A stretch of DNA of 64,000 nucleotides. Source: Anaerolinea thermophila. Lineage in GTDB: Bacteria; Chloroflexota; Anaerolineae; Anaerolineales; Anaerolineaceae. The notes beneath the pieces are model-generated. The model was not told where the DNA came from. It worked only from the letters and a program-made list of their open reading frames with translations, and searched no databases. Below are positions 1 through 64,000 of this stretch, one piece after another. The DNA is taken from contig NZ_DYHZ01000006.1 of NCBI RefSeq assembly GCF_020723905.1, positions 186,001-250,000 on the forward strand, given 5' to 3'. Positions within the stretch are counted from its first letter, which is position 1, and each line of letters begins with the position of its first letter. Both the position numbers and the translations under genes were made by a program.

Positions 1-669
1 ATGAAATTCTGGAAAAATGCAGGCAAAACGATCATTGCAATCAGCATTCCGTTTTTTCTCCTGATGACCGCAATTCGATTGCTTTTAACGCCACTCTATC
101 CTGAAATTGAGTACCGCATGCCGTATTTTCCCCCGGATCCATACGGATTCACGCTGGAAGATCGTTTGAAATGGTCCAAAATTTCCATAGAGTACCTGCT
201 CAATGATGCTGATCTGTCCTTCCTTGCCAGCCAGAAACTGGATGCTCAAACCCCGTTGTACAACGATCGGGAACTGCAACATATGCTGGATGTAAAAATC
301 CTCGTCCAGCAGATGATTACAGTATGGACCATCTTATCCGGGATTTATGTGATTTTACTGGCGTGGGCATGGCGCCGGAGATGGCTTAAAGATCTGTTTG
401 AGGCTTTTTCATGGGGTGGAAGAGGCACGATTGCGCTGATTGTCCTGATTCTGGTCAGCGTTGCGCTCAATTTTAATGCCCTCTTCACGGCTTTTCATCA
501 AGTTTTCTTTGAGGGCAATTCCTGGCTGTTTCTCTACTCAGACTCCCTTATCCGCCTCTTTCCCCTGCCCTTCTGGCGGGATGCGTTCATTTGGGTTGGT
601 GTGTTTGCCTTACTGGTTTCAGTGCTTCTCATCTGGATTGAGAGACGTATTCCCGAAAACACGCCGTAA
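1..669 (+). CDS. Polytopic membrane protein, DUF1461 (TIGR01906) type
   Basis: Predicted integral membrane protein of 222 residues and unknown function. Hydrophobic stretches lie roughly at residues 9-30, 103-124, 141-161 and 196-213. A soluble loop rich in Tyr, Pro and Asp (about residues 35-100) separates the first two. This four-helix plan with a large first loop is that of the DUF1461 family, recognised here from overall pattern only. The ATG is the first base of the window, so a longer start upstream cannot be excluded and no ribosome site can be judged. The gene ends at a terminator shared with the convergent ABC ATPase gene. Confidence 0.7.
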   Translation: MKFWKNAGKTIIAISIPFFLLMTAIRLLLTPLYPEIEYRMPYFPPDPYGFTLEDRLKWSKISIEYLLNDADLSFLASQKLDAQTPLYNDRELQHMLDVKILVQQMITVWTILSGIYVILLAWAWRRRWLKDLFEAFSWGGRGTIALIVLILVSVALNFNALFTAFHQVFFEGNSWLFLYSDSLIRLFPLPFWRDAFIWVGVFALLVSVLLIWIERRIPENTP

Positions 670-670
670 A

Positions 671-707
671 AAAAAAGGGCTGTCGCTCATGGACAGCCCT
701 TTTTTTA
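671..707. terminator. Bidirectional intrinsic terminator
   Basis: A 9-bp perfect stem (676-684 with 692-700) closes a 7-base loop and is flanked by an A-run on the left and a T-run on the right. It can therefore stop transcription from both the membrane protein gene and the convergent ABC ATPase gene. Confidence 0.9.
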
Positions 708-719
708 TACCTTATCTGA

Positions 720-1832
720 TCACCGAATAGCGGGTGGATTTTCGGAGTCCGCTGCCGGGTTGAACAGATGGAAATTATCCATGTTGAAGACCAGTTGAAC
801 GGTATCTCCGATCTTAAAGCGCGTGCGAGGATCTACACGGGCAACATAATTGTTTTTACCGCTGACCATGTAGAGGAAAATTTCATTGCCCATCAATTCA
901 ATCACATCCACCTTGCTTTCCACCGGTGCGGCATGAATACCTGGAGGGGCAAAAGTGGGGTTGTGGATATCTTCAGGGCGAATACCAAAAATTACCTGAC
1001 GATCCACATAGGGCGCATATAGATCCCGCTTTTCTGCCGGAATTTTGACGGCAAAATCGCCTGTGTCGATGATTAACTCGCCCTGCTCCTTGCGTAAGCG
1101 CGCAGAGAAGAAGTTCATCGCCGGTGAGCCAATAAAACCGGCTACGAAGAGGTTGGCAGGTTTATCGTACAGGTTTTGCGGGGTATCCAGTTGCTGGAGA
1201 ATGCCCTTATTCATGACCGCAATGCGGGTTGCCATGGTCATGGCTTCTACCTGATCATGGGTCACGTAGATGAAGGTCGTCTGTAAGCGCTGATGCAGTT
1301 TACTGATTTCCGCGCGGGTTTGCACACGCAGTTTCGCATCCAAGTTCGAAAGGGGTTCGTCGAAGAGGAACACCTTTGGCTCTCGAACGATGGCCCGACC
1401 AACCGCCACACGCTGTCGCTGACCGCCCGACAGTTCCCGGGGTTTGCGTTTCAAAAGCGTCTCAATCCCAAGAATTTGAGCGGCTTCTTCCACTCGACGT
1501 TTGATCTCGTCTTTCGGGAATTTGCGCAATTTCAAACCAAATGCCATGTTATCAAACACCGTCATGTGCGGGTAAAGCGCATAGGACTGGAAGACCATGG
1601 CAATATCGCGGTCTTTTGGGGGAATGTCATTGACCACCTGATCGCCAATCAAAATGCGCCCTGAGGTGACCTCTTCAAGCCCTGCCAGACAACGCAACGC
1701 GGTGGTCTTACCGCACCCGGACGGACCAACCAGCACCAGAAACTCCCGATCTTCAACTTTAATGTTGAGATCATTCAATGCGACCACATCTCCAAATTTC
1801 TTGGTTACATGATCAAAGGTTACACTAGCCAC
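720..1832 (-). CDS. ABC transporter ATP-binding protein, MalK/UgpC/MsmK type
   Basis: Cytoplasmic ATPase of 370 residues that powers carbohydrate-type ABC importers. Walker A is GPSGCGKT (about residues 36-43), the signature LSGGQ is at about 134-138 and Walker B VFLFDEP at about 154-160. The C-terminal 120 residues form the MOP/TOBE-like regulatory domain typical of MalK, which accounts for the length. The start is a GTG preceded by a GGAGG site. It stands alone here, with no permease or binding protein beside it. In several bacteria such a lone MsmK/UgpC ATPase serves several sugar importers encoded elsewhere, and that is the likely role here (inference). The exact substrate cannot be read from the sequence. 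Confidence 0.92.
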   Translation of the reverse strand: MASVTFDHVTKKFGDVVALNDLNIKVEDREFLVLVGPSGCGKTTALRCLAGLEEVTSGRILIGDQVVNDIPPKDRDIAMVFQSYALYPHMTVFDNMAFGLKLRKFPKDEIKRRVEEAAQILGIETLLKRKPRELSGGQRQRVAVGRAIVREPKVFLFDEPLSNLDAKLRVQTRAEISKLHQRLQTTFIYVTHDQVEAMTMATRIAVMNKGILQQLDTPQNLYDKPANLFVAGFIGSPAMNFFSARLRKEQGELIIDTGDFAVKIPAEKRDLYAPYVDRQVIFGIRPEDIHNPTFAPPGIHAAPVESKVDVIELMGNEIFLYMVSGKNNYVARVDPRTRFKIGDTVQLVFNMDNFHLFNPAADSENPPAIR

Positions 1833-1955
1833 AAGATGTTCCTCCTTTCGGGATTCATATAGTGAGGTTATTATAGAACAGTTTTTGAAAAAGGGGTAAA
1901 AAAATCAAGGAGAATTTTCTGGAAAAACCTCAAAAGTTGAATACAATTAGGAACA

Positions 1956-4532
1956 ATGAGCGAAGACGTTACCCCCATCCGACAGCAATACCTGGAAATC
2001 AAACGCAAGTATCCTCAAACCATCCTCTTCTTCCGCCTGGGAGATTTTTATGAAACCTTTGATCAGGATGCAGAGATTGCCTCCAAAGAATTAGACATTG
2101 TGCTGACCTCCCGTCCAGTGGCGCGCGGTGTGCGCGTACCCATGGCGGGAATTCCATACCACGCTGTGGAAAATTACCTGGCGCGCCTGATCGAAAAAGG
2201 ATATCATGTTGCGATTTGCGAACAGGTAGGCGATCAGCCGGTCAAAGGATTGTTCCCTCGTGAAGTTGTTCGCGTGGTCACTCCCGGCACGCTCATTGAG
2301 CCAACCCTGTTGAAGGGCGATCGCAATAATTATCTGGTCTCGATTGTCGTGGAAGAAAACCATGCCGGCATTGCCTATGTGGATATCAGCACTGGTGAAT
2401 ATGCGGTGACAGAAATTTCCGGATCTGATATTCTTTCTACCCTGCGAGCGGAGTTAATCCGCCTGAATCCGGCGGAAATTCTGGTGCCCGAAAATCTTGA
2501 TCCTGGCAATGGATTTCCGGGACACCTTACCAGATGGGCGACCTGGCATTTTGAACCTGGAAGGTGTCAGGATGCCCTGCTGACCCACTTTCAGGTAGCC
2601 TCGCTGGATGGATTTGGATTGAGAGGAATGCCCAGAGCCATCCGTGCGGCAGGGGCGCTGTTACAATACCTGCGGGAAACCCAGCCCTCTGCGCTCAACC
2701 TGCTGACCCGACTTTCCACTTATTCTCTGAGCGAATTCATGGTGCTGGATGTAGCCACCCGGCGCAACCTGGAACTGACGGAAACCCTTCGAAACGGGCA
2801 GGTTGAAGGCAGTTTGCTTTCGGTGCTGGATTACACAGTAACCCCCATGGGAAAACGCCTGTTGAGGCAATGGGTGAGCAAGCCATTGCTGGACCTGAAA
2901 GCCATCCGGCAACGCCAGGATAAAGTAGAAGCCTTTGTTCAAAATGGACTCTTGCGGGCTGAACTGCGTGCCACAATGCGCAGTCTGGCTGATGTAGAGC
3001 GGTTGGTAAACCGCATTATTGCCGGACATGCTACCCCAAGAGACCTTGTTGCTCTGCGAGCAACCCTGCGAATCTTGCCGCACCTGCTGAAGATTCTTTC
3101 CACAGATCATCCAGCACTCCAGTCACTGGCAACAGGTATTGCGACCTTCCCGGATATTCTCGATCTTCTGGTGCGAGCCATCACCGATGATCCACCCGCA
3201 ACTTTACAGAATACAGGTGTGATTCGACCTGGCTACTCGGCAGAACTGGATCATGTCATAGAAGCCTCCCGCCATGCCCGCGAGTGGATCGCCAACCTGG
3301 AGAAAGTCGAAAGAGAGCGCACGGGCATCAAGACACTCAAAGTCGGGTACAACAAAGTGTTTGGCTACTACATTGAGGTAAGCCGGGGAAATGCCCATGC
3401 GGTTCCACCGGAATACATTCGCAAACAAACTCTCGTCAACGGAGAACGTTTCATCACCCCGGAAATGAAAGAATATGAATCGCTGGTTCTGAATGCCGAG
3501 GAACGCATTCGCGAACTGGAAACACGGCTCTTCCGGGAAATTTGCGAGCAGATTCACCAGCAGGGGAACGCCCTCCTCCAGACGGCACGGGTTTTAGCCG
3601 AAACCGATGCCCTTCTCTCCCTGAGCGAAGCCGCAGCGCTCAATCAGTATGTCCGTCCTGAGGTGGTGGAAGAAGATGTTCTGGAAATCCACGACGGACG
3701 TCACCCGGTGGTGGAGCGTTACCTGAGCGGCGGAGAACGCTTTGTACCCAACGATGCCATTTTTGAACCCGGAGAAATCATCCGCATCATCACCGGGCCA
3801 AACATGAGCGGAAAAAGCACGTTCCTGCGTCAGACTGCGTTGATTGTTCTGATGGCGCAAATTGGCAGTTTTGTACCGGCATCCACTGCCCGCATTGGTG
3901 TGGTAGACCGCATCTTCACCCGAATTGGCGCACAGGATGAAATTCACGCCGGGCAATCCACCTTTATGGTGGAGATGATTGAAATGGCAAATATTCTCCA
4001 TCATGCTACCAGACGAAGTCTGCTGATATTAGATGAAATTGGACGCGGCACCAGCACTTACGATGGCGTTTCCATTGCCTGGGCAGTGGTAGAGTACATC
4101 CATAACAATCCCGATTTACGAGCGCGCACAATTTTCGCCACTCACTACCACGAGTTAACGCAACTGGCGGAAATTTTACCGGGTGTGCGTAATTACAACG
4201 TGGCTGTAAGCGAAGCCGACGGAAAAGTTGTTTTCTTGCATAAAATCACCCCCGGCGGCGCAGATCGTTCTTACGGCATTCATGTGGCGCAACTTGCCGG
4301 GCTTCCCAGACCTCTCATCCAGCGTGCCAACGAGATTCTGCGGGAACTGGAACAATCTACCGGTAAGGCGGTGCGCCTTGACCCGGTGACTCCTCAGCAA
4401 ATGGCGCTGTTTCCGGAAACCAACCCCTTACTGGAGGAACTCAGAGCGCTGGATGTCAACAGCCTCACCCCCATTGAAGCCATCAACAAACTATATGAGT
4501 GGAAAAAACGTTTTACTGATTCCCATGAATGA
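1956..4532 (+). CDS. mutS: DNA mismatch repair ATPase MutS
   Basis: MutS recognises base mismatches and small loops and starts mismatch repair. The 858-residue length is normal. The mismatch-reading Phe-x-Glu motif is F31-Y-E33 in an N-terminal segment reading GDFYETF. The Walker A loop GPNMSGKST begins near residue 614, followed by the DEIGRGTST Walker B region and the ATHYHEL segment that mark MutS1 rather than MutS2. No mutL lies nearby. A TACAAT box at 1942-1947 ends 8 bases before the ATG and only a weak AGGAA precedes the start, so the mRNA may be leaderless or nearly so. Confidence 0.98.
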   Translation: MSEDVTPIRQQYLEIKRKYPQTILFFRLGDFYETFDQDAEIASKELDIVLTSRPVARGVRVPMAGIPYHAVENYLARLIEKGYHVAICEQVGDQPVKGLFPREVVRVVTPGTLIEPTLLKGDRNNYLVSIVVEENHAGIAYVDISTGEYAVTEISGSDILSTLRAELIRLNPAEILVPENLDPGNGFPGHLTRWATWHFEPGRCQDALLTHFQVASLDGFGLRGMPRAIRAAGALLQYLRETQPSALNLLTRLSTYSLSEFMVLDVATRRNLELTETLRNGQVEGSLLSVLDYTVTPMGKRLLRQWVSKPLLDLKAIRQRQDKVEAFVQNGLLRAELRATMRSLADVERLVNRIIAGHATPRDLVALRATLRILPHLLKILSTDHPALQSLATGIATFPDILDLLVRAITDDPPATLQNTGVIRPGYSAELDHVIEASRHAREWIANLEKVERERTGIKTLKVGYNKVFGYYIEVSRGNAHAVPPEYIRKQTLVNGERFITPEMKEYESLVLNAEERIRELETRLFREICEQIHQQGNALLQTARVLAETDALLSLSEAAALNQYVRPEVVEEDVLEIHDGRHPVVERYLSGGERFVPNDAIFEPGEIIRIITGPNMSGKSTFLRQTALIVLMAQIGSFVPASTARIGVVDRIFTRIGAQDEIHAGQSTFMVEMIEMANILHHATRRSLLILDEIGRGTSTYDGVSIAWAVVEYIHNNPDLRARTIFATHYHELTQLAEILPGVRNYNVAVSEADGKVVFLHKITPGGADRSYGIHVAQLAGLPRPLIQRANEILRELEQSTGKAVRLDPVTPQQMALFPETNPLLEELRALDVNSLTPIEAINKLYEWKKRFTDSHE

Positions 4533-4542
4533 GAGAAAAATT

Positions 4543-4556
4543 TATAATGCATTATA
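4543..4556. promoter_or_regulatory. 14-bp perfect palindrome in the mutS-sigma factor gap
   Basis: TATAATGCATTATA reads the same on both strands and offers a -10-like TATAAT in each direction. It lies in the 199-bp gap between mutS and the sigma factor gene. Its role is unknown: operator or promoter are both possible. Nothing else clear was seen in this gap. Confidence 0.3.
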
Positions 4557-4731
4557 GAGAAGCGTATCGGTTTACCTCTTTCAGGGTTAACCTTTTGGAT
4601 TATCCATTTCGAAGCCATTGACTACCACATGAACGCCTGCAATGAGATTCCAATTGGTTTCCCCAACGCCTGGACCTTGGGGACTGTATTTCCTCCCACC
4701 AAACCGATCATCCTTCTCCCGTTGAGGTAAA

Positions 4732-5343
4732 ATGCCGGAACCAATGCCTCCTGTTGGGGTTAATAATGGTGATGAAAAGTATCTCTCCTCTTTGGAGTCC
4801 ATGAATGAGGATGAAGTGATTGCGCTTGCCGCAAGAGGGGATACAGAGGCTTTCAGTGTACTTTACCAGCGTTATGTGAATCGGATTTACAACTACATTT
4901 ACTATCGCACAGGAAATCCTTTTGAAGCCGAAGATCTCACTTCCCGAGTTTTTCATCGGGCGCTCAACCACATTCAGCGCTATGATAATCGAGGGATCCC
5001 CTTTTCAGCATGGCTGTATCGTATCGCGCACAACCTGGTCGCCAACTGGCACCGCGACAGCAATCGTCATCGAGAAGTGCCCATCGAAGATCAACCCCGA
5101 TTGGTGCATCATGGCGAACCGCCCGAACATGCGGTCATGAATCATCAAGAACTGGAACGATTAATGAAAGTGATTAGAAAATTACCGGCGGAACGTCAGC
5201 AGTTGTTAATCCTGAAATTTGTGGAGGGATTATCCAACGCAGAGATTGCCGTAATTATGATGCGGAGTGAAGGAGCCATTAAGAGCCTGTACCATCGCAC
5301 CCTGCTGGCGTTGCGCAATGAGATAGAAAAAACGGAGGAGTAA
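4732..5343 (+). CDS. ECF-type RNA polymerase sigma factor
   Basis: Sigma-70 family protein of 203 residues with only regions 2 and 4, as in extracytoplasmic-function sigma factors. Region 2 covers about residues 20-95 (AEDLTSRVFHRAL, then FSAWLYRIAHNLVANWHR). Region 4 covers about 140-195 (LPAERQQLLILKFVEGLSNA, then a helix-turn-helix with SEGAIKSLYHRTLLALR). The start is the ATG at 4732 with a short GAGG before it; an in-frame ATG at 4744 is an alternative. The degV gene begins one base after its stop, followed by a small membrane protein, so the three form an operon. No classical zinc anti-sigma factor is adjacent; the third gene is a candidate partner (inference). Target promoters are unknown. 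Confidence 0.88.
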   Translation: MPEPMPPVGVNNGDEKYLSSLESMNEDEVIALAARGDTEAFSVLYQRYVNRIYNYIYYRTGNPFEAEDLTSRVFHRALNHIQRYDNRGIPFSAWLYRIAHNLVANWHRDSNRHREVPIEDQPRLVHHGEPPEHAVMNHQELERLMKVIRKLPAERQQLLILKFVEGLSNAEIAVIMMRSEGAIKSLYHRTLLALRNEIEKTEE

Positions 5344-5344
5344 A

Positions 5345-6193
5345 ATGTTAAGAATTGTGACAGACGGCGCAACCGATATGCCCGCCTCATGGGTAGAAGA
5401 GTATGGGATTAATGTGATCCCACTGCGAATCAGCGTAGGGGAAAAATTGATTACCCCGGGGAAAGGATTTTCGTTTGAAGATTTCTACCGGCTAATCCGC
5501 GAGACCCGCATTTTTCCGAAAACATCTTTGCCATCGCCGGGAGAAGTGGTCGAATTTTACCGTCAGATTGCCCAACAGGGAGATACAATTCTCTCACTGC
5601 ACTTGTCCAGCAAACTCTCGGGAACGTATAACACAATCCGCGCTGCTGCCGATGAATTGAAAAATGAGTTCCGGATTTTTGTGTTTGACTCCAATGCCGG
5701 CTCAGCAGCAGTGGGATTCATGTGCCGCGAGGCAAGACTGATGGAACGGGCGGGGTATTCCATCCAGGACATTCTGAAGAGAATGGAACATATCCGCAAC
5801 AACCTGGTGGTGATTTTTACTCTGGATAACCTGGAGTTTGCCAAACTGAGCGGACGAATCAACGCCCTGCAAAGCGCTCTGGCGTCTCTGCTCAATGTAA
5901 AACCGGTCATTATCTTGAAAGAGGGCTTGCTGGAGATGGCTGAGCGAATCCGCACCCGACATCGGGCACTGGAGCACATCTTAAACGAGGTCAGAACTCG
6001 CATGGGTAACACGCCGGTTAATGTTGCCATTGTCCACGCCGCGGATCTTCCTACTGCACAACAGTTAAAGGAAAGTATTATGCAAATGTTAAATGTCAAA
6101 GAAGCCATCATTACGGATTTATCCATTCCAGTGGCTTCGCATCTCGGACCTGGTACGGTTGGAATTGTGGCATACCCTGCGACTGAGGAGTGA
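5345..6193 (+). CDS. DegV family fatty-acid-binding protein
   Basis: Cytosolic protein of 282 residues in the DegV family, whose members bind a fatty acid and in Firmicutes hand it to fatty acid kinase (FakB role). The N-terminal VTDGATDMPASW segment and the internal SSKLSGTYNT stretch (about residues 80-90) are family hallmarks, and the C-terminal HAADLPTAQQL region fits the second domain. The length matches the family. It starts one base after the sigma factor stop, with the GGAGGAG site inside the end of that gene, so the two are translationally coupled. No FakA-like kinase is seen in the window, so the physiological role is open. Confidence 0.9.
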   Translation: MLRIVTDGATDMPASWVEEYGINVIPLRISVGEKLITPGKGFSFEDFYRLIRETRIFPKTSLPSPGEVVEFYRQIAQQGDTILSLHLSSKLSGTYNTIRAAADELKNEFRIFVFDSNAGSAAVGFMCREARLMERAGYSIQDILKRMEHIRNNLVVIFTLDNLEFAKLSGRINALQSALASLLNVKPVIILKEGLLEMAERIRTRHRALEHILNEVRTRMGNTPVNVAIVHAADLPTAQQLKESIMQMLNVKEAIITDLSIPVASHLGPGTVGIVAYPATEE

Positions 6194-6199
6194 TTCGCT

Positions 6200-6430
6200 A
6201 TGACATCCACCGCGGAAAGCATTCTCGAAATTGAACGAAAATTACAGGATACCCTGCGGCCCATCCAGCCAGACCCGGCATTCATCGGGGAATTGAATGA
6301 ACGTCTCATCACCCCCGATAGGGTCATTCTGGAGGTTCAACCAACCCGCTGGCGAGGAGCCGCGCTGTTGAGCATTGGATTGGCAGCAGGGCTGATCCTG
6401 ATGTGGTTCTTCCAGCGAGGTAGAGGGTAA
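6200..6430 (+). CDS. Small single-pass membrane protein, possible sigma partner
   Basis: Unrecognised 76-residue protein. The first 50 residues are soluble, with a helical stretch, a Pro/Asp-rich segment (RPIQPDPAFIGEL) and a LIT-type end. One membrane helix follows at about residues 53-71 (ALLSIGLAAGLILMWFF), then a short basic tail. The layout, a cytoplasmic head with one C-terminal helix, resembles membrane-tethered anti-sigma factors or regulators. It sits third in the operon behind an ECF sigma factor and degV with a 6-bp gap. That makes a sigma-regulating role plausible, but no motif proves it. Confidence 0.65.
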   Translation: MTSTAESILEIERKLQDTLRPIQPDPAFIGELNERLITPDRVILEVQPTRWRGAALLSIGLAAGLILMWFFQRGRG

Positions 6431-6437
6431 ACCCGGA

Positions 6438-6692
6438 TTAACCTTCGGGCTCGATACCCAGTTTGCGCTTTAACTCTGTCGATCGCGGTTCCACGAGAAT
6501 ACTGCCATCCGGGAAAACAATTGTTGGGACACTCCGGAACCCGTTATTGACGGATTCTACAAATGTTCTTCCTTCCATGTCCTCATCAATGTCCACCCAG
6601 CGATATGGGATGTGATACTCATCAAAAATCCGCCGTGCCCGGCGGCTATCCCCACACCATGAAGTTCCATACACAATAATTTCATCGGTCAT
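6438..6692 (-). CDS. Glutaredoxin-like / mycoredoxin-type thiol protein
   Basis: Small thioredoxin-fold redox protein of 84 residues. The active-site region is YGTSWCGDSRRARR. It has a single Cys followed by GDS, so it is a monothiol CGDS site in place of the usual CPYC or CPWC. The cis-Pro loop SVPTIVF and a C-terminal EPRSTELKRKLG helix complete the fold, which is closest to the mycoredoxin/NrdH-like group. I chose the ATG at 6692 because it has the best spacing from GGGAGAGG; an in-frame ATG at 6701 would overlap the upstream gene. That upstream HEPN-like gene ends within 2 bp, so the two are co-transcribed. The electron donor is unknown. Confidence 0.78.
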   Translation of the reverse strand: MTDEIIVYGTSWCGDSRRARRIFDEYHIPYRWVDIDEDMEGRTFVESVNNGFRSVPTIVFPDGSILVEPRSTELKRKLGIEPEG

Positions 6693-6693
6693 G

Positions 6694-7062
6694 TCAGTCA
6701 TCCTCTCCCTTTCCAAGGAATGCTTCCAGAATTTCACACAACTTTTGGGCTTCCTGAATCACATCAGCCTCAACAGGAAGGCTGAAATTTTCATCCACAC
6801 GCATGGTCAGGATGCGCAAGGAAGGTTGAATCTCCACTGGAAAATCCTGTTGAGCCAGGAAATTCAAAGCATCCCAGGCATTCAAATGATACGAAACGAT
6901 CCCTTTACGAATGAGGAATTCCTTTGCCGCTGCACCAGCCGCCCGCCGGGCACATACCCGCGCTCTGCCTTCATTCCCCTGCTGACGAGATATCAGAGCC
7001 ATTTCCAGTTCCCGGGCGATGTACTGACGTGTTTTTGAGGAAAACCCGCTCATAAATTTCAT
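6694..7062 (-). CDS. Conserved hypothetical helical protein, HEPN-like
   Basis: Unrecognised 122-residue protein, predicted mostly helical. The segment around residues 20-55 (EGRARVCARRAAGAAAKEF) resembles the long second helix of HEPN-domain proteins, where an amphipathic Arg/Ala-rich helix precedes the next turn. A clear catalytic R-x4-6-H motif of HEPN nucleases was not seen, so a nuclease role should not be assumed. It is the first gene of a two-gene unit with the glutaredoxin-like protein and its stop codon lies in the downstream ribosome site. It is divergent from the metallopeptidase gene, which begins only a few bases away. Confidence 0.6.
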   Translation of the reverse strand: MKFMSGFSSKTRQYIARELEMALISRQQGNEGRARVCARRAAGAAAKEFLIRKGIVSYHLNAWDALNFLAQQDFPVEIQPSLRILTMRVDENFSLPVEADVIQEAQKLCEILEAFLGKGEDD

Positions 7063-7068
7063 TATAAT
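7063..7068 (+). promoter_or_regulatory. -10 box directly before the metallopeptidase gene
   Basis: TATAAT touches the ATG at 7069 and lies 6 bases before the ATG at 7075. Transcription starting at the usual distance would begin at about 7075, giving a leaderless mRNA. No clear -35 was found. Confidence 0.5.
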
Positions 7069-7074
7069 ATGGGA

Positions 7075-7743
7075 ATGGAATCCGTCCAGATTGTACGATC
7101 AAGGCGTAAAACAATTGCCATTCAAATTACCCCTGATGGACAGGTCATTTTGCGCCTGCCGTTGACATATCCCAAAGCCAAGATTCCCGAAATTCTTGCC
7201 CAATATCACAACTGGATTGAGGAAAAAGTCCAGAAATTTCAAACCCAGAAAAAGCAGGTTCCGCAACACAAATTCAGCGAAGGGGAAACCTTTCTTTATC
7301 TGGGAAAAGAGTACCCTTTGCACCTCACCCATCAGACTTCTCAGCCTCTTTTTTGGAATGAAGATGGGTTCTGGTTGCGCAAAACGGATCCAGAACAAGC
7401 CAGAAAATGGTTTCTTTCCTGGTATCAGGAGAAAGCGCTCGCCTATTTCACGGAACGCGCCAGAGCATTCGAGAAGAAATTTACCCATCAAACCTATCAG
7501 ATCAAATTGAGTAACGCCAGGTCCCGCTGGGGATCTTGCAGTAGCCGAGGGGTCATCCGGTTGTCCTGGCGGTTGATCATGGCACCGCCGGATATTATTG
7601 ACAGCGTCATCGTCCACGAATTAGCCCATTTTGTCCATCCAAATCACTCGAAAGAATTCTGGAACCTTGTCTCTACGGAATACCCGGATTACAAAAAAGC
7701 GCGGAGGTGGTTAAGAAACTTTGGACATTTGCTGGTGATATAA
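7075..7743 (+). CDS. YgjP-like zinc metallopeptidase (M48-related, DUF45)
   Basis: Putative zinc-dependent peptidase of 222 residues in the YgjP/DUF45 (WLM/SprT-like) group. The zinc site is HELAHFVHPNHSKEFW near residue 180, with the HExxH pair and a third His ligand (NHS) a few residues on. The upstream RSRWGSCSSRG motif is the other family hallmark. In type I RM loci a homologue often accompanies hsdR, but here the gene is in the core region far from the RM system. I chose the ATG at 7075 because the -10 box abuts the ATG at 7069; the latter would add two residues. The substrate is unknown. Confidence 0.85.
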   Translation: MESVQIVRSRRKTIAIQITPDGQVILRLPLTYPKAKIPEILAQYHNWIEEKVQKFQTQKKQVPQHKFSEGETFLYLGKEYPLHLTHQTSQPLFWNEDGFWLRKTDPEQARKWFLSWYQEKALAYFTERARAFEKKFTHQTYQIKLSNARSRWGSCSSRGVIRLSWRLIMAPPDIIDSVIVHELAHFVHPNHSKEFWNLVSTEYPDYKKARRWLRNFGHLLVI

Positions 7744-7777
7744 ATCCATTCCTGAATTTTTAGGGTAAGATAAAAGC

Positions 7778-8830
7778 GTGGAATTGAAACCGGGAAAAAT
7801 TGTCCTTATTGGCTCTGGCGAAACCAGCGCAACGGGGGGAAAAACCTTTGAGTATCTGCTTAAAACCTTAAGGGAATCCCCCAATATCGCCATTCTCGAA
7901 ACCCCTGCCGGCTTTGAACTTAACTCCGCTCAGGTAGCCGGTAGAATAGCCGATTATCTTGCCCAACGTTTACAAAATTATCACCCTCACATTCAAGTGA
8001 TTCCTGCCCGTAAGCGGGGAACAGTATTCAGTCCGGACAATCCAGACATCATTCAGCCCCTAGTGAGTGCTGATATGATTTTCTTTGGTCCCGGAAGTCC
8101 AACCTATGCGGTGCGGCAACTGGAAAACAGCCTGGCGTGGGAGTGGATCCGTGCAAGGCATCTTCTGGGAGTGGCTCTGGTGGTTGCCAGCGCAGCCACC
8201 ATCGCACTGGGTTCCCTTGCATTGCCCGTATATGAAATTTTTAAAGTGGGAGAAGAACCTCACTGGAAACCCGGACTGGGATTTTTTGAACCCTTTGGAC
8301 TCAACCTTGTCATCATTCCCCACTGGAACAACAATCAAGGGGGAAATGACGTGGACACAAGCCGGTGCTTCATTGGAAAACCCCGCTTTGACATCCTTCT
8401 TGAGCACCTTCCCCCTCAAACCCCGATTCTTGGCATTGACGAACACACCAGTCTGATCATGGATCTGAACTCTCGAGAAGGACTGGTTATGGGACGCGGT
8501 GAGGTGCACTTTGTCCAGAATCATGAAGAACGAACATTTCAGTCTGGAGAAACATTTTCTTTAGAAATCCTCGGACCGGTCCGGTTACCGGATTATCCCC
8601 CCAGGCACATTTCTCCAGAAATCTGGACTCAAGCCCTTTCTTTTCACCAGACCGAGGGACAAACCTCAGTCCATGATATTCCACCGGAAATTATGCAACT
8701 GGTTGCAGAACGAGAAAAAGCCCGCCGTGAAAAGGACTGGGAGAAATCTGACCGGTTGAGAAAAATGATTCTGGAAAAGGGGTTTGTGGTGAGGGATACC
8801 CAGCAGGGAACGGAAGTTCTCCCGGCATAA
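7778..8830 (+). CDS. S51/glutamine amidotransferase-like protein with CysRS-type C-terminal tail
   Basis: Protein of 350 residues in two parts. Residues 1-270 resemble the peptidase S51/cyanophycinase-like fold: GKIVLIGSGETSATGG at the N-terminus, FFGPGSPTYAVRQLE at about 102-116, VASAATIALGS where the nucleophile elbow is expected, and GIDEHTSLI later. The usual catalytic Ser elbow (GxSAG) is not exact (ASAA), so activity is uncertain. Residues 305-348 (REKARREKDWEKSDRLRKMI, then a VVRDTQQGTEV end) look like the small C-terminal domain of cysteinyl-tRNA synthetases. The start is a GTG 6 bases after a TAAGAT box, so the mRNA may be leaderless. The function of the combination is unknown. Confidence 0.75.
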   Translation: MELKPGKIVLIGSGETSATGGKTFEYLLKTLRESPNIAILETPAGFELNSAQVAGRIADYLAQRLQNYHPHIQVIPARKRGTVFSPDNPDIIQPLVSADMIFFGPGSPTYAVRQLENSLAWEWIRARHLLGVALVVASAATIALGSLALPVYEIFKVGEEPHWKPGLGFFEPFGLNLVIIPHWNNNQGGNDVDTSRCFIGKPRFDILLEHLPPQTPILGIDEHTSLIMDLNSREGLVMGRGEVHFVQNHEERTFQSGETFSLEILGPVRLPDYPPRHISPEIWTQALSFHQTEGQTSVHDIPPEIMQLVAEREKARREKDWEKSDRLRKMILEKGFVVRDTQQGTEVLPA

Positions 8831-8855
8831 AAAAGCAGTGGGTTACTCCCACTGC
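8829..8855 (-). terminator. Intrinsic terminator for the DUF4870 gene
   Basis: An 8-bp stem (8835-8842 with 8848-8855) is followed, on the minus strand, by a T-run (the A-run at 8829-8834). It overlaps the stop region of the convergent S51-like gene. Confidence 0.8.
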
Positions 8856-8886
8856 CTGGAAAAAGTCTTTCAACCTCAGGGCAGAA

Positions 8887-9219
8887 TCACCAACCCTGCT
8901 GGCGGACAAAGTTTGAGATCACAGGAATATCAAAAGTTTCTCCGCGATTGGCTTTAATACCCAGATAGATATTGAGAATCAACGTGAGCACACTGGTCAC
9001 ACAGCCAATCACAACAAAACTGAGCAGGAAATTAATCACCCACTCCACAACCCCCAGAATCAATGCCTGCATATTGTGACGCTTAATGAAAGGACGATTT
9101 TTCTTGTCTTCCAGCAACAAAATGACAATCGGGATAATCGGGGTGAAAATGTATGCCAGCAAAGTCCAGAGTTTATCGTCGCTGGTGACATCCGTCATGG
9201 GTTCAAATTGATCGCTCAT
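8887..9219 (-). CDS. DUF4870 membrane protein
   Basis: Small membrane protein of 110 residues. An acidic soluble N-terminus (about residues 1-15) is followed by KLWTLLAYIFTPIIPIVILL, a charged turn (EDKKNRPFIKRHNMQAL) and two further hydrophobic stretches at about 50-95. The charged KKNRPFIKRHNMQA turn with a His and Gln between the first and second helices is the hallmark of the DUF4870/Tic20-like group. Function is unknown. I chose the ATG at 9219, which has GGAGG five bases upstream, over an upstream in-frame ATG without a site. It is a single-gene unit with its own terminator. Confidence 0.85.
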   Translation of the reverse strand: MSDQFEPMTDVTSDDKLWTLLAYIFTPIIPIVILLLEDKKNRPFIKRHNMQALILGVVEWVINFLLSFVVIGCVTSVLTLILNIYLGIKANRGETFDIPVISNFVRQQGW

Positions 9220-9352
9220 AGGGTCCTCCAAAAAATTGAGTATGTGGACTAAACTATTTCTCATTGTACAACCATTTTCTCACCCGTCAAACAAAATTCA
9301 GGATAATTTTTTACGTTCCCCCTTTTTACGGTTATGATACAATTTGCAAACG

Positions 9353-10270
9353 ATGATACCCAAAACAGTCTTTATGGGTTCCCCAGAGTTTGCTTTGCCA
9401 ACCCTGAAAGCACTGGCAGAGCGCTATCCCGTGGTTGGCGTTGTTACACAACCCGATCGTCCAGCCGGACGGGGGAATATCCTTACGCCGCCTCCCGTCA
9501 AGGTTTTAGCGCAACAACTTGGACTTGAGGTCTTCCAGCCTGATAAATTACGCACTCCTGAAGCAATGGAAAAACTTCGATCATGGAATCCAGATCTGAT
9601 CGTCGTGGCGGCGTTTGGGCAAATTCTGCGTCAGGAGGTACTGGACCTTCCTTCATACGGATGCATAAATGTGCACGCCTCATTGCTCCCTCGATGGCGG
9701 GGAGCATCCCCGATTCAAGCGGCAATTCTACATGGTGATTCAGTCACCGGTGTAACCATTATGAAGATGGATGCCGGCATAGATACCGGTCCTATCCTTG
9801 CACAACGTACTGCACCTATCCTGCCAGATGACACTGCCGGAAGCCTCTCCGAACGTCTTGCACAGGAAGGCGCCGATTTACTCATGGAGGTTTTACCGGA
9901 TTATCTGGAGGGTCGTCTTCAACCCCGTCCTCAGCCGGAAGAAGGGGCAACCTATGCCAAAATGCTGAAGAAGGAAGAGGGTAACCTGAATTTTGAAGAA
10001 AGCGTCCATCAACTGGTTAACCGGGTGAGAGCCTATTATCCCTGGCCCAGCGCTTATACGTTCTGGAACGGACAAATGCTGAAAATTCACCGTGCACGGG
10101 CAGTGAAGGATCCTCACTCCATTTCAGGACAGCGGCGGATCATTGAGGGATACCCTGCCATTGGCGCATCCGATGGTTGGCTGGTATTACTGGAAGTCCA
10201 GCCTGCCGGAAAACGCGCTATGGATGGCAAAGATTTTCTGCGCGGCGCACGCACCTGGAGCGAAACGTAA
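9353..10270 (+). CDS. fmt: Methionyl-tRNA formyltransferase
   Basis: Formylates Met on the initiator tRNA using 10-formyl-tetrahydrofolate. The formyltransferase domain holds VFMGSPEFALPTL at the start, the folate/catalytic segment NVHASLLPRWRGASPIQ near residue 108 and the catalytic Asp region GVTIMKMDAGIDTGPI. The C-terminal tRNA-binding domain ends at residue 305. I start at the ATG at 9353; an in-frame TTG at 9344 is the alternative. There is no clear ribosome site, and a TACAAT box at 9338-9343 ends 9 bases before the ATG, which suggests a leaderless mRNA. The panE-like gene starts 2 bases after the stop, so they form one unit. No def gene is adjacent. Confidence 0.97.
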   Translation: MIPKTVFMGSPEFALPTLKALAERYPVVGVVTQPDRPAGRGNILTPPPVKVLAQQLGLEVFQPDKLRTPEAMEKLRSWNPDLIVVAAFGQILRQEVLDLPSYGCINVHASLLPRWRGASPIQAAILHGDSVTGVTIMKMDAGIDTGPILAQRTAPILPDDTAGSLSERLAQEGADLLMEVLPDYLEGRLQPRPQPEEGATYAKMLKKEEGNLNFEESVHQLVNRVRAYYPWPSAYTFWNGQMLKIHRARAVKDPHSISGQRRIIEGYPAIGASDGWLVLLEVQPAGKRAMDGKDFLRGARTWSET

Positions 10271-10272
10271 AC

Positions 10273-11328
10273 ATGGCAAAGCCCCATACGCCCAAACTCA
10301 AGTTTCTGTGTTTTGGCGCCGGCGCCATTGGTGGATACATTGGAGGAAGTCTAATCCTCGCCGGCCATTCGGTCACTTTTCTTGAACGTCCTGAACAGGC
10401 GGAAGCGTTGAAATCCCGGGGATTGGTACTTCAAACCCCGCAAGGCACGTTTTCCATTTTCCCTCTGCAAGTCGTCAGTTCGCTTGAAGAAACAATTACG
10501 GCTGGACCCTATGATCTGGGGATACTTGCGGTCAAATCGTATGACACGCAATCTCTACTGGAGACTTTATCGCCGTATGCAGTGGCTTTGCCACCCGTTT
10601 TATCGCTTCAAAATGGGGTGGAAAACGAAATGTTCCTTGCCTGCGTTTTTGGCACTGATCGGGTGATTTCAGGGACGGTGACCACAGCGGTGGGAAAACC
10701 GGAACCCGGGGTTATCGTGGTGGAACGTCTGCGCGGGGTCGGTATTGCTGATGAGCATCCTCTCGCTCCTACCCTGGCGGGCGTCATGGATGCGGCTGGA
10801 TTGCGTGCGCGGTTATACACCAATGGCCGTGCCATGAAATGGTCTAAAATGCTGACCAATCTTATGGGCAATGCCACTTCTGCCATTCTGGATATGACTC
10901 CGGCAGAAATTTACGCTGACCCCCATCTGACTCGATTGGAAGTTGCCATGCTTCGGGAAGCAGTATCGGTCATGCGTGCCATGAAGATTCCTGTGGTAAA
11001 CCTGCCGGGAACTCCTGTCAAAGGATTGATTTTTCTTTCCTCCCTGCCTATCTGGCTCAGTCAGCCTTTATGGCAACAAGCCCTGGGAAAAGGACGCGGC
11101 GGGAAAATGCCTTCTTTCCAAATTGACCTGAAGAGCGGTAGGGGAAAATCGGAGGTGGAATTCCTTAACGGTGCTGTGGTGCGTTTTGGTCAACAGGCAG
11201 GCGTGCCTACTCCCATCAACCAGACCCTGACCCATTTGCTCATGGAAATCACCAGAGGGAATATTCGCTGGGAAGATTTCCGGCATAATCCTGCCGCATT
11301 ATTGAAAGCATGTGGGTTTCATTCCTGA
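10273..11328 (+). CDS. panE: 2-dehydropantoate 2-reductase family protein (ApbA/PanE)
   Basis: NADPH-dependent ketopantoate reductase family, the second step of pantothenate and hence coenzyme A synthesis. The Rossmann motif is FGAGAIGGYIGG near residue 15. A catalytic Lys-containing helix follows (AMKWSKMLTNLMGNATSAI, about residue 195) and the C-terminal helical domain carries the substrate Ser/Asp region (SFQIDLKSGRGKSEVEFLNG). The 351-residue length is slightly long, with an extra loop near residues 245-275. I chose the ATG at 10273 directly after fmt; a longer frame overlapping fmt has no support. ApbA/PanE family members vary in substrate, so the precise reaction is an assignment by family. 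Confidence 0.88.
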   Translation: MAKPHTPKLKFLCFGAGAIGGYIGGSLILAGHSVTFLERPEQAEALKSRGLVLQTPQGTFSIFPLQVVSSLEETITAGPYDLGILAVKSYDTQSLLETLSPYAVALPPVLSLQNGVENEMFLACVFGTDRVISGTVTTAVGKPEPGVIVVERLRGVGIADEHPLAPTLAGVMDAAGLRARLYTNGRAMKWSKMLTNLMGNATSAILDMTPAEIYADPHLTRLEVAMLREAVSVMRAMKIPVVNLPGTPVKGLIFLSSLPIWLSQPLWQQALGKGRGGKMPSFQIDLKSGRGKSEVEFLNGAVVRFGQQAGVPTPINQTLTHLLMEITRGNIRWEDFRHNPAALLKACGFHS

Positions 11329-11334
11329 AAAAAC

Positions 11335-11362
11335 TTGACGCACCTTTCAGTTGCGGTACAAT
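11335..11362 (+). promoter_or_regulatory. Promoter of the tRNA-Leu gene
   Basis: TTGACG (11335-11340), a 16-bp spacer and TACAAT (11357-11362) lie just before the tRNA. Transcription would start near 11369, a few bases before the mature 5' end. Confidence 0.75.
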
Positions 11363-11373
11363 TATTCTTAACC

Positions 11374-11460
11374 GGGGCGATGGCGGAACCGGCAGACGCA
11401 GTGGACTTAAAATCCACCGGTGGCAACACCTTGTGGGTTCGACTCCCACTCGCCCCACCA
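11374..11460 (+). tRNA. tRNA-Leu (anticodon UAA)
   Basis: The acceptor strand GGGGCGA pairs with TCGCCCC, the anticodon loop is CTTAAAA giving anticodon UAA, there is a long variable arm as in class II tRNAs, and the T loop is TTCGACT. The 3' CCA is encoded in the DNA (11458-11460). Read by eye; all stems close. Confidence 0.97.
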
Positions 11461-11461
11461 G

Positions 11462-11491
11462 AAAACAGCGCTCGAACGAGCGCTGTTTTTT
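11462..11491 (+). terminator. Intrinsic terminator after tRNA-Leu
   Basis: A long perfect stem (11462-11474 with 11477-11489) carries its own A-run and T-run and begins two bases after the tRNA CCA. The 190 bp between it and the efp promoter hold nothing else clear. Confidence 0.88.
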
Positions 11492-11687
11492 ATCAGGCAC
11501 ACGTGCTTAACATCAATTTCCAATGAGACTCAATATCCTCTTCCCAAAATAAACAACACCAGGAATCATTGATAAGAATCCATACAAACCTTGTTGAGAA
11601 AGCCCCTTTTCTAAAGAGGGAATCCGTCAATAAAGCCAGATTCCACCGAAAAAGGTTGACAAAAATGGAAAAAAGGCTCTCCAGTTC

Positions 11688-11716
11688 TTGCGATTCCCCC
11701 CGGCGTTTGCTATAAT
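11688..11716 (+). promoter_or_regulatory. efp promoter
   Basis: TTGCGA (11688-11693), a 17-bp spacer and a perfect TATAAT (11711-11716) lie 34 bases before the efp ATG. Confidence 0.75.
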
Positions 11717-11750
11717 TCCGCTGGTTAACTCTAAGAAGGGCAAGGTTATT

Positions 11751-12308
11751 ATGATTGACGTCAACGATCTGAGAAAAGGTGTTATTTTTGAACTGGATGG
11801 TCAGCTCATGCGGGTGCTGGAATACAGCCACCACAAACCCGGGCGCGGCAATGCGGTTATCCGAATTAAAGCCCGCAATTTGAAGACCGGCGCTACCATT
11901 GAAAAGACTTTCACATCTGGCGACCGCGTGCAGGATATTCGCCTGGACTATCACACCGTGCAGTACCTGTACAGTGATGAAAACTTCTTCTATTTTATGG
12001 ATGTGGAAACCTTCGATCAGGTGCCGGTGAGCAAAGAACTGGTTGAGGAATATGCTGGCTTCCTGAAAGAGAATATGGAAGTCAAGTTGACTCTGTATCA
12101 GGGACAACCCCTGGACATTGAATTGCCCACCACCGTAGATCTTAAAGTGGTGTATGCCGAACCGGCAGTGCGCGGCGATACTGCCACCGGGGTCACAAAA
12201 AAGGTGCGTGTGGAAACCGGTGCGGAAATTGAAACCCCGATTTTCGTCAATGAAGGCGATACCATCCGAGTGGATACCCGCACAGGCACCTACGTGACCC
12301 GGGTATAA
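11751..12308 (+). CDS. efp: Translation elongation factor P
   Basis: EF-P relieves ribosome stalling at proline stretches. The 185-residue length and three-barrel plan are standard: N-terminal KOW-like domain (IDVNDLRKGVIFELDG), then two OB domains ending RVDTRTGTYVTRV. The tip loop reads SHHKPGRGN, with Lys29 at the position modified or presented in the P-site. No EF-P-modifying enzyme is seen in the window. The start is the ATG at 11751 with AAGAAGGGCAAGG before it; a longer in-frame ATG at 11688 overlaps the promoter and is rejected. A dedicated promoter and terminator flank the gene. Confidence 0.97.
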   Translation: MIDVNDLRKGVIFELDGQLMRVLEYSHHKPGRGNAVIRIKARNLKTGATIEKTFTSGDRVQDIRLDYHTVQYLYSDENFFYFMDVETFDQVPVSKELVEEYAGFLKENMEVKLTLYQGQPLDIELPTTVDLKVVYAEPAVRGDTATGVTKKVRVETGAEIETPIFVNEGDTIRVDTRTGTYVTRV

Positions 12309-12333
12309 TCTTCTCTATCCCTGAAGCGGTTGA

Positions 12334-12362
12334 AACCCTGCCTCTACCGGGCAGGGTTTTTC
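12334..12362 (+). terminator. efp intrinsic terminator
   Basis: The stem ACCCTGCC (12335-12342) with GGCAGGGT (12350-12357) and a 7-base loop is followed by a T-run. Confidence 0.85.
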
Positions 12363-12380
12363 CTAAAAGGAATTGGTGAA

Positions 12381-12710
12381 ATGAAAACTCCGGCTGGAAA
12401 GGAATGCCCTTATTTTTATGGAAATTACTTTCGGGGGCGCAAGCAGGAAGAGTGCCGCTTGATTGGAAATAAACCCTCCCCCCACCACTGGAGTCCCGAT
12501 TTGTGCAAAACCTGCCCGGTGCCAGAGATTGTGCTGGCAAATGCCTGTCCTCACATGCAACTGCAGGCAAACGTTCAATCGCATCTTTTTGGACTGATTC
12601 GAAGAATCCAGATTGAGGCATACTGCGAGAAAACCCAAACGGTGGTCAAAGAACCTCATATTGGCTGTGGGCAATGTCACCCGTTTCCCCCATTCATTCA
12701 AAAGGAGTAA
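12381..12710 (+). CDS. Small cysteine-rich protein, unknown
   Basis: Unrecognised protein of 109 residues with ten Cys. They fall in clusters: C9 and C22 in an N-terminal segment with KECPYFYGNYFRGRKQEECR, a central CKTCPVPE pair, ANACPHM, then AYC and a C-terminal GCGQCHPFPPF. The CxxC pairs and nearby His suggest metal binding (zinc or Fe-S). There is no membrane helix or signal peptide. The start is the ATG at 12381 with AAAGGAATTGGTGAA before it. The HAD-DinB gene starts 3 bases after the stop with AAAAGGAG overlapping this gene's end, so the two are coupled. Confidence 0.75.
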   Translation: MKTPAGKECPYFYGNYFRGRKQEECRLIGNKPSPHHWSPDLCKTCPVPEIVLANACPHMQLQANVQSHLFGLIRRIQIEAYCEKTQTVVKEPHIGCGQCHPFPPFIQKE

Positions 12711-12713
12711 ACA

Positions 12714-13910
12714 ATGGGACTCATTCTTCTGATGGATCTGGACGATACCCTTTTAGAAAACTCCATTGAAAGGTTCCTGCCCGCCTATCTGAAAGCCCTT
12801 TCCCGACATCTCGCCAACCATCTCAAACCCGAAGTGCTCATTCAAGAACTGTTGCGCGCTACCGATGCGATGATCGCCAATCAAAATCCTCTCCGCACGC
12901 TGGAAGATGTTTTCGATGAAGCCTTTTATCCTGCAGTTGGAGTCAGCAAAGAAGCATTAAAACCGGCTATCCATTCGTTCTATCAGGATATTTTCCCCTC
13001 ACTCAAACCCCTCACCAGATCCAAGCCCGAAGCCATCGCTTTGATTGAGCAGGCATTAAAGAAGGGCTGGAAGGTGGTGGTTGCTACCAATCCCATTTTT
13101 CCGCTTACCGCCATCGAACAGCGCCTGGAATGGGCAGGACTCCCTCCAAAAGAAATACCTTTTGACCTGATAACCTCGTACGAAACCTTCCACTTTGCCA
13201 AACCCAACCCGGCATATTATGCGGAAATCCTTGCCCGGATTGGCTGGAAAGATGAAACGGTCGTCATGGTGGGGAACAGCATGACTGAAGACATTCAGCC
13301 TGCCAGTCAAATGGGGATTTCCACATTCTGGCTGAGCGAGAAAGCACCCGACGATGGCAATACCACACCATCCGCATGGGGTGGTTTCTCAGAGATGTAT
13401 TCTTTCCTGAATCAGATTGGAGTTCATACCACACAGCAACAACCCCTTTCTTCCTCCGGGTTGATAGCGTCTCTGCGAGCCACCCTTGCCTTTCTGGATA
13501 CTCAGCGCAGAACAGTGCCCCTCGCACGCTGGAATCAAAAGCCATCTTCAGCAGAATGGTGTTTTACCGAAATCATCTGTCATTTACGGGACAGTGATCG
13601 GGAAGTCAATTTGCCCCGTTTTTGGAAAATTTTGAAAGAAGAAAATCCCTTCCTGCCAGCCGTCAACGCTGATGAATGGTCATCTACAAGGCAGTATTGC
13701 GACCAGGAAGAACCGGTGGAAGCGCTAGAGGGATTCATTCAGACGCGCATGGAAATTCTAAACCTGCTAGAAACGCTTCCCCCCGAGTCCTGGGAGCGTC
13801 CCGCCCGTCATGCCATCTTTGGACCGACCACCCTTCGTGAACTGGTAACCTTTATGGTAGCCCACGATCGTGATCACATTCAACAAGCCCTCAAGACGCT
13901 CGAGAAATAA
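12714..13910 (+). CDS. HAD-superfamily hydrolase fused to a DinB-like domain
   Basis: Protein of 398 residues with two domains. Residues 1-235 are a haloacid-dehalogenase-type phosphohydrolase: motif I MDLDDTLLENS (Asp nucleophile at about residue 8), motif II VVATNP near 123, a Lys-bearing segment FAKPNPAYY and motif IV VMVGNSMTEDI near 183. Residues 245-398 look like a DinB/YfiT four-helix domain: an SAEWCFTEIICHLRDSDREV helix with the first metal His and a C-terminal FMVAHDRDHIQQAL with the HxxxH pair. Such domains often bind a divalent metal and thiols. Fusion of the two is uncommon. It is coupled to the Cys-rich gene upstream. The substrate of either half is unknown. Confidence 0.85.
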   Translation: MGLILLMDLDDTLLENSIERFLPAYLKALSRHLANHLKPEVLIQELLRATDAMIANQNPLRTLEDVFDEAFYPAVGVSKEALKPAIHSFYQDIFPSLKPLTRSKPEAIALIEQALKKGWKVVVATNPIFPLTAIEQRLEWAGLPPKEIPFDLITSYETFHFAKPNPAYYAEILARIGWKDETVVMVGNSMTEDIQPASQMGISTFWLSEKAPDDGNTTPSAWGGFSEMYSFLNQIGVHTTQQQPLSSSGLIASLRATLAFLDTQRRTVPLARWNQKPSSAEWCFTEIICHLRDSDREVNLPRFWKILKEENPFLPAVNADEWSSTRQYCDQEEPVEALEGFIQTRMEILNLLETLPPESWERPARHAIFGPTTLRELVTFMVAHDRDHIQQALKTLEK

Positions 13911-13962
13911 GCATTTTTGTATAAGAAATAGATAAGATTTTTAGACAACTCTGCAATTCAAA

Positions 13963-13991
13963 TTGATTAGGTGCATGGTCATTGGTATAAT
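13963..13991 (+). promoter_or_regulatory. ftsH promoter
   Basis: TTGATT (13963-13968), a 17-bp spacer and a perfect TATAAT (13986-13991) lie about 40 bases before the ftsH start. Confidence 0.7.
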
Positions 13992-14032
13992 CAATTCAAG
14001 CATCTAGAAAAGATGCTCTATTGGAGGTATCT

Positions 14033-15907
<1,875 letters not shown>

Positions 15908-15915
15908 TAAAAACA

Positions 15916-15953
15916 AAACCGGGCTGTCCAAGAATAAACAGCCCGGTTTCTTT
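15916..15953. terminator. Bidirectional terminator between ftsH and the acyl-CoA ligase gene
   Basis: A 12-bp perfect stem (15916-15927 with 15938-15949) has an A-rich left flank and a T-rich right flank. It serves both convergent genes. Confidence 0.88.
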
Positions 15954-15958
15954 TCTTG

Positions 15959-17614
15959 TCACACCTGACGGTACGGTTCTGTCAGCACCCGCCGCAACAA
16001 TTTCCCCACCGGGGAGCGCGGCAGTCGTTCTAAAAATTCCACTTCGATGGGTACTTTGTAATATACCAGCGATTGTTTGCACCATTCAAAAATTTCTTCA
16101 GCCGAGGCAGAATGACCGGGTTTCAATACCACCCATGCTTTGACCGCCTCGCCACGGATAGGATGGGGAATTCCGGCAACACCTGCCTCCAGAACCGCCG
16201 GATGGGCAGCAATGACTTCCTCCACCTCGCGAGGCCAGACCTGATAACCGCTGACTTTAATCAGGTCTTTTTTACGATCCAGAATGTAAAAATAGCCATC
16301 CTCATCCATCCGGGCAATATCCCCCGTGTACAGCCAGCCGTTCCGAAGGGTTTCCCGAGTTTCTTCCGGACGATTATGATACCCCTGCATCACCTGAGGA
16401 CCGCGAATAAGCAACTCTCCGACTTCACCAGTGGGCAAATCGGTCTCCCCATCCTCCAGCGAGACAATCCGGCAATCCACATCAGGTAAAGGCAAACCAA
16501 TAGACCCCGGGCGTTTTTCACCCAGCATGGGGTTGCAATGGGTCGCAGTGGGAGCCTCCGAAAGCCCATACCCCTCCATCAGTTTTGCGCCAGTCAGGGC
16601 TTCAAAACGAAGACGAATTTCCTCCAGTAAAGGGGCAGACCCGGAGATGCAAGCCCGAATGGAACGCAGATTAACCTCCCCAGATTGAACCAGAGGATGC
16701 TGGTTAATCAAAGCATAAAGGGTTGGCACTCCAGGGAAAAAACTGACCTGGTAGGTCTGGACAGCCTCAAGCAGTTTGGGAAGTTCCCGAGGATTCGGGA
16801 TCAAGACCATGCGCGCCGCCATGGAAGCCCCTACACTCATACCGACAACCATGCCGTACACGTGATACAGGGGAATTGCCAGTAAGACAGTCTCTCTACC
16901 ATCTTCCATGCCCGAAAGCCACGCCCGAAACTGCAGAGTGTTGGCAACCAGATTCCGATGCAAGCCCACAGCGGCTTTGGGAATTCCTGCCGTTCCCCCA
17001 CTGTACTGGAAGATGGCGACATCGTCGGGGGAAACCTGAGCCTTTCTCTCCAACACAACAGGAGCCCAGCGCATCACCTCCTGCAGGGTAAAGGTAGTGC
17101 GTACCGGGTCTTTCAGACAGAACGCAGGATCAGGTTGCCATTCCGCAATGGAAAAAGCATCTTCCAGAGAAGTAAAAATCCACTGGCGCACCGGCACATC
17201 TTGCGGTAATTGTTCAATTAACGGACGGGAGGATTCTCCCGCAATCACCAGCGCACAACCCGAATCCCGAATCTGATACTCAACCTCGCGGGGTGTATAA
17301 GCGGGGTTCATTGCAGAAACCACTCCCCCCGCTTTCAAGGTGGCATAATACGCCAGCACATATTGAGGTACATTGGGCAGGAGAATGCCTACCCTCTCCC
17401 CTTTCTGTAAACCCAGCGCAATTAACCCGCGCGCCAACACGTCGGTTAATGCCGACATTCTGGCATAGGAGATGGTTTTACCTTCAAAAATTGTGCAGGG
17501 TTGTTCTGGATAACGACTGGCGGCTTCGTCCAAAAAATCGAACACCCGTAAAGAAGGATAGGTGAGGGAATGCGGCACCCCTTCATCATAGTGATTAACC
17601 CAGGGACGATTCAT
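15959..17614 (-). CDS. AMP-dependent acyl-CoA synthetase/ligase
   Basis: Adenylate-forming enzyme of 551 residues, most like long-chain fatty-acid-CoA ligases. It activates a carboxylate with ATP and transfers it to CoA. Visible motifs: FQYSGGTAGIPKAA (P-loop-like motif), GYGLSEAPTATHCNP (motif with the adenine-contacting Tyr and Glu), YTGDIARMDEDGYFYILDR (hinge Asp) and the C-terminal catalytic Lys in SPVGKLLRR. The start is the ATG at 17614 with GGAGG nine bases upstream, overlapping the end of miaA by 20 bp, so it is the last gene of a GT4-yraN-miaA-ligase unit. Chain-length preference cannot be read. Confidence 0.93.
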   Translation of the reverse strand: MNRPWVNHYDEGVPHSLTYPSLRVFDFLDEAASRYPEQPCTIFEGKTISYARMSALTDVLARGLIALGLQKGERVGILLPNVPQYVLAYYATLKAGGVVSAMNPAYTPREVEYQIRDSGCALVIAGESSRPLIEQLPQDVPVRQWIFTSLEDAFSIAEWQPDPAFCLKDPVRTTFTLQEVMRWAPVVLERKAQVSPDDVAIFQYSGGTAGIPKAAVGLHRNLVANTLQFRAWLSGMEDGRETVLLAIPLYHVYGMVVGMSVGASMAARMVLIPNPRELPKLLEAVQTYQVSFFPGVPTLYALINQHPLVQSGEVNLRSIRACISGSAPLLEEIRLRFEALTGAKLMEGYGLSEAPTATHCNPMLGEKRPGSIGLPLPDVDCRIVSLEDGETDLPTGEVGELLIRGPQVMQGYHNRPEETRETLRNGWLYTGDIARMDEDGYFYILDRKKDLIKVSGYQVWPREVEEVIAAHPAVLEAGVAGIPHPIRGEAVKAWVVLKPGHSASAEEIFEWCKQSLVYYKVPIEVEFLERLPRSPVGKLLRRVLTEPYRQV

Positions 17615-18563
17615 GTTGATAAACCTCCATCCACCACAAAATAACAAAGTTCACAATCTCTTCAACCGATACCTGATCCAGATCAAACCAGCGAATCTGG
17701 GGGTCTTCTTCGCGGAACCACGCACCCTGCTGGCGGACGTAACGGCGTGTCAGGCGCCTGATTTCAAGAACAGCCTCCTCCAGGGTTTTGGAACCCTGAA
17801 GGACTTCAATCAACTGACGATACCCGATTGCCGAAAAAGCAGGCAAATCGGGCGGGTACTTTTCCAGCAAAGCCCGAACCTCTTCCAGAAAACCTCGCTG
17901 GAGCATGTCTTCAATTCGGGAGTCAATACGCTCATAAAGCGTTTTGCGATTACGGGTCAAACCCAGAATCTGCACCAGATAGGGCGAGGAAGACTTTCTT
18001 CGCTGTTCAGAAAAGCGTCTTCCAGTAGAAAAAATGACTTCCAAAGCCCGAATGGTGCGGCGAACATTCCGAGGGTCAATTCCCTGAGCGGCAACGGGGT
18101 CCAGAAGGGCAAGCATGGAATGCATGGCTTCTTTCCCCTCTTCATCAGCCATCCGTTCCAGAACTGAACGCAGAAGAGGATGAGGAGGCTGGGCTGGGGG
18201 CTGCCACCCTTCAATGACGGCTTTCACGTACTGCCCTGTACCACCCACCAGAATAGGAAGTTTTCCCCGCGCGTGAATGTCTGCAATTGCCTGCTGAGCG
18301 GCTTGCTGAAACAACGCCAGACTCCACACCTCATCGGGATCAGCCACATCCACCAGGTGATGCGGTACTCCCTGACGTTCGACAGGAGCAGGTTTTGCGG
18401 TGCCAATATCCATTCCACGATAGAACAGACGGGAATCTGCTGAGACTATTTCAGCGTCCAATCGGCGAGCAATTTCAATAGAAACCTGCGTTTTCCCCAC
18501 TGCGGTTGGACCCACAATCACCAGCAAGGGCTTATTCCGTAAGGGCATTTTCGAAGTGCTCAA
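17595..18563 (-). CDS. miaA: tRNA dimethylallyltransferase MiaA
   Basis: Transfers a dimethylallyl group to A37 of tRNAs that read codons starting with U. The P-loop is VGPTAVGKT (about residues 17-25), followed by the substrate-contact segment VSADSRLFYRGMDIGTAKP, the VGGTGQYVKAVIEG motif and the C-terminal SAIGYRQL and TRRYVRQQGAWFR signature (usually TRRYAKRQ-TWFR). The 322 residues are normal. The start is the TTG at 18563, seven bases after AAGGAG; the in-frame ATG at 18548 has no ribosome site. It overlaps yraN upstream and the ligase gene downstream. The complete tRNA-Leu(UAA) in this window reads a U-starting codon and is a plausible target. Confidence 0.95.
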   Translation of the reverse strand: MSTSKMPLRNKPLLVIVGPTAVGKTQVSIEIARRLDAEIVSADSRLFYRGMDIGTAKPAPVERQGVPHHLVDVADPDEVWSLALFQQAAQQAIADIHARGKLPILVGGTGQYVKAVIEGWQPPAQPPHPLLRSVLERMADEEGKEAMHSMLALLDPVAAQGIDPRNVRRTIRALEVIFSTGRRFSEQRRKSSSPYLVQILGLTRNRKTLYERIDSRIEDMLQRGFLEEVRALLEKYPPDLPAFSAIGYRQLIEVLQGSKTLEEAVLEIRRLTRRYVRQQGAWFREEDPQIRWFDLDQVSVEEIVNFVILWWMEVYQHESSLG

Positions 18564-18897
18564 TGAGCGGCTCCTTTCCCTTTTCTCGCTCGATTGCCAG
18601 AATATCTACCTGCCAGGCAGGTGGTTCAGACACGGCTTTCTGCAGATATGCCTGAATGGCACTGAGCAGGTGAGATTTTTTCTGTGGCGTCAGGGCACTT
18701 TCAGGATAACCAAAATCCTGGCTGGTACGGGTTTTCACTTCTACAAAGATCATAGTCTCACCACGCTGAGCCACAATGTCAATCTCACCAAATTCCGTGC
18801 GTACGTTCCGCGCCAGGATAATGTATCCCTTCTGGGTTAAGTATTTAACAGCCAGGTCTTCTCCCCATTTACCTAAACGCTGGCGATACGTGTTCAT
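18532..18897 (-). CDS. yraN: YraN family protein (UPF0102), nuclease-like fold
   Basis: Protein of 121 residues in the YraN family, which has a restriction-endonuclease-like (PD-(D/E)xK) fold of unproven function. The opening GKWGEDLAVKYLTQKGY and the core EFGEIDIVAQRGETMIFVEV with following KTR are the family signature and include the candidate D-ExK residues. Its ATG overlaps the TGA of the glycosyltransferase gene (ATGA) and its end overlaps the miaA start, so translation is coupled along the operon. Confidence 0.93.
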   Translation of the reverse strand: MNTYRQRLGKWGEDLAVKYLTQKGYIILARNVRTEFGEIDIVAQRGETMIFVEVKTRTSQDFGYPESALTPQKKSHLLSAIQAYLQKAVSEPPAWQVDILAIEREKGKEPLIEHFENALTE

Positions 18898-20021
18898 TCC
18901 ATAAGCCTTTCATATTCCTCAAGCAGGCGCTGAACGGTATATTCAACCCGGAAGGTTTCTCCATGCGTCAGTGTTTGCAGGTGAAATTTCTGGCGCAGAC
19001 TGGCATCACCACACAACAAAGCAAGTTTTTGAGCAAATTCTTCTTCATCCAGCGTAGTTAAGAAGCCCGTTTCTCCGTCCTTGACAATTTCATCCACGCC
19101 GGGCGCATGGACAGCAACAACCGGTACTCCCGCCGCCTGCGCCTCCATCACGGTAAGAGGGTGAACTTCACTCAAAGAGGCAGTCACAAATACATCCGCC
19201 AGAGCCAGATAATCGGGAACTTGATCATAAGAGATCTTCCCTGCAAAGATCACGTGTTCCCGGGCATTCTTTTGAGCCACCATTTGTTCCAGAACACCCC
19301 GTTCACGGCCATCCCCCGCAAAAACCAGGCAGGTGTCGGGGAAATCTTCGAGATGGTTTAAAAATGCCTGCAGGACGAAACGGGCGTTTTTCTCTGCGCT
19401 CAACCGCCCCAGGAATAAAACCATCTTCTTCCCCTGCAACGGTTTATAGAGAGAACAACGTTCTTTTTGTCCTCCGCGCAGGCGTTCGACCTCCACACCG
19501 TTTGGAATGATCACTCCCTGAACCTTCAGATTCAGGTGGGAGAGCATTTCCAGTACACTTCGAGAGGGAAAAATAATCCGATCCACTTTTTGATAAAAAG
19601 AATGGAGCGCCCGTCTGAGCACATTTTTCTGGAATTTATCGGAGAGAAAAGGAAAATAATAGTCAAAGTACAGATCATAGCGTGTATGGTTGGTAAATAC
19701 CAGAGGGACATTTAACCCGGAAAGCATACGGGCGACATAGGGACCCGTCAGGAATGGATGATTTAAGTGCACCACATCCATATTTTTCAATAAAGATTGC
19801 GCCTGGCGCGAAAAACCAGCCCCGATAAAAAAGCCATTGGGAAGGGCTATCCCGGGGGAATATACTACATTGGATTCCCGGGGGTCAAAAGACGGATCGC
19901 CAAAGGAAAAGACATAAACCTCATGCCCCCATCCCTCGAGGACACGTTTCCACAGGGTAATGCAATGCGTTACCCCACTGACATATGGTTTGTATGAATC
20001 GGAAACAAAGGCAATGCGCAT
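18894..20021 (-). CDS. Family 4 glycosyltransferase
   Basis: GT-B glycosyltransferase of 375 residues, closest in style to bacterial diacylglycerol glucosyltransferases and mannosyltransferases that build glycolipids at the membrane. The N-terminal domain begins MRIAFVSDSYKPYVSGVTH. The C-terminal nucleotide-sugar domain shows VLFLGRLSAEKNARFVLQAF and the EX7E segment (SLSEVHPLTVMEAQAAGVPV, with both Glu). The start is the ATG at 20021, which gives the proper N-terminus; upstream in-frame ATGs only add unrelated residues. It is the first gene of the yraN-miaA-ligase unit. Donor and acceptor are not identified. Confidence 0.9.
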   Translation of the reverse strand: MRIAFVSDSYKPYVSGVTHCITLWKRVLEGWGHEVYVFSFGDPSFDPRESNVVYSPGIALPNGFFIGAGFSRQAQSLLKNMDVVHLNHPFLTGPYVARMLSGLNVPLVFTNHTRYDLYFDYYFPFLSDKFQKNVLRRALHSFYQKVDRIIFPSRSVLEMLSHLNLKVQGVIIPNGVEVERLRGGQKERCSLYKPLQGKKMVLFLGRLSAEKNARFVLQAFLNHLEDFPDTCLVFAGDGRERGVLEQMVAQKNAREHVIFAGKISYDQVPDYLALADVFVTASLSEVHPLTVMEAQAAGVPVVAVHAPGVDEIVKDGETGFLTTLDEEEFAQKLALLCGDASLRQKFHLQTLTHGETFRVEYTVQRLLEEYERLME

Positions 20022-20076
20022 GATCCACTCAATTCTGTGTGGGGAATTATAACGAAAACCCACAAATTTATTACAG

Positions 20077-20111
20077 GTATGGAAAACGTTTATCATTTTC
20101 CATACTATAAT
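20077..20111 (+). promoter_or_regulatory. Operator-like inverted repeat and -10 box before parA
   Basis: A perfect 10-bp inverted repeat (GTATGGAAAA at 20077-20086, TTTTCCATAC at 20096-20105, 9-base centre) is immediately followed by TATAAT (20106-20111). The repeat fills the place of the -35 region and spacer, so a dimeric regulator bound there would control parA. No good -35 is visible. The regulator is unknown; autoregulation is possible. Confidence 0.6.
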
Positions 20112-20153
20112 ATTTAAAAATTCTTTCTCATCTCATTTGATACTCTGAAAAAT

Positions 20154-20915
20154 ATGAAAACAATTGCAATTGCAAATCAAAAAGGGGGAGTGGGTAAAAC
20201 CACACTCGCTATTAATCTGGCAGCAGGACTTGCAACCCTTGGCAGAAAAGTCTTGTTGATTGACCTTGATCCACAAGCCAGTTTAACTCTTTCAACGATA
20301 GGTGAGAGTAGTGGACAATGTATTGCTGAAGTCATTGGCGGTGCTTTACCAGGAAATTTATTGCTGTCAGATATTATCCGCCCACTTAGCGAAAATTTAG
20401 ATCTTGCTCCTGGAGGACTTTCCCTGTCCATTTCCGAAATCGGCTTGATTACCCGGATGGGACGGGAAAATATCCTCAAGAAAGCCCTTAGCAGCGTAAA
20501 TCAATACGATGTGGCAATAATAGATTGTGGGCCTTCTTTAGGGTTATTGGTGGAAAATGCCCTGAATGCAGCGGATGGCGTTCTTATTCCCACCCTGCCC
20601 ACTCCTGTTGACAAACGGGGAGTATCCATTTTCATAGAAAGTCTTAATGCGGTGCGTAGTGAGTTAAACCCCAATCTGATGATTCTGGGATTAGTTATCT
20701 GTCAGTATGATCGACGTTTGAAACTACATCAACAAATACTGGAAGAGTTTCAAAACATCCAGTTGCCTATTCTGGCAGTAATTGGACGAAGCATTGAGAT
20801 AGCCAGAACCGTTGGTGAAGGGAAACCCCTTTCAAGTGGCAGACTTCTGCCCCAAATGCAGGAATTATCCGCTAAGATTGATTTCTGGCTTAGAAACGGT
20901 AAATTCGAGTCTTAA
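20154..20915 (+). CDS. ParA-family ATPase adjoining the microcompartment operon
   Basis: ParA/MinD-type ATPase of 253 residues. The deviant Walker A motif is KGGVGKTT (both Lys present, about residues 10 and 15), the DLDPQASLT motif follows near 40 and Walker B is VAIIDCGPS near 122. The N-terminus is short, as in small chromosomal or cargo-positioning ParA proteins. No parB is adjacent. The gene ends one base before the end of the last gene of the minus-strand ethanolamine operon. ParA-type proteins (McdA) position carboxysomes on the nucleoid, so a role in spacing this compartment is attractive but inferred. Plasmid-like partition is the main alternative. Confidence 0.9.
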   Translation: MKTIAIANQKGGVGKTTLAINLAAGLATLGRKVLLIDLDPQASLTLSTIGESSGQCIAEVIGGALPGNLLLSDIIRPLSENLDLAPGGLSLSISEIGLITRMGRENILKKALSSVNQYDVAIIDCGPSLGLLVENALNAADGVLIPTLPTPVDKRGVSIFIESLNAVRSELNPNLMILGLVICQYDRRLKLHQQILEEFQNIQLPILAVIGRSIEIARTVGEGKPLSSGRLLPQMQELSAKIDFWLRNGKFES

Positions 20916-20916
20916 G

Positions 20917-21216
20917 TTATTTTCCATTCAATATCTTGTGAATGATTTGATCCAACCCTTCTGGCGTGCCACCAAGACGTGCAATGACTGCTAAACGAAC
21001 TTGTTGGAGCACATCCTCATTGGGCTTTTCGTCCTTACACTCCGGATGAGGAGGTGTTTTTTCACCTGCTGGTAAGCGGATTAAACGAATTCCCCGCTCT
21101 CTGGCTCTTTCCTGTCCTAAATCGGTGACGACTAAATCATCACCCACATGGATCTCGGTTACGCCCTGATCAGCATGATAATCAATATCTCTGGCAGTCA
21201 GGAATTTTTTTGCCAT
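20917..21216 (-). CDS. 99-aa microcompartment-associated protein, unknown
   Basis: Not matched to a named family. Residues 1-47 (KKFLTARDIDYHADQGVTEI, ending GIRLIRL) resemble the N-terminal segment of the EutQ-like protein in the same operon and more distantly that of EutT. Residues 48-68 are charged and Pro-rich. The C-terminal 30 residues form an amphipathic helix ending GLDQIIHKILNGK, like the encapsulation peptides of compartment cargo. It is the last gene of the operon, 13 bp after the tandem shell gene, and tail to tail with parA. It may be a cargo adaptor, or a small ParA partner playing the part of McdB; neither is shown. Confidence 0.75.
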   Translation of the reverse strand: MAKKFLTARDIDYHADQGVTEIHVGDDLVVTDLGQERARERGIRLIRLPAGEKTPPHPECKDEKPNEDVLQQVRLAVIARLGGTPEGLDQIIHKILNGK

Positions 21217-21229
21217 ACTGCCTCACTTT

Positions 21230-21853
21230 CTAAGCAACCCCTTCAATTTCTTTCAACGCTGTGACAGCCGCATCGCGTGCGGCCAGGATATCGGCTTCCG
21301 TGCCAGCCATCCATAAACGGCCAAAACGGCCTACGGAACTTATATGCATCAAATTAACTGGGGCGGCTTTTTCGGCTTCGTTAGCAGCCAGATTAATATA
21401 AGCCGCAGGAGCACATTCCAGGACCAGCATCGTCTGGCCAGGTACCAACATCATACCTCGTGCAAAGCGATTTAATAATTGTGCCTGATAAGGATTGACA
21501 TTGGTAATCACCTGAAGGGAAGCAATTTCAGGTTTTTTACGATCGGTGATTTTAAGCCCCAGTTGTTCCAGAACCACCTGGCCTGCCTGAATAACATCTT
21601 CCTGGGAGAGCGAATGGATTTCAAACATACCAAATTCGCGCTCAACAATTTGAGCACCCGGTTTAACATCCGTTGCTTTCACTGCAATATCCACCACTCG
21701 AAAAACCCAGTTGCCTGGTGCCATCTCCACGTACAGGCTTGCCATTCCTTCAATTGGTAGATCTCCTTGCGTGATAGTGCCTACAAATGCAGCATATTGA
21801 GGTTGCATTCGGTCAAGATAGCAATAAGCTCGCAGTTCGAATTGATCCGCCAT
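21230..21853 (-). CDS. Tandem BMC-domain shell protein
   Basis: Protein of 207 residues that reads as two BMC folds in a row, as in BMC-T trimeric shell proteins. The first covers about 5-100 and includes WVFRVVDIAVKATDVKPGAQ. The second covers about 110-207 and includes LLNRFARGMMLVPGQTMLVL and a final ILAARDAAVTALKEIEG helix. It is distinct from EutL, which is also in this operon, and no Cys pair for an Fe-S centre like PduT is visible. It has only two Cys (near 11 and 150). It probably forms a trimeric tile of the shell. It lies between eutJ and the 99-aa gene with short gaps. Confidence 0.78.
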   Translation of the reverse strand: MADQFELRAYCYLDRMQPQYAAFVGTITQGDLPIEGMASLYVEMAPGNWVFRVVDIAVKATDVKPGAQIVEREFGMFEIHSLSQEDVIQAGQVVLEQLGLKITDRKKPEIASLQVITNVNPYQAQLLNRFARGMMLVPGQTMLVLECAPAAYINLAANEAEKAAPVNLMHISSVGRFGRLWMAGTEADILAARDAAVTALKEIEGVA

Positions 21854-21865
21854 ATGTGCTCCTCG

Positions 21866-22687
21866 TCAAGAAAGTTGATCGTTCATCGCAATCCCCAGCG
21901 GGGTAACAAACAAGGGGTTCCCAGGAACTACCGTTTTTACCCCTGTAATATTTTCGATCACCCTGTCAATTCCTTTAAAAGCGCTGGTCCCCCCCACCAA
22001 ATAAATACAATCTACAGGGTATGGTTGAATGTGTTGCTGAATAATTGTACCTACCTTCTCCATTACAGGACGAACGATATTAAATAAACGAGTTTGTTCT
22101 TCCGGGTTTATTTTTCGGGCTTCGGCTTCGGCAAAGGGGATCTTAAGCGCCCCGGAAATCACCAGGGTAAAGTGAGTACCACCGGTTGGTTCATCTGCAG
22201 TGTAGATTACATTACCCTCTTGAATAATGGCAATACCAGTGGTGCCACCGCCAATATCCACCACAGCCCCATTTTTGACTTCCAAAACAGCATTTGCCGC
22301 GGTAGGTTCATCCACCAGCGCAGAACAGGTTAACCCTGCTGCTTCAAGAACATAGCGTGTGGCACGCACCTCCGCAATGGGAACACCGGGAGGGTAAGCA
22401 GTTGCCGCCGATTGTAATTCAAATCCCAGTCTGCCCTCCAATTCCGCCTTCAACTTACGCACCAGTTCAACCGCCCCACCGAAGTCCACAACCAAGCCAT
22501 CTCGAACGATTTCAGCATACTGATAGGTTCCGACCAGTGGCTGGTTATCCTCGGTTAATACAAACAGGCTCACGTAAGCCGTTCCCAGATCAACCCCACA
22601 GCGAACTCTCCCGCGATATCCATTGATAGAATGGCGCAGGATGGCTTGATCAGCTTCTTTCAGGATAGCATGCAGGTTCGGGTTCAT
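21866..22687 (-). CDS. eutJ: EutJ, Hsp70/actin-like chaperone of ethanolamine operons
   Basis: Protein of 273 residues in the EutJ family, an ASKHA-fold ATPase thought to act as a chaperone for compartment enzymes. The phosphate-1 motif is CGVDLGTAYVSLFV (about residues 29-42), the connect region holds GVPIAEVRATRYVLEAAGL and LVDEPTAANAVL, phosphate-2 is VDIGGGTTGIA, and the adenosine motif is YLVGGTSAFKGI. The length equals that of enteric EutJ. It is 6 bp after eutT. The specific client is unknown; EutA, the lyase reactivase, is encoded separately upstream. Confidence 0.93.
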   Translation of the reverse strand: MNPNLHAILKEADQAILRHSINGYRGRVRCGVDLGTAYVSLFVLTEDNQPLVGTYQYAEIVRDGLVVDFGGAVELVRKLKAELEGRLGFELQSAATAYPPGVPIAEVRATRYVLEAAGLTCSALVDEPTAANAVLEVKNGAVVDIGGGTTGIAIIQEGNVIYTADEPTGGTHFTLVISGALKIPFAEAEARKINPEEQTRLFNIVRPVMEKVGTIIQQHIQPYPVDCIYLVGGTSAFKGIDRVIENITGVKTVVPGNPLFVTPLGIAMNDQLS

Positions 22688-22693
22688 CAGTCT

Positions 22694-23491
22694 TTACTTT
22701 TCCAGTTTTCCAGCAGCGAACAGCAATTCCAGATAATAGACCGCATTGCTCAAGCGATTGACCGCTTTTATCAGTTCAGGTTCTTGCGGTTCAGTGGCTT
22801 CATAAACTGTAAAGGCTTCCAATGCAACGATTTCGGTTTCGCGAACCTGGGAACGTAACCAGTTGAGCCAGAGAAGCAACTCGGGGTCCTGTGATCCGGG
22901 AACAATATGGGAGATGCCAATACTCTCCTCTGGTGTGTGGGTTGCTTTGCGCAATTCGTCATCGCTTTTGCCATCCATCTCCAATGGAGCAACCTTACGC
23001 TGGTTGTATTCGGCGCTAGAAATTTCCCGACAGTAAGCCGCCAGAGTACCTAACAGTTCAGCCAACCGGTTTCGCTTCTCTCTTCTTGCCAGCGCACTCA
23101 CCAGCAAAAACAGAGCATGAAGGCTGTCCATTTTCCCCCGAAAGCGAATGCGGGGATGGGTTTTTGGAGCAAAATGCTGACTGTCCAGCTGGGTCATGTG
23201 ATCTGGCTTCGGCTTTACGGGCATTCCACAGGTGGTGCAGCGCGGCAGGTCACCCGTCAAGACAACCGGAAATTCCCCCGGTTTATCCCACGCAGGTTTG
23301 GCAGGAGAATCGATTGGTTTAGAATCCGGCAAATTAACCGATTCGCCTTCAAAGGTAACTTCCATGTTCCACTCTTTTATGAAATCCTGCGCAGAAGGTG
23401 AAAGCCGTGCATCTGCCGGAAGCCGCACAGTCATCCCTTTTTGGGGCTGCCGGATTTGATTACGAAGTTGGGCTTCAGTTACAATTGGCAT
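22694..23491 (-). CDS. eutT: EutT-type corrinoid adenosyltransferase
   Basis: Makes adenosylcobalamin from ATP and cob(I)alamin for ethanolamine ammonia-lyase. The N-terminus (VTEAQLRNQIRQ, then VRLPADARLSPSAQDFI) matches the typical EutT opening. A metal site region shows CTTC (C85, C88) ahead of GMPVKPKPDHMTQLD. The catalytic helical part includes RIRFRGKMDSLHALFLL and a C-terminal LNWLRSQVRETEIVALEAF, followed by VNRLSNAVYYLELLF. The 265 residues match enteric EutT. The extra Cys next to the metal site known in enteric EutT is not present, so metal use may differ. It lies between eutQ and eutJ. Confidence 0.92.
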   Translation of the reverse strand: MPIVTEAQLRNQIRQPQKGMTVRLPADARLSPSAQDFIKEWNMEVTFEGESVNLPDSKPIDSPAKPAWDKPGEFPVVLTGDLPRCTTCGMPVKPKPDHMTQLDSQHFAPKTHPRIRFRGKMDSLHALFLLVSALARREKRNRLAELLGTLAAYCREISSAEYNQRKVAPLEMDGKSDDELRKATHTPEESIGISHIVPGSQDPELLLWLNWLRSQVRETEIVALEAFTVYEATEPQEPELIKAVNRLSNAVYYLELLFAAGKLEK

Positions 23492-23513
23492 AGAAGTAGC
23501 CTTTCTTTCCTGC

Positions 23514-24143
23514 TCAACCCGCCCATTCAGCAGGATAGGTCACATATAAGAACTTCGCCCACTGAGGGGTACTAAATGAAATCTGTGTCCCTTTAGGAAT
23601 GTAAATGACATCCCCGGGTTTCCCTACGATGGTTCCCTGCGAAGTAACAATGTGCAATTCTCCTTCAATGACAAATTCGATCTCATCGTAGGTAAGAGTC
23701 CACGGGAAGCTCCCCTTGTGAAGCGACATAAACCCAGCCGCCATCGGTGAACCATGCTGAGCAGTAATGACATCTTCCAAACGGACATCCATTTCAGGAC
23801 GATGGATTTCAAAGGGGAATGGAGGCATGGTCAATGAACGCCCATCCACATGTACCACCGAACGGGAAGATGGAGTACTCGGTTGGTTGTTCTGTTCAAG
23901 CAATTTTGACACAATTTGGCGGACTTGCTCTTCCAGTCCAACAGAACCCGAAGGGGAAGAGGTAAATGCAGGAACCTGTTGAGGGGAAGACACCTCTTCG
24001 GCTTCGATAATGCTCAACCCGACTTCTCGCGCTTGATCTCTCGCCAGCGGGGTGACTAAATCGCCCTTTTTAAGTCGTAACTCCAGGATATTTTGATTTG
24101 CCAGATTCTTGATATCCTGCGCTGTATAGCATTTCTTGGGCAT
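23514..24143 (-). CDS. eutQ: EutQ-like cupin, acetate kinase-related microcompartment protein
   Basis: Protein of 209 residues. Residues 1-48 form a module (CYTAQDIKNLANQNILELRL, ending LVTPLARDQAREVGLSII) shared with the 99-aa protein of this operon. Residues 69-85 (VGLEEQVRQIVSKLLEQ) look like an amphipathic encapsulation helix in a Ser/Pro-rich linker. Residues 95-209 are the EutQ cupin: DVRLEDVITAQHGSPMAAGF, TYDEIEFVIEGELHIV and GKPGDVIYIPKGTQISF. Enteric EutQ has been reported to have acetate kinase activity and to be needed for anaerobic growth on ethanolamine. The start ATG has GGAGACG upstream. A 137-bp structured gap separates it from the preceding shell gene. Confidence 0.9.
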   Translation of the reverse strand: MPKKCYTAQDIKNLANQNILELRLKKGDLVTPLARDQAREVGLSIIEAEEVSSPQQVPAFTSSPSGSVGLEEQVRQIVSKLLEQNNQPSTPSSRSVVHVDGRSLTMPPFPFEIHRPEMDVRLEDVITAQHGSPMAAGFMSLHKGSFPWTLTYDEIEFVIEGELHIVTSQGTIVGKPGDVIYIPKGTQISFSTPQWAKFLYVTYPAEWAG

Positions 24144-24180
24144 GTTCCATCGTCTCCTTTATAACTAGCCACATACTCTT

Positions 24181-24259
24181 TACCTTTTAGGGCAAAAGGT
24201 ATAAGTCGAGCAGGCTTTGAGGGTGGGAAAATCCGTTAGGAAAAACGATTTTCCCACCC
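24181..24259 (-). promoter_or_regulatory. Two intra-operon hairpins between shell gene and eutQ
   Basis: A perfect 8-bp stem with 5-base loop (24181-24188 with 24194-24201) and a perfect 13-bp stem with 13-base loop (24221-24233 with 24247-24259) fill the 137-bp gap. On the minus strand neither is followed by a T-run, so they are more likely mRNA-stabilising or processing structures than terminators. Confidence 0.65.
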
Positions 24260-24280
24260 CTGCAAAAAGACTTGTTCCAA

Positions 24281-24820
24281 TTATTCAGAGACTTTCGGCA
24301 AGATCATTTCCACATCACTATGCGGGCGCGGGATGACGTGAACACTGACCAATTCCCCGACCCGTTGCGCCGCTGCAGCGCCGGCATCAGTAGCAGCCTT
24401 GACAGCGCCCACATCTCCCCGAACCATAACGGTAACATATCCACCGCCAATGTATTCCTTGCCGATCAATTTCACATTGGCTGCTTTAACCATGGCATCT
24501 GCCGCTTCAATGGCACCAACAAGTCCTTTGGTCTCGATCATACCGAGAGCAATCATTTGAATAGTCATAGCAATCTCCTTATGTTGTGTTTTTGGTTCCT
24601 CATACGAGTGCGATATCTGAGGAGCTTCATCTTTATTGGATTGTGTCGTTTGGTCACTCAGGCTTTCAGGTGAGACTGCGGCATCCGATGATGGAGAAGC
24701 CGTTTCGCTAACCGCCAATGCCTGATGACTGGGCAGACGACAGTACTTTGAACCCGGTATAGCCGGATTCTGGCATCTTTTCCCGCTTTTAGTAATTGCC
24801 TGACATTGTGTATCAGCCAT
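24281..24820 (-). CDS. BMC-H shell protein with N-terminal CCCH zinc-finger-like extension
   Basis: The 179-residue frame has three parts. Residues 1-33 hold a Cys/His motif, C6-x9-C16-x10-C27-x4-H32 ([16 protein letters not shown], then SKYCRLPSH), typical of small zinc-binding modules found in phage and hypothetical proteins (DUF5763-like). Residues 34-84 are a Ser/Pro/Thr-rich linker. Residues 85-179 are a complete hexamer-type BMC domain. Its 90-residue core is identical to EutM in this operon. An AAGGAG site six bases before Met85 (ATG at 24568) means a short 95-residue shell protein is probably made as well. The long form may carry its extension on the shell face or bind a partner. Confidence 0.9.
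24566..24580 (-). promoter_or_regulatory. Internal ribosome binding site and start for the short BMC-H form
   Basis: On the minus strand AAGGAG (24575-24580) lies six bases before an in-frame ATG (24568-24566) at the exact start of the BMC domain. This is as good as any ribosome site in the operon and predicts a second, short product covering 24281-24568. Confidence 0.75.
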
Positions 24821-24850
24821 CTTGTTTCAGTCTCCTGATAAGCCAGTCCT

Positions 24851-26347
24851 TCACCGACGAACATCCCACTGGGCGAGGATGCGCCGGACGATCTCCTCAA
24901 TCTCCGCATTGCTCAAGACTGCCGGAGTACCACTGGCTGTTCCACCTTTTACATCCGGTGCAAGCGTATAAGCCGCTGGCGGGGGTGGGGTAATTTCATA
25001 GGCAAGCCGTTTAATGTTCATCAGGTGCGTGGTGGTGATATTGTCGCTAATCACGGCTCCCCCAAGGCCACCGGGAGCCAGCGTCATGGCAGGCACTACT
25101 CCGGTTGTCGCACCAATAGCCCCCATCGTTCCCCACGAGTTAACAATGATGCGGAAAGCGGGTTTCTCAATCCCAAATGCCATGATGACTTCCTCATCGC
25201 GGGCATGAATGACCAGTGAATGCCCATCCCCACCGTACTTCAGCAGCTGAATACACCTTTCGCAACCTGCACGCCACCCATCCTCCACCATAAAGCCTAA
25301 CACCGTGGTCAGTTTTTCCCCACTCAAGGGATACTCCCTCCCTACACCGGCAAGATCCACAACCAGCACTCTCGCCCATGAAGGTACCTGAATACCCGCC
25401 ATTTGAGCCAGTTGTTGTGGGGTCTTACCCACTGCCCTTGGATTCATGACACCCGGGCTTTGGAAGAGAAGTTTTTCAACAGGTGGAACTTCTTCTGGAG
25501 ACAACCAGTATGCTCCATTTTTCTTCATTTCCTCGCGCAGTTGATCGGCAATCGGGCGGTCAGCGACCACACATTGCTCCGTTGAGCAAATCACCGAACA
25601 ATCAAAAGCCTTACTGTTGACAATATCGCTTGCCGCTTTAACCACATCAGCGCTACGATCCACGTATACGGGTACGTTCCCGGGTCCCACCCCAATGGCT
25701 GGTTTGCCTACGCTATGGGCTGCGCGCACCATACCAGATCCGCCTGTTGCAAGGATTAGTGAAACCGCATAGTGCCGCATTAACTCCTGAGTTCCTTCAA
25801 GAGTCACATTCTGCATGCAGGCAACCAACCCTGCAGGCATTCCAACAGCCTCTCCGGCTTCTACCATAACCCGCACGGCTTCAAATGTGCTTCGACGAGC
25901 GGCAGGGTGAGGAGCAACCACAATCCCATTTCGAGCCTTCACGGCAATAAGCACTTTGTAAATAGCGGTTGAGGTAGGATTTGTGGAAGGAGTCAGAGCC
26001 GCAATCACTCCAACAGGCCAGGCAATTTCCACCACTTTGCGGCTCTCATCCCGGTTAATGACGCCCGTTGTCTTGACGTTCTTGATGGACTCCCACACCG
26101 TCTTGCTGGCAAATTCATTCTTTACCTGTTTATGAGCAACAACCCCATAACCAGTCTCTTCATGGGCTAGTTGCGCTAACCTGGCGGCTTCGCGATAGGC
26201 AGCCTCAGCCATTGCCGAGCAGATTCGGTCCACTTCTTCTTGCGTAGCAAAGGCAAATGCCCGCTGAGCCTCTCGGCATTGAACAGCAAGTCTGCGCGCT
26301 TCCTGAATAGAGCGGAGATCCAGATCGTAATCTTCTGGTAACGCCAT
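24851..26347 (-). CDS. eutE: CoA-acylating acetaldehyde dehydrogenase EutE
   Basis: Converts acetaldehyde, CoA and NAD to acetyl-CoA and NADH inside the compartment. The 498 residues show the aldehyde dehydrogenase plan: an N-terminal LRSIQEARRLAVQCREAQRA helix, the cofactor region ITALTPSTNPTSTAIYKVLI (written here as PVGVIAALTPSTNPTST) and the catalytic Cys in AFDCSVICSTEQC near residue 246. The chain is longer than enteric EutE at the C-terminus. Residues 460-498 form a Pro/Thr linker and an amphipathic helix, NAEIEEIVRRILAQWD, with the form of an encapsulation peptide. The N-terminal peptide seen in many homologues is absent. It lies 30 bp ahead of the zinc-finger BMC-H gene. Confidence 0.95.
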   Translation of the reverse strand: MALPEDYDLDLRSIQEARRLAVQCREAQRAFAFATQEEVDRICSAMAEAAYREAARLAQLAHEETGYGVVAHKQVKNEFASKTVWESIKNVKTTGVINRDESRKVVEIAWPVGVIAALTPSTNPTSTAIYKVLIAVKARNGIVVAPHPAARRSTFEAVRVMVEAGEAVGMPAGLVACMQNVTLEGTQELMRHYAVSLILATGGSGMVRAAHSVGKPAIGVGPGNVPVYVDRSADVVKAASDIVNSKAFDCSVICSTEQCVVADRPIADQLREEMKKNGAYWLSPEEVPPVEKLLFQSPGVMNPRAVGKTPQQLAQMAGIQVPSWARVLVVDLAGVGREYPLSGEKLTTVLGFMVEDGWRAGCERCIQLLKYGGDGHSLVIHARDEEVIMAFGIEKPAFRIIVNSWGTMGAIGATTGVVPAMTLAPGGLGGAVISDNITTTHLMNIKRLAYEITPPPPAAYTLAPDVKGGTASGTPAVLSNAEIEEIVRRILAQWDVRR

Positions 26348-26401
26348 AGCACCTCCTTATAGAGGATACGAGCTTAAGCCCTACCCCAAAGGGGTAAAAT
26401 A

Positions 26402-27058
26402 TTAATACTTCTTCGGATAGCGCGCCACTTCCAGAACTGCATCCTGAAATGCCTGACAGGCTGCTCGACAAGCGCTTTGTGTACCGGAAAGCAGTGCTCC
26501 TGAGAAGTTCGTTTCGGATGGTGGTTTCCACCAGACCCTCAATTCCACTTCAGCAGCCTTCAGTGCCGCATCAATGGCATAGGTTGCTTCAATTGGAGGT
26601 GCAATCAGGTATGCCAGAGGGGTACCTTCCGGTACACCGGCGGCTTTACTCAGGTAACTGCCGGATCGGGAAATGGTGTGAGGGAAGAACACCAGCGTGT
26701 TTTCCTCATTTGCCGAAAGAAAGTAGGCGTACTCAGTGGCATATTCAATGCAAGCGTTCAACCCAGCGCGGGCTTCTGCCGGATTGGGAGCAGCCAAAAT
26801 GCCAATGATTTCGCCGGATAACGGTCCCGAAGCATGCGCAGAACCAGCGTAAAAGCTGTGAGCATACACGACTTCCACTTCTGCTTTCTTCGTGGCTTCA
26901 TCCAACGATACATACAGACAATCATCAATATCGCAGGTAATGAGCGCCAGGCTTTTCTGATCGGGACGCAGTCCCAATTCGGCAGCAAAACTGGGATGGA
27001 CATTGGGAATCAGCCGCGCCGAAAGAATATTCGGACGTACAGGATCTAATATTGCCAT
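26402..27058 (-). CDS. eutL: EutL tandem BMC shell protein
   Basis: Shell protein of 218 residues that forms pseudohexameric trimers with a large, possibly gated pore thought to pass substrates. It matches enteric EutL throughout: ALITCDIDDCLYVSLDEATK, EVVYAHSFYAGSAH, NPAEARAGLNACIEYATEYA, SRSGSYLSKAAGVPEGTPLA, PPIEATYAIDAALKAAEVEL and the end SACRAACQAFQDAVLEVARY. Two circularly permuted BMC folds are expected at about 1-110 and 111-218. It lies between eutC and eutE. Confidence 0.97.
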   Translation of the reverse strand: MAILDPVRPNILSARLIPNVHPSFAAELGLRPDQKSLALITCDIDDCLYVSLDEATKKAEVEVVYAHSFYAGSAHASGPLSGEIIGILAAPNPAEARAGLNACIEYATEYAYFLSANEENTLVFFPHTISRSGSYLSKAAGVPEGTPLAYLIAPPIEATYAIDAALKAAEVELRVWWKPPSETNFSGALLSGTQSACRAACQAFQDAVLEVARYPKKY

Positions 27059-27082
27059 AGGATTATCTCCTTTCTTGAAAGA

Positions 27083-27988
27083 TCAGCCTTGTCCGCTGGT
27101 TTTAAGTTTCAATTCCACACCACTTGCCTGATATTGCAAGGTCTTCTTAATCATTTCTACGACATAGGCGCCACCTTCCAATGGGTTAGTGCCCCCATGT
27201 ACCGTAATCATGCAAACCACATCCCGTTCTGCATCGGTCTTTCCGGCAGTTGGGCGCCACCCCATATAGGCACTGAGAGCGTCGGCAATCCCTAACCCGG
27301 GGCGTTCACCGATGAGGATGACGACAACATCCGCTCCAATGATGTCATTGACATCATTGATCACGCCCACCCGAGCAAACTTGATGAAGAAAGGCGTGCC
27401 CAGGCTGATATTAGCGCTTTTCAACCCTTGAACAATGATTGGATAAATGATGGGGAGGTTATTATTGATCGCAGCAGCGCTAAGACCATCTCCTACCACA
27501 ATCTGGACTTGGGGTTTTTTGACACATCGTTCGGCAATCGTGCGCTTGGCTTCTTCACTCAACCGTCTACCAAGATCGGGGCGGGTAAGATACTGATTGC
27601 GGTCCTGAACCTGTGTCTGAACAGTGAAGAGATCAAATTTATCCAACACTGCTTGATCCACTTCGCCATAGATGGCATCCTGGGTCACGCCGTGATCAGA
27701 CTGGAAAAGTAAAAGCGTTGACGTTCTAGGTCTTGGACCAGCGCGCCCTACTCCAATTCGGGCAGTTGTGGTTGCCATCAGGTTACGCAGGCCTTCCGGA
27801 TCATAAGGGTTCTTAACCCCCGGAGCACGACGGTATTCTGGTAAGGTTGGATCGGGCAGGTCAATCACCAGATCCCCGTTGGTTTGCGTTGTCACCTGCG
27901 GAGTCGCCGCCTGTCCTGAATTCTTTTTGCTTAATTCATTCAATACTGCCTGAACGATTGCTTCTATATCCATTTTCCCTTGTTCCAT
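27083..27988 (-). CDS. eutC: Ethanolamine ammonia-lyase small subunit EutC
   Basis: Small subunit of the adenosylcobalamin enzyme that splits ethanolamine into acetaldehyde and ammonia. The 301 residues begin with an amphipathic helix (MDIEAIVQAVLNELSKKN), which fits the known encapsulation-peptide region of EutC, then a Gln/Thr-rich linker. The core shows RAPGVKNPYDPEGLRNL, VQIVVGDGLSAAAINNN and the cobalamin-contact segment VVVILIGERPGLGIADALSA. The start ATG has AAGGAGG upstream. It follows eutB by 12 bp. Confidence 0.97.
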   Translation of the reverse strand: MEQGKMDIEAIVQAVLNELSKKNSGQAATPQVTTQTNGDLVIDLPDPTLPEYRRAPGVKNPYDPEGLRNLMATTTARIGVGRAGPRPRTSTLLLFQSDHGVTQDAIYGEVDQAVLDKFDLFTVQTQVQDRNQYLTRPDLGRRLSEEAKRTIAERCVKKPQVQIVVGDGLSAAAINNNLPIIYPIIVQGLKSANISLGTPFFIKFARVGVINDVNDIIGADVVVILIGERPGLGIADALSAYMGWRPTAGKTDAERDVVCMITVHGGTNPLEGGAYVVEMIKKTLQYQASGVELKLKTSGQG

Positions 27989-28000
27989 AAGAATTCCTCC

Positions 28001-29371
28001 TTATTTCCGTTGCAGGAAGAATGAAGCATCCCCGGCTTTATCAGTTAATTTGCCATTTTCCATCAAACCGAGTGACTCCATCCATTTTTCAAATTCAGGC
28101 GATGGGCGGAGCCCGAGCAGTTGCCGCAACGCAGCAGTATCATGGTAACTGGTGCATTGGTAACTGAGCATCACATCATCACCCATAGGCACCCCCATGA
28201 AATAATTACAGCCAGCGGCGGTGAGCAAAACAGCCAGATTTTCAATGTCATTCTGGGTGGCTTTGGCATGGTTGGTGTAGCAAGCATCACACCCCATTGG
28301 AATCCCTGTCAGTTTCCCCATGAAGTGGTCTTCCAGCCCGGCGCGGGTAATCTGTACTGCGTCGTACAGATATTCCGGTCCGATAAAGCCAACCACGGTA
28401 TTCACCTGGAAGGGTTTATAACGCTTTGCCATTCCGTAGATACGGGCTTCCATGGTCAACTGATCCGTGTTGTAGTGAGCATCTGCGGAAAGCGCTGTAC
28501 CCTGCCCGGTTTCAAAATACATATAGTTCGGTCCGGCTGTCCAGCAATATTTCTTGGCCATGTCATAGGCTTCGTCCATCATAGCAACCGAAACGCCAAA
28601 GGCTTCGTTGGCTTTTTGGGAACCGGCAAGGCTTTGGAATACCAAACCAACCGGCGCTCCTCGCCGCATGGCTTCCATTTGAGTGGTAACATGTGCCAGT
28701 ACGCAGTTTTGGGTTGGAATTTCCCATTTCTGGATGATGTCATAGGTCATATCCAGCAAACGCATGACACTTGCCAGGGAATCATCCACTGGATTGATAC
28801 CGATGACACTATCACCAGAGCCAAAAGATAGCCCTTCATAAATCGTAGCGCGAATACCTTCCGGCGAATCGGTGGGATGATTGGGCTGGTTGCGGGATGC
28901 CAGAGTTCCCTCAAGACCAATGGTGTTATTACAGTGGGCAGTGATGCGGATCTTGCGGGCTGCTACCATCAAGTCCATGTTGGACATCAATTTTGTAACA
29001 GCCGCAACCATTTCTGCTGTCAGCCCATTACTGATGCGCTTGATCATGTCGCCCGTTGTGTTATCATCTAGCAGCCATTCACGGAATTGCCCTACCGTCC
29101 AATGTTTGATTTCGTTGTAGATGGTTTCATTGACGGAATCCTGAATAACACGAGTTACCTCATCTTCTTCGTAAGGTACAGCGGGGTTGTTACGCAGGGT
29201 CTCTAAGGTAACTTCTGCCAGAACATAACGGGCTGCCATTCGCTCAGCAACGCTGTTGGCGGCAATGCCGGCTAATCGGTCTCCCGATTTTTCCTCATTT
29301 GCCTTTGCCATCACCTCTTTGATGGAGCCGAACTGATAGGTGCTTCCAAACAACTTTGTTCTTAAGAGCAT
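28001..29371 (-). CDS. eutB: Ethanolamine ammonia-lyase large subunit EutB
   Basis: Catalytic TIM-barrel subunit that binds ethanolamine and most of the adenosylcobalamin. Its 456 residues match the family. Recognisable segments include YQFGSIKEVMAKANEEKSGD, NNTIGLEGTLASRNQPNHPT, GINPVDDSLASVMRLLDMTY, TQNCVLAHVTTQMEAMRRGA and NYMYFETGQGTALSADAHYN. The start is the ATG at 29371 with GAAGGAGG before it; an upstream ATG at 29395 adds eight unrelated residues. It lies between eutA and eutC. Confidence 0.98.
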   Translation of the reverse strand: MLLRTKLFGSTYQFGSIKEVMAKANEEKSGDRLAGIAANSVAERMAARYVLAEVTLETLRNNPAVPYEEDEVTRVIQDSVNETIYNEIKHWTVGQFREWLLDDNTTGDMIKRISNGLTAEMVAAVTKLMSNMDLMVAARKIRITAHCNNTIGLEGTLASRNQPNHPTDSPEGIRATIYEGLSFGSGDSVIGINPVDDSLASVMRLLDMTYDIIQKWEIPTQNCVLAHVTTQMEAMRRGAPVGLVFQSLAGSQKANEAFGVSVAMMDEAYDMAKKYCWTAGPNYMYFETGQGTALSADAHYNTDQLTMEARIYGMAKRYKPFQVNTVVGFIGPEYLYDAVQITRAGLEDHFMGKLTGIPMGCDACYTNHAKATQNDIENLAVLLTAAGCNYFMGVPMGDDVMLSYQCTSYHDTAALRQLLGLRPSPEFEKWMESLGLMENGKLTDKAGDASFFLQRK

Positions 29372-29428
29372 ATAAATCCTCCTTCTCTGAAGCACTTTGA
29401 ACGAAAGGAAAGGTGCATTGCTTCACCA

Positions 29429-30877
29429 CTAATGATAAAAAATCAATGTTTTTACGGATAACGGGACCACCCGCCCCTCCAGGATGGGTTCTCCTATATC
29501 AATGAAATCTCCCTCTGCCAGATTAACCTGATCTACGCTGATCAAAGGCAACCGATCATTCAAAGCATGAATCGTTTGTCCCAGCGCCTGTGCATAATCG
29601 GCTTCTGTAACCAATACCAGCGGTCTCCCCGGCTTAAGAGCCTCACTGGTAAATTGCACCAATGCTTTCGCAAGAACTTGCAGGGTGGGATAATCCAGAT
29701 TAACAGGCAAGTCCAGTGCAACAGCAAAGTTACCTGAATCCTGGTGAAGATCCCAACGCTGTACAGCGTTTTGAATTTGTTCCACAATCTTTTCCGGATG
29801 TTGCAGGTCACTACTGGTGAGGTGAGGGCGGATAACAGGTAAGTTTCGCATGGGAAGCAATTTTGGATCGGTGAAGATAGTGCTTCCACTCAAGGTGATG
29901 GTTTGGGTGGCTGCCCCAAGGACGGTTGCCCGTAAGGTTTGAACTGGCCTTTCAACCCGCATCTTTCGAATACGTGGATTAAGCCGTAAAGACTGGGCAA
30001 GCAAAGGACCAACGTCATTGTGGATGGTCACATCTGCCAGCGATTGAATTTCAACCGGCTGGTAAAAATAGGTGCCCACTCCACCGGAAATAAACAGAAC
30101 CTTAGATTCTTCTGTGTGGGTGAGAGGAGGAGACAGTTGCAACTGTTTACCCAAATCGCTTTCAATGCCGTGAATCAAGTCAACCACCAAATCTGCCATG
30201 CAGTCGCAGAAAGGTTGTAGAGTCTCCAAATCCACCCGTTTTCCCACAAAAATGGGCAACCCCAGCGCTTTGATGATAAGTTGTCCAGGGGGGGCAATGT
30301 GTTGAACGATTCCGGATGTTTTCTCGATGACAATTTGCCGCCCCCCGACAGCCAGTGCCGATGAGGAGAGGTGTTCTCCAGAGCGAAAGATGGCTGCATT
30401 AGAGGTGCCGCCACCAATATCCACATTGGTGACAGTTGTGTAATTTTCTAAGGAATAAGCAGCCGCACCCGATCCCCTGCCAGCAATTAACGATTCAACA
30501 TTTGGACCGGCGACGGTTACCACAAATTCACCTGCCAGCGAAGCAATGGCTTTGAGAATCTCCTCAGCGTTTTGTGTGCGGGCAATTTCGCCGGTGATGA
30601 TCACCGCGCCAGTTTCGACCTGGTGGGGTTGAATGCCGGCTTTCTGGTATTCGGACCGGATGATTTCGCTCAATTTTTGTACATCCACCAAATCGGGGGT
30701 TAAAAGGGGAGTAAAGTAGACTGGACTTTCATACAAGACCGATTTACTGCTAACTTGAAAGCGGGGAATCTGTCCTAACCGCGATGTATTGCTCACTGCC
30801 AGACGTGAGAATACAAGCTGGGTGGTTGTGGTGCCAACATCAATGCCAACACTGACCATTTCCCGCAAGTCGGTCAT
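29429..30877 (-). CDS. eutA: Ethanolamine ammonia-lyase reactivase EutA
   Basis: ATP-dependent factor that swaps inactive cobalamin out of the damaged lyase. The 482-residue chain has the ASKHA fold: GIDVGTTTTQLVFSRL at the N-terminus, VTNVDIGGGTSNAAIFRSGE near residue 150 and FISGGVGTYF near 262. The length equals enteric EutA. It lies between eutM and eutB, so the enzyme, its reactivase and a shell protein are made together. Confidence 0.96.
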   Translation of the reverse strand: MTDLREMVSVGIDVGTTTTQLVFSRLAVSNTSRLGQIPRFQVSSKSVLYESPVYFTPLLTPDLVDVQKLSEIIRSEYQKAGIQPHQVETGAVIITGEIARTQNAEEILKAIASLAGEFVVTVAGPNVESLIAGRGSGAAAYSLENYTTVTNVDIGGGTSNAAIFRSGEHLSSSALAVGGRQIVIEKTSGIVQHIAPPGQLIIKALGLPIFVGKRVDLETLQPFCDCMADLVVDLIHGIESDLGKQLQLSPPLTHTEESKVLFISGGVGTYFYQPVEIQSLADVTIHNDVGPLLAQSLRLNPRIRKMRVERPVQTLRATVLGAATQTITLSGSTIFTDPKLLPMRNLPVIRPHLTSSDLQHPEKIVEQIQNAVQRWDLHQDSGNFAVALDLPVNLDYPTLQVLAKALVQFTSEALKPGRPLVLVTEADYAQALGQTIHALNDRLPLISVDQVNLAEGDFIDIGEPILEGRVVPLSVKTLIFYH

Positions 30878-30896
30878 AGGGAAAGTCCGCCTTCAC

Positions 30897-31187
30897 TCAA
30901 CCTTCGACTTTGGGCAAAATCATTTCCACATCGCTGTGTGGGCGCGGAATAACATGCACGCTGACCAGTTCGCCAACCCTCTGGGCTGCAGCTGCGCCGG
31001 CATCGGTAGCAGCTTTTACCGCACCGACATCGCCTCGCACCATTACGGTTACATACCCGCCACCAATGTACTCTTTGCCAATCAGTTTGACATTGGCGGC
31101 TTTAACCATGGCATCAGCGGCTTCAATGGCGCCAACCAGCCCTTTGGTTTCAATCATTCCCAGAGCAATCATTTGCACTCCGCTCAT
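30897..31187 (-). CDS. eutM: EutM hexameric BMC shell protein
   Basis: Major hexagonal shell tile, 96 residues, the canonical BMC-H fold ([20 protein letters not shown], then [20 protein letters not shown]). The AAGGAGG ribosome site is strong, as expected for an abundant shell protein. Its 90-residue core is identical to the BMC domain of the zinc-finger-bearing shell protein encoded at 24281-24820, while the DNA differs at many third positions. It sits between eutH and eutA. Confidence 0.98.
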
Positions 31188-31230
31188 AAATTACCTCCTT
31201 GTTGTAATGGTCATATATGGTTTAAGGGGA

Positions 31231-32346
31231 TTAATCCTGTGACACAGGCTGCGGCTGTGGTGCTGGAACAGTTTGAGGCTTGGGGGCGATCAGCAGGGCA
31301 ACTCCCACAGCAGTAATACCAGCAGTGAGTTTACCGACGATCATCGGGAAGATCAACTGGGGCTCTACACCGGCGGTAAAGCCAAGATGATCGCCAAAAG
31401 TGAAAGCGGCGCTAACCGCGAAAGCCGCGTTGATCACCTTACCGCGATTATCCATATCTTTGAACATGGCAAACATGGGGATATTGTTCGCCAGGGTGGC
31501 AATCATACCGGCGGCAGCCACATCGTTCATACCCAGTTTGCGGCCTACAGCTAACAGCGGCTTGCTGAAAACCTTGGTGATGACTTTAACCATGGGGAAA
31601 GCGCCCAGAAGGACAATGGCGATGGAGCCGATGATTTGAATGCCGTCCCATACCGGTGCCATTCCGGGGATGACAACAATACCCGTCAGCGTTTCCCAGA
31701 CGATGGCAGCCAGACCAATGGTGATCATGATTACCACGCCCTTGCCGAAGTACTGAAAGCCCGTGGTCATCTTTTCCGGGAATCGCCACAGCCCAAATGC
31801 GATTAATGCCGCAACGATTACAACCGGCAGCAGATTGCCGATGACAATATCGGCACCCCAACCAGCGGTAAAGCCGCCCGCGATGCAACCGATGGGAATG
31901 GTGACAATGCCAGCCAGAATACCCAACGCCAGCCACTTGCGATCCTCGACCGGGATCAATCCCAGCGCTACCGGAATGGTGAAGACAATGGTTGGTCCCA
32001 TCATGGCGCCAAGAATGATACCGGCGTAGAGCCCGGCTTCAGGATTGATGGCTAACTGTTTGGCTAAGGGGTAACCGCCCATGTCGTTGGCAAGCAGGGT
32101 GGTGGCAAACATGGCTGGATCGGCGCCAAGGAATTGGTATATGGGTACGATCACCGGTCGTAGAATGTTTGCCAAAACTGGCGCCAGCGAGATAACGCCC
32201 ACCATCGCCAACCCCAGCGGGCCAAGAGCATTAAAGCCGTTTTCAAACTCCTCTCCCAGCCCAAAGCGGTTCCCTAGAATGCGATCAATAGCGCCCAGAA
32301 CCATGAAAATCATCATGATCCAGATGATGATGACATTAATGTCCAC
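31231..32346 (-). CDS. eutH: Ethanolamine permease EutH
   Basis: Cytoplasmic-membrane ethanolamine transporter of 371 residues with about ten hydrophobic helices. EutH-type segments include GLAMVGVISLAPVLANILRP, TTLLANDMGGYPLAKQLAIN, GAMMGPTIVFTIPVALGLIP and NDVAAAGMIATLANNIPMFA. It is somewhat shorter than enteric EutH, mostly at the C-terminus. The start is a GTG after AAAGGAGG. It is the second gene of the operon. Confidence 0.96.
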   Translation of the reverse strand: MDINVIIIWIMMIFMVLGAIDRILGNRFGLGEEFENGFNALGPLGLAMVGVISLAPVLANILRPVIVPIYQFLGADPAMFATTLLANDMGGYPLAKQLAINPEAGLYAGIILGAMMGPTIVFTIPVALGLIPVEDRKWLALGILAGIVTIPIGCIAGGFTAGWGADIVIGNLLPVVIVAALIAFGLWRFPEKMTTGFQYFGKGVVIMITIGLAAIVWETLTGIVVIPGMAPVWDGIQIIGSIAIVLLGAFPMVKVITKVFSKPLLAVGRKLGMNDVAAAGMIATLANNIPMFAMFKDMDNRGKVINAAFAVSAAFTFGDHLGFTAGVEPQLIFPMIVGKLTAGITAVGVALLIAPKPQTVPAPQPQPVSQD

Positions 32347-32472
32347 AGCTCAGATCCTCCTTTGGTTTAAGTATTGGTTTTTGTGTTCAGGTTTGAGTGA
32401 AGAAGCAACAAATGGGTTCTTTACCTTATAACCACCCCCTTCCTGATAGAAGGATTCAACCGATCTGGAAAA

Positions 32473-32763
32473 TTAACTCTTACGGAAAACGAGTTCGCCG
32501 TCCACCTCAATTGAATCGAGAATGCCAATAATTACTGCATCTACTGGCGTATTAGTCGTTTTGAGTGTTTCTCGTGCGGAACTCCCTTCAACTAGGATCA
32601 CCAGTTCCCCCTCCCCGGCACCAACTGTATCGGCAACCAGAAATGGTTCTCCATATACCTGGTTATCGGGAGTGGCTTTTTGGGCAACCAGCAACTTTAA
32701 GCCAGTTAATTTGGGGTCTTTTGCCGTAGAAACGGCAGATCCAATGATTCGAGCGATTTGCAT
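32473..32763 (-). CDS. eutN: EutN/CcmL-type pentameric shell vertex protein
   Basis: BMC-P protein of 96 residues that forms pentamers capping the shell vertices. It opens with MQIARIIGSAVSTAKDPKLT and carries LLVAQKATPD, VADTVGAGEGELVILVEGSS and the final VDAVIIGILDSIEVDGELVF, all standard for the family. It is the first gene of the operon, about 125 bases from the likely transcription start. A 126-bp gap separates it from eutH. Confidence 0.97.
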   Translation of the reverse strand: MQIARIIGSAVSTAKDPKLTGLKLLVAQKATPDNQVYGEPFLVADTVGAGEGELVILVEGSSARETLKTTNTPVDAVIIGILDSIEVDGELVFRKS

Positions 32764-32837
32764 GGAACCCTCTTTTTTATAGATGAAAAGTTTTTAATGC
32801 AACAAAGCAGGAAAATGAATAATCGAGACAAGAAACA

Positions 32838-32879
32838 ATAAAATAATAATTATGTTTATTTTGTTCTTTATTATTTTAT
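32838..32879 (-). promoter_or_regulatory. 12-bp inverted repeat in the eut leader
   Basis: ATAAAATAATAA (32838-32849) and TTATTATTTTAT (32868-32879) are perfect complements around an 18-base centre. The repeat begins about 10 bases after the likely start of transcription, so it is either an operator or an AU-rich leader hairpin. No EutV-type twin hairpin was recognised. Confidence 0.6.
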
Positions 32880-32894
32880 GCTATCTATACAATC

Positions 32895-32922
32895 ATTATA
32901 GGAATTCAGAAAAAAAAGTCAA
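32895..32922 (-). promoter_or_regulatory. Promoter of the ethanolamine microcompartment operon
   Basis: On the minus strand TTGACT (32922-32917), a 16-bp spacer and a perfect TATAAT (32900-32895) give a strong sigma-70-type promoter reading toward eutN. A small inverted repeat (32956-32961 with 32971-32976) lies upstream and may bind a regulator. The remaining 358-bp gap is AT-rich with no gene seen. Confidence 0.8.
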
Positions 32923-33121
32923 TAAGCGACCTTGAAGAAACAGACATAACTTTACGTTGGTATCCCATAGACCAACATGCCTACCAGAGTTTGAAGGAGA
33001 TGTTTTAACAAAAATTGGATGTAAAAAATCACAAAGAATTGTGGTATTCTTTTTAATAATTATCTTAGAAATTTCCTGCTCTTGACCCAACTCAAATCTA
33101 GTTACCGAAAGGTATCCCTCT

Positions 33122-34330
33122 ATGAACGAAAAGTTGCTTGAAGAAGTCATTACCATGACCGCGGACAGTTTGAGTGTGTCCAACAGTTATCACTTTCGCG
33201 TACCACCCACCACACTCGTTGGAGATGGAATCTCGGTCAAAATTGGGGAGTATCTGGAAGGGCTGGAATGCCACAAGGTGTTGATTGTGACCGACCGTCA
33301 AATCGTCCAGCTGGGATTGATGAATGGGGCGCTACGCTCTCTGCGCCGCCACAAGATTGACTTCACTGTTTTTGATGAAGTGTTACCTGATCCTACCAAT
33401 ACAATTGTCAGGCGAGGGGTGGAAGCGTTAAATTCCTGCTGTTGTGATGGAGTGCTAGCATTCGGTGGAGGTTCAGTGATTGATGCAGGAAAGGCGATTG
33501 CGGTGTTTGCCAATAATCCCCTTCCTGCCAGAGAAGTGATCAAGAATAACACAAAGTTATCCCCGCGAGGGAAACTGATAGCAGTGCCCACCACTGCCGG
33601 TACCGGCTCAGAGGTAACAGATATTGCTGTTATCACCGATGAGGATAATCATATCAAAGTACCACATCAACACCAGCTGTTTATCCCCGATATGGCAATC
33701 ATTGACCCGCTTCTGACACTGGGTATTCCTCCGGCTATTACGGCGGCTACCGGTATGGATGTGCTAACCCACGCGGTAGAGTCTTATATGGCAAAGGGTG
33801 TATGCACACTGGGACAGGCTCTTTCGTATAGCGCCATACAACTGGTTGCTACTTACCTCCCGCTGGCGGTGGGCAATGGAAAAGACCAGTATGCACGCCG
33901 CAAGATGGCAGAGGCTTCGTACATGGCAGGTATGTCATTTTCAAACGCCGGACTTGGATTGTGTCATGCGATTGCGCATCAGGTGGGAGCACGATATAAA
34001 ATTCCGCACGGAGTAGCCAATGCTTTGCTCCTGCCAGAAGTGATGCGCTTTAACATGCTGGTACGGCTGGACTCTTTGCGCGAGATTGCACGGGCTTTTA
34101 ACCTGCGGGTAGAGCATTTGGACGGCAAGGAAGCTGCGCTGAAAGCGATTGAAGCGGTACGCGAATTGACAGCCGCTATCGGCCTACCTACCCGATTGGA
34201 ACAGGTAGGTGCCAGGACCTCTGACTTTGCCGCGCTAGCGGCTCAGGCAATGGACGACCCAACCCTCCAAACCAATCCGCGCCAGGTCTGCCAGGCGGAT
34301 GTGATCGAAGTACTGCAACGCAGTTTTTGA
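33122..34330 (+). CDS. eutG: Iron-containing alcohol dehydrogenase, EutG/PduQ-like
   Basis: Group III (Fe-dependent) alcohol dehydrogenase of 402 residues. It would reduce acetaldehyde to ethanol and recycle NADH for EutE. The NAD region is FGGGSVIDAGKAIAVF (about 115-130), followed by AVPTTAGTGSEVTDIAVITD, and the metal ligands fall in AATGMDVLTHAVESYMAKG, GLCHAIAHQVGARYKIPHGV and nearby His. It is transcribed away from the eut operon, sharing the regulatory gap. The first ATG has AAAGG nine bases upstream; an ATG at 33155 is an alternative start. No obvious terminator follows. Confidence 0.93.
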   Translation: MNEKLLEEVITMTADSLSVSNSYHFRVPPTTLVGDGISVKIGEYLEGLECHKVLIVTDRQIVQLGLMNGALRSLRRHKIDFTVFDEVLPDPTNTIVRRGVEALNSCCCDGVLAFGGGSVIDAGKAIAVFANNPLPAREVIKNNTKLSPRGKLIAVPTTAGTGSEVTDIAVITDEDNHIKVPHQHQLFIPDMAIIDPLLTLGIPPAITAATGMDVLTHAVESYMAKGVCTLGQALSYSAIQLVATYLPLAVGNGKDQYARRKMAEASYMAGMSFSNAGLGLCHAIAHQVGARYKIPHGVANALLLPEVMRFNMLVRLDSLREIARAFNLRVEHLDGKEAALKAIEAVRELTAAIGLPTRLEQVGARTSDFAALAAQAMDDPTLQTNPRQVCQADVIEVLQRSF

Positions 34331-34570
34331 ATCTAACCCTGAGTTGATTAAATCGAAACCCGGCCTGGATAAAATCACCCTCCACTGGGAACTAGTCGAT
34401 TCTGTCCTTCTCATTTCCCTTTACATTCAAACCAACCTGAAACAATCTCTATATACAGGAAATGATTGGTCTTAGAAGAATAATTTTATTAATTTTATAT
34501 CCTCCACAACTGTTCCATTACAGGGTTTTACAACTTTTTTTCTAAATAGATCTACCTATTATTAATTTTC

Positions 34571-34613
34571 TTGACACTTTCGATTTTTCTGTTTAAAATG
34601 AAAATCACTTTCA
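34571..34613 (+). promoter_or_regulatory. fur/zur promoter with operator-like palindrome
   Basis: TTGACA (34571-34576), a 17-bp spacer and TAAAAT (34594-34599) form a near-consensus promoter. TGAAAATCACTTTCA (34599-34613) abuts the -10 and resembles the sequence before znuA, so autoregulation by the encoded Fur-family protein is likely. The rest of the 306-bp gap after eutG is AT-rich with nothing else clear. Confidence 0.75.
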
Positions 34614-34636
34614 ATAAGGATAGGAAGCACAGTAAA

Positions 34637-35071
34637 ATGATTTCGGCTTTGTCCAATCAATGGCTCCAGGCGTTACAGGCAGACGGTTGTCGAATCACCC
34701 GGTCACGAAAGGTGATTGTGGATCTGTTGCTCAACAGTGACCGCGCTCTGGGACCAATTGAGATTTATGACCTGGCTCGAAAAGAATACCCCGCTCTGGG
34801 TCTGGTTACGGTTTACCGCACACTTGAAAAACTGGAAGCCATGGGGTTGATTCAAAGGGTTCATCTCCCAGATGGGTGTCACCGTTATTTAAGATCCACC
34901 CAGGGACACGAACATCTTCTGCTCTGCACGCAATGTGGAAAAGTGGTTACTTTCAGCGGAGACGATTTCAGCAAGTTAAGCGACCGGGTCAGCCAGAACA
35001 CCGGATTTCTGATTCAAGAACACTGGCTCCAACTTTTTGGAGTATGTCCGGATTGCAGGAAACATCTGTAA
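34637..35071 (+). CDS. Fur-family metal regulator, probably Zur
   Basis: Metal-sensing repressor of 144 residues. The winged helix covers about residues 8-85 (RITRSRKVIVDLLLNSDRAL, then LGLVTVYRTLEKLEAMGLIQ). The C-terminal metal domain holds QGHEHLLLCTQCGKVV and a final CPDC pair, giving the two CxxC zinc-structural pairs of Fur/Zur proteins. The start is the ATG at 34637 after TAGGAAG; an earlier in-frame ATG would place the promoter inside the gene. It lies directly before a ZnuABC-type importer with a matching operator, which favours zinc (or manganese) sensing. Confidence 0.92.
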   Translation: MISALSNQWLQALQADGCRITRSRKVIVDLLLNSDRALGPIEIYDLARKEYPALGLVTVYRTLEKLEAMGLIQRVHLPDGCHRYLRSTQGHEHLLLCTQCGKVVTFSGDDFSKLSDRVSQNTGFLIQEHWLQLFGVCPDCRKHL

Positions 35072-35092
35072 ATTTTTTTTGTTATTCTTTAT

Positions 35093-35107
35093 TGAAAATG
35101 ATATTCA
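35093..35107 (+). promoter_or_regulatory. Fur/Zur-like operator before znuA
   Basis: TGAAAATGATATTCA contains the perfect palindrome core GAATATC-like arms (AATGATATTCATT, 35097-35109) and matches the box before the regulator gene at both ends (TGAAAAT...TTCA). A weak promoter TTGTTA (35079-35084), 17 bp, TATTCA (35102-35107) overlaps it. Confidence 0.65.
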
Positions 35108-35128
35108 TTATATATCAGGAGGTTTGTG

Positions 35129-36070
35129 ATGAAATTCAGGCAAGTACTTAATTGGATCATGGTTCTGATCCTGATGACAACCGGATTGATGGGGTGTCAG
35201 GCAAAGCCAGCCCAACCGGAAGGAAATGCTCGAATTCCGGTAGCCGCTACTACAGGCATCGTTGCCGATGTAGTTCGACAGATTGGAGGAGAATCGATTG
35301 AACTGGTTCAGATCATTCCCAACGGAACAGATCCTCACAGTTTTTCTCCTTCCCCGCAGGATTTATCTCAAATCAGTCAGGTAAAAGTGGTGTTTGTCAA
35401 TGGGGCAGGACTGGAAGAATCCCTCCTGAAAGTCATTGCCAACGCCGTTCCTGATGCGAAACTGGTGGAAGTTTCCAAGAGCAACAATCTTATAGAGGGG
35501 CATGAGGATGAAGACTCTCATGGCACTGGAGAAGAAGAACACGCTTTTGATCCCCACACCTGGACAGATCCAAATAATGTGATTCAGTGGGTAGATGTCA
35601 TTGTAGAAGAACTCTCGCAGATCAATCCTTCCCATCAGGAAACCTACCAGGTAAATGGAGAAGCCTATAAAAAACAATTAATAGACCTGGACCGGTGGAT
35701 TCAAAATCAGGTATCACAGATTCCTGCGGAAAACCGCAAACTGGTTACCGATCATCTGGCATGGGGATATTTTGCACAACGCTACGGGTTCGAACAAATC
35801 GGTGCAATCGTCGCCGGGTTCTCCACCCTCGCCGAACCTTCAGCGCAAGAGATTGCTGCGCTGGAAGATCAGATTCGCGCTCAAAACATCCGGGCAATTT
35901 TCGTGGGCAATCAGACCAATCCCGCCCTGGCTAAGCGGATTGCCGATGATACCGGCGCTAAGGTGGTCGTCCTCTATGTCGGCACCCTCAGCAACGCCGA
36001 GGGACCAGCGCCAACATACCTGGAATATATCCGGTATAATGTAAATGCCATTGTAAATGCCCTGAAATAA
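35129..36070 (+). CDS. znuA: Metal ABC transporter substrate-binding lipoprotein, ZnuA-like
   Basis: Cluster A-I (ZnuA/TroA) metal-binding protein of 313 residues. The N-terminus is a lipoprotein signal ending LMGC, so it is anchored outside the membrane. The core has IVADVVRQIGGESIELVQII with PNGTDPHSFSPSPQD supplying the first His, then a His/Glu/Asp-rich loop (EGHEDEDSHGTGEEEHAFDP) typical of zinc binders, and HLAWGYFAQRYGFEQIG with another His. The start is the ATG at 35129, six bases after AGGAGG; the GTG at 35126 is an alternative. The acidic His loop favours zinc over manganese. Confidence 0.93.
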   Translation: MKFRQVLNWIMVLILMTTGLMGCQAKPAQPEGNARIPVAATTGIVADVVRQIGGESIELVQIIPNGTDPHSFSPSPQDLSQISQVKVVFVNGAGLEESLLKVIANAVPDAKLVEVSKSNNLIEGHEDEDSHGTGEEEHAFDPHTWTDPNNVIQWVDVIVEELSQINPSHQETYQVNGEAYKKQLIDLDRWIQNQVSQIPAENRKLVTDHLAWGYFAQRYGFEQIGAIVAGFSTLAEPSAQEIAALEDQIRAQNIRAIFVGNQTNPALAKRIADDTGAKVVVLYVGTLSNAEGPAPTYLEYIRYNVNAIVNALK

Positions 36071-36094
36071 GCAGGTGCACAACCAGTACTGAAG

Positions 36095-36121
36095 GGGAGG
36101 GAAAGCAGGGCTTTCCCTCCC
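36095..36121 (+). promoter_or_regulatory. Hairpin between znuA and znuC
   Basis: A perfect 12-bp GC-rich stem (36095-36106 with 36110-36121) with a 3-base loop follows znuA. There is no T-run, so it more likely protects the znuA mRNA end or tunes expression than terminates fully. Confidence 0.65.
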
Positions 36122-36154
36122 TGTTACGAGTCAAAAGCGAAAAAGGTGAACTTG

Positions 36155-36997
36155 ATGGCAAAATCTACTCAGGGACTCTTTTTCTTCCCTCCTCACCTTC
36201 CCCATCAGACAGAAAAGCCGATTGTCAGTGTGAAAGGGGTTAGCCTTTTTTATTCGAACGGGACCGCACTGGAAGATATTCATTTCGATGTCGTGGCAGG
36301 CGAAAGGCTGGCAGTGATTGGACCCAACGGTGCTGGTAAAAGCACCCTTTTCAAGATTATTGCCGGCGTATTACCTCCCAGCGAGGGACGGGTCGAAGTG
36401 TATGGAAACGAACCAGGGAAACACATCTGTATTGCCTATGTACCGCAAAGAAACCAGGTGGACTGGTCGTTCCCGGTAAATGTAGCCGACGTGGTTATGA
36501 TGGGACGAATCGGCAAAATTGGCTTCCTCCGCCGTCCCACCAGAAAGGACTGGGAAATTGTTTTTCAGGCGCTGGAAACGGTTCAGTTGCAAGACTATGC
36601 GAAGCGCCAAATCCGCCAGTTGTCCGGAGGGCAACAGCAACGCGTTTTTATTGCCCGTGCCCTGGCACAGGAGGCAGAACTCATCCTGATGGATGAACCG
36701 TTTACCGGTTTGGATTTCCCCGCTCGCCAGGCAATTCTGAACATTCTCGATATTCTCAAAGAAAAACATGTTACCGTTCTGGTGGCTCTGCATGACCTGA
36801 AAACTGCATCAGAATATTTTGACCGGATTCTTTTACTGAATCATCGTCTGATTGCCATAGGAAAACCCTCGGAAGTACTTCTCCCCGAGCACCTTCTTTA
36901 TGCTTACGGTGGACAGTTGAGTCTGATTCCCACCGAAAAAGGCACCTGGGCAATGGAAGACACCTGTTGCGAGGAAGGAGACCATTTCCATGCTTGA
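36155..36997 (+). CDS. znuC: Metal ABC transporter ATPase, ZnuC-like
   Basis: ATP-binding subunit, 280 residues, of the metal importer. A nonconserved N-terminal extension of about 25 residues precedes the domain. Walker A is GPNGAGKST, the signature is QLSGGQQQRV and Walker B is LILMDEPFTGLD. The DLKTASEYFDRILLLNHR switch His is seen as ALHD. The start is the ATG at 36155, six bases after AAAAGGTG. Its end overlaps the start of the permease gene by 8 bp. Confidence 0.95.
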   Translation: MAKSTQGLFFFPPHLPHQTEKPIVSVKGVSLFYSNGTALEDIHFDVVAGERLAVIGPNGAGKSTLFKIIAGVLPPSEGRVEVYGNEPGKHICIAYVPQRNQVDWSFPVNVADVVMMGRIGKIGFLRRPTRKDWEIVFQALETVQLQDYAKRQIRQLSGGQQQRVFIARALAQEAELILMDEPFTGLDFPARQAILNILDILKEKHVTVLVALHDLKTASEYFDRILLLNHRLIAIGKPSEVLLPEHLLYAYGGQLSLIPTEKGTWAMEDTCCEEGDHFHA

Positions 36998-37838
36998 GTG
37001 GTTTCTGCAACCTCTTCAATATCCATTTATGGTGCGTGGAATCAGTGCAGCAGTGTTGGTTGGTATCGTCTGCGCAGTGGTTGGTTCGTTTGTCGTCCTG
37101 CGAGGGATGGCATTCTTTGGCGACGCCTTAGCCCATGCCATTCTCCCGGGGCTGGCAGTGGGATACCTGATGGGCGGAGGCGACCGTCAGGTGCTTTTCT
37201 GGTGGGCACTGGGAACCGCTGTGGTCAGCGGACTTTCCATTGGAGCCGTCTCCCGTTCTACCCGGATTCGCGAAGACACCGCTATCGGAATCATTTTTGC
37301 GGGGATGTTTGCTCTGGGAATTGCCCTGATTTCCACGGTGCGGAGTTACACCGTGGACCTGGCTCATTTCCTGTTTGGGGATATTCTGGGTGTCACCCCA
37401 ACAGACATCCAACTCATTCTCATCTTCAGCGGGGTTGTGATTGGCTTGATTTTCCTGTTTTACAAGGAATTCGTCCTGCTTTCGTTTGATCCCGTGCTGG
37501 CAATCACACTGCGTCTACCGGTACGGTTTTTAGAAAATCTCCTGCTGGTGCTCATTGCTATCTCTATCGTGGTTTCACTACAAACAGTTGGCGTGGCGCT
37601 GATGGTTGCCATGCTGATCACCCCTGCGGCAACAGCCTATCTGCTCAGTAAACGCCTGCCGGTGATGATGGCTCTGGCTTCGGGCATCGCTTCTTTTTCT
37701 GGTATAACCGGATTATATCTCTCCTATTATCTGAACATCGCTTCGGGCGCCGCAATTGTCCTGACCACCACATTGATCTTTTTCCTGGTATGGAGCGGAC
37801 AATCTCTCTGGCAGCGGATAAGCAAGCAAATTGAATAA
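36990..37838 (+). CDS. znuB: Metal ABC transporter permease, ZnuB-like
   Basis: Membrane subunit of 282 residues with about eight hydrophobic helices, ABC-3 family. Family segments include FVVLRGMAFFGDALAHAILP (with the metal-path His), STRIREDTAIGIIFAGMFAL and SLQTVGVALMVAMLITPAAT. It overlaps the ATPase gene, which fixes the start at 36990 and implies coupled translation. It completes a regulator-binding protein-ATPase-permease set. Confidence 0.95.
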   Translation: MLEWFLQPLQYPFMVRGISAAVLVGIVCAVVGSFVVLRGMAFFGDALAHAILPGLAVGYLMGGGDRQVLFWWALGTAVVSGLSIGAVSRSTRIREDTAIGIIFAGMFALGIALISTVRSYTVDLAHFLFGDILGVTPTDIQLILIFSGVVIGLIFLFYKEFVLLSFDPVLAITLRLPVRFLENLLLVLIAISIVVSLQTVGVALMVAMLITPAATAYLLSKRLPVMMALASGIASFSGITGLYLSYYLNIASGAAIVLTTTLIFFLVWSGQSLWQRISKQIE

Positions 37839-37867
37839 TGGAAAGCCTGTGTTTCTCCTAACGTGTG

Positions 37868-37895
37868 TATAATGAATGTTAAGATTCGACATTCA
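37868..37895 (+). promoter_or_regulatory. -10 box and inverted repeat before ppgK
   Basis: TATAAT (37868-37873) overlaps the left arm of TGAATGT (37873-37879) / ACATTCA (37889-37895), a perfect 7-bp inverted repeat with a 9-base centre that spans the start of transcription. This is a likely operator. No good -35 is visible. Confidence 0.5.
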
Positions 37896-37909
37896 TGGGA
37901 GGCCGGGCA

Positions 37910-38659
37910 ATGGAAGTATTAGGAATTGATATTGGCGGTTCCGGGATCAAAGGAGCGCCGGTAGATGTGGAAACCGGACAATTGACTGCAGAACGATATC
38001 GTTTACCCACCCCTGAAAACGCATTACCCCAAGAAATAGCACTGGTTGTGGCGCAAATCATTGAACACTTTCAGTGGAAAAATGCCGTTGGGGCAGGGTT
38101 TCCGGCCGCCATCAAATATGGGGTTGTGCAAACTGCCGCAAATATCCACCCCTCGTGGATCGGAATGAATGCGGGAAATCTCTTCAGCGAAAAAAGCGGC
38201 TGCCCGGTCTCTGTTTTGAATGATGCAGACGCCGCCGGGCTGGCAGAAATGACCTTCGGGGCTGGAAAGGACTATTCCAGGGGTGTTGTACTGATGATCA
38301 CCATCGGTACCGGGATTGGTACAGCCCTGTTTACCGATGGGGTTCTGGTTCCAAACACGGAACTGGGGCATATCGAAATTCGTGGAAAGGATGCAGAACG
38401 GCGTTCATCGGATGCTGCCCGTCAGCGGAAAGATTGGACCTGGGCAGAATGGGCAAAGCGCTTGAACGAACACCTCCAACGCCTCGAAGCCCTGTTCTGG
38501 CCCGATTTGTTCATCCTCGGCGGAGGGGTCATCAAAAACCATGAAAAGTTCTTCCCTTACCTGAATTTGCGCACGCCATTTGTTCCCGCAAAGTTAGGAA
38601 ATTTAGCCGGGATTGTAGGTGCGGCCTGGTACGCTCACACAAAAGGCGCATCGTCTTAA
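37910..38659 (+). CDS. ppgK: Polyphosphate glucokinase (ROK family)
   Basis: Phosphorylates glucose with polyphosphate (and often ATP). Its 249 residues follow the PpgK pattern: [20 protein letters not shown] at the N-terminus, [20 protein letters not shown], the catalytic Asp in [13 protein letters not shown] and the nucleotide loop [16 protein letters not shown], with [13 protein letters not shown] following. The start is the ATG at 37910, seven bases after GGGAGG; the ATG at 37895 would add five residues and overlap the operator-like repeat. It is a single gene with its own terminator. It fits with glycogen and maltodextrin genes nearby. Confidence 0.93.
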
Positions 38660-38680
38660 CTCCTGTCAAATTTCATATGA

Positions 38681-38718
38681 AAACACAATCAGGGCGGGTA
38701 TTTGCCCTGATTGTGTTT
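38681..38718. terminator. Long hairpin between ppgK and ferredoxin genes
   Basis: A perfect 15-bp stem (38681-38695 with 38704-38718) starts with AAA and ends with TTT, so it can act on both convergent transcripts. Confidence 0.8.
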
Positions 38719-38739
38719 ATTCTATTCGCAGCAAAGAGT

Positions 38740-39150
38740 TTACTTTCCGGCAGAATAACCAGGACCTTTTGTAAAGAATTCCCGATTGATTTCGATAGCA
38801 GGGGTTAAATCAACAACTTCGCCAGCGTGCAGAACCCGGGTAGCTTCCAGATGCACTGGATCGCCATCATGATTGACACCATCATACACCTGATCAAAAC
38901 CGGGGGTACCCACGGGCATCGAAATGCGCTGTCCCTCTTTGGCTTTGAACTGAGCAGGAACTTCATCCTCAGGGAAAATGGCTTCCCACGGGCATTCCGG
39001 GACACAAGCCCCACAATCAATACAGGTATCCGGGTCAATGTAGTACCAGGGCCACTCCTCAACGGGTTGTCCCGGGACAATACATTCGACCGGGCAAACG
39101 GTTGCACAGCCTCCATCCCGGAGGCACAGACTGGTGATTACATGGGTCAT
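38740..39150 (-). CDS. Ferredoxin, two-cluster type
   Basis: Electron carrier of 136 residues. The first set of Cys is C9, C15, C19, C23 (SLCLRDGGCATVCPVECI), which departs from the usual CxxCxxCxxxCP. The second set is C43, C46, C49, C53 (DTCIDCGACVPECPWEAIFP), a standard [4Fe-4S] site. A long tail of about 75 residues with DLTPAIEINREFF follows. Proteins of this exact form are common in Chloroflexota, which supports the taxonomic guess. It follows the superoxide dismutase gene by 39 bp and probably shares its promoter. Confidence 0.92.
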   Translation of the reverse strand: MTHVITSLCLRDGGCATVCPVECIVPGQPVEEWPWYYIDPDTCIDCGACVPECPWEAIFPEDEVPAQFKAKEGQRISMPVGTPGFDQVYDGVNHDGDPVHLEATRVLHAGEVVDLTPAIEINREFFTKGPGYSAGK

Positions 39151-39189
39151 GACTTCCTCCTTTGGTATCAGGAAATTTTCAGGAATCTA

Positions 39190-39795
39190 TTATCCATTAT
39201 ACCGTTTTTCCGCTTCTTCCCAATTCACCAGATGCCACCAGTTTGCCAGATATTCTGCCCGGCGATTCTGGTATTTCAGGTAGTATGCGTGTTCCCACAC
39301 ATCCACACCGATGATTGGGAACAAACCTTCTGCCAGGGGGGTATCCTGATTGGGAGTAGAGTGAATGACCAGAAGACCATCGGATTTCCTGCTCAGCCAT
39401 GCCCATCCAGAACCAAAGCGTCCCAGACCGGCTTTTTCAAACTGTTCCTTGAAAGCAGCAAATGAGCCGAAGGTTTTCTCAATCGCTCGGGCTAAATTCC
39501 CCACCGGCTCGCCACCACGGTCAGGTCCCATGATTGCCCAGTAGATGTTATGGTTGAAAACGCCGCCACCATTGTTTCGCACGGTCGTGCGAATCTCTTC
39601 GGGAATCTGATCAAGATGACTGAGAATTTTTTCCAGAGGCCACTCAAAAAATTGTGAGAATTTTTCCAGCGCTGCATTGAGATTGTTCAAATAGGTCATG
39701 TGATGTTTGCTGTAGTGCAGTTCTACGGTTCGAGCATCTATGTACGGCTCAAGTGCATCGTATGCATAGGGGAGAGGGGGAAGTTGAAACGCCAT
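39190..39795 (-). CDS. Iron/manganese superoxide dismutase
   Basis: Removes superoxide in the cytosol. The 201 residues hold the first metal His in [19 protein letters not shown], the [13 protein letters not shown] segment, [19 protein letters not shown] and the signature [20 protein letters not shown] with the Asp and His ligands. Metal choice (Fe, Mn or cambialistic) cannot be decided by eye. The start is the ATG at 39795 with GGAGG before it; upstream in-frame ATGs add residues foreign to the family. It is co-transcribed with the ferredoxin gene from a strong promoter. Confidence 0.95.
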
Positions 39796-39871
39796 TTTGT
39801 CCTCCATAATATATAATGGGTCAGGTTGAAATACGAAATTCAGGGATTTCCCCTGAGAGAATACCACACAT

Positions 39872-39900
39872 ATTCTAACCAATAAGATGAGGTTTGTCAA
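39872..39900 (-). promoter_or_regulatory. Promoter of the sod-ferredoxin unit
   Basis: On the minus strand a perfect TTGACA (39900-39895), a 17-bp spacer and TAGAAT (39877-39872) form a near-ideal promoter. A small leader hairpin (39840-39845 with 39851-39856) lies downstream. Confidence 0.82.
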
Positions 39901-39909
39901 AATTTATTT

Positions 39910-40851
39910 ATGCCTGCTCGCTATAAACCTTTTACATCCCCGCGTCTTCCTCCCTATCTTGTTCTGGTCATTGGGGTTTTCTGTGTATCCACCGCCTCCA
40001 TACTGATTCGATTGGTTCAGCAGGAAGTTGGTCCTTTAACCATCGCTGCTTACCGGATGATTTTATCGGTGTTGCTTCTCTTTCCACTGGCATGGCAAAA
40101 ACGAGAGGAATGGCTTTCCATCCCCCGCTCTTCTCTGAAAGCCATGGGATTGGGCGGGCTTTTCCTGGCATTTCACTTTGCTTTCTGGATCACTTCTCTG
40201 CGATTAACATCCGTCACCAGTTCGGTTGTACTGGTGACAACCACACCGCTATGGGTGGCTTTGATGTCTCCGTTCTTTCTCAAAGAACATCCCGGTATCA
40301 GAACCTGGATTGGACTGTTTATCGGGGTGACCGGTGGAGTGATCGTTAGCCTGGCTCAGGGATGCACCTGGCAAGGTTGGGAAATTTCCTGTCCGGATTT
40401 TGCCTCCTTTTTTCAAGGGAAAGCCTTTCTGGGGAATTTCCTTGCCTTGCTTGGCGCCTGGATGGCAGCAGGTTACATGGTAGTGGGAAGGCGAGTGCGC
40501 AGTGGATTGTCCCTTATCAGTTATATATTTACTGTATACGGCATCTCAGCGATCCTTCTTTTAGCCTTTGCACTGAGTACAGGACAAACGTTATTCGGTT
40601 TCTCCCCGATGATGTATGTGTACCTGCTCGGGCTGGCGGTCATTCCTCAATTGTTGGGGCACAGTTCTTATAACTACGCCCTGGGCTATCTTCCAGCGGC
40701 ATTTGTCTCTCTCACCATTCTGATGGAGCCAATTGGAGCATCTATTCTGGCAATTTTGATTCTGAAAGAGTTTCCCAATGCGCTGGAGATTATCGGTGGG
40801 ATCATCATTCTGACAGGAGTTGGCTTGACTTCTTTCCCGGCAAAAAAATGA
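39910..40851 (+). CDS. EamA/DMT-family transporter
   Basis: Inner-membrane exporter-type protein of 313 residues with about ten hydrophobic helices in two EamA repeats (roughly 15-150 and 170-310). Repeat features include CVSTASILIRLVQQEVGPLT and, in the second half, SYNYALGYLPAAFVSLTILM followed by EPIGASILAILILKE. The substrate (amino acids, metabolites) is unknown. It diverges from the superoxide dismutase gene. The stop codon lies inside a terminator shared with malQ. Confidence 0.9.
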   Translation: MPARYKPFTSPRLPPYLVLVIGVFCVSTASILIRLVQQEVGPLTIAAYRMILSVLLLFPLAWQKREEWLSIPRSSLKAMGLGGLFLAFHFAFWITSLRLTSVTSSVVLVTTTPLWVALMSPFFLKEHPGIRTWIGLFIGVTGGVIVSLAQGCTWQGWEISCPDFASFFQGKAFLGNFLALLGAWMAAGYMVVGRRVRSGLSLISYIFTVYGISAILLLAFALSTGQTLFGFSPMMYVYLLGLAVIPQLLGHSSYNYALGYLPAAFVSLTILMEPIGASILAILILKEFPNALEIIGGIIILTGVGLTSFPAKK

Positions 40852-40874
40852 GCGCCTCCCGGCGCTCATTTTTT
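40843..40874. terminator. Bidirectional terminator between DMT transporter and malQ
   Basis: ATGAGCGCC and GGCGCTCAT (about 40848-40856 with 40861-40869), extended by A-run and T-run, close a 4-base loop. It serves both convergent genes. Confidence 0.88.
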
Positions 40875-40875
40875 G

Positions 40876-42411
40876 CTATGTCCACTTTTTGACCACTTTA
40901 GGGGGTTTCATGTGTTCGGGCAACCGCCCATAGAGATAGTTCATCTCTTTGATTCGGTTCTTGAGGGATTCATCCAGCATGTGGGCTTCATAACGCCAGC
41001 CCCAGTTTCCTGATGGACGCCCCGGGTAATTCATACGGGCTTCCGTTCCCAATCTCAAGAAATCCTGCAGAGGAGCCAGTGCAAAGACCGCAACGCTGCT
41101 CCACACAGCCCGAATCATATCCCAGGCAATATCCTCTCCAGAACGTGCCAGGTAGCGGCGAATAAAATCCCGTTCTTTTTCAGGCGCGCTGTTATACCAG
41201 CCAATGGCTGTGTCATTATCATGGGTTCCGGTATAGGCAACACAGTTTTGAACGTAATTGTGCGGCAGGAAAGGATCATCAGCATCGGACGCAAAGGCGA
41301 ACTGGAAAATTTTCATACCCGGCAAACCCAGGCGTTCGCGCAATTCAATCACGTCCGGGGTAATTTCTCCCAGATCTTCAGCGATGATTGGCAGCCCCCC
41401 CAGCGCATTGCGGATGGCTTCAAACAGGGCGATACCAGGTCCGGGTACCCATCTGCCTTTTTCTGCAGTAGGCATCCCATAGGGAACTTCCCAATATCCG
41501 GCAAAACCACGGAAATGGTCCAGACGGACGATATCCACCGTGGCAAAGGTGGCTTTCAGACGCTCTATCCACCAGGCAAAACCCGTCTCCCGGTGGTAAT
41601 CCCAGCGGTAAAGCGGGTTTCCCCACAGTTGCCCGGTTTCAGAGAAGTAATCTGGGGGAACCCCTGCGACCACCGTAGGCTTTCCAGAATCATCCAGATA
41701 AAAGAGGTCGGGATGAGCCCAAACGTCAGCGCTATCATACGCCACAAATATGGGGACATCCCCGATAATTTGAATGCCTTTTTCATGGGCGTATTGACGA
41801 AGCGCCTGCCACTGTCGGAAGAATAAGAACTGGCGGAAGGCATGACGCTCTACATCTACTTCATGAGACTGAAGGAAGGCGCGCAGGGCTTCTGGATCAC
41901 GTTTTCGCAAAGACTCGGGCCAGTAATCCCATGAGGCGCCACCGTGGGCTTCTTTAATGGCCATAAAGAGGCTGAAATCCAGCAACCAGGCGCTCTGCTC
42001 CTCTTTGAAAGCCTCAAAAGCGCTCTTTCGTTTCTGAGATGTGGAACGTTTGAAACGTGCATACGCCCGATCGAGAAGTGTCAATTTCCACTGGATGGCA
42101 GGCCCATAATCCACGTGACTGGCAGGAAACTCTGGACGGTCAGCAAAGTCTTCGCTGGTCAATAATCCCTCATCCAGCAAAAGCGCCGGGCTGATCAGAT
42201 ACGGATTGCCTGCAAAAGCCGAAAAGCATTGATAGGGAGAATCGCCAAAACCGGTGGGACCTAAAGGCAATATCTGCCAGAGTGAACAACCCGACTCAGC
42301 CAGAAAATTCACCCACCGGTAGGCTTCGGGTCCTAAATCACCCATTCCGTCCGGTCCCGGCAAACTGGTTGGATGTAAAAGAATTCCAGAGGAACGCTTA
42401 AAGAGGCTCAT
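40876..42411 (-). CDS. malQ: 4-alpha-glucanotransferase (amylomaltase)
   Basis: GH77 disproportionating enzyme that moves glucan segments between maltodextrins. Its 511 residues follow the family: SSGILLHPTSLPGPDGMGDL, WQILPLGPTGFGDSPYQCFS, IQIIGDVPIFVAYDSADVWA, the catalytic nucleophile Asp in IVRLDHFRGFAGYWEVP, IAEDLGEITPDVIELRERLG with the acid/base Glu, and the transition-state Asp in YTGTHDNDT. It lies 28 bp after glgA on the same strand, so the two form a glycogen/maltodextrin unit. Confidence 0.97.
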   Translation of the reverse strand: MSLFKRSSGILLHPTSLPGPDGMGDLGPEAYRWVNFLAESGCSLWQILPLGPTGFGDSPYQCFSAFAGNPYLISPALLLDEGLLTSEDFADRPEFPASHVDYGPAIQWKLTLLDRAYARFKRSTSQKRKSAFEAFKEEQSAWLLDFSLFMAIKEAHGGASWDYWPESLRKRDPEALRAFLQSHEVDVERHAFRQFLFFRQWQALRQYAHEKGIQIIGDVPIFVAYDSADVWAHPDLFYLDDSGKPTVVAGVPPDYFSETGQLWGNPLYRWDYHRETGFAWWIERLKATFATVDIVRLDHFRGFAGYWEVPYGMPTAEKGRWVPGPGIALFEAIRNALGGLPIIAEDLGEITPDVIELRERLGLPGMKIFQFAFASDADDPFLPHNYVQNCVAYTGTHDNDTAIGWYNSAPEKERDFIRRYLARSGEDIAWDMIRAVWSSVAVFALAPLQDFLRLGTEARMNYPGRPSGNWGWRYEAHMLDESLKNRIKEMNYLYGRLPEHMKPPKVVKKWT

Positions 42412-42439
42412 GATCTACTCCTCAAAAAAATCGGGGTAA

Positions 42440-43897
42440 TTATAACCACAAAAGCCGGTATAGGCGATAGTATTCCAGCGCTGACCGGCTCCAGGAAAAA
42501 TCCTGCTCCATGGCGTTGCGCTGACGCCTCTCCCACCCTGTCGGGTCTTCAAATGCCACAACAGCACGCCGAATCGCCTCTGCCAGTGCTTCGGGGGTTG
42601 CTTCTTTGAATAAAAATCCGGTACTCATCGAAAGGTCGGGGATATCAAAAATGGTATCCTTCAATCCACCGGTGGCTCTTGCCACGGGAATACAACCATA
42701 GCGCATGGCAATCATCTGAGCCAGCCCGCAAGGTTCGTACCTTGACGGCATGAGAAGCATATCGGCACCTGCATAGATCTGATGCGAGAGTTTCATATCA
42801 AAGCGAATAACTACACGCAATCTGTCCGGGAATTCCCTCTCCAGATCTCGCGCTCTTTCTTCAATCACAGGGTCACCGCTTCCCAGCAGAACCGCCTGCC
42901 AGGGAATTTCAGCAATCATGCGCAGGGCATCCAGAGCCAGATCAATGCCTTTCTGACGATCGAATCGCCCGATCAGCCCAAACAAAGGCGCCTTTTCTCC
43001 AGGTGCCAGGCTAAGCAAATCAAGAAGGGCTTGTTTGTTTGTCAAACGAGCCTCGGGGTTTTCAGAAGTATATCTCCGCAGGATAAAGGGATCATCTGCC
43101 GGATTCCAGATCTGGGTATCCAGTCCATTCAAGATGCCAAATAAGGTAGAAGCACGAGAACGCAGAAAATCTTCCAGACCACAGCCAAACTCCGATGTAA
43201 GAATTTCACTGCTATATGTGGGCGAGACCGTATTGAGAAAATCAGCCGCGGAAAGTGCCATAGGAAGGGGTAAAGATTTTCCCCACCACGGCAAACGGTG
43301 ATCACTGCTGGGTGGAATGTGGTATTCAGGCAACACTTTTTCTGCGCCAGCGCCCATATATGGAAGATTGTGAATGGTGAAGAGGCTCTTTATCTCGCGA
43401 TAGAAATCATCCTGATGCCGGCGTCTGCTGAGTTCATACACCGCAATTCCGGTATGCCAGTCGTGAGCATGGAAGACGTGAGGTTTCCAGTCCAGTGCTT
43501 TGATCATTTCGAGCACTGCCAGCGAGAAAAAGATGTACTTTTCAGCGTCCTGATACGAATCCAGACTGTAAACGGTGCTGGCTCTGGAAATCGGTTCACC
43601 ATCAATGAGATATACCGGGAATCCGGTCATTTCGGAAGTGTAAACCTGCGCTTCTACAACGCCATCCTGCCTGGGAATCTGAACAGTTAACAGCGGTTCC
43701 GGAGCCGCTACATCACGGGAGATAACCGAATGAAAAGGCAAAACCAATCGAACATCCAATGCGTATTCCCCCAGCGCATCCTGAGGGAGAGCAAGAAGCG
43801 CTTTGGGAAGAGATCCAGCCACATCTCCTAACCCGCCCACCTTAACAAAGGGATCCGCTTCTGCCGAGACCATCAAAACACGAAATGGTTGTGCCAT
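42440..43897 (-). CDS. glgA: Glycogen synthase
   Basis: GT5 glucosyltransferase of 485 residues that extends alpha-1,4-glucan. The ADP-glucose binding motif is KVGGLGDVAGSLPKAL near residue 18. The HDWHTG segment lies near 145, FTIHNLPYMG near 170 and the C-terminal nucleotide domain shows FGLIGRFDRQKGIDL and the catalytic SRYEPCGLAQMIAMRYGCIP. The enzyme is co-oriented with malQ. Whether it uses ADP- or UDP-glucose cannot be proved by eye; GT5 bacterial enzymes normally use ADP-glucose. Confidence 0.96.
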   Translation of the reverse strand: MAQPFRVLMVSAEADPFVKVGGLGDVAGSLPKALLALPQDALGEYALDVRLVLPFHSVISRDVAAPEPLLTVQIPRQDGVVEAQVYTSEMTGFPVYLIDGEPISRASTVYSLDSYQDAEKYIFFSLAVLEMIKALDWKPHVFHAHDWHTGIAVYELSRRRHQDDFYREIKSLFTIHNLPYMGAGAEKVLPEYHIPPSSDHRLPWWGKSLPLPMALSAADFLNTVSPTYSSEILTSEFGCGLEDFLRSRASTLFGILNGLDTQIWNPADDPFILRRYTSENPEARLTNKQALLDLLSLAPGEKAPLFGLIGRFDRQKGIDLALDALRMIAEIPWQAVLLGSGDPVIEERARDLEREFPDRLRVVIRFDMKLSHQIYAGADMLLMPSRYEPCGLAQMIAMRYGCIPVARATGGLKDTIFDIPDLSMSTGFLFKEATPEALAEAIRRAVVAFEDPTGWERRQRNAMEQDFSWSRSALEYYRLYRLLWL

Positions 43898-43912
43898 TTT
43901 CTATCCTTTCAT

Positions 43913-45877
43913 TCATTTTATCATGTCGATATAATCTACCGTGACAGGCTCACCTCTACCACCGCTCAGCACCGAGAGCAATTCCACCGCCAGCGCGGTT
44001 TTCTTTTGAGCATCTGCCCGGCTCCATGTACGGGATTTGATTTCGAGATACTTTCCCAACTCCGGCTGGACAATGGTGTCCAGATTCACAAAGAATTCCG
44101 TATCCTTATAATGAATCAAGAAACGCAGGCGGTCTTTCTGAATCTCCACCTCACGAATCGGCTTAAAGTATTCCCGATAGAAACGCAAGGTATGGGTAGC
44201 CGGGGCAAGGTAACGACTGCGGGAGAGCATGACCGATTGGGCGTGGTGCTCATGCGTGCCAATAAGGGTCAAGCGAGTGCGCACATTGGTGACATTGCCT
44301 TTTTCGTCAATAAATTCATCTTCACGATAACGTAAAATTCCCTGTTCAGGATCGCTGAAGAAGAAGTAGGTGTCGTATTCCCGATAGTGCCTTTTCCTTT
44401 CAATTTCAATCAAGGGCTGTTGCAGTGCTTTGAGGGTAGGCTCCAGGTCATCCACTTTGACTTTAACCTGAATCTCAAAGGATTCTTCCTCCATTGCCCC
44501 GCCAATGGCAATTAATTTGGAGAGCACCGATTGCTCACGGTTCATGAGGAAAATATCGATACGTCTGGCATATTCCTGTCCCGCTTTGAGAAGATCTTCT
44601 TCCTGCAATGTCAGCAGTTGTCGATCACGCATCAACCAGCGCCCATTGACCATCACATCGGTGACATCGGTCGATTTGGAGGCATAGACTAATTGCGAGT
44701 AAACCCCATTGGGATCACGAGAAAAGCGGGGGGAATTGTGTAAGGGAGAAATATCTACCAGGATTAAATCGGCGCGTTTTCCCGGCTCAAGCGAGCCAAT
44801 CCATTCTCCCATGTGCATAGCCTGTGCCCCCAATCGGGTTGCCATTAACAACGCTGTTTGTGCGGGTAAGGCAGTCGGATCGCCAGTGGAAACTTTGGCT
44901 AAAAACGCGGCAAGTCGAATTTCCTCAAACATGTCCAGATCGTTATTCGAAGCCGGCCCATCCGTACCAATACCGACGTTTAAACCAACTTCCAGCATTT
45001 TTTGAACAGGGGCTACTCCCGAAGCCAGTTTGAGGTTCGAAGAGGGGTTATGGGCGACACCGGCTCGGGCGTGATAAAGCGTTCGCATCTCCCCTTCATC
45101 AATGTGCACGCAATGTGCGGCAAGGACTTTGGCTTCAAACAATCCCTGTTTTTTGACATACGGAATGACCGGCATGCCCTCTGCCCTGCGCATGTTTTCC
45201 ACTTCCTGAGCGGTTTCACTCAGGTGGGTGTGCAGGGGAACATCAAACTCTGCCGCCAGTTCAGCACAGGCTCGAAGAATTTCATCTGTACATGTGTAGG
45301 GAGCATGGGGAGCCACTGCCGGCACAATCAGGGAATGTCCTTTCCAGCGCTCAATAAAATCCCGCGCAAGGGCTAATGACTCTTCATAAGAACCGGCGTC
45401 GGGGCTGGGGAATTTCAACACCGTCTGTCCGCAGAGGGCACGCATGCCTGCTTCAGCGGTAGCCCTGGCAACATCTTCTTCAAAATAGTACATGTCGGCA
45501 AAAGTTGTCACACCACTGCGAATCATTTCCGCACAGGCAATTTTGGTTCCCAACTGGACAAAATCCGGCGATACGAACTCGCGTTCCACCGGCATCATGT
45601 ACCCAAGGAGCCACACATCCAGACGTAAATCGTCTGCCAGTCCACGCAATAAAGTCATCGGCACATGGGTATGGGCGTTCACCAGACCCGGCATGAGCAC
45701 TTTCCCCTGGCAATCGTGAATCTGGGCTGCCTGATATTTTTGCACCAGATCCTTTCTTTCACCCACCGCTACAATGAGATCCCCTTGAACTGCCACCGCC
45801 CCATCAGGAATCTGACGCAATTCCTGATCCATCGTCAACACGTAAGCATTGGTTAAGAGCAAATCTACATGTTCCAT
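43913..45877 (-). CDS. MtaD/SsnA-like amidohydrolase fused to a CYTH domain
   Basis: Protein of 654 residues made of two enzymes. Residues 1-460 are a metal-dependent deaminase of the 5-methylthioadenosine/S-adenosylhomocysteine deaminase group: VNAHTHVPMTLLRGLADDL supplies the first His pair, then PLHTHLSETAQEVENMRRAE, AAHCVHIDEGEM and GIGTDGPASNNDLDMFEEIR with the metal Asp. Residues 465-654 are a CYTH (class IV adenylate cyclase/triphosphatase-like) domain: ESFEIQVKVKVDDLEPTLKA at the start, where the EIQVKVKV strand stands for the usual ExExK, with LEIKSRTWSR near the end. Start ATG at 45877 follows AGGAAAAGA. CYTH proteins bind triphosphates; whether this one is catalytic is open. Confidence 0.85.
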   Translation of the reverse strand: MEHVDLLLTNAYVLTMDQELRQIPDGAVAVQGDLIVAVGERKDLVQKYQAAQIHDCQGKVLMPGLVNAHTHVPMTLLRGLADDLRLDVWLLGYMMPVEREFVSPDFVQLGTKIACAEMIRSGVTTFADMYYFEEDVARATAEAGMRALCGQTVLKFPSPDAGSYEESLALARDFIERWKGHSLIVPAVAPHAPYTCTDEILRACAELAAEFDVPLHTHLSETAQEVENMRRAEGMPVIPYVKKQGLFEAKVLAAHCVHIDEGEMRTLYHARAGVAHNPSSNLKLASGVAPVQKMLEVGLNVGIGTDGPASNNDLDMFEEIRLAAFLAKVSTGDPTALPAQTALLMATRLGAQAMHMGEWIGSLEPGKRADLILVDISPLHNSPRFSRDPNGVYSQLVYASKSTDVTDVMVNGRWLMRDRQLLTLQEEDLLKAGQEYARRIDIFLMNREQSVLSKLIAIGGAMEEESFEIQVKVKVDDLEPTLKALQQPLIEIERKRHYREYDTYFFFSDPEQGILRYREDEFIDEKGNVTNVRTRLTLIGTHEHHAQSVMLSRSRYLAPATHTLRFYREYFKPIREVEIQKDRLRFLIHYKDTEFFVNLDTIVQPELGKYLEIKSRTWSRADAQKKTALAVELLSVLSGGRGEPVTVDYIDMIK

Positions 45878-45885
45878 TCTTTTCC

Positions 45886-47025
45886 TCACTCAGAAAGAAA
45901 TCTGCGCAGAAAGTCCAGGGCAATATTTGCAGCCCAGGTCTTCACCAGTGCAGGCGCACCGCCAAACTGGCGTTGTTCTGTCCGATGAACCTCACAGGTC
46001 ATAATCTCCAGATGAAGAGAAAACGAATCCAGATGTTTGACAAGAGACACGATGTAATAAATATCACGGCTTTCCATTTCTTCCGGGGAAGGAGGGGAAA
46101 AGCCATCTTCGGTGCTTTCTACCTGACAGGTGCAGAAAGGATCCAGAGGAGAGTGTCTCAGACGTGTGCACAATTCCCCATCCAGCCCCATCTCAACCAT
46201 ACGGATTCGCCTTTCTCCTTGTTTGAGCCGGGCCGCAAGAATGGCTTCCAGCGTCTCCCCGTCTGCGCCAAAAATCGCCTCCCCACAACGCTGGCGCACC
46301 AGCGTTTCCATCTCTGCTATCATACGGGCGGCTTCCTCAGATGTATCCGCTTTGGCAGTGATCCGAATATCACATTGTCCCGGATGAGCAAGTAACCCGA
46401 CAGTTGGGTTGGACCATGTTTCCAGATCGCCAATCCAGTCATCCAGTTGAGACTCTCCCACACCTGCCGTATGAAGCACCCGCACCTGAATGACGCTGTG
46501 GAGTTGATAGCGTTGTTTGAGATAAGGCATCACAGCATGCTGGAACAGAAACTCCATCTCACGGGGAACCCCTGGAAGGCAAATGATACATCGATCCTGC
46601 ACCTCACAAATAAACGCCGGTGCAGTTCCCACCGGATTGGAAATGGCTATTGCCCCCCGGGGAATAAATGCCTGCCTTTTATTATTTTCAGAAGGCTGAC
46701 GACCATATTTTTGAAAACGTTCTACAATCTGGTCCCACAATTCCGGGTGAAATTCCAGTTCTACCCCAAGAGCACGGGCAACTGCCTGCCGGGTTGGATC
46801 GTCTACAGTAGGTCCCAACCCCCCGGTAGTGATGATAATCTCTGCCCGGCACAATGCTTCCCGGAGGATTCCTGCAATCCGTTCCTCGTTATCTCCAATG
46901 GTGGTGGTACGGTATAAATCAATCCCTAAATTCCGCAACTCGCGCGCCAGAAAACGGGTATTCGTGTCCAGAATTTCCCCGAGAAGAAGTTCCGTTCCAA
47001 TGGTTACAATCTCTGCTACTGGCAT
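45886..47025 (-). CDS. CinA-like protein with degenerate C-terminal domain
   Basis: Residues 1-250 are the CinA N-terminal (MoaB/MogA-like, COG1058) nucleotide-binding domain: IVTIGTELLLGEILDTNTRF, TTGGLGPTVDDPTRQAVARA and LPGVPREMEFLFQHAVMPYL. This domain hydrolyses ADP-ribose in characterised CinA proteins. The last 110 residues occupy the place of the NMN deamidase (PncC) domain but lack its AESCTGG catalytic segment and are shorter, so deamidase activity is not expected. The total is 379 residues against about 415 in full CinA. The stop overlaps the ribosome site region of the amidohydrolase-CYTH gene, so they are coupled. Confidence 0.85.
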   Translation of the reverse strand: MPVAEIVTIGTELLLGEILDTNTRFLARELRNLGIDLYRTTTIGDNEERIAGILREALCRAEIIITTGGLGPTVDDPTRQAVARALGVELEFHPELWDQIVERFQKYGRQPSENNKRQAFIPRGAIAISNPVGTAPAFICEVQDRCIICLPGVPREMEFLFQHAVMPYLKQRYQLHSVIQVRVLHTAGVGESQLDDWIGDLETWSNPTVGLLAHPGQCDIRITAKADTSEEAARMIAEMETLVRQRCGEAIFGADGETLEAILAARLKQGERRIRMVEMGLDGELCTRLRHSPLDPFCTCQVESTEDGFSPPSPEEMESRDIYYIVSLVKHLDSFSLHLEIMTCEVHRTEQRQFGGAPALVKTWAANIALDFLRRFLSE

Positions 47026-47111
47026 AGAATCTCTTTGTTTGCCTTATTGTAGTGTATGCTCTATCGCTTCGCAAGTTCAACATCACAGAGTCTTTACTAT
47101 TCCCATTTTCT

Positions 47112-47136
47112 TATGATATACTCATTTAGTGAGTAT
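47112..47136 (+). promoter_or_regulatory. padR promoter -10 and operator palindrome
   Basis: TATGAT (47112-47117) is followed at once by ATACTCA (47118-47124) and TGAGTAT (47130-47136), a perfect 7-bp inverted repeat with a 5-base centre. The repeat overlaps the GTG and ATG start codons of padR, so the mRNA is nearly leaderless and bound PadR would block its own transcription. Confidence 0.7.
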
Positions 47137-47689
47137 GAGGCACCGGAAAGCAAGTGATAGTTCCCCTGAATATCCCTTACTGGGTTTTCTGTATTTTCAG
47201 CCTCTTCATGGATACGATCTTCATAAGAGGCTGAATGGCACATTGGGAGAAGTATGGGCCCTTCCGCAAAACCAGGTTTACAATATTTTAAAACGTCTGG
47301 AACAACAGGGACATATTCAGCAGGTTACGGGAGAGGAAGAGAATCACACACCCAACAAACAGGTGTTTACTCTCACCCCAAGCGGAAAAGCACGCTTTGA
47401 AACCTGGTTAATGACCCCTACCCCGGGGAGCGCCAGAGCCCTGCGGATGGAATTCATCTCCCGGCTGTTCTTTGCCACCCAGATTTCCGAAGATTTATAC
47501 TCGCGCCTGATTCAGGAACAATATCAGGAAATTTATCAATCGTTAGAGCATTTGAAAAAACGATTAGAAGAATGCCCGGCAGAGCAAGTATTTAACCGCA
47601 TGGGAATTGACCTGCGCCTTCGTCAATTAAAAGCAACTCTGGAATGGCTTGAAACTTTCCATCAGGTTTGCGAAGAGCAATGGACATGA
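47129..47689 (+). CDS. PadR-family transcriptional regulator
   Basis: Dimeric winged-helix regulator of 186 residues. The DNA-binding part covers about residues 12-90 (YPLLGFLYFQPLHGYDLHKR, then LPQNQVYNILKRLEQQGHIQ and a basic wing with KQVFTLTPSGKARFETWLMT). A C-terminal helical dimer domain of the PadR_C type follows. Start candidates are the GTG at 47129 and ATG at 47135; both lie within the operator-like palindrome. The permease gene overlaps its end by about 10 bp, so it probably controls that gene. The inducer is unknown. Confidence 0.9.
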   Translation: MSMRHRKASDSSPEYPLLGFLYFQPLHGYDLHKRLNGTLGEVWALPQNQVYNILKRLEQQGHIQQVTGEEENHTPNKQVFTLTPSGKARFETWLMTPTPGSARALRMEFISRLFFATQISEDLYSRLIQEQYQEIYQSLEHLKKRLEECPAEQVFNRMGIDLRLRQLKATLEWLETFHQVCEEQWT

Positions 47690-48534
47690 CCACCCTCCCG
47701 GCAACAAAAGTCCTCTCTCCAACCCAGGTTGAGAGGGTCCCGCCCTTATGGTCACAGTGGGTTCAACACCTCTGGAAAGTATTAGCCCTGCCACTCCTGC
47801 TGTTTCTTCTTCTGCCCATTGGAAGCATTTTCTTCCACCTGACTCCAACCGAAATCTGGAGAACTCTGCAAGCCCCACAAGCCCTTCAGGCACTTTCTTT
47901 GAGTCTGGCAACGGCAACCACCACCACAGGACTGACATTGTTTGTCGGAACACCCCTTGCCTATTTGATTTACCACAGGCGTTCGCCCTTAACCCGAATT
48001 ATCGAAACCTTGATTGAACTCCCCTCGGTGCTTCCGCCTTCCGTTGCTGGCGTCGCTCTGTTGCTGACCTTTGGACGGAATGGCTGGCTGGGGCAATCCC
48101 TTTCGTTACTGGGCATTCAAATTCCCTTTACCCCCATAGCGGTCGTTCTGGCACAACTTTTCATTGCCTCTCCCCTTTATGTAAAATCCGCGGCGCTGGG
48201 GTTTGCCAGTATTGACTGCGAAATTCGCAAAGCCGCCGCGCTGGATGGCGCAAACCGCTGGCAGATTTTACGTTATATCGTGTTCCCTCTTTCATGGCAA
48301 GCCATCCTCAGTGGACTGGTACTGACATGGGCAAGAGCCATCGGTGAATTTGGCGCAACGATTTTATTTGCGGGGAACCTGCCCGGGCGCACTCAAACCA
48401 TGCCAGTTGCCATTTACATTGGATTCGAAACCAGTCTGGAAACGGCTCTAACCCTCTCTGCCATCCTTGTTCTCATTTCCTTTGGAATTCTGGTTTTGCT
48501 CAAAAGCATTTTGCACGCCTCAACTTCAGATTAA
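47680..48534 (+). CDS. ModB/WtpB-type ABC transporter permease, without partner genes
   Basis: Membrane subunit of 284 residues with about six hydrophobic helices and a binding-protein-dependent permease EAA loop (ASIDCEIRKAAALDGANRWQ, followed by ILRYIVFPLSW). It is closest to molybdate/tungstate/sulfate permeases (SVLPPSVAGVALLLTFGRNG, ARAIGEFGATILFAGNLPGR). No substrate-binding protein or ATPase of this system is adjacent, which is unusual. The start is taken as the ATG at 47680 overlapping padR; the ATG at 47686 is an alternative. A sulfite-exporter-type gene follows directly. Confidence 0.85.
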   Translation: MDMTTLPATKVLSPTQVERVPPLWSQWVQHLWKVLALPLLLFLLLPIGSIFFHLTPTEIWRTLQAPQALQALSLSLATATTTTGLTLFVGTPLAYLIYHRRSPLTRIIETLIELPSVLPPSVAGVALLLTFGRNGWLGQSLSLLGIQIPFTPIAVVLAQLFIASPLYVKSAALGFASIDCEIRKAAALDGANRWQILRYIVFPLSWQAILSGLVLTWARAIGEFGATILFAGNLPGRTQTMPVAIYIGFETSLETALTLSAILVLISFGILVLLKSILHASTSD

Positions 48535-48553
48535 ACTCAAACAGGAATGCCCC

Positions 48554-49378
48554 TTGGATGCCTTTTTTGCTCTCATCGTTGCTATCCCCATCGGACTGTT
48601 AGGCGGGTTGATTGGACTCGGCGGAGCAGAGTTCCGCCTTCCCGTTCTGGTGGGGGTATTCAAACGTTCCGCAAGGCAGGCTGTGCCGATTAATCTGGCT
48701 ATCAGCCTGATGACTCTTGTCTCCTCGCTCTTCATCCGCTTAAAAGTTCTGCCCGAATTTCCTTACGCCTCTCTCTGGCTTCCAATTGGCACTCTCATTC
48801 TGGGCGGGGTTGTTTTTGCCTTTTTAGGCGCCGGGTGGATCAGCCAAATCCCCCTGCACCGGCTGGAAGCACTCATACGATACTTTTTGATCCTGATTGG
48901 GGTTTTGCTTCTGATAGAAGGCGTTTTTTCTTTTCCTGTCGGGCATCTTCTTCAAGCCTCGCCATGGGTACAGGGAATTGTCGGCATCCTCTGCGGCGCG
49001 ATCATCGGAGTGGTCAGCAGTACACTGGGGGTTGCCGGGGGAGAATTAATCATTCCTACCCTGATTTTTATCTTTGGAATCGATGTTAAACTTGCGGGCA
49101 CTGCCAGTTTAATGATCAGTTTACCAACCGTCGTTACTGGCATTATTCGTTACACCCGCAAAGGTTTGTACCGGGAACGAAAAGAATGGTACACCTTGAT
49201 TGGTCCAATGGGACTTGGTTCGATTGCCGGGGCTATTTTAGGGGGAATTCTGGTTGGAACAATCTCCGGACAGTGGCTGAAAGTGATTCTGGGACTGGTA
49301 CTGATCGCATCTGCTGTGCGGATGTTTATACACCATCACCAATCCCAGAATTCACAGAAAGTTGACTTCAAACTGTAG
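48554..49378 (+). CDS. TauE/SafE-family anion permease
   Basis: Membrane protein of 274 residues with about eight helices in two repeats. The signature GLIGLGGAEFRLPVLVGVF near residue 15 and STLGVAGGELIIPTLIFIFG in the second half mark the TauE/SafE (sulfite/sulfonate export) family. Start is assigned to the TTG at 48554, which has AGGAA seven bases upstream and gives a proper first helix; longer frames run back into the permease gene without a site. It is the third gene behind padR. Convergent to the yeiH gene, only 4 bp away. Confidence 0.85.
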   Translation: MDAFFALIVAIPIGLLGGLIGLGGAEFRLPVLVGVFKRSARQAVPINLAISLMTLVSSLFIRLKVLPEFPYASLWLPIGTLILGGVVFAFLGAGWISQIPLHRLEALIRYFLILIGVLLLIEGVFSFPVGHLLQASPWVQGIVGILCGAIIGVVSSTLGVAGGELIIPTLIFIFGIDVKLAGTASLMISLPTVVTGIIRYTRKGLYRERKEWYTLIGPMGLGSIAGAILGGILVGTISGQWLKVILGLVLIASAVRMFIHHHQSQNSQKVDFKL

Positions 49379-49382
49379 TGCG

Positions 49383-50435
49383 TTAGAACATCCCTCCAAA
49401 AATCACCCACGCCACGCCCAGCGCCAGAAGGGTATTGAAGATTGTGATAATGATAAATGCAATGATAGGACGTATTCCCATGGCGTTGAGTTCTTTTAGC
49501 GAAAAGTCCATCCCCATTCCAACAAAGGCAAAGGTAAAGAACCAGTTTTTCAACGCATCAATTGCCGTGCCTTTGCCGCCATCAATCCAGCCTAAAGAAT
49601 ACAGCACCGAAGCCAGAACAAATCCCAAGACGAACTTGGGAAAACGATCCCAGATCAGGCGCGGGCTGGGTTGAATACCCTCACCTGCCTGTTTACGGGC
49701 AAAATATACGGCAAGGAGGAATGCTACCAGACCAATCAGGGTATTCTGGGTGGACTTAACGATAGAGGCAATTTTCTGGGCTTCTTCTCCAAAAATCGTA
49801 CCGGCGCCGACTACCGCCGCAGTGGTATCAATGTTGCCGCCAAACCATGCTCCCGCCACGGCCTGGGGAAGGTGCAGAGCCTGGGCAATTAATGGAGAAA
49901 TCACCATCATGGGCAAAGCCACCAGAATTACCAGGGTAGCCACATAAGTCACCTGTTCTTTTTTGGCTTGCACAGAGCCTGCCGCGGCAATGGCAGCAGA
50001 GACTCCACAAATTGAAACGGCAGAGGACAGCACTGCGCGTAGTTTCTCATCCAGCCCCAATTTTCCCGTAATCCACCAGGAAAACATGAAGACAGACGTT
50101 ATCATGATCAGAGTTTGAACAATTGCTCCTGCAGCGGCGTGGAGGATAATTTTCAGGTCAATCCCTGCGCCCAGGAGGATCAAACCCACCTTCAAAAACA
50201 ATTCTGTACGAATGCCTGGTTTGATTTCTTCGTATTTGCCAAACTTCCTGAGTATAAATCCACCCAGCAACCCAACCAGCGCTGCCCACATAGGATATTC
50301 CAGCGCTTTCCCGGGGATTTGAAAGGGAAGGGTCATAGGATAAATCCAGCGGGTAAGGCGCCAGGCCACCCATCCCAGCAGTAGTGTCACCAGCAAGCCT
50401 GATAAAATGGAGAGAGATTCTGACTTTCTTTCCAC
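49383..50435 (-). CDS. YeiH/UPF0324-family putative sulfate-type exporter
   Basis: Inner-membrane protein of 350 residues with about ten helices, UPF0324 family. Hallmarks include LFLKVGLILLGAGIDLKIIL, AVLSSAVSICGVSAAIAAAG, GAWFGGNIDTTAAVVGAGTI and FVGMGMDFSLKELNAMGIRP. The family is annotated as sulfate exporter-like from genetic context; transport has not been established for this type. Start is the GTG at 50435, eight bases after AAGGAG, which itself overlaps the stop of the 41-aa membrane peptide gene, so they are coupled. It lies opposite a TauE-type gene, suggesting sulfur-anion traffic. Confidence 0.9.
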   Translation of the reverse strand: MERKSESLSILSGLLVTLLLGWVAWRLTRWIYPMTLPFQIPGKALEYPMWAALVGLLGGFILRKFGKYEEIKPGIRTELFLKVGLILLGAGIDLKIILHAAAGAIVQTLIMITSVFMFSWWITGKLGLDEKLRAVLSSAVSICGVSAAIAAAGSVQAKKEQVTYVATLVILVALPMMVISPLIAQALHLPQAVAGAWFGGNIDTTAAVVGAGTIFGEEAQKIASIVKSTQNTLIGLVAFLLAVYFARKQAGEGIQPSPRLIWDRFPKFVLGFVLASVLYSLGWIDGGKGTAIDALKNWFFTFAFVGMGMDFSLKELNAMGIRPIIAFIIITIFNTLLALGVAWVIFGGMF

Positions 50436-50446
50436 TTCTTAACTCC

Positions 50447-50572
50447 TTAGAATACAATGGGCAAACCGTGTTTGCCAATCCACCCTAAGACTGAAAGAAG
50501 AATGATCCCAAAGGCAAGAACTACTGCCAGCCAATCCTCGTTCTTGAGGAAGGAAAATTTCCGAGAGACCAT
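50447..50572 (-). CDS. 41-aa single-pass membrane peptide upstream of yeiH
   Basis: Small gene: MVSRKFSFLKNEDWLAVVLA, then FGIILLSVLGWIGKHGLPIVF. It has a basic start, an EDW motif, one membrane helix at about residues 14-33 and a short end. The AGGAGCAGG site before the ATG is good. Its TAA lies within the AAGGAG site of the yeiH gene. The NEDWLAV segment resembles the N-terminus of longer YeiH-type proteins, where an EDWWAV motif opens an extra helix, so this seems to be that helix encoded apart. Its role as a subunit is inferred. Confidence 0.75.
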   Translation of the reverse strand: MVSRKFSFLKNEDWLAVVLAFGIILLSVLGWIGKHGLPIVF

Positions 50573-50601
50573 ATCCTGCTCCTCTTTTTGATGTGTCGAG
50601 A

Positions 50602-50630
50602 ATTATAGTCTTTGTATTTGCGCCAGTCAG
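50602..50630 (-). promoter_or_regulatory. Promoter of the small peptide-yeiH unit
   Basis: On the minus strand CTGACT (50630-50625), a 17-bp spacer and a perfect TATAAT (50607-50602) lie 30 bases before the small gene. Confidence 0.65.
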
Positions 50631-50687
50631 AGCAAACAGTACCAGTGTAAGGGAATTGCAAAGATACGGTAATTTGTCGAATAAAAA

Positions 50688-50716
50688 TTGACAGAACACA
50701 AGACTCACATTATCTA
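50688..50716 (+). promoter_or_regulatory. Possible upstream promoter of the SAO-like unit
   Basis: A perfect TTGACA (50688-50693), 17 bp and TATCTA (50711-50716) read toward the thioredoxin gene about 240 bp away. It would be in tandem with the nearer promoter at 50818. Confidence 0.45.
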
Positions 50717-50817
50717 TGCTTTTGAATGCTAAATCCCTGCAGAGACTGGAAATTCACATATACGTAATAGGGGGATTTTTCTCCCTGAAAGACCGGATGA
50801 AGGTCATATCTAAATGC

Positions 50818-50869
50818 TTGACGTTAATTTTTTAACCGATATAATAATATTCGTGTTCTCGAATATTAT
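50818..50869 (+). promoter_or_regulatory. Promoter with 10-bp operator palindrome for the SAO-like unit
   Basis: TTGACG (50818-50823), 16 bp and TATAAT (50840-50845) are followed by ATAATATTCG (50844-50853) and CGAATATTAT (50860-50869), a perfect 10-bp inverted repeat with a 6-base centre. It covers the start of transcription and has the size and AT-rich arms of ArsR/SmtB-type operators; no ArsR gene is in the window. Confidence 0.72.
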
Positions 50870-50955
50870 TTGTTGCCGGTTGAAATACAATCAGCCAAAC
50901 CAGGCAACGAAAAATGGTTGAGACTCATATTAGCCTAAAACAAGAAGGAGAGATT

Positions 50956-51198
50956 ATGTTAACCATCAAAATCCTCGGATCAGGTTGTTCGAATTGCAAA
51001 CGTCTGGAAGCATTAGCACGCAAAGTAGCAGGTGATTTAGGTGTCGAAGCAGAATTTGAAAAAGTGACCGATTTCAATGAGATCATGAAATGGCCCATCC
51101 TCTCAACTCCGGGTCTGGTGGTCAATGACAAACTGGTCTCTTCTGGAAGGATTCCCTCAGAGAAAGAAATCGCTGAGTGGTTAAAATCGGCTGCTTAA
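50956..51198 (+). CDS. Small thioredoxin-like protein (redox-active disulfide protein)
   Basis: Thioredoxin-fold protein of 80 residues, short like the MTH895 group. The active site is GSGCSNCKRLEAL with C11 and C14, and the cis-Pro loop is LSTPGLVVNDKLVSSGRIPS. Homologues usually stand next to COG0701 permeases, as here, and are thought to move thiol-bound metal or metalloid ligands. Start is the ATG at 50956, five bases after AAGGAG; a longer in-frame ATG at 50914 has no site. A hairpin with T-run separates it from the permease gene. Confidence 0.88.
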   Translation: MLTIKILGSGCSNCKRLEALARKVAGDLGVEAEFEKVTDFNEIMKWPILSTPGLVVNDKLVSSGRIPSEKEIAEWLKSAA

Positions 51199-51204
51199 AG
51201 CCCG

Positions 51205-51232
51205 TGGGCAGGATTTTCTGCCCATATTTTTT
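51205..51232 (+). terminator. Terminator or attenuator between thioredoxin and permease genes
   Basis: A 7-bp stem (51205-51211 with 51218-51224) with a 6-base loop is followed by a T-rich tract. Since the next gene follows on the same strand within 45 bp, partial read-through is likely. Confidence 0.65.
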
Positions 51233-51275
51233 GGGTAAAGACATTCAAAACAGCGAATAATTACAGAAGGATACC

Positions 51276-52607
51276 ATGGAATCGGTTTTAAGTTATCTCT
51301 CTCAACTTCTCTGGTCTGGGTGGACAAGTTTACTGGATTATCTTGCCGCTCATGTGCTTCTTTGCCTAGTACCTGCCTTCATCATCGCCGGGTTCATGAG
51401 TTCAATGATTCCCAAGGAAGCCATTACCCGATTTCTCGGTCCCAAGGCGTCCAAGTGGATCAGTTACCCGGTTTCTGCAATTGGAGGGTTTATCCTCGCT
51501 GTCTGTTCCTGCACCATTCTGCCATTATTTGCCGGTATCTGGAGACGGGGAGCAGGGCTGGGACCTGCGATTACCTTTCTATTTGTGGGTCCTGCCATCA
51601 ACATTCTTGCGCTTTCCTACACCGGGGCGGCTATTGGTTTCGATATCGCTGCATCGCGATTGATTCTTTCGATTGCCTTTGGCATCATCATCGGCTTAAT
51701 CATGGCATGGGTCTTCCGCAAAGAAGAAAATACTCGAGCGGCTGAAATGGCAGAAAACAGCGTGTTTGACCAGCGCGCAAAAATCAAACCAGCCATCTGG
51801 ATCATGTTCGGGCTACTTATTGCCATTCTGATTGTTGGCACTCTGCAGGTCAAAGGATTGACTCAGGTCTATGCCAGAATTCACATCCCCTTTGAATGGT
51901 CTGGAAGCATTGGGGGATGGCTCTCCTCTCTCAATTTGACCGTTCAGGGCGGTCTATTGATTTTGATGCTGATTGTCATTGGATTAACCTCATGGAAAGG
52001 CTTCGAGAATATCTTTGAAGGTTTCTCTCGCTGGACATATGCCGCTCTGGCATTGATCGGGCTGACCATTTTGATTGCTGCGCCCAAAGAAGAGTTGGGA
52101 TCACTGGTGATTGGTATCAACGGGCGCTTTATTGGTGAAATGATCCTCCTGCTCGGCGTGGTCCTTGTTGCCAGCCGCTCATTCACAAGAGAGGAATTAA
52201 GTGGCTGGATCTGGGAAACGTGGAAGTTCGTCAAACAAATTTTCCCTCTGTTGATCGTCGGGGTATTTGTTGCAGGAATGGCAAAAGTGATCATCCCGGA
52301 AACATGGGTGAGAACCATTGCCGGTCAAAACACCATTCTGGCAAATGTCGTGGGCGTGTTGTTCGGTGTCTTCATGTACTTCCCAACCCTGGTGGAAGTT
52401 CCGGTGGCAAAGATGTTCCTTGACCTTGGCATGGCACGCGGTCCTCTTCTGGCTTACCTGCTTGCCGATCCAGAATTATCTTTACAATCTATTCTGGTGT
52501 TGAATGGAGTCATGGGCAAGAAGAAAACTGCAGTATACGTATCGCTGGTTGCCGTGTTGAGCACACTTGCTGGATATTTATTTGGAATGTTCATCTCCCG
52601 AATATAG
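51276..52607 (+). CDS. COG0701/UPF0718 permease, SaoE-like efflux transporter
   Basis: Membrane protein of 443 residues with about ten hydrophobic helices in two halves. The first half has VPAFIIAGFMSSMIPKEAIT and the family motif GFILAVCSCTILPLFAGIWR with a Cys pair in the membrane (CSC), followed by GAGLGPAITFLFVGPAINIL. The second half mirrors it with LIVGVFVAGMAKVIIPETWV and FMYFPTLVEVPVAKMFLDLG, lacking the Cys. Related permeases export organoarsenicals (ArsP) or other organometals. Start ATG at 51276 follows AGAAGG. The partner set downstream suggests the SAO-type system. Confidence 0.85.
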   Translation: MESVLSYLSQLLWSGWTSLLDYLAAHVLLCLVPAFIIAGFMSSMIPKEAITRFLGPKASKWISYPVSAIGGFILAVCSCTILPLFAGIWRRGAGLGPAITFLFVGPAINILALSYTGAAIGFDIAASRLILSIAFGIIIGLIMAWVFRKEENTRAAEMAENSVFDQRAKIKPAIWIMFGLLIAILIVGTLQVKGLTQVYARIHIPFEWSGSIGGWLSSLNLTVQGGLLILMLIVIGLTSWKGFENIFEGFSRWTYAALALIGLTILIAAPKEELGSLVIGINGRFIGEMILLLGVVLVASRSFTREELSGWIWETWKFVKQIFPLLIVGVFVAGMAKVIIPETWVRTIAGQNTILANVVGVLFGVFMYFPTLVEVPVAKMFLDLGMARGPLLAYLLADPELSLQSILVLNGVMGKKKTAVYVSLVAVLSTLAGYLFGMFISRI

Positions 52608-52661
52608 GAGGCAAACACTTCTTGAGAGTGTGTTAAGGCTTTCTTTCTATCTGAATGAATC

Positions 52662-52696
52662 TTCCCTTTGGTATCGCAACAGGATACCGAAGGGAA
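52662..52696 (+). promoter_or_regulatory. Stable leader hairpin before the DUF5714 gene
   Basis: A 14-bp stem (52662-52675 with 52683-52696, one T-G wobble) closes a 7-base loop and ends 26 bases before the DUF5714 ATG. It is followed by a short T-rich stretch but no clear terminator tail, so it may be a regulatory or processing element. Confidence 0.6.
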
Positions 52697-52721
52697 CCGC
52701 TTTTACTGAAGGAGTGTATCC

Positions 52722-53402
52722 ATGACTTACTTTTGCGTCATCTGCGGCGAAGAGTTATCGCAGGTAGATATTACCGCGATTTGTACATTTTGCCAGCAGG
52801 AAAAGCCGGCACTCTATTTATGCCCCAAGGGCCATTTTACTTGCGATGACTGTCAGTTGGCCGATTGGCCCGAGGTGGTTAAGCGTGTATGTGAAGGCTC
52901 CCGGGAGAAAGATCCGGCAAAAATTGCAAATTTAATCATGAAACACCCCATGTCCATCATGCACAGCCCTCAGCATCATATCCTTATTCCGGCTGTGGTA
53001 TTATCGGCATTGAGGAATACGGGGATTCGCCCCTTGAATCCAGGTCGACTCGAGTCAGCCATAGAGCGAACCAAAGGTATTCCTCTGGGAGTGTGTGGAA
53101 CACGCGGGGAATGCGGTGCCGCCATCGGAGCAGGAACGGTTGTCTCCATATTGACCGGGGCAACGTTTACAAAAGATCGGGAACGCTCGTTAGCCTTACG
53201 AGCCTCCGCAGAGGCTTTAATGGCTATTGCGGAGGCGGGAGGACCCCGCTGCTGCAAGCAAAGCGTCTATCTTACGCTTGAGGTGGTTTCTCATTTTCTC
53301 CAGAGAGAATTGAATATTCCTCTCTCCACAGCACCCCAGTGTGATTTTTACCGGCGGAATCCAGAATGTAAAAAGGAACGGTGCAAGTATTATGTCTCCT
53401 GA
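52722..53402 (+). CDS. DUF5714 protein, SaoD-like
   Basis: Cytosolic protein of 226 residues. The N-terminus holds two zinc-ribbon-like CxxC pairs (CVICGEEL with C5/C8, CTFCQQ with C21/C24) and a further CPKGHFTCDDCQL knuckle. The DUF5714 core shows SIMHSPQHHILIPAVVLSAL, GIPLGVCGTRGECGAAIGAG and AGGPRCCKQSVYLTLEVV with a vicinal Cys pair. The C-terminus has more Cys (CKKERCKYY). Such conserved Cys and His suggest metal or metalloid handling. ATG at 52722 follows GAAGGAG. It overlaps the lipoate-ligase-like gene. The precise reaction is unknown. Confidence 0.85.
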   Translation: MTYFCVICGEELSQVDITAICTFCQQEKPALYLCPKGHFTCDDCQLADWPEVVKRVCEGSREKDPAKIANLIMKHPMSIMHSPQHHILIPAVVLSALRNTGIRPLNPGRLESAIERTKGIPLGVCGTRGECGAAIGAGTVVSILTGATFTKDRERSLALRASAEALMAIAEAGGPRCCKQSVYLTLEVVSHFLQRELNIPLSTAPQCDFYRRNPECKKERCKYYVS

Positions 53403-54465
53403 GTGGCGTTTACTTCAGGATGATATTCATGAGGCGCGACATCATTTTGCCGTCGAAGAGGCTATTGCGCGGCTGTTAGATGAAGGAAAAAGTCCCTCAA
53501 CCTTACGGTTAAGGCGAGTGTATCCAGCCGTATTCGTTGGTGTGCATCAGAATACCTGGGCAGAAGTGGACGTGGAGTACTGCCGTGCCCATGGCATCCA
53601 GATTGTACGCCGGATGAATGGCGGCGGTGCTGTTTACCATGAGATGGGAAGTTTTTGTTATTCGGCATTTTTCCCAAGAGAATTCTTTCCTCAAAGTGAC
53701 ACCGAGTTATACCGTCTGTTTGCTAATCCAATCATTCGCACCTGCGCAGATTACGGGATCATTGCTCATTTTGGCGGAAGAAATGACGTACTGGTTGGCG
53801 AGCGCAAAATTTACGGCTCCGCACAGTTCTCTTGCTATCGAGCCTTTGTTCAAAGCGGGACATTTCTGGTACAAATGAATTTTGAGGCAATGGAACGAGC
53901 CTTAAAACCCCCAAAAGTTAAATTTGCAGGCAAAACCGCTCAATCCATCCGCGAACGGGTGACTTCTCTGACGCAAGAAACCAGACGTGCCATAGATGTT
54001 TCAGAGGTAATGGATCGCTTTGTAACACATTTTTCCGAGATATTCGGGATAAAACTTGTACCTGGAACCTTATCTCCAGAGGAAGAAAAACTTGCTCTCG
54101 ATCTATTTAAGGTAAAGTACAATACAGATGCATGGAACTTTGGTTCTCCTCTTCAATATCAAATTACCGTTGCCGAACGGGCAGAAGAAGGGGTAGTTGT
54201 GGTCTCTGCTGATATAGAAGGAGAGAAGATACAAAAAATCGCTATTACAGGGGACTTTTTACTGGGTTTTCGCAAACCGCTGGAAGAACTGGAACTCTCT
54301 TTGACAGACAAGTCCGTTTCAGAAGCCCAAACTCTGATTCAACATTCCGCTTTACCCTCTGGAATGCGAGCGACCCTGATCAATCTTATCCACAAAATAG
54401 ACCGGGAAATGAAAGAAGTTTCTTCTACTCGAAAACAGGAGGATACACATGGACAAAATTGTTAA
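53392..54465 (+). CDS. Lipoate-protein ligase A family protein, SaoL-like
   Basis: Protein of 357 residues with the LplA/BirA fold. The lipoyl-AMP binding loop is RRMNGGGAVYHEMGSFCYS (usually RRxSGGGAVYHD), followed by GRNDVLVGERKIYGSAQFSC and the Lys region KFAGKTAQSIRERVTSL. A C-terminal accessory domain (about 250-357) like that of LplA is present. No lipoylated target protein gene is adjacent, which points to a specialised role of this homologue in the neighbouring redox/permease set. Start ATG at 53392 overlaps the DUF5714 gene by 11 bp; the last residues overlap the next gene. Confidence 0.85.
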   Translation: MSPEWRLLQDDIHEARHHFAVEEAIARLLDEGKSPSTLRLRRVYPAVFVGVHQNTWAEVDVEYCRAHGIQIVRRMNGGGAVYHEMGSFCYSAFFPREFFPQSDTELYRLFANPIIRTCADYGIIAHFGGRNDVLVGERKIYGSAQFSCYRAFVQSGTFLVQMNFEAMERALKPPKVKFAGKTAQSIRERVTSLTQETRRAIDVSEVMDRFVTHFSEIFGIKLVPGTLSPEEEKLALDLFKVKYNTDAWNFGSPLQYQITVAERAEEGVVVVSADIEGEKIQKIAITGDFLLGFRKPLEELELSLTDKSVSEAQTLIQHSALPSGMRATLINLIHKIDREMKEVSSTRKQEDTHGQNC

Positions 54466-54802
54466 AGTAGAAGTGCTCATTGCTACTCCCCCTACACGCA
54501 AATGCGAACAAACGCTTGAGGTCCTCAGAGAAATTGTTCGCCGTTACCCGGAAGAAACCCGTCTGGTCGTTTTTCGCCGGGGGATTGATTTTGTCCCCGA
54601 AGAATTACAGATGAGAGAATATGTTTCCGAAGAGGATTGCCAGCCCAAAGAAGCCAGTTTGCAAATGCGCACGCTCATCACAAAGGGAAGAGCCGTGCCA
54701 ACTGTCGTAATTGACGGCGAACTGTTCTCCACATTTGAAGTTCCCAGTTTGGAGGACGTTGAAAAAAAGGTGCAGGAAATTCTTGGAAAATCCGGGGAAT
54801 GA
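54449..54802 (+). CDS. Thioredoxin-like protein, SaoT-like
   Basis: Protein of 117 residues with a thioredoxin-like plan: an opening strand VKVEVLIATPPTRKC with a single Cys19, a helix (EQTLEVLREIVRRYP), RLVVFRRGIDFVPEEL, and a cis-Pro loop AVPTVVIDGELFSTFEVPSL. The only other Cys is C64 (EEDCQPKEA). In the SAO-type neighbourhood the equivalent protein is described as a thioredoxin-like (seleno)protein; here Cys19 is a normal TGC codon. It overlaps the lipoate-ligase-like gene, so the five genes from 50956 act as one unit. GGAGG precedes the ATG. Confidence 0.75.
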   Translation: MDKIVKVEVLIATPPTRKCEQTLEVLREIVRRYPEETRLVVFRRGIDFVPEELQMREYVSEEDCQPKEASLQMRTLITKGRAVPTVVIDGELFSTFEVPSLEDVEKKVQEILGKSGE

Positions 54803-54933
54803 GAGAATGCTGCAAATCCTCTCCCGGAAAACAATCGATCATCCCAGGGAACGGTTTGATTGACGGGTATCCCTTTTCCTTGCTAAAATCCCATAACCTG
54901 CTATCATCGCAGAATTTCGTTAAGGAATATTGA

Positions 54934-56181
54934 ATGAAGATCTTGCCCAGATTGAAGCGTAATCCCAGACTCGGGATAGTCCTTCTTGCTTTTATTGCCT
55001 TTATCGCCTTAGGTTTGCCTGATGGCTTGCTCGGAGTCGGCTGGCCCTCCATCCGCAACAGTTTTTCTATTCCTCTGGATTCTATTGGAATGCTCCTGAC
55101 AGCATCCGTTGCCGGATACATGGCATCCAGTTTCATGAGCGGTGTCATGCTTTCTCGCCTGGGCGTTGGAAAAGTCCTTGCCCTCAGTTGCTTCCTTACC
55201 GGTCTGGCTTTAATCGGTTATACGCTGGTTCCCGAATGGTGGATGATGGTCTTGCTTGGCGTGATTGCCGGTCTGGGTGCCGGGGCAATTGATGCAGGGC
55301 TGAACACCTATGTTGCCGCCCATTTTGGCGAGGGCTTAATGCAGTGGTTGCACGCCAGTTGGGGCGTAGGCATCACCACAGGGCCGATTATCATGACTCT
55401 GGGCTTAAGCACCCTGGAGACCTGGCGATTTGGTTACTGGGTCGTGGGCGGTTTTCAAATGGCTCTGGCAGTCGGGTTTGTGTTGACCCTGCCCATGTGG
55501 AACCGGAGTCACGGCGAGCCATCCACCCACGAACAAGTTCAGCCAGAAAAGAGGCTTACTGATTACCAGACTCCCATCTCTGAAACACTGCGCAAGTCCT
55601 CTGTGTGGTTGAGCGTGTTATTGTTCTTCCTGTATGTGGGGGCAGAAAACTCACTGGGAACCTGGACCTATACCCTGTTGACCGAATCTCGCGGGGTGGA
55701 TCAAACCCTGGCAGGCTTCTTTGCCGGCAGTTACTGGTTCACCTTTACCATTGGACGCATTCTTGCGGGAGTTGTTGCTCATCGAGTGGGAATCCATAAA
55801 CTGGTGCTGGGAGGGGTAAGCGGAGCTTTGCTGGGAGCCGCTTTACTCATCTGGAATCCTGCAGAAATTGCCAATGTAATCGCCGTGGCAATGATTGGGA
55901 TTTCCATTGCGCCAATTTTTCCTGCCATGATGTCCGGCACCAGAATTCGGGTAGGTGATCAACACGCTGCCAATACCATTGGTCTGCAAATGGCAGCCAC
56001 GGGCTTTGGCATTGCTGTCATTCCCTCCACCATGGGCATACTGGCACGGCGCATCTCCCTAGAAGTGATCCCCGTTTATCTGCTTGTGGTGTATCTGGCT
56101 TTACTGGGAGTATATCTTCTGGCAATGAAACCCGAAAAAGCCCCTGCGTCAGAGAATCCCGTCACCCCCATGTCCGGATGA
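54934..56181 (+). CDS. MFS transporter
   Basis: Major facilitator protein of 415 residues with twelve predicted membrane helices and a loop near residue 195-215 between halves. The N-terminal half has FIALGLPDGLLGVGWPSIRN, as in fucose/sugar-type and Bacillus YfmO/FsrA-like MFS members, and GLGAGAIDAGLNTYVAAHFG, a segment typical of the FHS (fucose-galactose-H symporter)-like group. The substrate is unknown. ATG follows TTAAGGAATATTGA. Its own terminator marks the end of the core chromosome before the island. Confidence 0.88.
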   Translation: MKILPRLKRNPRLGIVLLAFIAFIALGLPDGLLGVGWPSIRNSFSIPLDSIGMLLTASVAGYMASSFMSGVMLSRLGVGKVLALSCFLTGLALIGYTLVPEWWMMVLLGVIAGLGAGAIDAGLNTYVAAHFGEGLMQWLHASWGVGITTGPIIMTLGLSTLETWRFGYWVVGGFQMALAVGFVLTLPMWNRSHGEPSTHEQVQPEKRLTDYQTPISETLRKSSVWLSVLLFFLYVGAENSLGTWTYTLLTESRGVDQTLAGFFAGSYWFTFTIGRILAGVVAHRVGIHKLVLGGVSGALLGAALLIWNPAEIANVIAVAMIGISIAPIFPAMMSGTRIRVGDQHAANTIGLQMAATGFGIAVIPSTMGILARRISLEVIPVYLLVVYLALLGVYLLAMKPEKAPASENPVTPMSG

Positions 56182-56188
56182 ATAAATA

Positions 56189-56219
56189 AAAAGGCAGTCT
56201 TTTTTTCAGACTGCCTTTT
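56189..56219 (+). terminator. Terminator after the MFS gene
   Basis: A perfect 12-bp stem (56189-56200 with 56208-56219), with A-run and T-run, closes a 7-base loop. Confidence 0.88.
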
Positions 56220-56227
56220 GTTTCCAG

Positions 56228-56269
56228 TCGCGGGGAGTGGATTCGAACCACTGACCTCCGGGTTATGAG
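56228..56269 (-). tRNA. 3' half of a tRNA(CAU) gene: attachment-site scar
   Basis: On the minus strand the sequence runs from an anticodon loop CTCATAA through the stem 3' arm CCCGG, AGGTC, the T arm (AGTGG TTCGAAT CCACT) to CCCCGCG and discriminator A. The 5' half is missing: the bases before the loop (CTTTAATC on the minus strand) cannot pair with CCCGG. This is the leftover of integration into a tRNA-Met-like gene, not a functional tRNA. It lies 2 bp after the integrase stop. Confidence 0.85.
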
Positions 56270-56271
56270 GA

Positions 56272-57174
56272 TTAAAGCCCCCAGACTTTTACAGGTGAGG
56301 CGCGCTGATGTACACCCTCTATATCTGTTTGAGCAATTGCCAGGTATCTACGAACCATATCCAAGGTTTCATGCCCTAAAATTGCTTGCAGTGTAAAAAC
56401 GTCTCCACCGTTTCTCAAGAAATTTATTGCGAAAGTATGTCGGAATCGGTGAGGATGAGCATCGTTTACACCAGCCCGGTCACCAATTCGCCGAATAATC
56501 AATCTGAGTGCGTCTCGGCTAAGAACATTCCCTTGCTCTGTTTTGAATACATATTTCTCCCTGTCTTTTTGCTCTCCTACATAGTCGCACAGCGCAGAGC
56601 GGGTTGTTTCTGAAATCGGCACCAAGCGATCCTTTGAGCCTTTTCCGTGTATATAAATTCCGCTTGGTTTGATATCTTTTACCTTTATTCCACATAATTC
56701 AGATGCTCTGATCCCGGTATCTAACAGCAATAAAATGATTGCCCTATCTCGCACACCGGTCTTCAAGCGATTACGACAAGCACGTTTTTCCGGACGAGTG
56801 TATTCCTTTGAGGTATCGGTAGATGCAAGCATATTCATAATTTGATCACGGGTGAAAGGGAGAATGGGGCGCTTTTCAGGTTTGGGGGGCTTGATCTGGC
56901 GAATAATGTGAACTGTGCAATATCCCATTTCAACCGCCCATGTCCAGAGAGAAGAAAGAGCTGTGTAAATGTTTTTGACTCTTTTTTTTGACAAATCGAG
57001 TGATGCCAAATAATGGGCAATTGTCTTTCCTTCAAAATGATCTATGTCAAAATCACCAATTTCCCTATTAAATCGCCGCAGGACGGTTTCATAATCCAGC
57101 AAAGTCCAACGGCTCAGACGCTGAGCTCGCTTAAACTCCAAAAACTCGTCAATGCAAGAAGACAGCAAAGGCAT
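56272..57174 (-). CDS. Tyrosine recombinase/integrase
   Basis: XerD-like site-specific recombinase of 300 residues. The core-binding SAM-like domain covers about 1-95. The catalytic domain has the first Arg in LDTGIRASELCGI, Lys in GKGSKDRLVPI, His and second Arg in HPHRFRHTFAINFL, His in LGHETLDMV and the Tyr in RRYLAIAQ. The start is the ATG at 57174 with GGAGG eight bases upstream; an upstream in-frame ATG at 57243 has no good site. Its stop lies two bases from the tRNA-derived attachment site, so it is the island's own integrase. Confidence 0.93.
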   Translation of the reverse strand: MPLLSSCIDEFLEFKRAQRLSRWTLLDYETVLRRFNREIGDFDIDHFEGKTIAHYLASLDLSKKRVKNIYTALSSLWTWAVEMGYCTVHIIRQIKPPKPEKRPILPFTRDQIMNMLASTDTSKEYTRPEKRACRNRLKTGVRDRAIILLLLDTGIRASELCGIKVKDIKPSGIYIHGKGSKDRLVPISETTRSALCDYVGEQKDREKYVFKTEQGNVLSRDALRLIIRRIGDRAGVNDAHPHRFRHTFAINFLRNGGDVFTLQAILGHETLDMVRRYLAIAQTDIEGVHQRASPVKVWGL

Positions 57175-57310
57175 ATTTCCAACCTCCGTGACTGGTATGA
57201 TGTTTGTTATTGTTTTGGTTTGGTAGAGATTGGATTTTGCCATTTTCCACCCTTCAAAATGACATCAGATTCGCCAGTAATTTGCTATACTTATTTCCAG
57301 TAAAACAAAT

Positions 57311-57437
57311 CCAGCCCCGCCGCTGGCTACGGCGAGGCTGGAGTGGCAACGCGGTTGCGGCGCGTTGCGGCAGAATCCAGCATAACAAACTTTTGCCGCC
57401 CGCGCAAATAACCCGTTTGCCGCGGGCGGAGTTTGTT
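57311..57437. repeat. Three-hairpin structured element
   Basis: The gap between the integrase and DUF2188 genes holds three consecutive hairpins: 57311-57322 with 57330-57341 (one mismatch), 57346-57353 with 57361-57368 (8 bp perfect), and a two-part stem of 8+9 bp (57384-57391 with 57430-57437; 57396-57404 with 57421-57429). It is GC-rich between AT-rich flanks. It could be a palindromic repeat unit or a structured RNA. No promoter is evident. Confidence 0.65.
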
Positions 57438-57460
57438 TGATCTTGTTAAGGGAAAATGCT

Positions 57461-57697
57461 ATGGCAAACAACAGAAATGTTCATGTTGTCCCAAAAGGTA
57501 ATCAATGGGCTGTTAAAAAAGAGGGAAACAAACGCGCTACGTCAATTCATCAGCGAAAAGAAAAGGCAGAAAAACGAGGTCGTGAGGAAGCAAAAAAAGA
57601 GCATTCCGAACTGATCATTCATCGGAAAGACGGCACCATACAAGGTAAAGATAGTTATGGTTATGATCCAAACCCACCCAAGGATAGCAAACCTTAG
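57461..57697 (+). CDS. DUF2188 small basic protein
   Basis: Protein of 78 residues, strongly charged. The core NRNVHVVPKGNQWAVKKEGN followed by an Ala/Glu/Lys-rich helix and LIIHRKDGTIQGKDSYGYDP is the DUF2188 pattern, a small fold of unknown function often found near mobile or defence genes. The final GYDPNPPKD tail is usual for the family. Start ATG at 57461 with TTAAGGGA upstream. hsdR begins 3 bases after its stop, so it belongs to the restriction operon. Confidence 0.88.
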   Translation: MANNRNVHVVPKGNQWAVKKEGNKRATSIHQRKEKAEKRGREEAKKEHSELIIHRKDGTIQGKDSYGYDPNPPKDSKP

Positions 57698-57699
57698 GA

Positions 57700-60393
57700 A
57701 TGCCTCTCAACGAATCGGATACCCGCGCTCAACTGATTGATCCTTTGCTCCATCGCGCTGGCTGGACACGCAGCCAGGTGACGCGCGAGCATTATTACCG
57801 ACCGGACTGGCAGTACGCGCCAGGACGAGTGGTATTGCGCGGCGGTCGGGCTGAACGCGAAAAACCGCGAGTCATGGATTATCTCCTGCGCTATACGGAT
57901 GCTTTCCCGATTGCGGTGGTGGAAGCCAAAGCCGAAGATATGCCAGCCAACGCCGGGTTAGAACAAGCCAAGCGTTACGCACGAGAGAACAATCTCATGT
58001 TTGCGTATGCCACCAATGGACATGAGATTATCGAATGGGATGGATTCAGCGATACCACTCGCATCCTTACAGAATTTCCTTCCCCCGATGAATTGTGGAA
58101 TCGCTGGGCGTTGAACACTGGCATTCACTCACCGCAGGAGGTGGAAAAGCGAATTGGCGAATTGCGCCCGCGTTACGATGCCGCAGTTGCCGCAGCCCGA
58201 CAACGCACCCCCCTGTTGCACCCCTATGCGCCACCGAGTCTGACCCACGGTAGCGAACCACGCTACTTCCAGGAGGCTGCCATTCGAGAAACACTGGTAC
58301 GCATCATGCGAGGGCAGAGACGCATCTTGCTGACCATGGCTACCGGTACGGGAAAAACCTTCACCGCCATGCAAATTGTGTGGAAGCTGATCAAGTCAGG
58401 CTGGCTGCATCAGCAAAGAGGGCGCTCCGGCAAGGTGCTATTCCTTGCCGACCGTGAGGTGTTACGCAATCAGGCTTATAATGCCTTCAGCCCTTTTGCC
58501 GGTGATCATGGAGATCCACGCTTCATGCTGGATGGCAAACGCCGTTTGAGTTTGCAACACGATTTGTACTTTGGTATTTACCAGACGCTCTGGGCGCAGG
58601 ATCCCCAGGGAAAGCGTCTGTTTGAAAAATTCCCGCGCGACTTTTTCGATATGGTTATCATTGATGAAGCCCACCGTTCGGGTTTTGGAACCTGGAAAGA
58701 GATTCTGGATCACTTTGAAAGTGCCATCCACCTGGGAATGACTGCCACCCCCAAGCAAGATGAAAATGTGGACACCTACGCCTACTTCTGTGCCGAGGAA
58801 CCAGCCATTCCCATTGATGAACAGGACCCCTCCAAAGGTCTTATTCATAAGCCAGCCTATACCTACAGTTTGGGTCAGGGAATCGAAGACGGTTTTCTGG
58901 CTACCTACAAAGTACACCGCGTGCTCAGCAGTGTGGATAAAAGCGGTTTACGAATTTCACAGGTTGTGGAGCAGGGCGCCGAACTGATTGTTCCAGAAGA
59001 TGCCGAATTGCGTGAGGAGTATCACACCCCCAACTTCGAACGCGAGATCCGTTTGCCCGATCGCACCCAGACGCTGGTCAAACATCTGGCAAATTTGCTG
59101 CGTCAGTTTGGACCCCTGCACAAGACGATGGTCTTTTGTGTGGATATGGAACATGCCCAGGAAGTTGCCCGCCTGCTGAATAATGAATTTGCCGATTTGG
59201 GGCTGGGTGAAAATTACGCCGTGCCAATTGTTAGTGAAGAGGGCGAACATGCTCAGCGCTGGCTCAACCAGTTTCAGGATAGCGACCGCAGAACGCCGGT
59301 GGTGGCAACCACTGCCGAACTCCTCTCCACCGGAGTAGATGTGCCAGCCTGCCGCAACATTGTCTTCCTGAAAACCATCTCGTCCCCCATTCTCTTCAAA
59401 CAAATCATCGGACGCGGCAGCCGCCTGGACCCGGCAACCGGTAAACTGTGGTTCCGTATCATTGATTACACCAACGCCACCCGCCTGCTCGACCCGCGCT
59501 GGGACTGCCCGCCCCGACCGATTGAAACCGCTCGCCCTATCAGCACTCAAACGGGCATCTTGCAGGGCACGGTACGTCTGGCAGATAGTGGGGAAATCCT
59601 TCAGGGTGCAAGTGTGGCTGTCATGGCAGCGCCCAATGACCAGCGCGGACCCATCCTGACCGATGAGCAGGGTAAATACCGCTTCGAAGGACTGCCAGTG
59701 GGGGAAGTAACGGTTGTCGCATATGGACCGCGCCTGAAACGCCAGCAAAAGACCATCACCACGCAGGATGGTGTTCCCGTTACCGTTGATTTTGACCTCG
59801 CTCCGCTGGCAGAAGGAGAGCACCGCCAGATTGTCGTCAGAAATTTAGAGGTGACGATTGCCGAGGAAGCCACCTTCTTTGTCGCAGGGCTGAGCGAGCC
59901 GCTGACGTTGGAACAATATGTGGATTATTCTCGCCAGAAGACGCTGGAATTACTGCCCGGTTGGGAACTGCTGGTACAGGCATGGCAGGAGGAAAACCAG
60001 AGACAAGAAATCAAGCGGAAGCTGGAACATAGCAATGTTTATCCGGAAGTGCTGGCAGAGGTGCTGAACCAACAGCAAGCGGATACTTTTGATGTCCTGG
60101 CATATGTGGCGTTTGGACGCCAGCCCATTCCGACCCGTGAGGAGCGGTTACGCACCTTTGTACAGCGCCACGCCGACTGGTTGAACGCTTTTTCGCCTTT
60201 GCAGCGCCAGATCATCGCAGCCCTGCTGGAGCAGTACCGGAATAGCGGGGTAGATGAGATTGCCAACCCACGTGTCTTTCGTCTGCCCGCTTTCAGAACC
60301 TGGGGCGGGTTGAATGGTATCAGCCAGCAGTTTGGCGGTGATCAATCCCTGCGCCAGATTGTGTTGGAACTTCAACGTCGTTTGTACCCATAA
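57700..60393 (+). CDS. hsdR: Type I restriction enzyme HsdR with an inserted carboxypeptidase-regulatory-like domain
   Basis: Motor and nuclease subunit of 897 residues. The N-terminal nuclease domain shows D60 and E75-A-K77 (RVMDYLL, VVEAKAED), the PD-(D/E)xK core. The helicase has Walker A MATGTGKT (about 213-220), DEAH box at about 322-325, ATPKQDE and VATTAELLSTGVDVPACRNI with IIGRGSRLDP in the second lobe. About residues 619-703 (GTVRLADSGEILQGASVAVM, then TDEQGKYRFEGLPVGEVTVV) is a beta-sandwich domain of the CarboxypepD_reg type, not a normal part of HsdR. The C-terminal 190 residues are of the EcoEI R type. It is followed by hsdM after 24 bp. Confidence 0.93.
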   Translation: MPLNESDTRAQLIDPLLHRAGWTRSQVTREHYYRPDWQYAPGRVVLRGGRAEREKPRVMDYLLRYTDAFPIAVVEAKAEDMPANAGLEQAKRYARENNLMFAYATNGHEIIEWDGFSDTTRILTEFPSPDELWNRWALNTGIHSPQEVEKRIGELRPRYDAAVAAARQRTPLLHPYAPPSLTHGSEPRYFQEAAIRETLVRIMRGQRRILLTMATGTGKTFTAMQIVWKLIKSGWLHQQRGRSGKVLFLADREVLRNQAYNAFSPFAGDHGDPRFMLDGKRRLSLQHDLYFGIYQTLWAQDPQGKRLFEKFPRDFFDMVIIDEAHRSGFGTWKEILDHFESAIHLGMTATPKQDENVDTYAYFCAEEPAIPIDEQDPSKGLIHKPAYTYSLGQGIEDGFLATYKVHRVLSSVDKSGLRISQVVEQGAELIVPEDAELREEYHTPNFEREIRLPDRTQTLVKHLANLLRQFGPLHKTMVFCVDMEHAQEVARLLNNEFADLGLGENYAVPIVSEEGEHAQRWLNQFQDSDRRTPVVATTAELLSTGVDVPACRNIVFLKTISSPILFKQIIGRGSRLDPATGKLWFRIIDYTNATRLLDPRWDCPPRPIETARPISTQTGILQGTVRLADSGEILQGASVAVMAAPNDQRGPILTDEQGKYRFEGLPVGEVTVVAYGPRLKRQQKTITTQDGVPVTVDFDLAPLAEGEHRQIVVRNLEVTIAEEATFFVAGLSEPLTLEQYVDYSRQKTLELLPGWELLVQAWQEENQRQEIKRKLEHSNVYPEVLAEVLNQQQADTFDVLAYVAFGRQPIPTREERLRTFVQRHADWLNAFSPLQRQIIAALLEQYRNSGVDEIANPRVFRLPAFRTWGGLNGISQQFGGDQSLRQIVLELQRRLYP

Positions 60394-60417
60394 ATCAAAA
60401 CCTGACAAGGACTCCTT

Positions 60418-62022
60418 ATGGCAAACAATCACCGAATCAACGACAACCTGAGCACCGAGATGTGGCGCGCCTGCGACATCCTGCGCCGCGACAACAACGT
60501 GGGCGGGGTGATGCAGTACACCGAACATCTTGCCTGGTTGTTGTTTCTCAAGTTTTTCGATCAGGAAGAAAAAAGACGGGCGCGCGAAGCCGCCTTCCGC
60601 GGCGAATCCTATACGCCTATCCTTCCGGCTGATCTGGCGTGGGATGCCTGGGCAAACCCGGAAGCCCTGGGGAAATGGGACTCCAGCAAGGGTGAGCTGG
60701 TCACCTTTGTGCGCGCCCGGCTGCTGCCGGGGTTGGCGAGCTTGAATGGTTCACCACTGGCAGAGTCCATCGCGAAACTTTTTTCTGATGAGAGCATGGG
60801 TAATCAAGCGGTGGTGCGCAACGTGCCTGTCTGCGCTTCGGATTACAACCTCAAGGATGTGCTGACCATCATCAACGAGATTGACTTCGAGCGTGACGAT
60901 GACTTCTTCACCATCACCCGCTTTTACGAAGACCTGCTGGCGCGGATGGGGCAGGAGAATCAAATCGCTGGCGAATTTCACACCCCCCGTCCAATCATCC
61001 GCTTCATGGTAGAGGTCATTGACCCGCACATAGGCGAAACAGTGTACGACCCCGCTTGTGGTTCGGCGGGTTTTCTGGCGCAAGCCTACCTGCATATGGA
61101 AAAGCAAGCCCGCACCCTGGAAGAAGCCGAAATCCTGCAGCAGCGCACCTTTTACGGGCAGGAGAAGAAAGCCCTGGCAGCCCTGCTGGGGACGATGAAC
61201 CTCGTCCTGCATGGCATTACCACCCCCAATATTACCCGCCGCAACACGCTGGAAGAAGATGTTAAAACAAGCGTTACCGAGCGCTTTGATATTGTTCTGA
61301 CCAATCCACCCTTTGGCGGCAAGGAAGGACGTCACATTCAGGAAAATTTCCCCGTCCGCAGCAATGCCACCGAACTGCTCTTTCTCCAGCACATTCTCAA
61401 AAAGTTGAAGCAAGCCCCCAATGCCCGCGCGGCGGTTGTCGTTCCCGAAGGGACGCTCTTCCGCGGCGGAGCGTTCGCCGAGGTCAAGAAAACGCTGTTA
61501 GAGGATTTTCACCTGTCTGCGGTGGTCAGCCTGCCGCCGGGGGCTTTTGCGCCTTATTCGGACGTAAAAACCGCGTTGCTGTTCTTTGAGCGCGCGCAAG
61601 GCGTGCTGGAACGCAACCCTCTGGCGCACAACGAGACCTGGTACTACGAACTGCTCCTGCCCGCTGGATTGAAGAAGTTCAGCAAGGGAAGCCCGATTCT
61701 GGACGAGCATTTTGACGAAGCCCGCCGCCTGTGGGCGCAGTGGCGCGCTTACCTGCACGGCGAATGCCAGCGCCCCTTCCCTACCGCCGCCGAAGCCCGC
61801 CAGCAAAGCCGCAACGGCGAAACCCCGCGGGCGTGGGTGGAAACGCTCGACGACCTGCGCGAGCGCAACTACGACCTGAGCGCCCGCAACCCCTACCAGA
61901 ACGAACGCGCCGCCCTGCCGCGCCCTGCCGAACTGACCGCCCGCCTGCTGGAACGCCAGCGCGAGGTGCAGGCTGCGTTGGAACGCCTGCACGCCCTGGT
62001 AAGCAATGGAGAGGAGGAATAA
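60418..62022 (+). CDS. hsdM: Type I DNA adenine methyltransferase HsdM
   Basis: N6-adenine methyltransferase subunit of 534 residues. An N-terminal helical HsdM_N domain (INDNLSTEMWRACDILRRDN) precedes the methylase. The S-adenosylmethionine motif is DPACGSAGF (about 211-219) and the catalytic motif is NPPF (about 296-299, in LTNPPFGGKEGRHI). A C-terminal helical part contacts HsdS. Start ATG at 60418 follows ACAAGGA. Its TAA overlaps the ATG of hsdS (TAATG). GC content is visibly higher than in neighbouring AT-rich segments of hsdS. Confidence 0.96.
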   Translation: MANNHRINDNLSTEMWRACDILRRDNNVGGVMQYTEHLAWLLFLKFFDQEEKRRAREAAFRGESYTPILPADLAWDAWANPEALGKWDSSKGELVTFVRARLLPGLASLNGSPLAESIAKLFSDESMGNQAVVRNVPVCASDYNLKDVLTIINEIDFERDDDFFTITRFYEDLLARMGQENQIAGEFHTPRPIIRFMVEVIDPHIGETVYDPACGSAGFLAQAYLHMEKQARTLEEAEILQQRTFYGQEKKALAALLGTMNLVLHGITTPNITRRNTLEEDVKTSVTERFDIVLTNPPFGGKEGRHIQENFPVRSNATELLFLQHILKKLKQAPNARAAVVVPEGTLFRGGAFAEVKKTLLEDFHLSAVVSLPPGAFAPYSDVKTALLFFERAQGVLERNPLAHNETWYYELLLPAGLKKFSKGSPILDEHFDEARRLWAQWRAYLHGECQRPFPTAAEARQQSRNGETPRAWVETLDDLRERNYDLSARNPYQNERAALPRPAELTARLLERQREVQAALERLHALVSNGEEE

Positions 62023-63203
62023 TGGAACGCTGGGAATTGCCGAAAGGGTGGGCGTGGAAGAAACTTAAGACCCTGATAACGGTAATTTATGGCAAAGGCT
62101 TATCAGAGAAACTGCGACTAGGCGGAAATGTGCCTGTCTATGGCGCAAACGGTGTTGTGGGCTTCCATAACGCATCAATTACAAAAGGCCAAACGATCGT
62201 AATCGGTCGCAAAGGTTCTGCTGGAGCAGTTAACTGGAGCGAGATAGCTTGTTGGCCAATTGATACCACATTTTTTATTGATGAATTTCCAGAAATCCTT
62301 TACCCTAAATTTCTTTACCAATTTTTGCGAAGTCAACAAATCGATCGCTTACAACAATCTGCCGCAATTCCGGGCTTAAACCGCGATGTTTTGTATAGTG
62401 TAGAAGTCCCCATCCCATACCCCGACGACCCCGCCCGTTCGCTGGCAGAACAGCGCCGCATCGTGGCGCGGCTGGAGGCGCTGCTGGGCGAAGTGCGCAC
62501 CCTGCGCGAAGAAGTCCAATCCATGCGCCGCGACCTGGCGCAGGTGATGGAATCCGCCCTGGCGGAAGTATTCCCCGATCCACAGGGGGAGGTGAAGGAG
62601 GGATGGGGGTGGAGGAAACTCAAAGAAATTGCTCGTGAAGATTCGCAACAAATTATCCCCACTGATTATCCAGAGCAAGAGTTTAATTACTGGGGTTTAG
62701 ACACTATAGCTAAAAATCAGATAGAAGAACCTTCACCTAATTTTGTTCTTGGCTCTACTATTCAGAGCACATGTGTAAAGTTCACTAAAGAGCATGTTTT
62801 ATACTGTAAATTAAGACCTTATTTGAACAAGGTCGTAGTTCCTTCTTTGGACGGAATTGGTTCTACAGAGTGGATACCATTAAAACCAAATCCAGAGATC
62901 ATAAAAAGGAGTTTTCTTGCCTTCTTTCTGCGCTCTCCTTATTTTCTTCAATATGCCACATCAAATGTCGCTGGGGCAAGAATGCCAAGAATGTCTAAAA
63001 AAGCATTGAAGGAAGCCTTCGTCCCCATCCCATACCCCGACGACCCCGCCCGTTCGCTGGCAGAACAGCGCCGCATCGCCGCCTACCTGGAACGCATCGC
63101 TGAAGAGACCCGCGCCATGGACGATTTGCTGGAGCAAGACCTACGCGACCTTGATGCGCTGGAGCAATCCATTCTCGCCGCGGCGTTTCGGGGAGAGGTT
63201 TAG
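62022..63203 (+). CDS. hsdS: Type I specificity subunit HsdS
   Basis: DNA-recognition subunit of 393 residues with two target-recognition domains: TRD1 at about 1-125 (WELPKGWAWKKLKTL, LYSVEVPIPYPDDPA boundary) and TRD2 at about 195-330 (GWGWRKLKEIA, FVPIPYPDDPA boundary). Each is followed by a conserved helix (SLAEQRRIVARLEALLGEVR and SLAEQRRIAAYLERIAEETR). The two recognition domains differ from each other, so the target should be bipartite and asymmetric. The TRD2 coding region is notably AT-rich. The start overlaps the hsdM stop. A perfect 58-bp direct repeat marks the ends of both TRDs. Confidence 0.95.
   Translation: MERWELPKGWAWKKLKTLITVIYGKGLSEKLRLGGNVPVYGANGVVGFHNASITKGQTIVIGRKGSAGAVNWSEIACWPIDTTFFIDEFPEILYPKFLYQFLRSQQIDRLQQSAAIPGLNRDVLYSVEVPIPYPDDPARSLAEQRRIVARLEALLGEVRTLREEVQSMRRDLAQVMESALAEVFPDPQGEVKEGWGWRKLKEIAREDSQQIIPTDYPEQEFNYWGLDTIAKNQIEEPSPNFVLGSTIQSTCVKFTKEHVLYCKLRPYLNKVVVPSLDGIGSTEWIPLKPNPEIIKRSFLAFFLRSPYFLQYATSNVAGARMPRMSKKALKEAFVPIPYPDDPARSLAEQRRIAAYLERIAEETRAMDDLLEQDLRDLDALEQSILAAAFRGEV
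62406..62463 (+). repeat. 58-bp direct repeat in hsdS, copy 1
   Basis: Identical over 58 bases to 63021-63078, 615 bp downstream and in the same frame. It encodes the VPIPYPDDPARSLAEQRRI segment at the end of the first recognition domain. Confidence 0.95.
63021..63078 (+). repeat. 58-bp direct repeat in hsdS, copy 2
   Basis: Second copy of the repeat at 62406-62463, at the end of the second recognition domain. Both copies keep the same codons, which suggests recent duplication or gene conversion. Confidence 0.95.
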
Positions 63204-63214
63204 GAGGAATCTTT

Positions 63215-64000
63215 ATGAAACTGAGGAAATTATCTATTAATAATTTTCGCGGAATCCACAATTTAGATTGGACAATTAACAGTGATATGGTGTGCTTGAT
63301 TGGTCCTGGCGATTCCACCAAAAGTACTATTTTGCTGGCTTTGGAATATCTCTTTTCACCAACCTATAATTTGACAATTAGTGATATCGATTTTTACGAA
63401 ATGAACGTGAGCGATGATAATCCCATTAAGATTGAAGCAATAGTTACTGGCTTTTCTCAACCTTCAGAATCAGATAACAGTTTAATTTCGGAAGATTCCT
63501 TTGGATTGGCGCTAGGATTTTGGGATCCTTTAAATCAATGTCTTTCAGATACACAAAAAGAGCATAATGGCACCCCATTTGAACCAGCCTTAAGGATCAG
63601 ACTGACCATTGGACGAGATTTAGAACCATCCTGGCAGGTTGTGCGACAGGATGGAGAGCCTCTATCCATTTCTGCTGTCGATCGCCGAAAATTAGGCGTA
63701 GCCAGTATTGGGCAATATTTTGATAGCGATCTATCTTGGGGACGTAACTCTGCGTTAACTCGTTTGACTCAAAAAGAGGATTTATCAAAAATACCAAAGA
63801 TACTTGCCGAGTCTGAACGCGAAATACTCACAGCTCTTAGGGTCGCTGACTTAAGCAGTCTTTCAGGTGCAATTGAAACGGCAAATTCTGCAGCAAAATC
63901 GATCGGGCTTAATCTTCAACAACTTCAGGCTGGCATACACCCCATGAAGGTAAACTTAAAACAAGGAGCCATATCGCTTTTTGACGGCAATTTACCTTTC
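63215..64000 (+). CDS. OLD-like AAA ATPase, cut by the window edge
   Basis: Partial gene, 262 residues visible, open to the end of the window. The N-terminus MKLRKLSINNFRGIHNLDW is that of RecF/OLD-type ABC ATPases. Walker A reads IGPGDSTKSTILLALE, where Thr replaces the usual Gly before Lys. DIDFYEMN and a segment with RIRLTIGRDLEPSWQVVRQD follow. The GGAGGAATCTTT site precedes the ATG, 11 bp after hsdS. A TOPRIM nuclease half is expected beyond the edge. OLD-family proteins occur alone or as the first gene of defence systems such as Gabija; which one cannot be told here. Confidence 0.8.
   Translation, partial: MKLRKLSINNFRGIHNLDWTINSDMVCLIGPGDSTKSTILLALEYLFSPTYNLTISDIDFYEMNVSDDNPIKIEAIVTGFSQPSESDNSLISEDSFGLALGFWDPLNQCLSDTQKEHNGTPFEPALRIRLTIGRDLEPSWQVVRQDGEPLSISAVDRRKLGVASIGQYFDSDLSWGRNSALTRLTQKEDLSKIPKILAESEREILTALRVADLSSLSGAIETANSAAKSIGLNLQQLQAGIHPMKVNLKQGAISLFDGNLPF

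Follow-up and report, generated by a model that had tools for sequence, protein, structure and literature searches.

The window, that is, the whole 64,000-nucleotide stretch of DNA analysed here (positions 186001-250000 of contig C2), probably contains the integrase-side end of an Anaerolineaceae integrative island inserted into an initiator-type tRNA-Met gene, with an intact tRNA-Met gene on a second contig, C3, as the other end. We observed both copies of the tRNA segment with their boundaries and orientation, as well as a fossil attachment site and a sister element in related genomes. The arrangement is a tRNA-gene island of the known textbook kind; the less ordinary part is an apparent exchange of integrase plus core between conserved ends.

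A displaced tRNA-Met 3' half next to an integrase gene

The proposed left end of the island has the following features:

56189..56219, no strand assigned: terminator-like hairpin with T-runs between the MFS gene (plus strand) and the scar (minus strand), read by eye
56228..56269, minus strand: displaced tRNA-Met(CAU) 3' half from C32 to A73, with G72; the proposed attachment scar, from sequence and pattern search
56272..57243, minus strand: tyrosine integrase of 323 aa, 3' end toward the scar (Pfam Phage_integrase, 6.8e-36, and relatives)
57279..57415, no strand assigned: noncoding block preceding the integrase gene; portions of it recur at 80-83% identity in sister elements at other tRNAs, and it is 91% identical in UBA9135

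The minus strand reads CTCATAACCCGGAGGTCAGTGGTTCGAATCCACTCCCCGCGA from 56269 to 56228, spanning the anticodon loop to the discriminator base, and the spacing to the integrase stop codon (56272-56274) is exactly 2 bp. ARAGORN called no tRNA at 56228-56269, its sole call in the window being a tRNA-Leu at 11374. Sequence and ARAGORN thus agree with the original observation of a 42-bp tRNA(CAU) piece that lacks its 5' half and lies 2 bp from an integrase stop. A 40-base scar pattern allowing up to three mismatches matched once in the window versus zero times in 100 shuffles; in the 3.29-Mb own genome (G000, 13 contigs) it matched twice and the reversed pattern not at all. The GC content, 0.496 to the left and 0.514 to the right, hardly differs across the boundary and does not mark it.

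The gene had been correctly recognised as a tyrosine integrase; the listed reading frame runs to 57243, past the earlier limit of 57174, and both ATG starts are possible. The junction of integrase and core was found in three of 147 family genomes (G000, G004 and G062), and neither the integrase protein nor the junction pattern had a match in viral contigs.

An intact tRNA-Met gene on a second contig

The one other copy of the scar in the own genome, with one mismatch, lies within an intact tRNA-Met(CAU) gene at C3:51621-51693. The restored tRNA had been predicted outside the window, and the search for the 42 bases in a full tRNA(CAU) gene found it there, on another contig, with its 3' side toward the contig end as the prediction requires. 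Both the scar and the C3 tRNA are presumably of the initiator type, judging from the GGG/CCC anticodon stem and the 1:72 mismatch. To the right of the scar, C2 continues for 11.4 kb and stops at 253643, and so covers this part of the roughly 200 kb within which a second copy had been required; C3 ends at 54516, 2.8 kb past the intact tRNA. Because both contigs stop short of a junction, the island ends are unjoined in the assembly; we infer that an unassembled middle portion connects C2 with C3. From a single scar, the far end of an island can be predicted even where the assembly is interrupted in between.

The surroundings of the two copies differ. On the 3' side of the C3 tRNA follow a terminator-like hairpin unlike that of the scar and a tail, then an HTH_17-domain gene, whose product we take to be excisionase-like, and then an SSB gene. 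Behind the scar come its own terminator-like hairpin and the MFS gene, and no element tail. Copies of one tail region are cut by, or lie just ahead of, the contig ends C3:54516, C5:648732 and C11:20212 in the own genome, and may account for the assembly breaks.

In the proposed mechanism, a circular element would carry the integrase gene, a core that matches the tRNA exactly from C32 on, and a tail that supplies a terminator of its own. On insertion, the 5' half and promoter of the chromosomal tRNA would be joined to the 3' half of the element, giving the intact C3 gene, while the original 3' half would end up at the far end together with the terminator that belongs to it, giving the scar. The integrase of the window would presumably perform this insertion, by strand exchange at the anticodon loop.

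Upstream of the fMet gene, G001, G002, G003 (in part) and G004 have the same cytochrome region that precedes the C3 tRNA. The left flank (48000-56227), with which we sought an empty site in these four same-genus genomes, gave seven matches, none of them beside the fMet gene. In G004 they are separated from fMet by 1.7 and 2.2 Mb (contig coordinates), and in G001-G003 they are on contigs other than that of the tRNA, so that the left flank is away from the tRNA in four of four genomes and on other contigs in three. This search revealed no empty site, a point against the proposed insertion. With the MFS gene as a synteny marker (61 genomes), the close relatives belong to other genera; of the two individually covered, G014 has it on a different contig from fMet and G017 has it 74 kb from a weaker fMet-like match.

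A fossil attachment site and a sister element in relatives

Evidence tying the two ends together came from three related genomes. In Anaerolinea thermolimosa IMO-1 (G004, locus L074), C1:2536747 has the 3' end of the integrase plus the core with 98.8% identity over 329 bp, and here the core is joined directly to a tail of the C3 type (92% over 128 and 97% over 182 columns). This layout is that of the attachment site (attP) of a putative circular element. It is a fossil, in which the integrase is cut down to residues 231-323 and tRNA-Lys 3' fragments lie on one side. As a separate observation, the region L074 5454-9074 is a composite in which a 305-aa integrase next to a tRNA-Lys 3' half adjoins the internal fossil fMet attachment site with its truncated integrase.

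Contig C1 of G007 carries a sister element of the same design within 64.7 kb of a single contig:

7568-7612: tRNA-Lys 3' half
7673-8554: integrase
21814-22626: homolog of the protein at the C2 end
48688-49929: T2SSE
65796-66572: ParA
70182-70471: match to the SSB gene of C3
71565-72086: HTH_17 gene
72062-72122: tail module
72157-72231: tRNA-Lys(CTT)

From this order it follows that C2-end and C3-end sequences co-occur in one element in the proper order. A further tail copy (7471-7531) adjoins the Lys 3' half from behind, and because of it the G007 element may be one unit of a tandem array. With regard to the transfer machinery and relaxase expected of an integrative conjugative element, a scan of ten of its proteins gave T2SSE, RcpC/CpaB and ParA and no relaxase among the ten. 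The 1124-aa mid-element protein had no match in the own genome in a search run without a positive control, and the T2SSE protein had 31-32% matches and no close copy in the own genome, and matches of 91% and 50% in G004. That neither protein has a close copy in the own assembly counts against the proposed island.

In UBA9135, apparently the same as genome G062, in which the same integrase/core junction was found, the integrase is 97% identical and the type I system is collinear with 77.7% DNA identity over 5649 columns. The same scar is present, followed by a different terminator-like hairpin. The original prediction that scar and integrase mark the left end of an island is thus backed by the C3 tRNA, the fossil attP and the G007 sister element.

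Phage-defence genes in the probable island

To the right of the integrase and the noncoding block, the following genes were annotated:

57437..57697, plus strand: DUF2188 protein (Pfam, 7.3e-22)
57700..60393, plus strand: HsdR, type I restriction subunit (domain and defence-system annotation)
60418..62022, plus strand: HsdM, type I methylase (domain and defence-system annotation)
61731..63203, plus strand: HsdS, type I specificity subunit (reading frame as listed; first Pfam domain from about 62040)
63215..64000, plus strand: GajA of Gabija, running on to C2:250987
C2:250929-252344, beyond the window, after GajA: GajB of Gabija

GajA and GajB are adjacent (PADLOC, 1.2e-142 and 8.1e-121), and Gabija is followed near the C2 end by a conserved protein without a Pfam match. 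The claim that everything to the right of 56228 is acquired is borne out by gene content only up to the end of C2. On the main reading, the phage-defence island sits in a tRNA-Met gene of which the assembly yielded no other intact copy. Residues 621-700 of HsdR form a carboxypeptidase-regulatory-like domain (Pfam, 2.2e-13) between the helicase and C-terminal domains, which, judged by eye, is also present in the HsdR of UBA9135.

The initiator tRNA gene as a hotspot with two integrase layouts

An intact-like initiator gene was found in 53 of 61 genomes at the threshold used here, and 20 of the 61 contain fMet 3' fragments, 28 in total, 19 of which start exactly at C32. Counted fragments have at least 38 bases and reach query base 77, shorter pieces being left out, and include that of the window, the G004 fossil attP and one at a contig edge in G043 that may be a cut intact gene. 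The initiator-type tRNA-Met gene is therefore an insertion hotspot.

Among 32 integrase loci (those of the window, UBA9135 and L074 plus the 29 best-scoring further loci, compared with 15 tRNA queries only), 12 carry fMet sequence, a gene or a 3' fragment, that is located at the integrase start or overlaps it. Another eight have a tRNA 3' half at most 52 bp from the integrase stop, from fMet (3), another tRNA-Met (2) or tRNA-Pro (3), and in a ninth, L111, a Pro 3' half lies inside the integrase reading frame as read. A tree of the 29 integrases longer than 230 aa split the six labelled scar-side rows from the 12 labelled tRNA-side rows by a 98/93 branch; the remaining 11 rows are unlabelled, and three of these stand next to the scar-side group. 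Two groups of integrases, with opposite layouts on either side of this branch, thus seem to have arrived at the same anticodon loop. The fragment does occur in relatives without this integrase, which had been named as a possible objection to the island; the objection fails in the examined cases because other integrases accompany the fragments there. L072 3039-18097 (G009 C107) holds an intact fMet gene and, roughly 2.7 and 15 kb downstream of it, two fMet pieces that cover query 19-57 and both carry an inserted stretch in the T arm.

Comparison with known systems places the island near the Islander class A. In the Islander paper, this anticodon-centred class comprises 2083 of 3919 islands, and displaced 3' fragments 3760 of 3919 (PMC4383910). 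The present case likewise combines a tRNA, an integrase and a displaced 3' fragment oriented like the tRNA, but its ends are on two contigs, to which the length test given there is inapplicable. The matching of the anticodon loop to the integrase overlap is covered in a review (PMC8371274). Islands of other Anaerolineales that have their integrase downstream of an fMet gene or fragment share the target gene, the C32 boundary and a homologous integrase 35-39% identical to that of the window, whereas the start, not the end, of their integrase adjoins the tRNA in the 12 labelled rows across the 98/93 branch. The Dehalococcoides ssrA islands, as outlined in PMC3146451, resemble it in phylum, in a single-copy RNA gene as target, in tandem islands and in a conserved integration module, but use a serine recombinase and the tmRNA gene. 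In the titles and abstract beginnings covered, this element family is not described.

Position 72 and the point of exchange

The anticodon-loop crossover claimed originally agrees with the C32 boundary, at which the shared segment begins here as in most counted fragments, but is at odds with a difference between the two copies. The scar and the core of the G004 fossil attP have G72, and the C3 tRNA has T72. An exchange in the loop would leave the host base in the scar, so that T72 would be expected there: T72 with T1 opposite was found in 94 of 94 matched intact genes from 92 of 147 family genomes (with position 72 unconstrained in the search pattern, 55 genomes gave no match). Either the same change arose in each of two unused copies, or the exchange, or a conversion, took place beyond position 72.

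In a variant of the main reading, which we consider unlikely, the exchange took place 3' of position 72, the integrase brought along all 42 bases of the copy, and the C3 tRNA is the host's own through 72. This would explain why scar and A. thermolimosa attP core share a G72 that all matched intact genes lack. However, past 72 both ends have only ACT in common, versus the usual overlap of about 7 bp mentioned in the same review (PMC8371274), the fragment starts cluster at C32, and the UBA9135 scar carries T72. Two independent T-to-G changes would suffice, the same change twice being roughly estimated at 1 in 129.

One island or two insertions

It is rather improbable that scar and intact tRNA stem from two separate insertions, the C2 end being part of a tandemly arrayed element and the C3 tail part of a different member of the same family. 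Such arrays have precedents: a G049 contig has two fMet fragments after one intact gene, an integrase follows the fMet 3' half in G016 (L095), G024 (L100) and G035 (L092), and the G007 sister element is itself array-like. In the own genome the tail module also follows a tRNA-Arg and a tRNA-Pro, and the family is therefore multi-copy; moreover, the C3 tail and the fossil attP, at 92% near the core, fall short of identity. An array needs another copy of the core, however, and the own assembly has one fMet fragment, although a second could sit in unassembled sequence. That the scar is an old fossil unrelated to a present island, with the integrase as a dead neighbour, is very improbable, even though the A. 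thermolimosa fossil attP is just such a piece stranded elsewhere with a truncated integrase, since the integrase here is full length, the cargo is collinear with UBA9135, and a terminator-like hairpin and the MFS gene, rather than an element tail, lie behind the scar.

Conserved ends and possibly modular targeting

Elements of five other target types also contain the noncoding block at 57279-57415, at 80-83% identity, and their integrases are 24-45% identical to that of the window. The block of the Lys(CTT) element stands about 1.2 kb away from the integrase, and in the Arg-target element the integrase reading frame has 175 aa only. These sequences suggest that integrase and core might be swapped together as a cassette. 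As the cassette would lie between two modules in the circle, retargeting would be a local swap.

At the opposite end, an intact tRNA precedes seven of the 12 tail copies in the examined stretches at a distance of at most about 35 bp. In the own genome these tRNAs are tRNA-Met, tRNA-Arg(GCG) and tRNA-Pro(CGG); G007 has tRNA-Pro and tRNA-Lys(CTT), G028 tRNA-Pro and G004 tRNA-Cys. Three further copies are behind a tRNA 3' half (L074, L160 and L166), and two do not adjoin a called tRNA (L163, and L167 at 475 bp after tRNA-Arg). The tail contains a 130-base unit (L004 11786-11915, C3:51786-51915 of the own genome) predicted to fold into a closing stem with three arms, cloverleaf-like, with a z-score of -6.2. 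It is also found at L157 6663-6812, L074 8367-8516, L160 12477-12624 and L168 9889-10035. Among these five sequences, seven of 49 pairs have two-sided changes and some pairs are broken. The unit had no Rfam match, the search at E up to 1 on L003, L004 and L074 yielding two tRNAs and one hit below the cut-off, and a covariance model run against 59 loci recovered its five source sequences with weak antisense matches at three of these. The predicted fold could be an RNA or a single-strand DNA site, both being possible.

The element family thus points to a seemingly modular choice of target. We tentatively propose, as a possibility rather than an expectation, that the family retargets tRNA genes by exchanging an integrase-plus-core cassette between conserved ends, the noncoding block on one side and the tail with its folded unit of about 130 bases in five copies on the other. 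The A. thermolimosa island, with its internal fMet site and Lys-side integrase, would then be an intermediate caught in the process, and the folded unit an unrecognised functional part with a role in recombination, transfer or as RNA.

Separately, a tRNA-Met(CAU) gene lies 1.3-2 kb inside the tail end in three sister elements, while the C3 copy is without it at the matching place:

L157 8461-8534 (C5:648461-648534 of G000): internal tRNA-Met(CAU) gene
L163 8291-8363: internal tRNA-Met(CAU) gene
L164 10095-10167: internal tRNA-Met(CAU) gene
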